A stretch of DNA of 32,209 bases from Clostridia bacterium (GTDB taxonomy: Bacteria; Bacillota; Clostridia; Oscillospirales; Acutalibacteraceae): the NCBI GenBank assembly GCA_017521925.1, contig JAFXBG010000003.1, positions 1-32,209 on the forward strand, in the 5' to 3' direction. Below, in pieces: positions 1 to 32,209 of this stretch (position 1 is its first letter; every line of letters starts with the position of its first letter). The notes beneath the pieces were generated by a model that was not told where the DNA came from, did not search any database, and saw only the letters and a list, made by a program, of their open reading frames with translations. A program made the position numbers and the translations under genes.

Positions 1-141
1 ATGCTTTACCACAATCGTCCTCAAGTGTATTTGCTGTATGAGGGTGATGCGTGGCTGAGCACATCTTCATTGACCTTGATTGCTCCATTTACCTCTTTTG
101 AGAATGTGATGACATATATGCGTCGCAAGAAGAAGGAGTTC
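1..141 (+). CDS. Foreign-looking ORF fragment fused to antisense ppdK
   Basis: The first 47 codons read as a plausible protein (MLYHNRPQVYLLYEGDAW near the start, MRRKKKEF near position 140). The frame then runs into the antisense strand of ppdK at about 139-144, so the rest of the open frame, to a stop at 358-360, is only a shadow. I do not recognise the family and there is no visible ribosome site, because the sequence begins at the ATG. It could be the end of a phage or plasmid gene brought in by rearrangement, or an artefact of contig assembly. That this stretch codes for protein is inferred only from its amino-acid composition. Confidence 0.3.
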
Positions 142-999
142 GCGAACGCCAGCAACAACGTCCTCACCCTGAGCGTTTACAAGGAACTCACCCATGAGGC
201 CCTTTTCGCCTGTTGCGGGGTCACGTGTAAATGCAACACCTGTACCGCAATCGTCGCCCATGTTACCGAATGCCATCATCTGTACGTTAACAGCTGTACC
301 CCAGCTGTAAGGAATATCGTTGTCACGACGGTAAACGTTTGCACGGGGGTTGTCCCATGAACGGAATACAGCCTCAACAGCACCCATAAGCTGCTCCTTG
401 GGGTCTGTGGGGAAGTCCTTACCAATCTTAGACTTGTACTCAGCCTTGAACTGGCCTGCAAGAGTCTGAAGGTCCTCAGCTGTAAGCTCGATATCCTGAG
501 TTACACCCTTAGCTTCCTTCATTTCGTCGATAAGCTGCTCGAAGTACTTCTTACCAACCTCCATAACAACGTCGGAGTACATCTGGATAAATCTTCTGTA
601 GCAGTCCCAAGCCCAACGAGCGTTGCCGGACTTAGTAGCCATAACGTTAACAACATCCTCGTTAAGACCGAGGTTAAGGATTGTGTCCATCATACCGGGC
701 ATAGATGCACGTGCACCGGAACGAACAGAAACGAGAAGGGGATTCTCAAGATCGCCGAACTTCTTGCCTGTGATCTCTTCCATCTTTACGATGTACTCCA
801 TGATCTGTGCCTGAATGTCGTCGTTGATCTTGCGACCATCCTCATAATACTGTGTGCAAGCCTCTGTGGAAATTGTGAAGCCCTGGGGAACGGGAAGACC
901 GAGAGATGTCATCTCTGCAAGGTTAGCACCCTTACCACCAAGAATTTCACGCATTGTTGCGTTACCCTCTGAGAAGAGGTAAACATACTTGTGGCTCAT
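67..999 (-). CDS. ppdK: Pyruvate, phosphate dikinase, N-terminal fragment (interrupted)
   Basis: PpdK interconverts pyruvate, ATP and phosphate with phosphoenolpyruvate, AMP and pyrophosphate in the cytoplasm. Residues 1-286 (bases 999 to about 142) match the N-terminal nucleotide-binding region: YLFSEGN, GGKGANLAEM, the SVRSGARASMPGMMDT segment and GEDVVAGVR. Full-length family members have about 875 residues, so the phosphohistidine and PEP/pyruvate domains are absent. After GVR the expected TP... continuation is replaced by ELLLLATH..., and the frame stops at 67. The start at 999 is preferred over an upstream TTG at 1014 because it sits behind GGAGG with good spacing and matches the family N-terminus. 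The break coincides with a different sequence on the left, so this is a rearranged or misjoined gene rather than a simple point mutation. Confidence 0.85.
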   Translation of the reverse strand: MSHKYVYLFSEGNATMREILGGKGANLAEMTSLGLPVPQGFTISTEACTQYYEDGRKINDDIQAQIMEYIVKMEEITGKKFGDLENPLLVSVRSGARASMPGMMDTILNLGLNEDVVNVMATKSGNARWAWDCYRRFIQMYSDVVMEVGKKYFEQLIDEMKEAKGVTQDIELTAEDLQTLAGQFKAEYKSKIGKDFPTDPKEQLMGAVEAVFRSWDNPRANVYRRDNDIPYSWGTAVNVQMMAFGNMGDDCGTGVAFTRDPATGEKGLMGEFLVNAQGEDVVAGVRELLLLATHICHHILKRGKWSNQGQ

Positions 1000-1105
1000 T
1001 TGAAAAACCTCCAATTAAAATAATATGTGTATTAAGCGGCAGTATAAGTATGAAACTGCCTCGCATTCACGGCGGAAAATCCCCGCCTACTCATGCCTAA
1101 AAGTT

Positions 1106-1134
1106 ATTATAACAAATAAAGTTTAAAATTGCCA
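1106..1134 (-). promoter_or_regulatory. Promoter of ppdK
   Basis: On the minus strand a perfect TATAAT (1111-1106) is preceded by TGT, making an extended -10. The -35 position, TGGCAA at 1134-1129 with a 17-bp spacer, is poor, as is common for extended -10 promoters. The leader would be about 100 nt. Confidence 0.45.
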
Positions 1135-1152
1135 CATTTTTTTGAAACTATT

Positions 1153-1182
1153 TTGACAAAAAATGTAACCAATATTTAGAAT
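1153..1182 (+). promoter_or_regulatory. Promoter candidate P1 for the glmU-like/prs operon
   Basis: A perfect TTGACA (1153-1158), an 18-bp spacer and TAGAAT (1177-1182) give a good housekeeping-type promoter. It would leave a leader of about 150 nt before the ATG at 1343. Confidence 0.5.
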
Positions 1183-1239
1183 TTACGCCAAACAATTTGT
1201 TTATCTATAACAAAAAACAAAAAAAGTAGGCAAAGTCAC

Positions 1240-1267
1240 TTGAAAAATCTATTTTTTATGCGATAAT
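1240..1267 (+). promoter_or_regulatory. Promoter candidate P2 for the glmU-like/prs operon
   Basis: TTGAAA (1240-1245), a 16-bp spacer and GATAAT (1262-1267) form a second candidate nearer the gene. Either or both of the two promoters could be used. Confidence 0.4.
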
Positions 1268-1342
1268 GTTAGTATCTGTTATTACGCTTGGCTTTTTGCA
1301 AAGCGGTTTCATTTAATATATCGATACGGGGAGTTGTGATTT

Positions 1343-2092
1343 ATGCAAAAATGTGCGCTTATCCTTGCAGGCGGTGAAGGCAAACGAATGAAAAGCCTTA
1401 AGCCCAAAACTCTTTGTGAGGTTCTCTCCAAGCCTATGCTTCAGTGGGTTATTGACGCCCTTAAGGCTGCAGGCATAGATAACATCTGTGTTATCAAAGG
1501 CTTTGCCAAGGAGTACATAGATGATTACCTCGCCACACTTCCCTATGATGTAACTACAGCATATCAGGCTGAAAGGCTTGGCACAGGCCATGCAGTTATG
1601 ATGGCTAAGGACTTTTTAAATGAAAACAAAGGCTCAGTTGTAATTTTAGGCGGTGATGCTCCTTTTATGGATGCTCAGACTATCCGCAAGGCTTACGACG
1701 AGCACACAAAGACCGAAGCTTTTGCTACAGTTATTTCTGCAGTTATCGACGACCCTACAGGCTATGGCAGAATCACACGAGAAGCCGACGGCTCTCTTAA
1801 AGCTATTGTTGAGCAGAAAGACGCTGACGAGGAAACCCTTAGAATTAAGGAAATCAACTCAGGCGGATATTGGTTTGACACCGTGGGACTTCTGTCTGTT
1901 CTTGACAGAATCACAGCCAACAACAACGCAAAGGAATACTACCTGCCCGATGCTCTTAAAATCCTTAAGTCTGACGGTAAGCGTGTTTCTGTATATATTG
2001 CTGAAAATCCCGACACAGTGCTTGGTGCAAATGACCCTGAGCAGTTAAAGGGATTGGAAGAAATTGCCAAAGCAAAAGGCTACGGCATATAA
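1343..2092 (+). CDS. GlmU-like nucleotidyltransferase, uridyltransferase domain only
   Basis: This is a 249-aa sugar-1-phosphate nucleotidyltransferase resembling the N-terminal half of GlmU, which makes UDP-GlcNAc from UTP and GlcNAc-1-phosphate for peptidoglycan. Visible motifs are the nucleotide loop LAGGEGKRM (8-16) with KPK (20-22), ERLGTGHA (77-84), GGDAP with the metal-binding Asp (103-107), GYGRI (140-144) and EINSG (170-174). Bifunctional GlmU has about 450 residues; here the left-handed beta-helix acetyltransferase half is absent and the protein ends cleanly. A separate acetyltransferase elsewhere could supply that step, or the substrate could be another sugar phosphate. A GGGGAG ribosome site precedes the ATG. 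The gene sits 42 bp upstream of prs, the same pairing as glmU-prs in Bacillus. Confidence 0.85.
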   Translation: MQKCALILAGGEGKRMKSLKPKTLCEVLSKPMLQWVIDALKAAGIDNICVIKGFAKEYIDDYLATLPYDVTTAYQAERLGTGHAVMMAKDFLNENKGSVVILGGDAPFMDAQTIRKAYDEHTKTEAFATVISAVIDDPTGYGRITREADGSLKAIVEQKDADEETLRIKEINSGGYWFDTVGLLSVLDRITANNNAKEYYLPDALKILKSDGKRVSVYIAENPDTVLGANDPEQLKGLEEIAKAKGYGI

Positions 2093-2134
2093 ATTTGAAA
2101 AACTTTATTATTTCATATAAAGGGGAATGTACAC

Positions 2135-3091
2135 ATGATTTTTCACGGTAAGGACATTAAGATTTTCTCAGGTAACTCAAATCCCAGTGTTGCTCAGGGT
2201 GTTGCAGGCTGCCTCGGTTTACCTTTAGGTAAGTCTAGCTGCACAAAATTCAGCGACGGCGAGATTTCCGTTTCTCTTCACGAGTCTGTTCGTGGTAGCG
2301 AGTGCTTTGTAATTCAGTCTACTTGCACACCTGTTAACGACAACCTTATGGAAATGCTTATTATGATTGACGCTTTAAAGCGTGCATCTGCTGCAAGCAT
2401 TACCGCTGTTATGCCCTACTTCGGCTATGCACGTCAGGATAGAAAAGCCAAGGCAAGAGATCCGATTTCAGCTAAGCTTTGTGCTGACCTTATTACTGCT
2501 GCAGGCGCTGACAGAGTTCTTACAATGGACCTTCACGCAAACCAGATTCAGGGCTTCTTTGACATCCCTGTTGACCACCTTTTCGGTGCTCCTATGCTTG
2601 CTAACCATATGAAGAAGAAAATCGGCAAAGAACCTGAGGGTTTTGTTGTTGTTTCTCCTGACCTTGGTTCAGTTACACGTTCAAGAAACTTTGCTGCAAA
2701 AATTGGTTGCCCCCTTGCAATCATCGACAAGCGCAGACCCAAGGCTAATGTTTCTGAGGTTATGAACATCATCGGCGATATCGAAGGCAAGAAGGTTATC
2801 CTTGTTGACGATATGATCGACACAGCAGGTACACTCTGCAACGCTGCTCAGGCTGTTATCGACAACGGTGCTCTTGAGGTTTATGCTTGTGCTACTCACG
2901 CAGTTCTTTCAGGTCCTGCCACAGAGAGAATCAAGAACTCTGTTATCAAAGAGCTTATCCTTCTTGATACAGTTCCCGTTCCCGAGGAAAATATGCTTGA
3001 CAAATACACAGTTCTTCCTGTTGCTCCTGTATTTGCAGAGGCTATTGAGAGAATCTACGCTGACAAGCCTGTTTCTCCCCTCTTCACTTGA
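2135..3091 (+). CDS. prs: Ribose-phosphate pyrophosphokinase
   Basis: Prs makes PRPP from ribose 5-phosphate and ATP, feeding purine, pyrimidine, NAD, His and Trp synthesis in the cytoplasm. The 318 aa match the usual class I length. Motifs in order are FSDGE (39-43), GYARQDRKAKARDPI (97-111; ATP and ribose-phosphate contacts), DLHANQIQGFF (132-142) and the PRPP loop VILVDDMIDTAGTL (221-234). The ribosome site AAAGGGG lies before the ATG. The gene follows the GlmU-like gene closely and is probably co-transcribed with it; a terminator-like hairpin separates it from pth. Confidence 0.97.
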   Translation: MIFHGKDIKIFSGNSNPSVAQGVAGCLGLPLGKSSCTKFSDGEISVSLHESVRGSECFVIQSTCTPVNDNLMEMLIMIDALKRASAASITAVMPYFGYARQDRKAKARDPISAKLCADLITAAGADRVLTMDLHANQIQGFFDIPVDHLFGAPMLANHMKKKIGKEPEGFVVVSPDLGSVTRSRNFAAKIGCPLAIIDKRRPKANVSEVMNIIGDIEGKKVILVDDMIDTAGTLCNAAQAVIDNGALEVYACATHAVLSGPATERIKNSVIKELILLDTVPVPEENMLDKYTVLPVAPVFAEAIERIYADKPVSPLFT

Positions 3092-3110
3092 TTTTATATT
3101 AAATTTAACG

Positions 3111-3147
3111 GCGGCTCTGACGAAAGTCTCAGCCGCTTGTATTTTCC
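3111..3147 (+). terminator. Terminator-like hairpin between prs and pth
   Basis: GCGGCT pairs with AGCCGC, and an inner GAC-GAAA-GTC tetraloop stem is separated from it by a 2x2 internal loop (3111-3136). TTGTATTTT follows. The tail is mediocre and pth begins only 18 bp later, so partial read-through into pth is likely. Confidence 0.55.
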
Positions 3148-3164
3148 CTTGAAAGGCGATATTT

Positions 3165-3758
3165 ATGTTCGGCAAATCCAAATTTTCATCTTCTATTGAA
3201 TATATTATTGTAGGTCTGGGCAATCCCGGCAAGCAGTACGAAAACACCCGCCACAACTGCGGTTTTATGGCTATTGACCGTCTTGCAGAAAAAGAAAACT
3301 GCAGACTCACCAAAATCCGCTTTAAGTCAACCACAGGCGAGTGTACAATAGGCGGTCACCGTTGCCTTCTGATGAAGCCCTCTACCTTTATGAATCTTTC
3401 CGGTCAGGCTGTGGTAGAAGCTATGAGTTTCTACAAAATTCCGCCTGAAAATGTTATTATAATGTTTGATGATATCTCTCTTGATGTGGGCAGAATCAGA
3501 ATCAGACGAAGTGGCTCTGACGGCGGTCAGAACGGTATGAAAAACATTATCTACTTAAGCGGAAGCGACAAATTCCCACGGGTTAAAATCGGCATAGGCA
3601 AAAAACCTCATCCTGACTACGACCTTAAGGATTGGGTGCTCTCCCGTTTTTCAAAGGAAGATATGAAAACCTTAAATGAAGTTCTTGACAATGCCAGTGA
3701 CGCCGCCGCTCTTATGGTGGATGGTAAAACCGACTTGGCAATGCAGAAATACAATTAG
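3165..3758 (+). CDS. pth: Peptidyl-tRNA hydrolase
   Basis: Pth releases peptides from tRNAs that dropped off the ribosome. At 197 aa it has normal length. GLGNPG (17-22), NTRH with the catalytic His (His30), FMNLSG (75-80) and the FDD acid motif (101-103) are present. One deviation stands out. The motif that in E. coli is GGHNG (His113-Asn114) reads GGQNG here (120-124), so a His that contacts the tRNA/peptidyl group is a Gln, while the adjacent Asn is kept. The start at 3165 has GAAAGG upstream. The mfd gene follows, the same order as in Bacillus (pth-mfd). Confidence 0.96.
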   Translation: MFGKSKFSSSIEYIIVGLGNPGKQYENTRHNCGFMAIDRLAEKENCRLTKIRFKSTTGECTIGGHRCLLMKPSTFMNLSGQAVVEAMSFYKIPPENVIIMFDDISLDVGRIRIRRSGSDGGQNGMKNIIYLSGSDKFPRVKIGIGKKPHPDYDLKDWVLSRFSKEDMKTLNEVLDNASDAAALMVDGKTDLAMQKYN

Positions 3759-3843
3759 CAGGTAAGCTGCCTGCAGGGTATTTCGCCTTTGAATAAGTTG
3801 ATTTAGAGGTATCCTATCATTAACGGCGGGTTGGTTAATTCTC

Positions 3844-3852
3844 TGCTATAAT
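3844..3852 (+). promoter_or_regulatory. Extended -10 promoter for mfd
   Basis: TGCTATAAT contains a perfect TATAAT (3847-3852) with the TGN extension. No good -35 is present at the expected spacing. It lies about 100 bp before the mfd start. Confidence 0.5.
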
Positions 3853-3895
3853 CACACGAAGGTACCACCGCAATTTTAATTATTCATTTCTAAAA

Positions 3896-3932
3896 GCTCG
3901 CTGAGTACACCCCTGTGTCACTCATTGCGAGC
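3896..3932 (+). promoter_or_regulatory. Strong hairpin in the mfd leader
   Basis: Three nested stems pair around a CCCT loop: GCTCGC/GCGAGC, TGAGT/ACTCA and ACAC/GTGT. The structure ends 11 bp before the GGAGG of mfd. No T-run follows, so it looks like a leader structure affecting stability or translation rather than a classical terminator. Its function is unknown. Confidence 0.6.
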
Positions 3933-3952
3933 CGTTACCCTTTGGAGGAAAT

Positions 3953-6900
3953 ATGAAATTTATCTATGATTTATTCAAAAGTCACAAGCCTTACAATGAC
4001 CTGAGCTCTGCTTTAAATACCCCCTGTGCCGTTGCGGCTACGGGGTTGTCATCAGTTCATAAAGCCAGTGTTATATACACTCTTTGTAAGGAAAAAGCTT
4101 CCAAAGCTTTCTGCATATGTGCAGACGAAAGAGAAGCACAGACCCTTTGCGACGACCTTAAAACAATGGGAATGAAAGTGCTTTTTTACCCTTACCGTGA
4201 CTTTACCTTTCAGAATGTCAGCGGTGTGTCCCACGATGACGAAAGAAGACGTTTAGGTGTTCTAATGAGTCTGCTCAGTGAGGACTGCGACGGTGTAATC
4301 ACCTGTCCTGATGCAGCCGCTCAGTACACCATTCCAATGGCATCACTTGCCGACTCTACACTTAACCTGCGTGTGGGTAAAACCATAACCATAGAATCCT
4401 GCATAAAATCCCTTACTCTGCTTGGCTACGAAAGATGCGACGCCATTGAGGGCGAGGGTCAGTTTTCATTGAGAGGCGGTATTCTTGACTTTTTTCCGCC
4501 GGGTAATGAAAATCCCGTACGAGCCGAGTTCTGGGGCGACGAGGTTGACTCCTTAAGCTACTTTGACATTTCCACTCAGCGAAGAACCGAGGCGGTGGAT
4601 ATTGTTACGCTCTGCCCCTCTTCCGAAGTAATAATCAGCGACAGAGAAGAGTTTGCAAAGAAAATCGAGAAAAAAGCATCATACCTGAGAGCCGACTCAA
4701 CCAAAAAAGCCAAGGAGGTTTTGTACTCCGAGGCAGAACAGATACGCCAGGGGCTATACATTTCAAACCGTGATAAATTCATTCACCTGGTTTACGAAGA
4801 AACCGCCACGCTTTTTGATTATATAGACGACTCTTTCATCGGCTTTATTTCAGAGCATACTGCCGTTAAAGACAGAGTTGCATCAACGGAATTCCGCTTT
4901 TCCCAGGATATGCCTCAGTATTTTGCCGAGGGTGTTCTTTGCCGCGGTTTTGACAATTACAGCATAAGCTGGGAAGAATCTGTAGATAAGCTTTCTGAGA
5001 ACAGACTTGTGTATCTTGACAACTTTGCCCACGGTTCCTATGAGCTTCCTTTAAAAGCACTTTCCAACTTCAATTTAAGGCTTCTGCCCCCTTTCAGCGG
5101 TCAGATTTCAACCTTAGTTTCTGACCTTGACTCGTCAGACGCCGACAAATGTGCCGTTGTACTTTTGTGCAACACCAGAAAGGCCGCTGAAAACGTAGTT
5201 GACCTTCTGCGTGAGCAAGATAAAAAAGCCATTATCTGGAAGGACACAGAAGCCCTTACCAAAGGCTATATACATGTTACCGAGGGCATACTTTCGGGCG
5301 GATTTGAAATTCCCGAACAAAAATTTATGCTCTTTACCCAAAGCACAACCCAGATTAAACTCCAGAAAAAACACAAGCTTCCAAAAGACGGACAGGCAAT
5401 TTACAGCCTTTCCGAGCTGTCGACAGGTGATTACGTGGTACACACCATCCACGGCGTAGGAATTTTTGGCGGTATAACTAAGCTTGACTCCCACGGAATT
5501 GTAAAAGATTACATAAAAATTTCTTATGCAAAGGGCGACGTGCTTTATGTTCCTGTTACTCAGCTTGACTTAGTTGCAAAATATATAGGCCCTAAAGAAA
5601 ACTCTGCCGTTAAGCTTAACCGCTTAGGTTCAGGTGATTTTCAGAAAACAAAAAGCAGAGTCAAAAAAGCCGTTAAGGATATGGCTAAGGAGCTTATCGC
5701 TCTTTATCAGAAGCGAATGCAAGCACAAGGTCACCCATTTTCTGAAGATACAGAATGGCAAAGGGATTTTGAAGCTCGCTTTGAATATGAAGAAACCCCA
5801 GACCAGCTTCGCTGTGTTGATGAAATCAAGGGTGATATGGAGCGTACCTCACCTATGGACAGACTCCTGTGCGGTGACGTAGGCTTTGGAAAAACCGAGG
5901 TCGCCCTGAGAGCCGCTTTCAAGTGCGTTTCTGACTCAAAGCAGTGTGCTTTGCTTTGTCCTACTACCATACTTGCCTGGCAGCATTTTCAGACTATCTG
6001 CAAACGATTTGAGGGTTATCCCATCAGAATCCAGTTACTTAGCCGTTTCAGAAACAAAGAACAACAGGCAGAAATTCTAAAACAGCTTAAACGCGGAGAA
6101 ATTGACCTTGTTGTAGGTACTCACCGCTTAGTTCAGAAAGACGTTGAGTTCAGGGATTTAGGGCTTGTAATTATAGACGAAGAGCAACGTTTCGGCGTTG
6201 CACAAAAGGAAAGGCTTAAAGAAGCATACCCCAACATTGACGTGCTCACCCTTTCTGCCACACCTATCCCCCGAACCCTTAATATGGCTATGAGCGGAAT
6301 CCGCGATATGTCGGTTTTAGAGGAAGCTCCCCAGAACCGCTACCCTGTACAGACCTATGTTCTTGAGCACGAACAGGCAGTCATCAATGAAGCTATCCGC
6401 AGGGAGTTAAGACGCGGCGGTCAGGTTTTCTATCTTCATAATAACGTTGAATCTATAGAGGCAAAGGCGGCTCGTTTAGGCTCTCAGATTCCCGAAGCAT
6501 CCATTGGTGTCGGTCACGGAAAAATGACCGAACAACAGCTTTCAAAAGTGTGGAGCGATATGCTTGAACAAAAAATAAACGTACTTGTATGCACAACAAT
6601 CATAGAAACAGGCGTTGATATTTCTAATGCAAACACACTGATTATCGAAAATGCCGACCGTTTCGGTCTTTCTCAGCTTCACCAGCTCAGGGGCAGAATA
6701 GGCAGGTCTAGCCGACGCGCTTACGCCTACCTTACCTTTACAAAGGCAAAGGTACTTTCTGAAATTTCTCAGAAGCGACTTACTGCTATACGTGAATTTA
6801 CAGAGTTCGGCTCAGGCTTTAAAATTGCTATGCGAGACCTGGAGCTCCGCGGTGCCGGCAATATTTTAGGTGCTCAGCAACACGGCCATATGGAAGACGT

Positions 6901-7408
6901 GGGCTACGATATGTACTTAAAGCTTTTAGGCGATGCCGTTAAAGAGGAAAAGGGCGAGCTTCCCACACACCGCGAGGACAAGGACTGCCTTGTTGACCTT
7001 TCACTCGCTGCTCATATTCCCGAAAGCTACATCGAAAGCCTTACCCTCAGACTTGACGTGTACAAGCTTATTGCAGACATCCGCACAGAAGAAGATGCCG
7101 AAGATGTTGTTGATGAGCTTATAGACCGTTTTGGTGATATTCCCAAATCTGTTATGGGACTTATAGAAATAGCCTTAGTCCGTAACAAAGCGGCTGATAT
7201 GGGTATATACGAAATTAAGCAGACTGATATGAACGTACTTTTATATGTCAAAGACATCAAAAGCCCTGAAATTATCAATCTTATCTGCGAGCAAAAGGGC
7301 AACGCTTTACTAAGTGCAGGCAGTAAACCTTATGTTTCTGTCAAGCTTAAAAGCAAACTTGACCCCTTAAGTGCTTTAAGGACAGTGTTTAAAATCAACC
7401 TGTACTGA
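3953..7408 (+). CDS. mfd: Transcription-repair coupling factor
   Basis: Mfd is a DNA translocase that removes RNA polymerase stalled at lesions and recruits UvrA. The 1151 aa match the family length. The N-terminal third carries the UvrB-like region ([23 protein letters not shown]). Around residues 485-560 is the CarD-like RNA-polymerase-interacting domain ([14 protein letters not shown]). The helicase motor follows: Walker A GDVGFGKT (641-648), DEEQ (742-745), SATPIPR (768-774) and the LRGRIGR motif VI near 911-919. The C-terminus (about 1000-1110) is the TRCF domain that masks UvrA binding. The ATG at 3953 follows GGAGG. No key residue appears missing. Confidence 0.98.
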
Positions 7409-7457
7409 CATCAAATATGAACATTGGCTGAAAATTCTGTTTATTTTCTTATTTATA

Positions 7458-7486
7458 TTGAATTTTTCTGTAGATTTGTGTATAAT
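7458..7486 (+). promoter_or_regulatory. Promoter of the foldase lipoprotein gene
   Basis: TTGAAT (7458-7463), a 17-bp spacer and a perfect TATAAT (7481-7486) lie 45 bp upstream of the start codon. This is the clearest promoter in the left half of the window. Confidence 0.7.
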
Positions 7487-7531
7487 TTAGGGTGATTTAC
7501 TATCAACTAAGTTTTGAAAGGGGTTATCCCG

Positions 7532-8683
7532 ATGAATAACTTCAAAAAAACATCTGCCGTTTTTCTGGCAGTTTTAATGCTTGTTCTGGGAGCAGGTTGC
7601 AGTAAAAATCCCACCTGGAGCTACAAAACCGACAATGTAAGCTATGCTGAGGGTGTGTATCTGTACTCGCTTTTCTCTGCATACAACGAAGCTTACACAA
7701 TTCTGCAGGAGCAATCAGGCAACGATTTTGACTCTACTGCCTCTATTCTTGACATAAAAGCTGATTTTGATGGCGACGGCGAAGAGGTACTTTGCGAAAC
7801 CTGGATAAATGAACAGGCAGACATTATCACAAGAAACCTTGCCGCTCTTGACGAAAAGATTAAGGAATACGGCATCAAACTTGACAGAACTCAGGTTGAA
7901 AGTGCAAGAGAGCTTGCAAAGGAAGACTGGCACTTAGGTCCTTACTACGAATACTACGTAGCATCAGGCTATGAGGCAACCTCTTACGAGGATATGCTTT
8001 CTCCTTACGGTATTTCTTTTGACAGTTTCTTTACATCCTCTTACCTTGCAAGCGTTAAGCAGAATGCTATTTTTGACTATCTTTACGGCAAAAGCGGTGA
8101 AGAAGCAGTAAGCGACGAGGAAATCACCAAGTATTTCACAGACAACTACGCAAGCTACGCATATTTTACAACCAACCTTTACGAAACTTCTATTGACCCT
8201 GAAACCAGCCAACAGAAATATATTCCCTATACCGAGGAGCTTATTGACGGCGTTGAAAAAGAGTTCAAGTCCTATGCAAAGCAGGTTAACTCAGGTGCAG
8301 CTTATACAGAAGTTATGTACAAGTATATGAAAGCACATAATATCGTAGATAACCCCACTGTAAAGAACATTGAAATCCTTGACAACTCCTCTTTGGGCGA
8401 AGAAGTTTTAAAGGCTGTCAAAGAGCTTAAAGAAGGCAAAGCCACCTACCTTAAAGTAGGCACAGGTGACACTTCGATTATGTACTTTATCACAAGATTC
8501 CCCATTGCAGACGAAGCTGAAGAATACTTAAAGGCTGACGGCAACCGTCACACAATTCTTCAGGCATTAAAGTCTGAGGATTTCACAAACTATCTTAACG
8601 ACATTACTGAAAATGTTAAGGTAGAGGTTAACGAAAAGGTTATAGAAAAATACAGCCCCGCAATTTTTGAAACTACACTTTAA
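7532..8683 (+). CDS. SurA/PrsA-like foldase lipoprotein
   Basis: This 383-aa exported lipoprotein has a basic N-terminus, a hydrophobic stretch and the lipobox LGAGC with Cys23 as the lipidated residue, so it should sit on the outer face of the membrane. The rest resembles the chaperone part of SurA/PrsA-type foldases: a long helical N-terminal region, then a region with EEITKYFTDNYASY and a C-terminal part where a parvulin domain would sit. I do not see a clear parvulin catalytic signature, so isomerase activity is uncertain. The ATG at 7532 is chosen over an in-frame TTG at 7514 because GAAAGGGG lies correctly before it and the signal peptide starts there. The next gene follows after 24 bp and is probably co-transcribed. 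Confidence 0.75.
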   Translation: MNNFKKTSAVFLAVLMLVLGAGCSKNPTWSYKTDNVSYAEGVYLYSLFSAYNEAYTILQEQSGNDFDSTASILDIKADFDGDGEEVLCETWINEQADIITRNLAALDEKIKEYGIKLDRTQVESARELAKEDWHLGPYYEYYVASGYEATSYEDMLSPYGISFDSFFTSSYLASVKQNAIFDYLYGKSGEEAVSDEEITKYFTDNYASYAYFTTNLYETSIDPETSQQKYIPYTEELIDGVEKEFKSYAKQVNSGAAYTEVMYKYMKAHNIVDNPTVKNIEILDNSSLGEEVLKAVKELKEGKATYLKVGTGDTSIMYFITRFPIADEAEEYLKADGNRHTILQALKSEDFTNYLNDITENVKVEVNEKVIEKYSPAIFETTL

Positions 8684-8707
8684 TCCTTGATTCAGGGAGG
8701 TAATAAT

Positions 8708-9439
8708 ATGAAAATAAGAATATTGGCAGTTACAATGCTTCTGCTTCTTATCTGTGCATGCCCTATGACAGTATTTGCAGAAACTGTTCCTACAGAAGAG
8801 CTTATCCCTACGGAAGATGTTTTTGCAACAGAAGAGCCTTATTATACAGAAGTTCCTGTTGACACAACTGCTCAGACAGACCCTTACTACACAGAACCTG
8901 TAGACACAGGTGCATCTGACACCACACCCTCAGATTATACCGAACCCTACACAGGCGAAACCACAACCGCAGCAGCAACATCCACTGCCCCTGTGGAAAC
9001 CACAACCCAAGTTCAGACAAATCCCCCTGCACCTACTGAGCCTGACGAGGACTCTACTTTCTCAGACTATGTAAGCCCTCAGCCTGTTTATACTCCTGCT
9101 GACCAGGACTTTCAGGAAAAGGACTGGCAGGAAATCAAGCTTGACTTAAGCGCTGACCCTGCTCCCGGCAAACAGAGCTTTGCTGCTATTCAGAACGACA
9201 AAACCAAAGGCAACAGCAGCATAGTAGGTTTTCTTATAGCAGGTATTGCACTTATCTTCATTTCTATTGCAGGCTTTACTTTTGTAATTCTTTATAATCC
9301 TTACAAAAAGAAAAAAGCATCTGCCAAAACAGGCACAAGGTATGCAACCACATCTAAAAATTCTGCAAACTCAAGACAGCGAAACCACACAGAAAACCGC
9401 CGTCCTTATAACCCCGATGATTACAACGACGGATTCTGA
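8708..9439 (+). CDS. Thr/Pro/Glu-rich membrane-anchored surface protein, unknown function
   Basis: This is a 243-aa protein of unrecognised family. It has a type I signal peptide (1-24, ending VFA). A low-complexity extracellular region rich in Thr, Pro, Glu, Asp and Tyr follows (25-135), with repeated TEE/TEP/YTE units. One transmembrane helix (about 172-197) and a basic cytoplasmic tail (YKKKK, then Asn/Arg-rich) complete it. The layout is that of a stalk or sensor anchored in the membrane. The start at 8708 has GGGAGG seven bases upstream; the in-frame TTG at 8687 lies ahead of the ribosome site and is rejected. Its place directly after the foldase lipoprotein suggests a shared envelope role, which is inference. 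Confidence 0.8.
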   Translation: MKIRILAVTMLLLLICACPMTVFAETVPTEELIPTEDVFATEEPYYTEVPVDTTAQTDPYYTEPVDTGASDTTPSDYTEPYTGETTTAAATSTAPVETTTQVQTNPPAPTEPDEDSTFSDYVSPQPVYTPADQDFQEKDWQEIKLDLSADPAPGKQSFAAIQNDKTKGNSSIVGFLIAGIALIFISIAGFTFVILYNPYKKKKASAKTGTRYATTSKNSANSRQRNHTENRRPYNPDDYNDGF

Positions 9440-9461
9440 TAAAACCGAAGAACAAAAAATC

Positions 9462-9496
9462 GCTCCCGAAGTTAAAACTTCGGGAGCATTTATTTT
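9462..9496. terminator. Bidirectional terminator between convergent genes
   Basis: GCTCCCGAAG (9462-9471) pairs perfectly with CTTCGGGAGC (9478-9487) around a 6-nt loop. ATTTATTTT follows on the plus strand and GATTTTTTG on the minus strand. It can end both the plus-strand operon and the convergent dockerin gene. Confidence 0.9.
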
Positions 9497-9508
9497 GTAT
9501 GCAATCAA

Positions 9509-11122
9509 TTAATATTCAAGCCCTGCAACAAATTTTTGTATTGCAGTGACATCTTTTACGTTAACCTTGCCGTCACCGTTAAAATCTGAGGCTTCAAGCT
9601 CAAGCTTTTCTCTGTAAACTTTGCCTAAATCATAACCTGCAATCCGCTTCTGAATTCTTGTTGCATCCCTGACGGTAATTCTGCTGTCATAATCCACGTT
9701 GCCTATAAGCAGATAATGTCCTGTCTGGGGATAATCAAGGAAACTAAGCATAATTTCACGATACTGAGGAAAATCCTCAAAAGCATCTTCAAAATTCAGC
9801 ACCTTATCTTCCTTAGGAAAATACACATAATAGCCAAGCTCATAAGAAGCATATGTGTGGTCGTTGTATACCGCATAATTACCTATCCGCTTAACCGATG
9901 GTGCTTCGTCTTTAATGCTTTCTGCGGCAAATACTGTAACAAAGTCAGGCAAAGTACCGTCATCAGGCTTTTCGTGCCATTTGTATCCCTCGTAGTAAGG
10001 TAAGATTTCTCTGTAGAGATGCTGCCAGCTGTCAGCGGTTATATCAATGCCAAGAAGCTCCAGGATTCTCTTGCCGTAGTCACCGAAAATCGATTGTCCG
10101 CCTGTAAGCTTTACTACCGCTTCAAGGTCCTCAACAACCCCCTGAGTAAACGCCTCGTAAAGAGTGTAAACCTTGTTGTCAGGTGTCAGAACATAAAGTG
10201 CCACAGAATTATTTTCACCTATTCCGCAGGGGTCTCCGTTATAAAAATAATAGTCGCCAATCTGTTCTTTTGCTATAATCTGAGGATATGCACAGTTGCC
10301 GTAATATGCGTGGAAAATCACATTTTCCCCTGCATAACCGTAAGGCTCGCAGTGAATAATTTCGCCGTTTTGAGGCTCATAGCCGTATCTGTCGCCAAAA
10401 GCATACAGGCACCTGTGCATAAGGTCAAGGTCTATATCTTCTTTATAAATTGAATGATACTCAAAACCGCTAAAACCGTGGTCTGGGGAAACACCAAAGA
10501 ATCCCTTGATATCAAGTGCTTCTTCAAAAGTGTAAATCTCATCGTTGGTGCTTACATAAATGCCTAACTCGTAGGGCGAAAAAGTAGCGCTTCGGTGATA
10601 ACACTCATTGTTTATTACAACATTAACGGGACTTTCAAGAGGCTCTTCCCAGCTTGTAGCGGTAAATACCACTGTGCCGTCGTAGTATTTCATTGTTTTT
10701 TCAATTCTTACGTCAGCTTCATAAGAAGGCTTGCCAAGCTTTTCTACACAATAACCATAAAACTTCTCTTTAAGCTCTGCCTTATAATCATTTTTTGTGC
10801 CGTCATTAAAAAGCAGGTTTTCGTAATAACCGTTGGCAAAGGTAAAAGTATACATATACCCATAGCCGTTTATATATTCTCTTTCCAGTTTTTCACCGGG
10901 AAAGGTCATTGGCTTACCCTCTTGCTCTGACCTGCCTCCTGTGGCATAAACATATACATCATTCCAATACTCGGTATTCTTAAAGCCATAAGTCACAGAA
11001 CCAACTATTTCATCCACAGTCGGGATTAATACATAATCTGTGCTTTCCTCGGCATTTGCAAAAAGTGCCGAGCCTGACACCATAAGCACCATAACCAACA
11101 CAAAGGATAATACTTTCTTCAT
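9509..11122 (-). CDS. Secreted dockerin protein with CBM26-like domain and internal repeats
   Basis: This 537-aa secreted protein has a signal peptide (1-24). Residues about 48-113 (WNDVYVYATGG, FPGEKL, LLFNDG) resemble a family 26 starch-binding module. Three units at about 168-207, 287-328 and 411-450 share the pattern YELGxYV...DxVYTFEEAF and recur every 119-124 residues. The C-terminus (474-537) is a type I dockerin with two calcium loops, NVDYDSRITVRDATRIQ and DFNGDGKVNVKDVTAIQ, which would plug the protein into a cohesin scaffold outside the cell. I see no glycosidase domain, so it is probably a binding or structural subunit. The ribosome site AAGGAGG precedes the ATG. The dockerin call is firm; the starch-binding call is tentative. 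Confidence 0.85.
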   Translation of the reverse strand: MKKVLSFVLVMVLMVSGSALFANAEESTDYVLIPTVDEIVGSVTYGFKNTEYWNDVYVYATGGRSEQEGKPMTFPGEKLEREYINGYGYMYTFTFANGYYENLLFNDGTKNDYKAELKEKFYGYCVEKLGKPSYEADVRIEKTMKYYDGTVVFTATSWEEPLESPVNVVINNECYHRSATFSPYELGIYVSTNDEIYTFEEALDIKGFFGVSPDHGFSGFEYHSIYKEDIDLDLMHRCLYAFGDRYGYEPQNGEIIHCEPYGYAGENVIFHAYYGNCAYPQIIAKEQIGDYYFYNGDPCGIGENNSVALYVLTPDNKVYTLYEAFTQGVVEDLEAVVKLTGGQSIFGDYGKRILELLGIDITADSWQHLYREILPYYEGYKWHEKPDDGTLPDFVTVFAAESIKDEAPSVKRIGNYAVYNDHTYASYELGYYVYFPKEDKVLNFEDAFEDFPQYREIMLSFLDYPQTGHYLLIGNVDYDSRITVRDATRIQKRIAGYDLGKVYREKLELEASDFNGDGKVNVKDVTAIQKFVAGLEY

Positions 11123-11267
11123 ATATAAACCTCCTTAATATCTTTCACTTATTAGACGCAGATTCTCAGAAATCCTCACACTAAAATTATAGCATTCATT
11201 CAAAAACCTCACAATTCGGATATGTATACAAAAACATCAGCCGTGCTTTGTCTGATATAACAAACAA

Positions 11268-11295
11268 AGAGGCGATTCAACCAAGAACCGCCTCT
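11268..11295 (-). terminator. Terminator of the phage-particle operon
   Basis: AGAGGCG (11268-11274) pairs with CGCCTCT (11289-11295). On the minus strand TTTGTTTGTT follows. It lies just after the stop codon of the last particle gene. Confidence 0.7.
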
Positions 11296-11300
11296 ATAAT

Positions 11301-11741
11301 TTATTTAAACATTATAACCTTGTACTGTACACCAGTCTCGTTAAGGCAAGCTGTGTCGTTCTGACTTACCGTAAAACCTGTACCCGATGCCGAAAGACTG
11401 AGCCCCAGAGTTGAACCCAGCCCCACGTAGCCAATAGCCGAGTACATTTTATTTCCATCCGCAAAAGGCTTATTGTTTGCAAAAACCGAAAAATACCTGA
11501 ACTTTTCTGTAAGGGTTATGGTCTTTGAGCTTTCGCCTGTACCTGTGTACATATAAACCATATGAGAGTCCCTGAGATACTCTTTTTCCTCCGCGGTTAC
11601 GTGAATATTGCCGTTGTTAATGTGACTGCCCACAACAGCGTCAAGCTTTGCATTGTCGCTGTTAAAATCATTACGCATAGGTCTGTCGTTTTCAGCCCAC
11701 TGATTAAGAGAAAGGTTTGTTGTTTTATTTGTTGATGGCAT
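11301..11741 (-). CDS. Small tail-fibre-like protein
   Basis: This 146-aa protein ends the particle operon. The N-terminal half (NLSLNQWAENDRPMRNDFNSDNAKLD, then HVTAEEKEYL) matches the start of many Clostridial phage fibre or receptor-binding proteins that attach to the baseplate. The C-terminal half is Gly/Ser/Thr-rich and probably beta-structured, and could form a short tip. It is far shorter than usual fibres and no fibre-assembly chaperone follows. GGAGG precedes the ATG, which overlaps the previous stop codon (TAATG). A terminator follows 5 bp after the stop. Confidence 0.6.
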   Translation of the reverse strand: MPSTNKTTNLSLNQWAENDRPMRNDFNSDNAKLDAVVGSHINNGNIHVTAEEKEYLRDSHMVYMYTGTGESSKTITLTEKFRYFSVFANNKPFADGNKMYSAIGYVGLGSTLGLSLSASGTGFTVSQNDTACLNETGVQYKVIMFK

Positions 11742-12319
11742 TATATCTCCTCCTGAATACTATAGTCTATTTCTTTCCAGCGGTATCCTTTTTTGTCCAA
11801 GTCACCGAATGTATTATTCAAAGCATCGGAAATGCTCCAGTCAAAACCTGCAAACACCACATCAAAATTAAGATGAGCAGGCAAAAGTGCCTCTGCCTGA
11901 TACACTACCCACTCTCGTTGTGCAGTTGTCAGCTCATTTTCTGACAAATTAATTACTATACGCAAATCCTCAGGGTATTCCTCAATTATACCCTCTACTC
12001 CCATAAGCCTGAGCATTTTTTCAAAGCCTTCAGGGGTAAAGTCGGCGGTACTGAGGCTTAGTCGCTGAGTTAGCATTTCCCGTCTTTTTTTCAGGGGCAA
12101 ATCATCCTGAACACTGCCCACCATCCGTTCAAGATTTTCTATTCCGTAGGTTTCTGCCGTAGATATAAAGTTTTCTCTTAAAAGACTTTTTAGGCTATCC
12201 CTTAAAAGGTCCAGCCCCTGCGAAAACGCCGCCAGCTCAGCAAAATTAATACTGCCTTCCTTTAAGTTATAAATACCTAAAGGCGTAAGCTTCTGAATCA
12301 TAGAATCAAGAGTACTCAT
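11741..12319 (-). CDS. Baseplate wedge protein, XkdU/gpI-like
   Basis: This 192-aa protein occupies the position of gpI of P2 or YmfQ/XkdU of PBSX, which joins the baseplate wedge to the fibres. LERMVGSVQDDLPLKKRREML and GFEKMLRLMGVEG fit the DUF2313-type family. The C-terminal part, with PAHLNFDVVF (about residues 150-160), is typical too. The start overlaps the stop of the gpJ-like gene as TGATG, so translation is likely coupled. Confidence 0.75.
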   Translation of the reverse strand: MSTLDSMIQKLTPLGIYNLKEGSINFAELAAFSQGLDLLRDSLKSLLRENFISTAETYGIENLERMVGSVQDDLPLKKRREMLTQRLSLSTADFTPEGFEKMLRLMGVEGIIEEYPEDLRIVINLSENELTTAQREWVVYQAEALLPAHLNFDVVFAGFDWSISDALNNTFGDLDKKGYRWKEIDYSIQEEI

Positions 12320-13380
12320 CAGACTCTCCTTGTAACGTTAATTATTCCCGCCACAGGAAACAGGCTTTTGTCAGCAACAAAATCACTGTTGACCTGAGGC
12401 ACGAAGCTTAAGCTTTTTACGCCCTCGGTATGATACACACATTCAGAAATGTCGCACATAAGCACCTCTGAACCAACGCCTTGTCCGGATATATAATCTG
12501 TTACGTTATCAATCACTCTTCGTCTGACATCGCTGTAAGCATAGCCCTCGTTAACATCAATTTCAAGGTAAAAATCAACCGTGGCAGGACTTGCTTTTTT
12601 CACCAGAACATCAACGTTCACCTCGCGCTCTGCAGACAAAAGCTCCTGTACACTGCGAAGTGCTTCGTTTGATGCCACACTGCCCTCTGCGGCTATGTAT
12701 ACATCCACCGTACCTACGCCTCTTGCTCTGGGAACTGCGGCGGCTGAGCTGACTCCCTTAATGCTCTGAGCCTTTGCTTCATAGTAGGCACAGTTAGCAC
12801 CATTCTGAGGAAATCTTATGCTGTTCTCCACTCTTGCCCTCAGGCTTTCGTCGCTTTCTTTGTTGCAGCCTCCTGAGAAAGCCTCAGAATTTATTACTGC
12901 ATCTATGCCTGCAGGGGGAGTTACCATAAGACAGATGCGATTCTTGATTACGTTGTATTTTCTTCCCTTGTCAAGGCTTTGCGCTGTTACCGATACAGAC
13001 AACGCACCTGCTGAAAGCACCGCGTCAGCCGTAGTTTCAAACCTGAGCAAAGATGTAACATCTGCCACCACCGTGCCTTTGGGAATATTAATATTACGGG
13101 TGGCAGGCTCATTTACCGAAAAGGTAACCTCTCCTCGTGAAACTGTCGCATCCCGCCTTGTAATGCCTCTTTCTTCTGCGTGCATATCAAGGTATTCGCC
13201 CTCTGCAGTTGATACAAACATCTGCCTTCTGAGCCACTCTGTATTGACCAGATTGGAGTAAACCTCTCCTGCCAGCACCCTTAGTCTTATACCTATATCA
13301 GAGCTTTCGTCAGGAACAACACCTGAAAGCTCTGTGTATTTTTCTGTCATTCTTTTTAAAATCTCATCATAAGTCTGCAC
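12319..13380 (-). CDS. Baseplate J-like protein, XkdT/gpJ family
   Basis: The 353 aa fit the baseplate J family found in Mu, P2 and PBSX, the core wedge component of contractile baseplates. Recognisable segments are the N-terminal SDIGIRLRVLAGEVYSNL, AEERGITRRDATVSRG near residue 70, and the central beta-rich region with SGGCNKESDESLRARVE. The GTG start at 13380 follows AGGAGG by about ten bases and overlaps the upstream gp25-like gene by 14 bp. Its presence argues for a contractile-type baseplate ancestry, although no sheath gene is found. Confidence 0.9.
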   Translation of the reverse strand: MQTYDEILKRMTEKYTELSGVVPDESSDIGIRLRVLAGEVYSNLVNTEWLRRQMFVSTAEGEYLDMHAEERGITRRDATVSRGEVTFSVNEPATRNINIPKGTVVADVTSLLRFETTADAVLSAGALSVSVTAQSLDKGRKYNVIKNRICLMVTPPAGIDAVINSEAFSGGCNKESDESLRARVENSIRFPQNGANCAYYEAKAQSIKGVSSAAAVPRARGVGTVDVYIAAEGSVASNEALRSVQELLSAEREVNVDVLVKKASPATVDFYLEIDVNEGYAYSDVRRRVIDNVTDYISGQGVGSEVLMCDISECVYHTEGVKSLSFVPQVNSDFVADKSLFPVAGIINVTRRV

Positions 13381-13723
13381 TTAGCGTCACCTCCTGCTTT
13401 CTTGTTTCTGTTGAATTGCTTACAGAGATTAACAGCGAAATTCCGCCGTCAGGGGTTTTGCTGATTTTCTCAACCTCAGCGGTATATCCCCTGTTATCTA
13501 TAATAGCCTCCTGCAAAAGAAGGCTTGCATTTTTAAGGGCTTTAGGACTGTTTATGTCAATACCGGCAATTTCAGTACCCAGCGCCTTATGATACAAAAA
13601 TCTTCCTTTTCTGATTTTTGCGGAAAATACGGCTTTCTGCAACACCTCGTCTATGCCTTTTACAAAGCGATAGTCTCCAAAGCTTTCAACACATATGTCT
13701 CCGTTGATGATAAACGTATCCAT
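13367..13723 (-). CDS. Baseplate gp25/GpW/XkdS-like protein
   Basis: This 118-aa protein is of the gp25-like lysozyme-fold baseplate wedge family (XkdS, DUF2634). GDYRFVKGIDEVLQKAVFS and the RFLYHKALGTEIAG segment near residues 40-53 are typical, followed by a beta-strand region. Homologues start sheath assembly in T4-like tails, so it is notable that the sheath is missing here. The ATG overlaps the stop of the spike gene (TAATG). Confidence 0.75.
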   Translation of the reverse strand: MDTFIINGDICVESFGDYRFVKGIDEVLQKAVFSAKIRKGRFLYHKALGTEIAGIDINSPKALKNASLLLQEAIIDNRGYTAEVEKISKTPDGGISLLISVSNSTETRKQEVTLSADL

Positions 13724-14061
13724 TATGCCTCCACCTTCTTTCCGTTAATAAGCACCGAACCGTCATTTTTAAGCAAAATGCTTGCACCTCCCTGAGAATA
13801 AAGCAAAAGCTCGCCGCGGCTGAGCTTAAGGGGAGAATCAGCAACAACACCTACGCAGGCTTCTCCGCCGTCAAAGGGCACCACCACAGCACCCTCGCCT
13901 ACAGGCGGTACATAAGCAATTCCGTAAGGAGCCACCACCATAACGTCACCGTGCTGAGTAGACGCATCCACCTGCACACGGCTTGCCTGAGAAGATGTTA
14001 CACTGCCTTTTGTGGCCGTGGTTACAATTTTACCTTTATTCAAAAATGATGTAAGCCACAT
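13723..14061 (-). CDS. Baseplate spike, gpV/gp45-like OB-fold protein
   Basis: The 112 aa begin with an OB-fold-like stretch (SRVQVDASTQHGDVMVVAPYG, then PPVGEGAVVVPFDGG). They end in a short beta repeat with SQGGASILLKNDGSVLINGK, typical of the trimeric spike helix of P2 gpV and similar phage proteins. It is shorter than most gpV proteins. It lies 2 bp after the XkdQ-like gene with GGAGG before its ATG. In a particle it would form the puncturing tip beneath the hub. Confidence 0.7.
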   Translation of the reverse strand: MWLTSFLNKGKIVTTATKGSVTSSQASRVQVDASTQHGDVMVVAPYGIAYVPPVGEGAVVVPFDGGEACVGVVADSPLKLSRGELLLYSQGGASILLKNDGSVLINGKKVEA

Positions 14062-14063
14062 AG

Positions 14064-14972
14064 CTATTCCTCCTTTTTAAGAATCCTGAGCTTGGTATAT
14101 TCGCCTTTTTCGTCTGCCGTATACCTTACCGACGTCACATAATACTCTTCAGGGTTATCCGTAAGCAACACTGTTTTGCCCAAGGCATCACCCAAAAATC
14201 CGCGGCAGACTACATCAGCATAAAAGCTTTTCTTTTTTGCTTCGTCAAAAATAATATCGGCATCCTTAACGCTTGAACCATCTGACGCAAGGTTTATGTA
14301 TCTTACCTTGTTTATACCCTGATTTTCCGCACCTGCGTCAGACACAAAGGTATTATACCCTTCGCCGTCTTTGTATTTGAAATACACCCTCGATACCCTG
14401 TTACACCTGAGATGCACCACCCTCATGTCTAAAACAGGTATACCGTTTTTTCCAAACTCCAGCACATCTTCGCTTTTTACACCTTCAATAAAAAGCTCGT
14501 CCCCTCTGCATTTAGGAAAAACTGAGTATAGTGCCATGGCAAAACGCCTTATTGCCGTATAGCAGGATATGCCCTTTTCCACCGTAAACCGTCCGCTGTA
14601 AATCCTGTTTTCGCCTTTAAGTTCCTTAAACCCAAAGGGTTTTGCGTAGCGGTCAAAAATATCTTTAGCCGACGGATTCACAAAGCTCATAGGGTAAGCC
14701 TCGCTGTCAATAAGCCGTGCAGAGCTGTCACGGGCAATAACTTCCGTATAAGATTTTTTACCGAAAATCTCAGTCTGCTCGTCAATTTCTCCGCTGAAGA
14801 CAAGGGTGCCTTCTCTGAAAAGCTCCACCTTTGTCAAAACGGGGAAACCCATACCTTTAATTTTCAATGTAACACTGTCAGCAGGTACATCGTCCTCTAT
14901 ATCCATAACAATACTCATGGGTGTTTCTTCTGTTACTCTGCCGTTTATATCTGTCAATAAGGCTTTCAACAT
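14064..14972 (-). CDS. Baseplate hub, XkdQ/gpD-like protein
   Basis: This 302-aa protein has the hub pattern of PBSX XkdQ and P2 gpD. The N-terminal beta-domain has DSVTLKIKGMG and FREGTLVFSGEIDEQ. A LysM-adjacent central domain contains IFDRYAKPFGF and KGISCYTAIRRFA, and the C-terminal part ends YYVTSVRYTADEKGEYTKL. Such hubs connect the end of the tail tube to the spike. The ATG at 14972 overlaps the LysM gene by 7 bp. It is intact. Confidence 0.75.
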   Translation of the reverse strand: MLKALLTDINGRVTEETPMSIVMDIEDDVPADSVTLKIKGMGFPVLTKVELFREGTLVFSGEIDEQTEIFGKKSYTEVIARDSSARLIDSEAYPMSFVNPSAKDIFDRYAKPFGFKELKGENRIYSGRFTVEKGISCYTAIRRFAMALYSVFPKCRGDELFIEGVKSEDVLEFGKNGIPVLDMRVVHLRCNRVSRVYFKYKDGEGYNTFVSDAGAENQGINKVRYINLASDGSSVKDADIIFDEAKKKSFYADVVCRGFLGDALGKTVLLTDNPEEYYVTSVRYTADEKGEYTKLRILKKEE

Positions 14973-15481
14973 ACCTTTATCTCCTTAATGTTCTCAAGCT
15001 CGTCAGGACGACGCACATAAGGGTTAAGCTTAACCAGAAAATCCACAGTTACGCCATAATTATAGGCAATATCAAAAAGAGTTTCGCCGGGATTTACTTT
15101 GTGGATAATTTCTGTCACCTTATTATTTTCACAGCTTGCTTCGTCAAACTGAAAACTGTAGCTTATGGTATCGGGAGTAGGGTCAGCAAGAACAGAGAGC
15201 TTTGTAAACATCGCCTTAAAGGGCTTTTCAAAAGGCAAGGAAAGTATTCCCTTGCCACCCTCTGACTGCAACGAATACAACTTTGCGTACTGCTCTACGC
15301 AGTCCTTGCCCGACAGCACGCCCTTACCCTTAACAGTTCTGCATTTTCTGCCTGTATACTCTTTGAGCTCACCGCTGTAAAGCAAGTTATAGTCCGCAAC
15401 GCCCTCTTCGCTTATAATCTCCAAAGACAAAGGATTACACCAAAGAGTAAAACCTTTGAATCTCATTAATGCCGTTTCCAT
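14966..15481 (-). CDS. LysM baseplate protein, XkdP-like
   Basis: This 171-aa protein has an N-terminal beta-domain (MRFKGFTLWCNPLSLEI, KGVLSGKDC) and a C-terminal LysM motif (about 124-171: HKVNPGETLFDIAYNYGV and FLVKLNPYV). In PBSX-type phages the equivalent protein joins tape measure and tube to the hub and may touch peptidoglycan. Here no tape-measure gene precedes it; the gene directly upstream is the 38-aa ORF. AAGGAG lies before the ATG. Family assignment rests on the LysM and the position. Confidence 0.75.
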   Translation of the reverse strand: METALMRFKGFTLWCNPLSLEIISEEGVADYNLLYSGELKEYTGRKCRTVKGKGVLSGKDCVEQYAKLYSLQSEGGKGILSLPFEKPFKAMFTKLSVLADPTPDTISYSFQFDEASCENNKVTEIIHKVNPGETLFDIAYNYGVTVDFLVKLNPYVRRPDELENIKEIKVC

Positions 15482-15492
15482 ATTACCACTCC

Positions 15493-15609
15493 TTACTTTT
15501 CAAACTCCGCCGAGTATCGTCTGCTGTCACGTTGAAGCTCACGACTTAAAACTTCTGCCGCGGTTTCTTCGTATATCTCATCGGTTCCCCGCTGAAAATC
15601 AGTATTCAT
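15493..15609 (-). CDS. 38-aa small ORF at the position of the tape-measure gene
   Basis: This small gene starts with ATG at 15609 behind GAGGTG and ends with TAA at 15493. It overlaps the end of the 246-aa gene by 11 bp and stops 11 bp before the LysM gene. The product, MNTDFQRGTDEIYEETAAEV then LSRELQRDSRRYSAEFEK, is highly charged and likely one amphipathic helix. I recognise no family. The neat coupling to both neighbours supports a real gene. It sits exactly where tube chaperones and tape-measure genes usually are, so it may be a tiny tail-length or assembly factor, or the leftover of a larger gene. Confidence 0.6.
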   Translation of the reverse strand: MNTDFQRGTDEIYEETAAEVLSRELQRDSRRYSAEFEK

Positions 15610-16339
15610 CCTGCACCTCTTTTTCAAAAAACGTCATACTTTCTGCCGTAATATCATAGATAAAGGTCACTTCTCCGGATTGGGTCTGCACTCTGTTAAG
15701 CTTGCTTACACAGCAACCACAGTAAACTTCTGTGAAATTACCAAAATCAAACTTAAGTTCAGAGCTTCCGTGGATTTTTAAAAACATTTTTGTTTTAAGC
15801 TTTATATTAAAGTCTGTCTTACCTGTATCTGAGATTCTGTACCCGTTTAAAAGCTCAGGCTTTTTCTCAACTGCAGCAGTGCTTGCAACTTCAAAAGAAA
15901 CAAGGCCATTAAACAAAGCATCATCAACATACAGCTGACACCCTGCATCTGTAACATTTACATCCTCAACCTTTATTACAATATCGGTAAAAAGTGTACC
16001 GCTTGTGTCAAGGTATCGAGGCTCGCTTATCTCTATCCGGCTTATTCTTAAAGACTCATTTATTGCCTCAGCCACCCACTGTGACATCTCAGAAAGCCGC
16101 TTGCCCCCTGCCCCTGTGGGGGCAAGAAGGCAAAGCTTGACTTCTGTGGTAAATCCGAAGGTTGAGTTTGAATATTGGCTGTTATACTCAGACTTGCCAA
16201 TACCAATGCAAAGAGTAAACGAGCAAACAGGGTTTTCTGCAGCATTACGGTTTCTGGAATAAACACAAGCCACACCGCTTAGCTCTTCCTTTGATTTCAC
16301 CGCATTTACTATAGCTTTTATAATACTGTCAGTCTTCAT
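15599..16339 (-). CDS. Two-part neck/tail protein, possibly tail terminator fused to a tube-like domain
   Basis: This 246-aa protein sits where tail-completion and tail-tube genes are expected. Residues about 1-105 (helix, then beta-strands, ending VAEAINESLRIS) fit the size and layout of tail-terminator or completion proteins. Residues about 105-246 (QLYVDDALFNGLVSFEVAS, KMFLKIHGSSELKFDFGNF, GEVTFIYDITAE) look like one beta-sandwich or barrel, as in tube or baseplate-ring proteins. The fusion reading is inference. ATG at 16339, behind GAGGAGG, is preferred over the longer frame opening at 16387. It overlaps the upstream connector by 4 bp. Confidence 0.5.
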   Translation of the reverse strand: MKTDSIIKAIVNAVKSKEELSGVACVYSRNRNAAENPVCSFTLCIGIGKSEYNSQYSNSTFGFTTEVKLCLLAPTGAGGKRLSEMSQWVAEAINESLRISRIEISEPRYLDTSGTLFTDIVIKVEDVNVTDAGCQLYVDDALFNGLVSFEVASTAAVEKKPELLNGYRISDTGKTDFNIKLKTKMFLKIHGSSELKFDFGNFTEVYCGCCVSKLNRVQTQSGEVTFIYDITAESMTFFEKEVQDEY

Positions 16340-16689
16340 AAAACGTCCTCCTCTTTGTGCCTGACGTAAGGCGAAAGCACCGCCCATACATAAACAGGCT
16401 TTGACGACATCGTCACGGTTTCGCTTCTTTTTAAAACAAACTTTTTTTCCTTTGCCTCAAAAAATGCTGTACCAAGCACAGGCAGCTTTACATCCGCAGG
16501 GCAGATAAGCAGGTAATTGCCGCTGTCAAACAAGCCCTGGGGCAACTGCTCACCGCCTAAATAAAGCTTGTTTTTGTAAAGCAAAGGCTCAAGAACACCT
16601 ATAAAACTTGTTTTACCCTCTTCTGTGGTAACAGTAATCCTTTCGCCGTATTTTTTCAGCTCATTAAAAACACTGCTGTAAATGCTCAA
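16336..16689 (-). CDS. Head-tail stopper-like protein
   Basis: This 117-aa protein follows the adaptor gene and has a beta-rich composition (ERITVTTEEGKTSFIGVLEP, LKRSETVTMSSKPVYVWAVL), as in head-closure or stopper proteins. The TTG start at 16689 has GGGAGGG about seven bases upstream and overlaps the adaptor stop codon (TTGA). The longer frame to 16749 is shadowed by the adaptor gene and has no ribosome site. Assignment rests mainly on position and size. Confidence 0.55.
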   Translation of the reverse strand: MSIYSSVFNELKKYGERITVTTEEGKTSFIGVLEPLLYKNKLYLGGEQLPQGLFDSGNYLLICPADVKLPVLGTAFFEAKEKKFVLKRSETVTMSSKPVYVWAVLSPYVRHKEEDVL

Positions 16690-17054
16690 GCCTTTACCCT
16701 CCCGAAGTAAAAACCTTCGTCGCAAAGCACGTCCGAAAGGCCCTTGCACTCTTCTTCAAAAAGTCTTTTTGCTACACCGAGCTTTTTGTCGCTTATGGTA
16801 ACCTTAACCTCACCTGCAGAAAAACTTTCGGGCTCGGTTGCAGAAATCAGCAAACAGTATTTGTAAAAAGCAAGTGCACCAGCTGCGTAAGCAAGTCTTA
16901 AACGTTTGCCGTCAGAAAGACTTTCCTCAGGCACCTTAAGTCTTCCCCTTACATCTTCCAATGCCTCTTTGCAAAGTTCCTGATAACGGCTTAAGTCTTT
17001 GCCATCAAGTGAGCTTAACAGCTCAAAACGTCTTAAAACATCGTAAAAACTCAA
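16686..17054 (-). CDS. Head-tail adaptor protein
   Basis: This 122-aa, mostly helical protein lies directly after the capsid gene, the usual place of the gp6/gp15-type adaptor that docks on the portal. The segment LRLAYAAGALAFYKYCLL (about residues 52-69) and the helical N-terminus fit the family's four-helix layout. The ATG is close behind GAGGTG. It ends in a TTGA overlap with the stopper-like gene. Confidence 0.6.
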   Translation of the reverse strand: MSFYDVLRRFELLSSLDGKDLSRYQELCKEALEDVRGRLKVPEESLSDGKRLRLAYAAGALAFYKYCLLISATEPESFSAGEVKVTISDKKLGVAKRLFEEECKGLSDVLCDEGFYFGRVKA

Positions 17055-17069
17055 GCACAGTCACCTCTC

Positions 17070-18080
17070 TTAGTATGTAAGCTTCTTAGCGGCGTCCTTG
17101 TAAATTTTTGCAAAACCTGCAATAGATGTAATGGCGGCACGTTCAAGCTGACGGTCAATAAGCTTGTCGTAATCAGTTACAACTTCGCCTGCGACCACCA
17201 TTTCAAGAGCACAGTTTTTATCCATACCGATAATAAGGTCATCAGGTACCGCCTGAGTATGAATAAGCTTTGCACCTAAGGGTGTAACCATTTTGCCTGT
17301 GCCGTGGAAAGCCTGACCTGCATTAGAATCCTTAAGCTCGGTAGTTTCAAGAAGCTTCTGCATAGCGGTTGTGGGAGCTAAAATTGTGTTAAGCTCATAA
17401 GGACTTAAAGTTGCCCAGAGTGAAATAAGGTCAGAATATGAAAGCTTACCTGACTCTTTTGCAGTAATGCCGTCACAGGGGTTAGAGTTGCCGTCGCCGT
17501 TTAAAAGCACATCTACTGCATCCTTAAGCTGAGCACGTGCAATATAGGCACCAATCTGCTTAAGAGTGACGGTGAAAAGGTCAAGTCGCTGAAAACGTAA
17601 AGCCTCGTAAGAAGAAACAAGCATTCTGCCACGCTTCTTAAGCTTTACAAGATTTTCCTGAGTGCTTACCTTGGTTTCGGGAATATATGCACCCTCGTTT
17701 ACTACAAGAAGATTCTTGTCATCATCTGAGGGAGTAGAAGTAATGCTTCTGTAATCCATACCTGTAATCATTGTCTTTGTAGCAACAATATCAGAAAGCA
17801 CGTCGGCTTCTTCAATACCCTGGCGTACTGCACGACTTACATACTCGGGAAAAAGTGCGGCAGAGTCCGTAGTCTGGAAAAACTTTTCAACCTTGTCGGA
17901 TGCTTTACCGCTTACCTTGATATCAAAACGCTTGAGCTGACGGGAAAATGCGTCTAAACCCTCAAGCTCTGTACCGATATAATTTGCAGAAGGGTCAAGC
18001 TCCTCTAAAACCTGAGTCATACTTTTGCTTCTGTTTGCGTACATACCTTTTTCTAAAGAAATATTTTCATAAAATGCCAT
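17070..18080 (-). CDS. Major capsid protein, HK97-like
   Basis: This 336-aa protein is placed after protease and decoration genes, as expected for the major capsid protein. The segment FFQTTDSAALFPEYVSRAVRQG near residues 87-108 is the start of the conserved capsid core. The C-terminal part (GAKLIHTQAVPDDLIIGMDK, AAITSIAGFAKIYKDAA) is typical of HK97-fold capsids of Clostridial phages. The frame is uninterrupted and well supplied with a GGAGG ribosome site. The N-terminal 80 or so charged, helical residues could be a delta region removed by the protease. Confidence 0.85.
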   Translation of the reverse strand: MAFYENISLEKGMYANRSKSMTQVLEELDPSANYIGTELEGLDAFSRQLKRFDIKVSGKASDKVEKFFQTTDSAALFPEYVSRAVRQGIEEADVLSDIVATKTMITGMDYRSITSTPSDDDKNLLVVNEGAYIPETKVSTQENLVKLKKRGRMLVSSYEALRFQRLDLFTVTLKQIGAYIARAQLKDAVDVLLNGDGNSNPCDGITAKESGKLSYSDLISLWATLSPYELNTILAPTTAMQKLLETTELKDSNAGQAFHGTGKMVTPLGAKLIHTQAVPDDLIIGMDKNCALEMVVAGEVVTDYDKLIDRQLERAAITSIAGFAKIYKDAAKKLTY

Positions 18081-18096
18081 ATTAGCATACCTCCAA

Positions 18097-18429
18097 TTAA
18101 AGAATTACTCCGATAGTGTCTGTGCCTGTCATAACAACAAGGTATTCTCTGCCGTTTGTGTCAGACTTAAAAGCTTTGTCGGATGCCGCAGAAAGTGTCT
18201 GAAAACCTACATTTACAGAACCCGTAACAGGGATTTCTGCATAGCCGCAAAGCTTAACTGCCGCATAGCCGTCTCTTACATTTACACAAACGCCAACCAC
18301 CTTGTCGCCAACCTCACAGGCTGATACGGTGTTGTCATCAATAAGCTTTAAAAGTGTACCTTTTTCTACTGTAGAGTCAGCCTCAAAGGTCACTGTATTA
18401 TCATAAAATCCGTTAAAACCGATGTTCAT
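18097..18429 (-). CDS. Capsid decoration-like protein
   Basis: This 110-aa, all-beta protein lies between protease and capsid genes. The pattern STVEKGTLLKLIDDNTVSACEVGD followed by VVGVCVNVRDGYAAVKLCG resembles small capsid-decoration or DUF2190-type proteins that bind the outer capsid. GGAGGTAATAT precedes the ATG. Function is inferred from position and fold pattern. Confidence 0.6.
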   Translation of the reverse strand: MNIGFNGFYDNTVTFEADSTVEKGTLLKLIDDNTVSACEVGDKVVGVCVNVRDGYAAVKLCGYAEIPVTGSVNVGFQTLSAASDKAFKSDTNGREYLVVMTGTDTIGVIL

Positions 18430-18441
18430 ATATTACCTCCG

Positions 18442-19419
18442 TTAAATTGTAAATTCTCTGTTCTCTGCGATTTTGCTTTTTGCTGCCTTGCTTTTGCAAA
18501 GCTGAGGCTTAAGAGGAAAAACTCCCTCAGCCTTTTTAGAAAAAGCCGCAATAAACTCCTTAAGGCTCTTTGTATCAAGACCCGTTGTTGCCGCCTTTAC
18601 GGCGGTGTCAGAAATCTCAGGCTCTAAAAGTGCCATAAGTCTTGTAAATTCTGCCTCTAAGCTTTTTCTGTATTCCTTGCCGGCTTTTGCATCTTTTTCA
18701 AGGTCTCTGATATAATCAAAAAGCTTTTCGCACTCTGCCTTGGTTAAGGCAACCTCTTTTCTTTTTTCGAGGCTTTTCATAATACCTTCCATAGTTTTTT
18801 CATTCCTTCCGTTAAGCTTTTTAAAGGACTTCGTAACTCCTGCTTCACGTTGTGCAGGCACCGCCACAAAGCTCCATTCGTAAGCATCATAAGGGTTCAT
18901 AAGCTCTGCAAAGCAAAGCTTGCCGTCATACGACTTGCCTTTCTGATGATTACAGCCGTGACTTTCAAAAGGCTTGCCGCAGATTGAACAAAGACTCTCC
19001 TCTACCGCACAGCCTACGCTTACCTCTTTTCTTATACCGCTGTCAATAGACAAAATGGTCTCGCGGTTGCCGTCGGTAACAGGAATATACGCCCTTGCTG
19101 CAAGCCTGAAATAATCATCTCCTGTAGCGGTTTTTTTGCCCTCTACAGCTTCAACCCTACACTTAAAAATACGTGCAGTCTGGTTTTTGCTGCGGCTTTC
19201 GTGGTCTACAATACCTGTTTTTCCTACAAAAAGCTTTTCAAGTTCAAAAAGAGCCTCAACAGTAAAGCGTTCAAAATCCCTGTCAATGTCGTTATCGCAA
19301 AGTGTCAGGGAAAACACATACACTTCCTCAGCTTTAAACTCGCGTCTGGTGTATTTGTTAATAAGCTCAAGCTCCTCGTCAGTAGGAATTGAGTTTAAGT
19401 TTCTTTTATCTTCTGTCAA
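18442..19419 (-). CDS. Prohead protease with Cys/His cluster and scaffold-like tail
   Basis: The 325 aa combine a U35-type prohead protease domain (about 30-195) with a helical C-terminal half that probably acts as scaffold. Candidate catalytic residues are His73 (IVDHESRS) and Ser134 (KEVSVGC). Between them and the end of the domain is a cluster Cys144-X2-Cys147-X8-Cys156-X-His158 with Cys169, which looks like a zinc site and is familiar from some Clostridial phage proteases. The start is TTG at 19419, behind TTGGAGG and overlapping the portal stop (TTGA). The protease would trim the capsid protein during maturation. Confidence 0.85.
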   Translation of the reverse strand: MTEDKRNLNSIPTDEELELINKYTRREFKAEEVYVFSLTLCDNDIDRDFERFTVEALFELEKLFVGKTGIVDHESRSKNQTARIFKCRVEAVEGKKTATGDDYFRLAARAYIPVTDGNRETILSIDSGIRKEVSVGCAVEESLCSICGKPFESHGCNHQKGKSYDGKLCFAELMNPYDAYEWSFVAVPAQREAGVTKSFKKLNGRNEKTMEGIMKSLEKRKEVALTKAECEKLFDYIRDLEKDAKAGKEYRKSLEAEFTRLMALLEPEISDTAVKAATTGLDTKSLKEFIAAFSKKAEGVFPLKPQLCKSKAAKSKIAENREFTI

Positions 19420-20558
19420 ATTTTCGCCTCCAACTTCTGCTCAAGACTCTTTGCCTCGGCATTTATTTTTCTTGCCTTTGCAAGCTCCACCTCATCCATA
19501 AGGCTTATGTTGTTCCACTTAACCTCAAAGGGTGATGTAATACCCATAAGTCTTAAATGCATAGAGCAGATTTTCTTTATTACAGGTGTTAAAATGCTTC
19601 TGAAATACTCAAGCTCACTGGTTAAAATATCCGCCTGCACACTGCTCATACGCTCTGTGCTTGACCATGAGAGACCCAGTAAAAAAGGCGGAATAGAAAG
19701 CTTTGACACAATCTGCTCCAGAATATGCTTCAGAGGCACATCGCACTCAAGCTCCTGATTGTCAGCACCTATTACCTTAATGCCCACATCACCCACACAG
19801 ACAAAGTCGTAAACACCTTTAGGGTCACGCATTGCCTTGCTCCACTCATTCGCTATAACCCTTGCTCTTTCCTCAGGGTTGATTACACCCCCCTCAGGCG
19901 GCTTGTAGGTTACTGCGTAGCGGATATTACCTATACGGTCAAAATTTTTACCGATAGAACCGAAAATCTTAAGCAGAATTGAACTTGCAAAAGGAAGTCC
20001 CCTGAGTATGGGTGTACCCTGCAAAGTACCTGCTGAGGGTGATAAAAGCGAAACCGTCATAAACTCCTGAAAAGGAAGTTCAACGCTTTCACCCACACCT
20101 TTTTTACAAACCTTTACATCCAGAGGTGACTCACCCTCTTTAAGCTCTATATCCTCAAGAGGTGCATTGTAAAGTGCGTAAACTCCTCTTAAGTTGCTTA
20201 AGGGAATCATCTCACCCACTGCCTCACCAAAGGTAAGCAAATCCTCAAGATAACTCCATACAAAACTTTGTAATCCTGTGGACGTACCGCCTACTCTGAC
20301 GTTTTCAGAAAAATCTTTTAATGCCTTCTCGCATCGGGGTGATACTGATGTAAGCTCAAATTCACCTGTAAGGCGGACAATCTTTGAGATAGCCGCATCA
20401 ATAATTGGCACTGCCTCTCTGAGGGCTTTGTACATTTCTCTTTCGGCAAAAGCCGACTGTCGTGATAAAGCCGTGAAAGGATGTGCCGAATAACTGCCGC
20501 TTTGTGCCGTCTGCACCGCGGCATACTGTGCTTTATTTTTTTTAGAAAATAACCTCAC
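19416..20558 (-). CDS. Portal protein
   Basis: This 380-aa portal forms the DNA entry ring and is the docking site for terminase. Family signs include LTFGEAVGEMIP (clip/wing), VIGADNQELECDVPLKHILEQI and the motif KLSIPPFLLGLSWSSTERMSSVQAD with the stem-helix region after it. The frame stays open to 20597, but GTG at 20558 is chosen because AGGAGG lies at the right distance. It then overlaps the end of the large terminase gene by 17 bp. Length is at the short end for portals. Confidence 0.85.
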   Translation of the reverse strand: MRLFSKKNKAQYAAVQTAQSGSYSAHPFTALSRQSAFAEREMYKALREAVPIIDAAISKIVRLTGEFELTSVSPRCEKALKDFSENVRVGGTSTGLQSFVWSYLEDLLTFGEAVGEMIPLSNLRGVYALYNAPLEDIELKEGESPLDVKVCKKGVGESVELPFQEFMTVSLLSPSAGTLQGTPILRGLPFASSILLKIFGSIGKNFDRIGNIRYAVTYKPPEGGVINPEERARVIANEWSKAMRDPKGVYDFVCVGDVGIKVIGADNQELECDVPLKHILEQIVSKLSIPPFLLGLSWSSTERMSSVQADILTSELEYFRSILTPVIKKICSMHLRLMGITSPFEVKWNNISLMDEVELAKARKINAEAKSLEQKLEAKI

Positions 20559-21813
20559 AGCCTGTCCTCCTGTCAGCGGCAACCACAAAAACACCATCGT
20601 CGCCGCTATTTAAAATAGTTGTGACAAAATATCTTATATCGTCCATTGCATGGTCATTTTCCTTAACGGGTACATCGTCACCGCTTGAAGCCCAGCGATA
20701 AAGCGAAAACTCCCTTACCGAATCAACGCAGTTTTTACATATTCTTATCCTGCCTTCTTTAAGCTGTGCCGAAACCTGCCTAACTCCGTCTGTAACCGAG
20801 TTTTTTGCAGGTATTACGTAAAGCTCTCCCTTGCGTTTAATAAGCTCTATAAAGCTCGCCGCCGAAGGATCTACCACCACACTTCTGACCCTTCTGCCTG
20901 CTATAAGCTTTTTCAGAGCCTGATAATACTCTTCGTCTGTACGCTGAGCACCCTCACGCTTAGAGCTGTAATAATACTCGTCAATTCTGTACCACACATC
21001 CTCCTTTTTACCCCAAAGCCCGAAGGACGCAGGATTAACAGTGCCATAGTCACAACTGACACAGTAATCCTCAAAAGGAGGCTCGGGTTTATCCCAGAAG
21101 GCATCCTCACTTGCCATAAAGGGATACACCGCACCTTCAAGCTCTACCCATTCGCCCTTGATAAACCGTCTGTAAAAGGTACCGCTGTAAAGTCTTTCGT
21201 ACCTCTCTCTGGTCTCCTGGCTCAAAGATGGGTTATCCTTCATAGTAAAATGAAGGTAGAGGGCGTTTTTTTCCTCTTTCTTTTTAATCCATTCCTGATA
21301 AAACCAATGGGCAGGGTATTCGGGGTTGCAATTAAACCAGAATTTGGAGCCTGACACCGAGCATCTTGCCAGAGCCTGCTCAACGAACGACCGGGGCATC
21401 AGGGCAACCTCGTCAAGTAAAACCCCGCTTAACGTCATACCCTGAATAAGTGATGCCGAAGTCTCGTCCTTACCGCCAAAAAGGTAAAAGCGGTTAACCC
21501 TTCCCCGATAAGAAACGATAAGCAGATTTGAGGAAACCTTATCCTCCACATCAAATCCCAGACTTTTAAGTACCGGCAGTATAGGACTCACAACATTTCG
21601 CCTTGCTGAGCGTATCGTCTTTGAGCATATGGCAAAAGAAGCATCTGAAAATCGGTAAAAAGCCCAAGCAATGAAAGAAATTCCCATTACAAAGGTTTTA
21701 CCCGATCTCACCGCTCCGTCGCATATGACTGCATCACGACTCTTATCCTTTGAGTCCTCACACCACCAGCTCATTACCCTGAGCTGACGCTCTGAAAGTT
21801 TCTCGATTTTCAA
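20542..21813 (-). CDS. Large terminase subunit, PBSX family
   Basis: TerL powers DNA packaging and cuts the packaged DNA. The 423 aa show Walker A DGAVRSGKT (32-40), Walker B GVLLDEVALMP with Asp134-Glu135, and the coupling motif FWFNCNPEYPAHW (158-170). The RNase-H-like nuclease acids lie at Asp255 (SCDYGT), Asp315 (VVVDPSA) and Asp391-Asp392 (HAMDDIRYF). Both the motor and nuclease sites look intact, which argues that packaging is still under selection. The start is TTG at 21813, with AGGA upstream and TTGA overlap with the small subunit. Confidence 0.95.
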   Translation of the reverse strand: MKIEKLSERQLRVMSWWCEDSKDKSRDAVICDGAVRSGKTFVMGISFIAWAFYRFSDASFAICSKTIRSARRNVVSPILPVLKSLGFDVEDKVSSNLLIVSYRGRVNRFYLFGGKDETSASLIQGMTLSGVLLDEVALMPRSFVEQALARCSVSGSKFWFNCNPEYPAHWFYQEWIKKKEEKNALYLHFTMKDNPSLSQETRERYERLYSGTFYRRFIKGEWVELEGAVYPFMASEDAFWDKPEPPFEDYCVSCDYGTVNPASFGLWGKKEDVWYRIDEYYYSSKREGAQRTDEEYYQALKKLIAGRRVRSVVVDPSAASFIELIKRKGELYVIPAKNSVTDGVRQVSAQLKEGRIRICKNCVDSVREFSLYRWASSGDDVPVKENDHAMDDIRYFVTTILNSGDDGVFVVAADRRTGCEVIF

Positions 21814-22298
21814 AGTTTGTCTTCCTGCTCTTTCTCGCTTAATGCTCTGGCCGAGCGGCTTATAGCTTCATAAAAAGAAACTGCCCCGTCGCCGCTCTCG
21901 CCTTCGCTAAGTTTCTCCAGAGCCTTCATACGGTCAAAGAATTTAATCTCCATAGACCCGTCCTTGGGTCTTTTGATTTCCGATACCGAGTAAAGGTCCA
22001 TTTTTCTTAAGGTATCGGGAGTAGGCTTCTCCATATAAAGCAGAGACACCGCATCGGCAATACTGCCGAAAGCAAGCCGCTGATATCCCACCGCCGCCAT
22101 CTTGGACATTGACTTTCTCTGCAAAGAGCAAAGTCTGGCGATTTCGTCGGCTATGTCTGTTCTGGACAAAAGCTCGTTGCCTGTCTTTGACAAATCCCCG
22201 TTAAAGCCCGCCTCTTCGGCTGCTGCTTTAGGGTCGGCAAGACTTAAATACAACCTGCAAAATTCTTTTTCCCTTGATGAAAGACCTTTTCTTTTCAT
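21810..22298 (-). CDS. Small terminase subunit
   Basis: This 162-aa protein begins with KGLSSREKEFCRLYL and LADPKAAAEEAGF, the helix-turn-helix DNA-recognition start of the terminase small subunit family, followed by helical oligomerisation segments. It selects the DNA to be packaged. AGGAGG precedes the ATG, and it overlaps the large subunit by 4 bp. In most gene transfer agents the small subunit is reduced or altered; here it appears full length, which leaves sequence-specific packaging possible. Confidence 0.85.
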   Translation of the reverse strand: MKRKGLSSREKEFCRLYLSLADPKAAAEEAGFNGDLSKTGNELLSRTDIADEIARLCSLQRKSMSKMAAVGYQRLAFGSIADAVSLLYMEKPTPDTLRKMDLYSVSEIKRPKDGSMEIKFFDRMKALEKLSEGESGDGAVSFYEAISRSARALSEKEQEDKL

Positions 22299-22315
22299 CA
22301 GACTCCTCCTTTCCT

Positions 22316-22345
22316 GCGGATAGAGTACTTTACTCTGACCTCCGC
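22316..22345 (-). promoter_or_regulatory. Leader hairpin just before the small terminase gene
   Basis: GCGGA/TCCGC forms an outer stem and AGAGTA/TACTCT an inner stem around a 3-nt loop. It lies immediately upstream of the AGGAGG of the small terminase gene, so it could stabilise the mRNA or affect translation. Confidence 0.5.
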
Positions 22346-22366
22346 TACCTATACCCCCATAAAAAG

Positions 22367-22396
22367 AAAAAATTGCATAAAAACACGCAATTTTTT
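22367..22396. terminator. Bidirectional A/T terminator upstream of the particle operon
   Basis: AAAAAATTGC (22367-22376) pairs perfectly with GCAATTTTTT (22387-22396) around a 10-nt loop. It is symmetric and can work on either strand. On the minus strand it would stop upstream transcription before it enters the terminase genes, insulating or gating the operon. Confidence 0.6.
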
Positions 22397-22771
22397 GTAC
22401 CTTAATAAAAATTTTTAATGTATATGTGATTTTTTCATTTTCAAAAGAAGAAAATCAAAACGCTCGTCATACAGGTGGTTTGTACAATAACTATAAAAAA
22501 CGTTACCTTCCCGTGACTCAAGGTGCAGGTTTCCAGTTTGTTCAAGCCTTATTGCTTGCTGACAGAGGAGGTTTTTGATATAACTATTGTTGACTTCTAT
22601 AATTAAATGTAATTAATAACTCGTTTCATATTTGTTTGCAATCTATTTTTCTTGTACTGAATGCACTTACACAAATCTGCCTTTAGCTCAATATAGCATA
22701 ACAAAAACAACATAGCTCAAATTCATATATGTATAAACTGAAAAATAAATCTTGTCATTTTAATAAAACCC

Positions 22772-22800
22772 TTGACAACCCCGCCCATTCGTGATAAAAT
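22772..22800 (+). promoter_or_regulatory. Promoter of tRNA-Trp
   Basis: A perfect TTGACA (22772-22777), a 17-bp spacer and TAAAAT (22795-22800) lie 27 bp before the tRNA. Confidence 0.75.
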
Positions 22801-22827
22801 AACTTTCGTTCCGATAAATTTGCATAT

Positions 22828-22903
22828 AGGGGTATAGCTCAGTTGGTAGAGCAGCGGTCTCCAAAACCGCGTGCCGAGGGTTCAAGTCCTTCTGCCCCTG
22901 CCA
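22828..22903 (+). tRNA. trnW: tRNA-Trp (anticodon CCA)
   Basis: The 76-nt cloverleaf has acceptor stem AGGGGTA/TGCCCCT, D arm GCTCAGTTGGTAGAGC, anticodon stem GCGGT/ACCGC with loop CT-CCA-AA, T arm with GGTTCAAGTCC, discriminator G and an encoded CCA end. It has its own promoter and terminator. I see no second copy of its 3' end in the window, so it shows no sign of use as an integration site. Confidence 0.97.
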
Positions 22904-22907
22904 AAAT

Positions 22908-22941
22908 ACAGGACATCACATTTCGTGGTGTCCTGTTTCTT
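22908..22941 (+). terminator. Terminator of tRNA-Trp
   Basis: ACAGGACATCAC (22908-22919) pairs with GTGGTGTCCTGT (22925-22936) across a 5-nt loop, with one G-T wobble. A TTCTTTT tail follows. Confidence 0.88.
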
Positions 22942-22970
22942 TTATGTCAAAAGCCGCTTTAACACTTGTT

Positions 22971-23013
22971 TGATATAATCCCCTTAAAGTAGACACTTGA
23001 AAAAACAAAAAGA
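22971..23013 (+). repeat. Left inverted repeat of the IS
   Basis: It starts TGATATAATCCCC and shares AGTAGACA (22988-22995) and ACAAAAAGA with the other end at identical offsets. Confidence 0.8.
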
Positions 23014-23042
23014 TTTCAAGGAAGTTTTAAGGGGATTTTGTT

Positions 23043-23708
23043 ATGCCAAAAATAAGATATGAAGAGAAAATAGCAGCAATAAAAGAATACCAAGCAGGAA
23101 AAGGAAGCTATGCCAAAATAGCAAAGAAATACGGAATAGGTACAACGACATTAAGAGATATGGTAGGGCAGTATGAGTCACAAGGGTTAAGAAAAAGCGG
23201 AAGAAAAACGTATAGCGAAGAAATGAAAGCAGAAGCGGTAAAAGAATATCTGTCTGGAAAAGGAAGTCAAGAAGAAATATGTAAAAAGTATAAAATCAGA
23301 AGCAGAACTCAGCTCAGAGAGTGGGTAATGTGGTATAATGGTCATACTGAGCGTCATAAGTTAAGCTCAGCCAAAGGAGAAATATATATGACCAAAGGAA
23401 GAAAGACCACACAGGAAGAAAGAGTAAAAATTGTAGCTTACTGTATAGAACATGGAAAAGATTACAGATTAACCGCAGAGACCTACGAGGTGAGTTACCA
23501 ACAAATCTACTCTTGGGTAAAGAAATACGAAGAAAAAGGAGTAGAAGGTTTAACAGACCGCCGAGGTAAAGCAAAACCCGAAAGCGAATTAAGCGAAGCT
23601 GAAATACTTCGACAGGAAAACAGGATATTACAATCAAAGATTAAAGATCAGGAAATGGAGATAGCTTTGCTAAAAAAATTGAGGGAGCTGAGAGGAGGCG
23701 GTTGGTAA
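23043..23708 (+). CDS. IS150-type transposase OrfA (HTH and coiled coil)
   Basis: This 221-aa DNA-binding subunit is longer than many OrfA proteins. Three successive helix-turn-helix units start near residues 1, 54 and 115 (IAKKYGIGTTTLRDMV, ICKKYKIRSRTQLREWV, TAETYEVSYQQIYSWVKKY). A leucine-zipper coiled coil (about 180-216) follows. It recognises the IS ends and joins with OrfB. AAGGGG precedes the ATG. A run of seven A's at codons for two lysines near its end provides a slippery site into the OrfB frame. Confidence 0.92.
   Translation: MPKIRYEEKIAAIKEYQAGKGSYAKIAKKYGIGTTTLRDMVGQYESQGLRKSGRKTYSEEMKAEAVKEYLSGKGSQEEICKKYKIRSRTQLREWVMWYNGHTERHKLSSAKGEIYMTKGRKTTQEERVKIVAYCIEHGKDYRLTAETYEVSYQQIYSWVKKYEEKGVEGLTDRRGKAKPESELSEAEILRQENRILQSKIKDQEMEIALLKKLRELRGGGW
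23672..23678 (+). promoter_or_regulatory. Probable -1 frameshift site joining OrfA and OrfB
   Basis: Seven A's lie within CTA AAA AAA TTG of OrfA. The -1 frame from here has no stop and leads into OrfB, giving a fused OrfAB product. Programmed -1 slippage at A-runs is well established for IS3 elements; use of this one is inference. Confidence 0.6.
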
Positions 23709-24598
23709 GCGGAGTAAGGAATGAGGATTCATACATAGCAATACAGTACCTGAACAAAACACAAGGATATCCCATAGAAAAACTGTGTGAGAAATTGCAT
23801 ATCTGCCGTAGTGCCTACTACAAATGGTTAAAGAGAGAACCAAGCAAAAGTCAGCAGATTAATGAACAGTTAATAGAGTGGATAAAGGAACTGTACGAAG
23901 AACAAAATGGAATATTAGGCTATCGACAGATGACAATTACAGTTAACAGAGTACATAAAGTCAAGTATAACAAGAAGCGAATCCGCAGACTTATGCAGAT
24001 ACTTCATTTAAAATCCGTTTGCAGAAGGAAGAAAAACAGCTATGTAAAATCAACCCCGGAAGTAACGGCAGAAAACATCCTTAACAGAGAGTTCTATGCA
24101 GATGCACCAAACGAAAAGTGGTTAACAGATGTTACAGAATTCAAATACTATGTTGGTGATGATGTCAAAAAATTGTATTTGAGTGCAATTCTTGATATAT
24201 GCGACAGAAGAATAGTCGCATACAAAATTGGGTCAAGCAACAACAATCAGCTTGTATTTGATACCTTTGATGAAGCAGTTGAAAGCAATCCGACTGCACA
24301 TCCGCTATTTCACAGCGATAGAGGTTACCAATATACAAGTAAAGTATTTCATGACAAACTTATGAGAGCAGGTATGCGTCAGAGTATGTCAAGAGTCGGA
24401 AGATGTATTGATAACGGACCAATGGAGGGATATTGGGGCATTCTTAAATCGGAGATGTATTACCTCAAGAAATTCACCTCAAAAGATGAACTGACAGAAG
24501 CTATTGTCAACTACATAGATTTCTACAACACAAAGCGTTTTCAGCTAAAGCTAAAATGTATGACACCGATGGAGTTTCATTACGCAAAAGCTGCGTAA
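23702..24598 (+). CDS. IS150-type transposase OrfB (DDE integrase)
   Basis: This 298-aa catalytic subunit has a helical N-terminal HTH_21 region (YRQMTITVNRVHKVKYNKKRI). It is followed by the rve integrase core with the triad Asp143 (WLTDVTEF), Asp206 (HSDRGYQY) and Glu242 (MEGYWGILKSE), the classic DD(35)E spacing. The end NYIDFYNTKRFQLKL and MTPMEFHY is standard. It overlaps OrfA by 7 bp. A TTG with GAGGAGG upstream could also start it independently of frameshifting. Confidence 0.95.
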   Translation: MVSGVRNEDSYIAIQYLNKTQGYPIEKLCEKLHICRSAYYKWLKREPSKSQQINEQLIEWIKELYEEQNGILGYRQMTITVNRVHKVKYNKKRIRRLMQILHLKSVCRRKKNSYVKSTPEVTAENILNREFYADAPNEKWLTDVTEFKYYVGDDVKKLYLSAILDICDRRIVAYKIGSSNNNQLVFDTFDEAVESNPTAHPLFHSDRGYQYTSKVFHDKLMRAGMRQSMSRVGRCIDNGPMEGYWGILKSEMYYLKKFTSKDELTEAIVNYIDFYNTKRFQLKLKCMTPMEFHYAKAA

Positions 24599-24600
24599 AA

Positions 24601-24630
24601 ATTCCACCCTACCAATTGGTAGGGTGGAAT
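24601..24630 (+). terminator. Perfect 30-bp palindrome inside the IS
   Basis: ATTCCACCCTACCAA is followed at once by its exact reverse complement. It begins two bases after the OrfB stop and likely ends the transposase mRNA; it can also stop transcription entering from outside. Confidence 0.75.
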
Positions 24631-24645
24631 CATTCAACCAAACAT

Positions 24646-24688
24646 TCTTTTTGTTATTTCGTTTGTCTACTTGACAGGGGGCACTTCA
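24646..24688 (-). repeat. Right inverted repeat of the IS
   Basis: Read on the minus strand it begins TGAAGTGCCCCC and carries AGTAGACA and ACAAAAAGA at the same offsets as the left end. Confidence 0.8.
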
Positions 24689-24702
24689 GTTAAAACGGCT
24701 TT

Positions 24703-24943
24703 CATTGTTTCTATTTAGTTATATCTGTTGATATGCCTATATATTTAAACATAAGCACTACATACTGCATGTATATACTTCCGCAGCAGGAGTTTAGCAG
24801 GGGAACTATATTTTCTTCGTACATATATCGTTTGATTGCCGTGTTCAGCAAAACGCTTTTTAACAAGTATGAAACGACACTGCCGGCACAATATCAAATT
24901 CAAGAACACCTGTATCAAGGATAAAACCAACACACGACAAGCT
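24703..24943. other. Non-coding or decayed stretch left of the ABC operon
   Basis: With the IS right end and the operator copy, this belongs to a gap of about 395 bp without a gene (24599-24993). The short open frames here (24733-24924 plus, 24745-24933 minus) have no ribosome site and no recognisable product. One further TGTATC box sits at 24911-24916, 33 bp from the first box of the operator copy. I see nothing else in it. Confidence 0.45.
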
Positions 24944-24982
24944 TATATCGTAACCTATATCAATCTATATCTAAATTGTATA
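24944..24982 (-). promoter_or_regulatory. Second, altered copy of the GATACA operator
   Basis: This 39-bp stretch matches 28579-28617 at 34 of 39 positions. The four boxes lie at the same spacing (12, 10 and 11 bp), but three read TATATC instead of TGTATC on the plus strand. The -10 found beside the other copy is not conserved here. It starts 12 bp after the stop of the ABC ATPase gene. Confidence 0.7.
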
Positions 24983-24993
24983 AAATATCAATC

Positions 24994-25641
24994 TCAAATT
25001 GACCTTATGGTAGTAAGCACACCTTTATCCATCTCGTGAACTGTGTCACACAACACATCAATATCTTCTGCTGAATGTGAAGCTATCAAAATTGTCTTTC
25101 CACTCGCTTTTAAGTCGAGTAAATAATTTCGCATATCTGCAACGCCATCTTTATCCAAACCATTCATAGGCTCATCAAGGATAAGAATATCAGGGTCTTC
25201 CATAATAGCCTGTGCAAGACCAAGACGCTGACGCATACCCAACGAATATTTTCCAACGTGTTTTTTACTTTTAGGGTCAAGACCTACTCTGCTTATTGCG
25301 TCATAGATTTCTTGCTTTGAGATTTTTCCTTGTATATCTGCTAAAAATTTCAAATTTTTATATGCATTATATGAGGGCAAAAAACCGGGGGTTTCAATAA
25401 TAACACCAATGTCTTTCGGCATATCAAAATCTTTCTTTAATGTTTTTCCGTTTATCATAATCTGTCCGGATGATAGTGGGACAAAACCACAAATACATTT
25501 CATCAGCATAGTTTTACCACTACCATTTCTACCTATCAGTCCGTGAACTTTACCTTTCTCGAACTCAATATTTACATTTGAAAGGACAACTGTTTCTCCA
25601 AATGATTTATTGACATTTTCAATTTTTATTGCAACGCACAT
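24994..25641 (-). CDS. ABC transporter ATPase, LanF/BcrA-like
   Basis: This 215-aa ATPase subunit has Walker A GRNGSGKT (37-44), signature SLGMRQRL (133-140), Walker B ILILDEP (152-158) and switch His189. At the Q-loop position the sequence reads IIETPGFLP with Glu83, the E-loop described for lantibiotic-immunity (LanF) and bacitracin-type ATPases. It would power export of a peptide or antibiotic from the membrane with the two permeases upstream. GGAGGTGG precedes the ATG, 16 bp after the permease gene. It is the last gene of the operon; no clear terminator follows, only the operator copy. Confidence 0.9.
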   Translation of the reverse strand: MCVAIKIENVNKSFGETVVLSNVNIEFEKGKVHGLIGRNGSGKTMLMKCICGFVPLSSGQIMINGKTLKKDFDMPKDIGVIIETPGFLPSYNAYKNLKFLADIQGKISKQEIYDAISRVGLDPKSKKHVGKYSLGMRQRLGLAQAIMEDPDILILDEPMNGLDKDGVADMRNYLLDLKASGKTILIASHSAEDIDVLCDTVHEMDKGVLTTIRSI

Positions 25642-25657
25642 AATAATGCCACCTCCA

Positions 25658-26503
25658 TTATCTTTTTAATTCTTTATCAAAGTTGTATCTTTTTGAAGAG
25701 TACAGAATTATTACAAACAACACTAACAGCACAATCATATAGAACGCAGTTATATATCCATAGCTTGGTAGTCCATCATTAGGTTTTAATTGTATATAAT
25801 TCAAGGTGCTCCAAGACACCGGAGACATTTTCACTAATGAGGTTTGTTTTGCTGCCACAGCACTAAACACAAGCAAAAATGATGCCAAAAAAGTTCCGCT
25901 ACCTTTTATTTTCATATTGAACAGAAATATTACAAAACCAAGTATCACTCCGGAAATCCAAGAATGCAAAAAGGTAAACCACATCGCACTACTCGGAGAG
26001 AACATATTAATAACATCTCTTTCAGGACTGAATCCTAACTGAAACTTAGTCCCCATAGTTGTATTGGCAAGTGTATTCAACAATTTACCCCATTCATCCG
26101 TGAACTCTACACAGTCTAAATTTAGTACAATCGAAAACATCATAACAAAAGCAAAGTACAAAGCAGATGCAACGACAATATAAAGCATTTGACCAATGCA
26201 CCATTTATTTCTACCTGATCTAATTAGTACATAGAGCTGATTTTTATCAATAAACGGAGCATTGCTAAAAATCAGAATCAATGGGAAGAAAAACAGCATT
26301 TTGTTATAATATTGCATATATAAAAATGGAAATATCCACGGCGATGATTTTACACCTGTGTAATCGCAAATATCAGAAAGCCCTTTTGTAAGAGAATGAA
26401 TGAAAATTAACACAATGAATAGAGCTATCCATATACGACAGTCGTATTTCCATTTTCTAAAATTTTGTAATACTATGGAAAAAATAGATTTAAACCATTT
26501 CAT
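25658..26503 (-). CDS. ABC transporter permease 2, LanE/LanG-like
   Basis: The 281-aa membrane protein has about six hydrophobic segments (near 25-40, 70-82, 108-128, 175-195, 205-220 and 252-275) and no ATP-binding motif. It has the size of immunity-type ABC-2 permeases. The segment APFIDKNQLYVLIRSGRNKW resembles the corresponding region QDCNSGYIKSLIVRSGERNY of the neighbouring permease, so the two are paralogues forming a heterodimer. AAAGGAGG precedes the ATG. It overlaps the end of the other permease gene by 14 bp. Confidence 0.82.
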   Translation of the reverse strand: MKWFKSIFSIVLQNFRKWKYDCRIWIALFIVLIFIHSLTKGLSDICDYTGVKSSPWIFPFLYMQYYNKMLFFFPLILIFSNAPFIDKNQLYVLIRSGRNKWCIGQMLYIVVASALYFAFVMMFSIVLNLDCVEFTDEWGKLLNTLANTTMGTKFQLGFSPERDVINMFSPSSAMWFTFLHSWISGVILGFVIFLFNMKIKGSGTFLASFLLVFSAVAAKQTSLVKMSPVSWSTLNYIQLKPNDGLPSYGYITAFYMIVLLVLFVIILYSSKRYNFDKELKR

Positions 26504-27245
26504 TTCTACTCCTCCTTTTTACAAAATGTGAAAAAACACATCCTGATATTGCCATTATTAAAATAAATACGCTTATTGTATAAAAGCAATTCAACAGAGG
26601 TGATTTATCAAACACGGCAAAACTATGACTCAGATTGTATAAATTTAAATACGGTGGTAAACCAAGTGTTATTTCTTCTAAAAGATAACCAAAAATCAAT
26701 GGCGAACCCAGTGCAATATAGTTATCTGGTAGAACCGATGATAAGGTTAGTCCTACGATTGTCCACATTGTGGCGTATAAAGAAAATACACTGACAATTA
26801 GCAACACATACAAAATAGGACTGTTTAACGCTATATCGCTATAAACACCTGCGGTTTCGTATGCTTGTGGGGAACAGAAAAACGAAACAATACCGAAGTA
26901 AGCAACAATTCCCACAAAGACCGCAGTAAATCCAGAAAGTGCACATACAATTACATTTGACCAAGCATAATTTCTTTCGCCGCTACGCACAATAAGCGAT
27001 TTTATATAACCCGAATTACAATCTTGACAATAGACTGTGACAAAAGGAATAGCCGCAAAGAAAACCATTACTTTTTTGAACATTCCCAAATGAATCATCA
27101 AATCAATGATATAAACTGAGTTTGTACCATCACCGATGTATTCACGAGAACTGATATAACACATTATTACTGTGGCGATAATTGAAGCGATATACCACTT
27201 TGACACAAAAGCCCTTTTTAGGCTTGATATAAACAAACTCTTCAT
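26490..27245 (-). CDS. ABC transporter permease 1, LanE/LanG-like
   Basis: This 251-aa protein has about six membrane segments (near 18-34, 55-75, 100-125, 146-166, 170-190 and 220-242). The shared IVRSGERN segment links it to the second permease. The ATG at 27245 is preceded by TGGAGGG and fits a cytoplasmic N-terminus (MKSLFISSLKRAFVSKWYI); the longer frame to 27290 overlaps the lipoprotein gene and is rejected. It starts 7 bp after that gene, so the operon is coupled. Confidence 0.82.
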   Translation of the reverse strand: MKSLFISSLKRAFVSKWYIASIIATVIMCYISSREYIGDGTNSVYIIDLMIHLGMFKKVMVFFAAIPFVTVYCQDCNSGYIKSLIVRSGERNYAWSNVIVCALSGFTAVFVGIVAYFGIVSFFCSPQAYETAGVYSDIALNSPILYVLLIVSVFSLYATMWTIVGLTLSSVLPDNYIALGSPLIFGYLLEEITLGLPPYLNLYNLSHSFAVFDKSPLLNCFYTISVFILIMAISGCVFSHFVKRRSRNEMV

Positions 27246-27252
27246 AAAACCA

Positions 27253-28452
27253 TTACCCTCCAATGGAAACCAAAGGGATAGTTTCGCCACTTACAGCACT
27301 AATTATTGTGGTATAATCTTGGTCTACTAAATTATCTTTTCCATCTACACTATCAGATGTTGAATTTATATATTTCCCATCGATAAACCAAACCGGCTCA
27401 ATTCTCCACTCTGTGATATTTTCAAAATCATATCTTGTTATATAAGCAAGCTTAATCAGTGAAATTTCAATCTCTGTATCCATAATGATATTTTCAAAAG
27501 ATTCTTTAACGCTTTGAATAGCATCTAACGGAGAATAGGTATATGACTCTTGAACCGTGCTTTTTACATCAAAAACGCCGGATACATTAAATGTAATCAA
27601 CCCATTTTTACCGTAAATAAAATAGACCTTTGATGATGATATTGACTCATTTTCACCGGTAGCATTTATACATAACGAAGGAATATTTTGATAAAGAACC
27701 GGATATATCAAAAGATATGCTTCTTGTTCATCACTCCATTTACTGACTTTTTCACCATATTTATCTCTTGCATCATACTCGTCTTGAAGGAAGTTTACAG
27801 AAGCTGCATCCATTGAATAGATTTGTGGCTCTCCAAGAATATCATCAATCTCAAGCAAGGATATAACTTGATTTGCATTGTTTACAGCATCACTTTTTTC
27901 AATTCCATCTATATTTTTATCACTGAACATCTTCTTAAGCGTATCTTCGTCTTTGAAGTTTTCATAATTATCGAAATAATAAGTGTATTGATATTCAGCT
28001 TCCATTTCTGTGTAATAAGATACATTTCCCAAGGAAAAGACTAAATTGGAATTGTCATCAAAAGTGTAAGAATAAAAAATGTCATCTGGTCCGGAATTTT
28101 CTCCTGAAATTTCATCTACAATCTGACGTCCATTTGACAATCCTGAAACAATGTTTTCTCTGTCCCAAGTCGCTGGTTTTGCCGAAACTATTGACACTTT
28201 TTGATTAATGTCAAAATTAGCAGGAATATTTACATTGGCTTTAATTGTAAGCTTCTCAACATCCCTATCCTCAATGTAAGTTGGAAATTCGCTTACATCA
28301 TTTTCATTATTTGCTCCTGATGAGTTATCTCCCGATAAGGAAGAATTAGAGTTTTGTTTATTTTCTGTTGTAGGGAAACATCCTGTCATCATAGCAGACA
28401 CCAATACAACCAACATACATACGCTAATTATTTTTTTAATATAAATTCTCAT
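27253..28452 (-). CDS. Lipoprotein of the ABC operon, possible LanI-like or YycI-like role
   Basis: This 399-aa lipoprotein has lipobox MTGC with Cys25, then an Asn/Ser-rich linker (about 29-52) and a large extracellular domain. The C-terminal part (ITEWRIEPVWFIDGKYI, ISAVSGETIPL) has the beta pattern of YycI/PepSY-like domains. I do not recognise a precise family. As first gene of an operon with a LanFEG-like exporter it may be an immunity or substrate-binding lipoprotein. The ATG at 28452 with AAAGGTAAGG upstream matches the signal peptide; the frame open to 28563 runs through the terminator and promoter and is rejected. Confidence 0.75.
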   Translation of the reverse strand: MRIYIKKIISVCMLVVLVSAMMTGCFPTTENKQNSNSSLSGDNSSGANNENDVSEFPTYIEDRDVEKLTIKANVNIPANFDINQKVSIVSAKPATWDRENIVSGLSNGRQIVDEISGENSGPDDIFYSYTFDDNSNLVFSLGNVSYYTEMEAEYQYTYYFDNYENFKDEDTLKKMFSDKNIDGIEKSDAVNNANQVISLLEIDDILGEPQIYSMDAASVNFLQDEYDARDKYGEKVSKWSDEQEAYLLIYPVLYQNIPSLCINATGENESISSSKVYFIYGKNGLITFNVSGVFDVKSTVQESYTYSPLDAIQSVKESFENIIMDTEIEISLIKLAYITRYDFENITEWRIEPVWFIDGKYINSTSDSVDGKDNLVDQDYTTIISAVSGETIPLVSIGG

Positions 28453-28539
28453 AACATACCTTACCTTTCTTTTTGCAATTAATATCTTGAGGTTTAATCT
28501 TATGCTTTGATATAGAATCGTAATTTTTCCATAAATTAA

Positions 28540-28577
28540 GCCTCCCGTATGATCTATAACCAAATCATACGGGAGGC
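28540..28577 (-). terminator. Terminator between sensor and transporter operons, overlapping a promoter
   Basis: GCCTCCCGTATGAT (28577-28564 on the minus strand) pairs perfectly with ATCATACGGGAGGC (28553-28540) across a 10-nt loop; TTAATTTA follows. Its first arm contains the TATGAT that serves as the -10 of the ABC operon, so transcripts arriving from upstream form the hairpin while those started at this promoter do not. Confidence 0.7.
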
Positions 28578-28617
28578 TTGTATCGTAAATTGTATCAATC
28601 TGTATCTAAATTGTATA
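28564..28617 (-). promoter_or_regulatory. GATACA operator and promoter of the lipoprotein/ABC operon
   Basis: On the minus strand three GATACA boxes and one TATACA box (plus-strand TGTATC at 28579, 28591, 28601 and TGTATA at 28612) are spaced 12, 10 and 11 bp. Nine bases after the last box is TATGAT (28569-28564). Direct repeats of about 11 bp over the -35 zone are typical of OmpR/PhoB-type activators; the nearby regulator is the likely partner. Confidence 0.7.
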
Positions 28618-28631
28618 TTCTGTAATCATCT

Positions 28632-29339
28632 TTATTTTTCTTTTACATCGATTGGACACTGTAAAATTCCAAACTCTGTGTAATATTCTTTCATAGCATC
28701 TTTATCTACCAATTCATTTGAGCAATAATATTCATTTGTTCCTAATTGTAATTGATTCTCATAATAGTTTTTTACCGCTAACTCTAACGAATCTATAAGC
28801 GATGTATCTTCCTGTTCATAATTCAGATAATAAGATAAAGAAACACAAGAAAGAGATATTAGTGTTTTTGTTTTTTCTTCATAGACAAACTCAAAAGTAC
28901 CATCACTCGATGTTATAACCACATCTATAAAATTAAGTGCAATAGGTTGATTATCTAACTTGATTAAGGTGCTACTTTGAGAATAATGCAGTGTTCCATT
29001 TGTAATCATCATTTTTATGTGTTCATAAATAGGCTCATTGTTTTCAAAAACTGTTTCAAATAATTCAAATGACTTTTCTTGTATCAAGGATGGTTCATAG
29101 TTTCCTATATCTAAAGATGCATCATTGTAAACACCAATACCTGTCTCACGATTATAATAAAGTTCAGCGACCTGATTACTTGTTATTTTCGTGGTGTTTC
29201 GCATATTGTAATCCCAGTGAATCTTTTTATTCAGTAATCTTTCTTCATTTTGCTCATTCATAAGCTGCGGTAAGAATACAATACAAACAGTCATAATTAA
29301 CAATAATAAAAATACACTTATTTTCTTTACTTTATTCAT
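28632..29339 (-). CDS. Membrane-anchored extracytoplasmic protein of the two-component operon
   Basis: This 235-aa protein has one N-terminal membrane helix (about 7-24), no lipobox, and an extracellular domain with alternating beta-strands and helices (VVITSSDGTFEFVYEEKTKTLISL, LELAVKNYYENQL). It overlaps the histidine kinase gene by 8 bp, so it may help sensing or modulate the kinase, somewhat like YycH/YycI. I recognise no family. The ATG at 29339 has GGCGGTGAAGAAG before it; a GTG at 29348 is an alternative start. Confidence 0.7.
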   Translation of the reverse strand: MNKVKKISVFLLLLIMTVCIVFLPQLMNEQNEERLLNKKIHWDYNMRNTTKITSNQVAELYYNRETGIGVYNDASLDIGNYEPSLIQEKSFELFETVFENNEPIYEHIKMMITNGTLHYSQSSTLIKLDNQPIALNFIDVVITSSDGTFEFVYEEKTKTLISLSCVSLSYYLNYEQEDTSLIDSLELAVKNYYENQLQLGTNEYYCSNELVDKDAMKEYYTEFGILQCPIDVKEK

Positions 29340-30714
29340 CTTCTTCACCGCCTTTTTTTAAGGTAAAGGAAACGGTAGTGCCATTACCTTTTTCACTTTC
29401 AAAAGAAAGCTCCGTACCGTGGAGTGTCGCAATCTCTTTGCACAAGGATAATCCAAGACCTGCACCACCAAATTTTCTTGAACGAGATTTATCCTCACGG
29501 TAAAACGGTTCGGTTAAAAATTTAATATTTTCCTTTGCAATACCTCTGCCTTTATCTTCAACATATATTTGTACAGCAGTAGGAGTTGTTTTGCTATAAA
29601 TTTTTATGCTTGTTTGCGGATCGGAGGCTTTGAAAGCGTTATCGGATAAATTGTAAAGCAAGGATAAAAGCAACACACTATTAGCAGATACAGTTACTTT
29701 TTCAAAATCAATCGTATAGTTTATTTCATATTTTTCGGAAAGATATTTGAGAGTAGTATTTAATTGTTTTCCGACATCAAAAAGGTTCAGTCTTTCCATT
29801 TCGACATCTTCATTTTGATATACATACAGCTGGAGCAACTGTAAAGATAACTTTTCAAGTCTTTTTGCCTCGTTGTATATTGCTTCCGCTGCTTGGTCTT
29901 TTTCCATTTTATCAAGGTCATAGGAACGCAACATCTGTGCGTATCCCATGATCGCCGTCATTGGAGTTTTCATTTCGTGGGTAAAATCGGCAACAAATAT
30001 ATTACGCTTTTCTAACTCCTCTTGTATTTCCTTTATTTTTTGCTCAATGGCTGAGGACATAGAATTGACGCTTTCTGATAATATAGCTATTTCATAGTCG
30101 GAGCTTTTAGCCTCCACTCTTTTCCCATAATTACCAAGTGCAATTTCATCTGCCACCTTTGTCAGCTCATTGAGAGGTTTTGTGATTCTATTTGTCAATA
30201 CAAACAAAAGCAAACCGCTTATCGCAGATACACAAATTACAACTATACCATACCTGCTCCAAAACATATCTCTCTGATTCTGAATGTCTGTAAAATCGGA
30301 GTACACAAACAGATAGTAATCATTAGAACCGATATTCAATTTGCAGACCGATTCCATCAAGAGTCGAGTTTCTTTTTTAACAAATGTAGCGATACATTCG
30401 TTGTCTTCCATTTCGGTATATTGGGAATTTACTTCATCCGATGTATATATTTCAATATCGCTTACAGAGTTATCCATTGTGTTTTTTATTTGTCGTATAG
30501 CATCGTTTTTTTGAGAGCCAGATATTTCATTATATGAAACATCTGTAAATGCCATAAAACTATCTGCCGCATAGCTTACTGCAGCATTTACTCGCTCAAC
30601 CTGTGTATTCCAGAGCGTATCATTAATATTTTGTATGATATATGCCCCACCTATCCCTGTTGATAAAAGCACGACAATATATGCTATGCAAAAGAACTTG
30701 AATGATAATTTCAT
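29332..30714 (-). CDS. Sensor histidine kinase
   Basis: This 460-aa membrane kinase has TM helices at about 8-28 and 163-183 and an extracellular sensor domain of about 130 residues between them. HAMP (about 177-230), a short coiled coil, the H-box FTHEMKTP with phosphorylated His246, N-box NLSDNAFKAS, G1 VEDKGRGI, F-box PFYREDKSRSR and G2 GGAGLGLSL follow. It overlaps the response regulator gene by 4 bp (ATGA). The large sensor domain differs from the tiny loop of BceS-type kinases, so it probably senses a ligand directly. Confidence 0.95.
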   Translation of the reverse strand: MKLSFKFFCIAYIVVLLSTGIGGAYIIQNINDTLWNTQVERVNAAVSYAADSFMAFTDVSYNEISGSQKNDAIRQIKNTMDNSVSDIEIYTSDEVNSQYTEMEDNECIATFVKKETRLLMESVCKLNIGSNDYYLFVYSDFTDIQNQRDMFWSRYGIVVICVSAISGLLLFVLTNRITKPLNELTKVADEIALGNYGKRVEAKSSDYEIAILSESVNSMSSAIEQKIKEIQEELEKRNIFVADFTHEMKTPMTAIMGYAQMLRSYDLDKMEKDQAAEAIYNEAKRLEKLSLQLLQLYVYQNEDVEMERLNLFDVGKQLNTTLKYLSEKYEINYTIDFEKVTVSANSVLLLSLLYNLSDNAFKASDPQTSIKIYSKTTPTAVQIYVEDKGRGIAKENIKFLTEPFYREDKSRSRKFGGAGLGLSLCKEIATLHGTELSFESEKGNGTTVSFTLKKGGEEDE

Positions 30715-31376
30715 TTTAATTTCTCCGCTCTGAATTTATATCCTACCTTATATATCGTTTCAACGGCATCGCCTAAATCAAGTTTTTTCTTTAAGCGTTG
30801 AATATGAAGGTCTATTGTACGAGTATTTCCGTAATAAGGTTCCTGCCACACCTGCTCAAAAATCGTTTCTCGGTATAGGGCGATATTATTGTTTCTTATC
30901 AAAAGCAACAACAAAGCATATTCCTTGACAGTTAAATTCACGATATTACCATTTAACCGAACAGTTCGTTCCAGTGTATCAATTTTGATTTTGCCTACTT
31001 CAATGATGTTTTCAGATTTATGAAATCTCCTGAGTACAGTAGTTATTCGTGCTAATAACTCTTCCAAATCAAAAGGTTTTGAAATATAATCCTCTGCACC
31101 GAGTTTTAATCCTTTCACTCTGTCAGGCACAGTTGTTTTGGCAGTAACAAAAATAACGGGTATATCATACTGTTTTATATATTCAATCAAATCATATCCA
31201 TCAATATCCGGGAGCATAATATCAAGCAATATTAAGTCATATCTGTTACTTTCAATTTTCTCGGTTGCCGTCATTCCATCATACACAGCTTCACAAATAT
31301 ATCCGTTTTTGCTTAAGCACAGTTTAACCATATCAGCAATAGATTGCTCATCATCAACAACTAAAATTCTATTCAC
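30711..31376 (-). CDS. OmpR-family response regulator
   Basis: The 221-aa regulator has receiver acids Asp8-Asp9, phosphoacceptor Asp52 (LLDIMLPD) and the conserved Lys in SKPF, and a C-terminal winged helix (TVKEYALLLLLIRN, RTIDLHIQRLKKKL, IYKVGYKF). The GTG at 31376 is chosen because AGAGGTG lies seven bases upstream; a GTG at 31385 would sit inside that ribosome site. Two GATACA boxes lie in its own promoter, so it probably regulates itself and the ABC operon. Confidence 0.95.
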   Translation of the reverse strand: MNRILVVDDEQSIADMVKLCLSKNGYICEAVYDGMTATEKIESNRYDLILLDIMLPDIDGYDLIEYIKQYDIPVIFVTAKTTVPDRVKGLKLGAEDYISKPFDLEELLARITTVLRRFHKSENIIEVGKIKIDTLERTVRLNGNIVNLTVKEYALLLLLIRNNNIALYRETIFEQVWQEPYYGNTRTIDLHIQRLKKKLDLGDAVETIYKVGYKFRAEKLK

Positions 31377-31395
31377 ACCATTCACCTCTGTTTTT

Positions 31396-31426
31396 ATTAT
31401 AACAGATGTTGTATCTTTTTTGTATC
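31396..31426 (-). promoter_or_regulatory. Autoregulated promoter of the two-component operon
   Basis: Minus-strand GATACA boxes (plus-strand TGTATC at 31410-31415 and 31421-31426) are exactly 11 bp apart. Eight bases after the inner box is a perfect extended -10, TGTTATAAT (TATAAT at 31401-31396). The layout matches the ABC operon promoter. Confidence 0.75.
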
Positions 31427-31441
31427 ATTATGAATGTAAAA

Positions 31442-31480
31442 GGCAGCATAGCTATATAGCCTATGCTACCTTTTGGTTAT
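31442..31480. terminator. Terminator between recombinase and two-component genes
   Basis: On the minus strand GGTAGCATAG pairs with CTATGCTGCC (one wobble) across a 9-nt loop and is followed by TTTTAC. On the plus strand a T-rich stretch also follows, so it may work both ways. Confidence 0.75.
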
Positions 31481-31544
31481 TTTTCTTGTTTTACATAAAA
31501 TGTCGCTAACAATATTAGATCTTTACGCCTGTGTTTTTCTTTGC

Positions 31545-32209
31545 TCAAAACTCAAAGCTATCGGTTATACCCACAAGCCTTGAGTTATCTCTTTTGACAT
31601 AATACATCTCGGTTATCTGTGAGGTACTGTGTCCGAGAAGGTCACCAGCTTGTCTTGGTGTTAGGCACTTTATTGTACCGTCAGGTTGCTTTACACCATT
31701 CACAAGATTGGTTGCGAATGTATGTCTGAGGCTATGAAGACCCTTTTGTTCAATGCCTGCCGCTTCAAGTATTCGGTAATACCTCTTTCTGAGGTTGCTT
31801 GGTTTCGTGTAATTGCCCTTACTGTCACAGACCAGAGGACTGTCCTCACCGAAATAAAACTCTGCTCTGAGCTCTTTTATTGCCTCAACAGCGGTGTTGT
31901 TAAGTGGAACTGTCCTTTTGCTTGTAGCAGTCTTAGGCTTGCCCACCTCTATCTCTCTGCCTGATTCAAACTCTACACCATCCCTTTTCTGAACCTCTTT
32001 CACAGCTTGGTTGATGTGCAGAACCCTGTTCTCAAGGTCAATGTCACTGTTAAGCAGACCGAGTAATTCTCCTGTTCTCAACCCTGTGTTCAACATAAGG
32101 ATGTATGCCGCTGACTGCTGGTACATCCTCTTACCCGTTCCCCACGTCTTACACATTCCTCTTTGAACTTTTGTATCTCCTCATCTGTGAACACCACTAC
32201 TGTGTCACA
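31545..32209 (-). pseudogene. Tyrosine recombinase (integrase), frameshifted and cut by the window edge
   Basis: The 203-residue frame to 32156 carries the catalytic domain: Arg in NTGLRTGELLGL, HSLRHTFATNL, LLGHS and the nucleophile region MYYVKRD. It thus has the Arg, His-x-x-Arg, His and Tyr residues of phage- or ICE-type integrases. Upstream, bases 32209 to about 32155 code in the neighbouring frame for DTVVVFTDEEIQKFKEEC, which is the usual linker just before this domain. The frame shift by one base lies near 32145-32160. The N-terminal arm- and core-binding domains lie outside the window. The shift may be real decay or a sequencing error. No associated element genes are visible. Confidence 0.8.

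Follow-up and report, generated by a model that had tools for sequence, protein, structure and literature searches.

The gene cluster at positions 11301-22298 of the window (the whole 32,209-nucleotide stretch analysed, from contig JAFXBG010000003.1 of a member of the Acutalibacteraceae) raises the question of what kind of particle can be made by a phage-like operon that has head and baseplate genes and no tail sheath. A sequence-only reading had described a coupled packaging, capsid and baseplate operon of 17 genes lacking sheath, tube, tube chaperone and tape measure. It had proposed a selected, short-tailed particle, either gene-transfer-agent (GTA)-like or satellite-like, rather than random wreckage, and had left room for an internal deletion.

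Gene content and surroundings of the cluster

The cluster consists, as the sequence-only reading had it, of 17 tightly coupled ORFs; all are on the minus strand. By their sequences, the predicted products make up a head and packaging set, a neck, a reduced tail and a contractile-type baseplate, without a sheath. The terminase small subunit (TerS, 162 aa; 21810..22298) matches Pfam Terminase_2 over residues 7-131 (2.5e-10), and the large subunit (TerL, 423 aa from a TTG start; 20542..21813) matches Terminase_6N (5.8e-19), Terminase_6C (2e-5) and phrog_2 (2.1e-51). The portal (380 aa from a GTG start; 19416..20558) matches the portal family phrog_30703 (7.2e-113); a longer ATG frame starts at 20597. 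The 325-aa protein in the protease/scaffold position (18442..19419) matches phrog_16951, a family of unknown function (1.8e-94), and is by its position a putative protease. A small, decoration-like head protein (110 aa; 18097..18429; phrog_4588 virion structural protein, 3e-14) precedes the major capsid protein (336 aa; 17070..18080; Pfam Phage_capsid_4, 3.1e-16; phrog_3922, 4.7e-98), whose profile found no match among solved structures. Two connectors, in the adaptor position (122 aa; 16686..17054) and the stopper position (117 aa from TTG; 16336..16689), have homologues at the same place in relatives, and their roles are proposed from position only.

Beyond a 246-aa protein and a 38-aa ORF, discussed below, the baseplate genes begin with a LysM baseplate/hub-adaptor protein (171 aa; 14966..15481; Pfam LysM, 8.8e-7; weak DNA_circ_N, 0.016). 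The baseplate hub (302 aa; 14064..14972) is proposed from position and conservation, without a strong family match. It is followed by a spike-like protein (112 aa; 13723..14061; Pfam Phage_Mu_Gp45, 7.4e-6), a gp25-like baseplate protein (118 aa; 13367..13723) whose match to Sheath_initiator (7.6e-5) is below the family cut-off, baseplate J (353 aa; 12319..13380; phrog_6, 9.9e-62; solved baseplate protein TRI-2 (CD1371), 1.5e-22), and baseplate I (192 aa; 11741..12319; phrog_521 tail protein, 8e-15). A fibre-like protein (146 aa; 11301..11741; weak phrog_33092, 1.1e-5) has homologues in 27 of 61 regions. The EPR motif of gp25, considered as a sign of sheath use, was judged by eye to be absent in sheathless and sheath-bearing forms alike, and is uninformative.

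On one side of the cluster lie the host genes mfd (3953..7408, plus strand; TIGR00580), which marks a recurrent chromosomal place, pth, prs and glmU, with three more proteins; on the other side lie tRNA-Trp and an IS3 element judged separate from the cluster. Integration at tRNA-Trp was rejected, this neighbour being absent from the other 60 regions, including that of a near relative (L021). No phage-type integrase or lysis gene was recognised among the window neighbours searched, in keeping with the earlier statement that lysis, integration and lysogeny genes do not adjoin. Nor were replication, integration or excision genes found with the cluster, whether among the window neighbours or, in relatives, by eye and with a few family searches. 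Within the genus, the mfd flank is present in 18 of the 30 regions with enough downstream sequence (absent in 12) and a gerA flank in 25 of 43 (absent in 18). Among 25 long-enough regions, nine have both flanks, 19 have one or both and six have neither. An HflX-like flank is common to four other genera.

Tail reduction in the genus and its relatives

In the window, the stretch from the connectors to the LysM gene contains neither a sheath nor a chaperone gene, nor a tape measure of normal kind, and this part of the sequence-only reading holds. A recent deletion in a single genome was rejected: in 44 of 44 assessable same-genus regions the gene order is the same, the capsid-to-LysM spacing is 1504-1664 bases and there is no sheath. 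Named-genome loci with capsid and LysM genes do not carry a full tail module either, a sheath being found in none of 72 (drawn from the best 80 of at least 585). A set of 127 further loci with both genes (drawn from the best 80 of at least 585 and the best 80 of 235, plus two phage records) comprises 110 sheathless loci, with gaps of 350-1930 bases, and 17 sheath-bearing loci, with gaps of 3160-4091. A tail module elsewhere in the genome was also rejected as an explanation: the sheath family PF04984 occurs in one of 60 same-genus genomes, at a different place, and the tape measure family PF10145 was not found in the window's own assembly, which is only 72.6% complete.

The tube, by contrast with the earlier claim, is present. 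Sequence comparison shows the 246-aa protein to be a fusion of a terminator-position protein with a tube protein: its N-terminal half (15953..16339, boundary approximate) is, by position, the putative tail-terminator domain, and its C-terminal half (15599..15952, boundary approximate) is the tail tube domain. In most relatives (38 of 46 typed regions), terminator and tube are two separate genes. By a profile built from the split homologues and this C-terminal half, the tube domain is homologous to the protein in the tube position of sheath-bearing sister elements in other families (hhalign E 2.6e-13, 115 columns). Against the tube-position protein of the Clostridioides myophage CD2301, the profile gave only E 0.057 over 29 columns, and neither the tube nor the terminator profile had a useful match among solved structures. 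The fusion accounts for four state changes on the tree, counts in which gain and loss are not distinguishable.

Similarly, the 38-aa ORF (15493..15609), which carries an RDSRRY motif, is most plausibly what is left of the tape-measure-position protein; it resembles the C-terminus of the 113-265-aa protein found at that position in the sheath-bearing form. A profile of the genus peptides (trained on 44 ORFs, at least one of which, from L052, is in the wrong frame) was searched against 28,277 ORFs. It gave 40 matches at E <=0.1, of which 39 lie directly before a LysM gene, nine of these in sheath-bearing loci. Relaxing the limit to E 1 gave 51 matches, 48 of them directly before a LysM gene, including 14 in loci with a sheath. 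This search is an independent test of the remnant, unlike a scan for the RDSRRY motif, which found the ORF in 115 of the 164 loci without a sheath and in 22 of the 24 with one (the L320 match being spurious) and which yields lengths rather than proof, because the ORFs were chosen by the motif itself.

The sheath-bearing sisters (L313-L317, L319 and L320), which belong to families f14 and f26 within this order, have homologues of the head, connector, tube, LysM and baseplate genes in identical order. They differ by an extra sheath of 335-366 aa, a chaperone-position protein and a tape-measure-position protein, of 113-265 aa in the sheath loci typed. Most sheathless loci form one supported clade; L312, a sheathless locus of the same family, falls outside it. 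The internal loss that the sequence-only reading had thought possible did occur, but it is ancient and not confined to this genome.

We incline slightly towards a broader picture, in which Oscillospirales-type gut bacteria have, order-wide, inherited a GTA lineage whose contractile tail was dismantled stepwise. The sheath would have been lost in an ancestor of most of one family and the tape measure, once 113-265 aa long, cut down to an anchor peptide of about 30-60 aa; repeated fusion of terminator and tube would have fixed the tail at a single ring. Other genera have a stopper-tube fusion, or neither terminator nor tube, so that in these the baseplate would dock almost directly on the neck. 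Sheathless and sheath-bearing forms would then document, as a natural series, how contractile tails can become shorter, and predictions on tape-measure length and ring number could be tested.

Inheritance, selection and the nature of the element

A strong TerL match was obtained in 55 of 59 same-genus relatives. Of these matches, 54 are of the cluster's own type and the 55th (G051, 54% identity) lies in a different setting (L070). Regions were examined from 52 of the 54 genomes with cluster-type TerL. This TerL is missing in five of the 60 genus genomes, including one rated 100% complete (G057). All 15 scored core genes are present in 39 of 53 genus regions, contig ends counted. In the wider family f1, the capsid profile was found in 51 of 60 sampled genomes, one match (G378) being a fragment of 59 residues only.

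Comparison with RpoB shows that the cluster is inherited vertically with its host. For the 23 genomes with a complete data set, among 30 RpoB loci, the head-gene/cluster tree has 16 of 20 splits in common with the RpoB tree (500 shuffles: mean 0.25, maximum 2), and the distances are correlated within this one genus (Mantel r 0.915); nearest neighbours agree in 12 of the 23 genomes. The GC content of the cluster tracks that of its flanks (r 0.90 in 30 genus regions; r 0.99 in 17 from other genera and families). Purifying selection acts on the 16 genes measured, whose per-gene dN/dS medians, calculated on 6-11 usable pairs each with saturated pairs and the 38-aa ORF excluded, range from 0.06 to 0.23; the highest single value is 0.37. 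Values near 1, which would have spoken for wreckage, were thus not seen among up to 11 pairs per gene.

These data bear on the possibility of a decaying prophage remnant, intact here by chance. The loss of the sheath and the fact that no lysogeny, replication or lysis genes were recognised would fit such a remnant. Nevertheless, the same form is found throughout the genus and in most of family f1, the tree within the genus resembles that of RpoB, and dN/dS is low in the 16 measured genes; decay is strongly disfavoured. The idea of a selected short-tailed particle is supported by these observations and by the equally sheathless relatives.

It could also be proposed that the element is a phage satellite with its own head, borrowing the tail of a helper, or a phage that continues to spread from host to host. 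In IMG/VR contigs, 235 stretches encode a capsid of this type, and such a gene is also present on one phage-like contig (L207). This is very improbable, however, in view of the vertical tree, the recurrent host flanks and the lack of a recognised phage-type integrase adjoining the cluster. Moreover, the element has its own baseplate, and there is almost no sheath in the genus to borrow. GTA-like is therefore favoured over satellite-like, the two options offered by the sequence-only reading, because inheritance is vertical and the searches revealed no mobility gene belonging to the element.

A third view keeps the particle in the service of the host with another job: in the manner of PBSX, it would kill relatives or deliver a protein, and any packaged DNA would never be injected. 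The gene order, which is that of the Clostridioides myophage CD2301 minus sheath, chaperone and tape measure, and the selection acting on a baseplate with spike and LysM proteins are compatible with such a role. We regard it as unlikely, since contractile-type killing requires a sheath, present in only one of 60 genus genomes and at a different place, and since constraint is strongest on TerL, capsid and portal (dN/dS medians 0.06-0.09).

Altogether, the locus probably represents a phage-derived particle cluster kept by the host lineage, most likely GTA-like. The best reading of the genes is an old host-inherited particle whose stub tail has one ring, does not contract and sits on a contractile-type baseplate. 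We infer that it packages host DNA: TerL would pack chromosomal DNA into a small head, with a single terminator ring and a single tube ring at the end of the neck. The one-ring tail follows from the logic of the fusion, because a 1:1 fusion would have no room for a longer tube; with one tube ring, a ruler would be unnecessary beyond a short peptide anchored at the baseplate. The baseplate, with spike, hub and LysM proteins, would bind the wall of a relative, and DNA would pass without contraction.

Release would depend on lysis genes located elsewhere, none having been found beside the cluster. It is improbable, but would agree with the GTA-like reading and differ from it in completeness only, that the cluster is incomplete and that a second locus provides the lysis genes and perhaps additional genes for the tail or for receptor binding. 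Lysis genes do not adjoin the cluster, and the GTA-like elements of Faecalibacterium, FpGTA I and II, are described as split over two operons (PMC12946183). A ubiquitous partner was not found; the one holin family searched (PF05105, found beside the sister element L315) occurs in only 17 of 60 genus genomes.

It should be noted that several observations count against the GTA-like reading, namely the lack of an adjoining lysis gene, the five of 60 genus genomes without cluster-type TerL, flanks that are not universal, nearest neighbours that agree in only 12 of 23 genomes, and the position of L312 outside the main clade. If the reading is correct, a candidate machine for moving chromosomal DNA is widespread among Ruminococcus-like gut bacteria (capsid profile in 51 of 60 sampled f1 genomes).

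Comparison with known systems

The structural module of PBSX-type elements has the same gene order as the CD2301 myophage. In CD2301, the capsid and small proteins are followed by sheath, tube position, chaperone position and tape measure, then by LysM, XkdS/gp25, J and a tail component. The order head, connectors, LysM, hub, gp25, J, I of the window cluster matches it, the hub being unannotated in the CD2301 record. In contrast with CD2301, the cluster has no sheath, chaperone or long tape measure, and its tube is fused to the terminator.

By title and opening of the abstract, no published description of the element was found in the open PMC literature. Among the closest known systems are FpGTA I and II of Faecalibacterium, GTA-like elements for which packaging of host DNA is reported (Borodovich et al., 2026; PMC12946183). 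According to that study, GTA-like DNA packaging was also seen in faecal particle fractions of the same order, and the head-packaging operon was present in 12 of 12 Faecalibacterium genomes examined by the authors. Like the window cluster, FpGTA has a head-packaging operon and no replication genes, and belongs to the same bacterial order; it is described as having no visible tail. FpGTA I, as presented there, has ten ORFs with podovirus-like parts, and its baseplate and lysis genes are in a second locus, whereas here the baseplate genes are in the same operon. Host-DNA packaging was demonstrated for FpGTA and is predicted for the window cluster. The FpGTA TerS is said to be without an obvious DNA-binding domain (PMC12946183), whereas TerS retains most of the Terminase_2 domain here, a difference that also counts against the GTA-like reading. 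A conserved cluster of genus g71, FpGTA I-like in gene sizes and order (its roles being guessed), has a distant TerL in common with the window cluster, TerL being the only gene searched. If correct, the GTA-like reading would provide gene-level candidates for the GTA-like packaging observed in gut members of the order such as Ruminococcus callidus, to which the Faecalibacterium study assigns no cluster (PMC12946183).

Finally, RcGTA of Rhodobacter resembles the particle proposed here in its small head, its short tail, its single stopper and terminator rings, its tape measure of little more than 200 residues and its baseplate (PMC7296036). RcGTA differs in having five tube rings made of a separate protein, and siphovirus-like folds (PMC7296036), whereas a single tube ring, fused to its terminator, is predicted here on a baseplate of the contractile type.

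The cluster and its chromosomal place

The cluster consists of 17 tightly coupled open reading frames on the minus strand (positions 11301-22298 of the window). Family matches identify the small (TerS) and large (TerL) terminase subunits, the portal, the capsid, a small head protein, a LysM protein, a Mu Gp45-type spike and the baseplate proteins J and I; the family match of the gp25-type protein is below its cut-off. For the hub, the fibre, the protease-position protein, the 246-aa protein and two connectors, named families match weakly or not at all, and the names given here reflect position. On one side lie the host genes glmU, prs, pth and mfd, and on the other a tRNA-Trp gene and, near the cluster start, an IS3-family transposase pair (23043-24598). 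A dockerin protein adjoining the cluster (9509-11122; starch-binding CBM26 match below cut-off) and two further proteins without assignment separate mfd from the cluster. A combination of dockerin and CBM26 also occurs in amylosome-forming Ruminococcus. In a low-GC stretch, an ABC transporter ATPase (24994-25641) resembles lantibiotic-protection subunits, below the model cut-off.

Within the window's genus, mfd is found downstream of the cluster in 18 of the 30 regions with enough downstream sequence, and the spore germination gene gerA upstream in 25 of the 43 with enough upstream sequence; gerA was not seen at the cluster start in the window. Where both sides are long enough (25 regions), both flanks are present in 9, at least one in 19 and neither in 6. 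Two Gate-domain genes, which we take to be SpmA/B-like, lie beyond gerA, each in 17 genus regions. The mfd-side genes recur, by eye, at locus L305 of another genus; an HflX-like GTPase flank is common to L307, L308, L309 and L311, from four further genera (one Pfam-checked, the rest by eye).

Distribution, inheritance and selection

The sheathless cluster is the rule in the genus, not the exception. The window, a single contig, belongs to an assembly of 1.4 Mb that is 72.6% complete. Of 59 relatives in the genus, 55 have a strong TerL match, one has a weak match and three have none. One strong match (G051:C33, L070; 54% identity) stands in another setting, leaving 54; it is the only TerL found in that genome, and its region shows no other cluster gene. 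Genome G030 carries a second TerL (G030:C19, L071), 54% identical, without other cluster genes. With two contig-end pieces (G029 and G058) left out, 52 same-genus clusters remain among the 60 regions examined, and the mapped set, window included, comprises 53 regions. The capsid is present in 49 of these, the LysM gene is reached in 44 and all 15 scored core genes occur in 39; most regions lacking part of the cluster break off at a contig end. The capsid-to-LysM spacing, from open frame to open frame, is 1504-1664 bases in 44/44 regions.

Across the order, a capsid profile detects the element in 101 of 395 genomes, all at least 90% complete except the window's own (denominators counted by hand): 51/60 in the window's family f1 (one match being a fragment), 28/59 in family f14, 20/57 in f26 and 2/219 in the remaining families. 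A named-genome search gave at least 585 stretches encoding a related capsid. Among the best 80 of these, the closest (91%) comes from a metagenome assembly of a Ruminococcus sp. from roe deer, the remaining 79 are labelled, for example, Ruminococcus, Ruminococcaceae, Oscillospiraceae, Anaeromassilibacillus, Clostridia, Clostridiales or 'bacterium', and the source, where given, is mostly herbivore gut.

Sequence comparisons indicate that the element is inherited with the host and kept by selection. In the 23 genomes, out of 30 RpoB loci, with both data sets, a head-gene tree (TerL, portal, protease-position protein, capsid) and the RpoB tree have 16 of 20 splits in common, as against a mean of 0.25 and a maximum of 2 in 500 rounds of label shuffling, and the Mantel r is 0.915 (p 0.0001). 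The agreement is strong, not perfect, since exact nearest neighbours are concordant in 12/23. Per-gene median dN/dS (Nei-Gojobori, up to 11 pairs, saturated pairs excluded) ranges from 0.06 (TerL) to 0.23 (gp25), with a highest single value of 0.37. Cluster GC follows flank GC, with r 0.90 in 30 genus regions and r 0.99 in 17 regions from other genera and from other families.

Sheath-bearing relatives and tail reduction

Mapping beyond the genus covered nine f1 regions from other genera, seven regions from f26 and five from f14. Every f14 region and two of those from f26 have additional genes between the terminator position and LysM, which encode a sheath, a tube of 124-129 aa and proteins at the chaperone and tape-measure positions. 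The sheath is recognised in L314 (PF04984, 5.1e-14), L316 (phrog_279 tail sheath, 5.8e-45) and L319 (phrog_279, 6e-26; PF04984 just 0.0021, below cut-off). The 124-129-aa protein is a putative tube from its place after the sheath; it has no match among solved structures, a marginal one to the tube-position protein of the Clostridioides myophage CD2301, and PHROG matches either without name or called 'virion structural protein'. A profile of the split tube half, the window's half included, matches this tube (E 2.6e-13, 115 columns). The 246-aa protein corresponds to two adjoining genes in 38 of 46 typed regions and is fused in 8, with four changes of state on the tree. Three of the four fused groups occur in at least two separate assemblies, which speaks against a sequencing error.

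In 44/44 genus regions, the ORF before LysM, in the position of the window's 38-aa ORF, ends in an ERDSRRYxRALxEEEEA-like motif (by eye), whose letters vary in some regions, such as L022. In the sheath-bearing form, the tape-measure-position protein, 113-265 aa long in 21 of 24 loci, has a C-terminal RDARRYDGGFxL; of the remaining loci, two lack the motif ORF and the match in L320 is spurious. When 99 other loci (28,277 ORFs) were searched with a profile trained on genus ORFs only, 40 matches were obtained at E <= 0.1. Of these, 39 immediately precede the LysM gene, and nine lie in sheath-bearing loci, at the C-terminus of the long protein. We therefore interpret the 38-aa ORF as most likely the baseplate end of a tape measure that has lost its ruler part.

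A 56-row tree built from TerL, portal and capsid, with head-only rows scored sheathless, contains three changes of sheath state. One supported clade unites 22 sheathless rows (the genus, 8 of 9 other f1 rows and one virome record), L312 of f1 falling outside it; sheath-bearing rows of the f14 type form a separate clade, and further rows with a sheath fall outside the two. The natural reading is that the sheath was lost in an ancestor of most of f1, loss being preferred to gain because the sheathless form retains a contractile-type baseplate. A survey of 162 further loci (the best 80 of at least 585 named, the best 80 of 235 viral-collection, and two phage records) found capsid and LysM together in 127: 110 are sheathless, with gaps of 350-1930 bases, and 17 carry a sheath, with gaps of 3160-4091 bases, none of the 127 having an intermediate gap. 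Within those best-80 sets, a sheath occurs in 0/72 named-genome loci and 17/54 viral-collection loci.

Some f1 genera carry tail reduction further than the window's genus. By eye, L309 has a stopper-position protein fused to a tube-like domain (6795-7523, cluster orientation) and no separate terminator, terminator and tube both seem absent from L307 and L308, and L312 retains the terminator position alone of these genes. In the f26 loci L318, L321, L322 and L069, no match to spike, gp25, J or I was found; head, connector and hub-like genes are retained.

In the sheath-bearing L315, a Phage_holin_4_1 gene follows baseplate I, a hint of a possible ancestral lysis module. The human-faeces 'Bacteriophage sp.' record MT835508 contains a head-and-connector form of the element (L302:16085-22203); it looks largely like host chromosome, because genes that by eye resemble rnf and ribosomal-protein genes flank the element. 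The viral contig L207 encodes a capsid of the element's type (10001-10981), 69% identical to that of L302, and also carries, by eye, a different capsid-like gene and its own protease-like gene.

Proposed particle and known systems

Host DNA would be packed into a small head by TerS and TerL. The tail would comprise one terminator ring and one tube ring, a single one of each because the two proteins are fused 1:1, and a ruler would be unnecessary because tail length is fixed. The short peptide may serve as a plug or an anchor at the baseplate, and entry would have to be non-contractile. CD2301 has the same module type, from which the cluster differs by the absence of sheath, chaperone and ruler; PBSX has a module of this type too. 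RcGTA, the gene transfer agent (GTA) of Rhodobacter, is reported to have one terminator ring, five tube rings and a tape measure of little over 200 residues (PMC7296036).

Vertical inheritance and selection, both traits of a GTA, were found, and no mobility genes were recognised among the neighbours searched. Packaging and transfer are predictions, and the element is therefore called GTA-like rather than a GTA. The nearest published case found in the open-access literature is FpGTA of Faecalibacterium. Its GTA-like particles are ~40 nm, hold ~9 kb DNA and lack an identifiable tail (PMC12946183). The same paper reports GTA-like packaging in other members of the order, e.g., Ruminococcus callidus (4.6 kb), without giving the cluster (PMC12946183); that the window's element lies behind such cases is only a suggestion.

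Genus g71 of f26 has a conserved packaging cluster (L340, L343-L349). L340 matches the human-faeces record MT835662 at 95.7% identity over 81%; a second conserved phage-like cluster occurs in five of the g71 regions examined (L341, L342, L350-L352). Judged by eye, with gene roles guessed except for TerL, the packaging cluster is similar in size and order to FpGTA I, and it shares with the window a distant TerL only, which suggests that the order may hold at least two separate GTA-like lineages.
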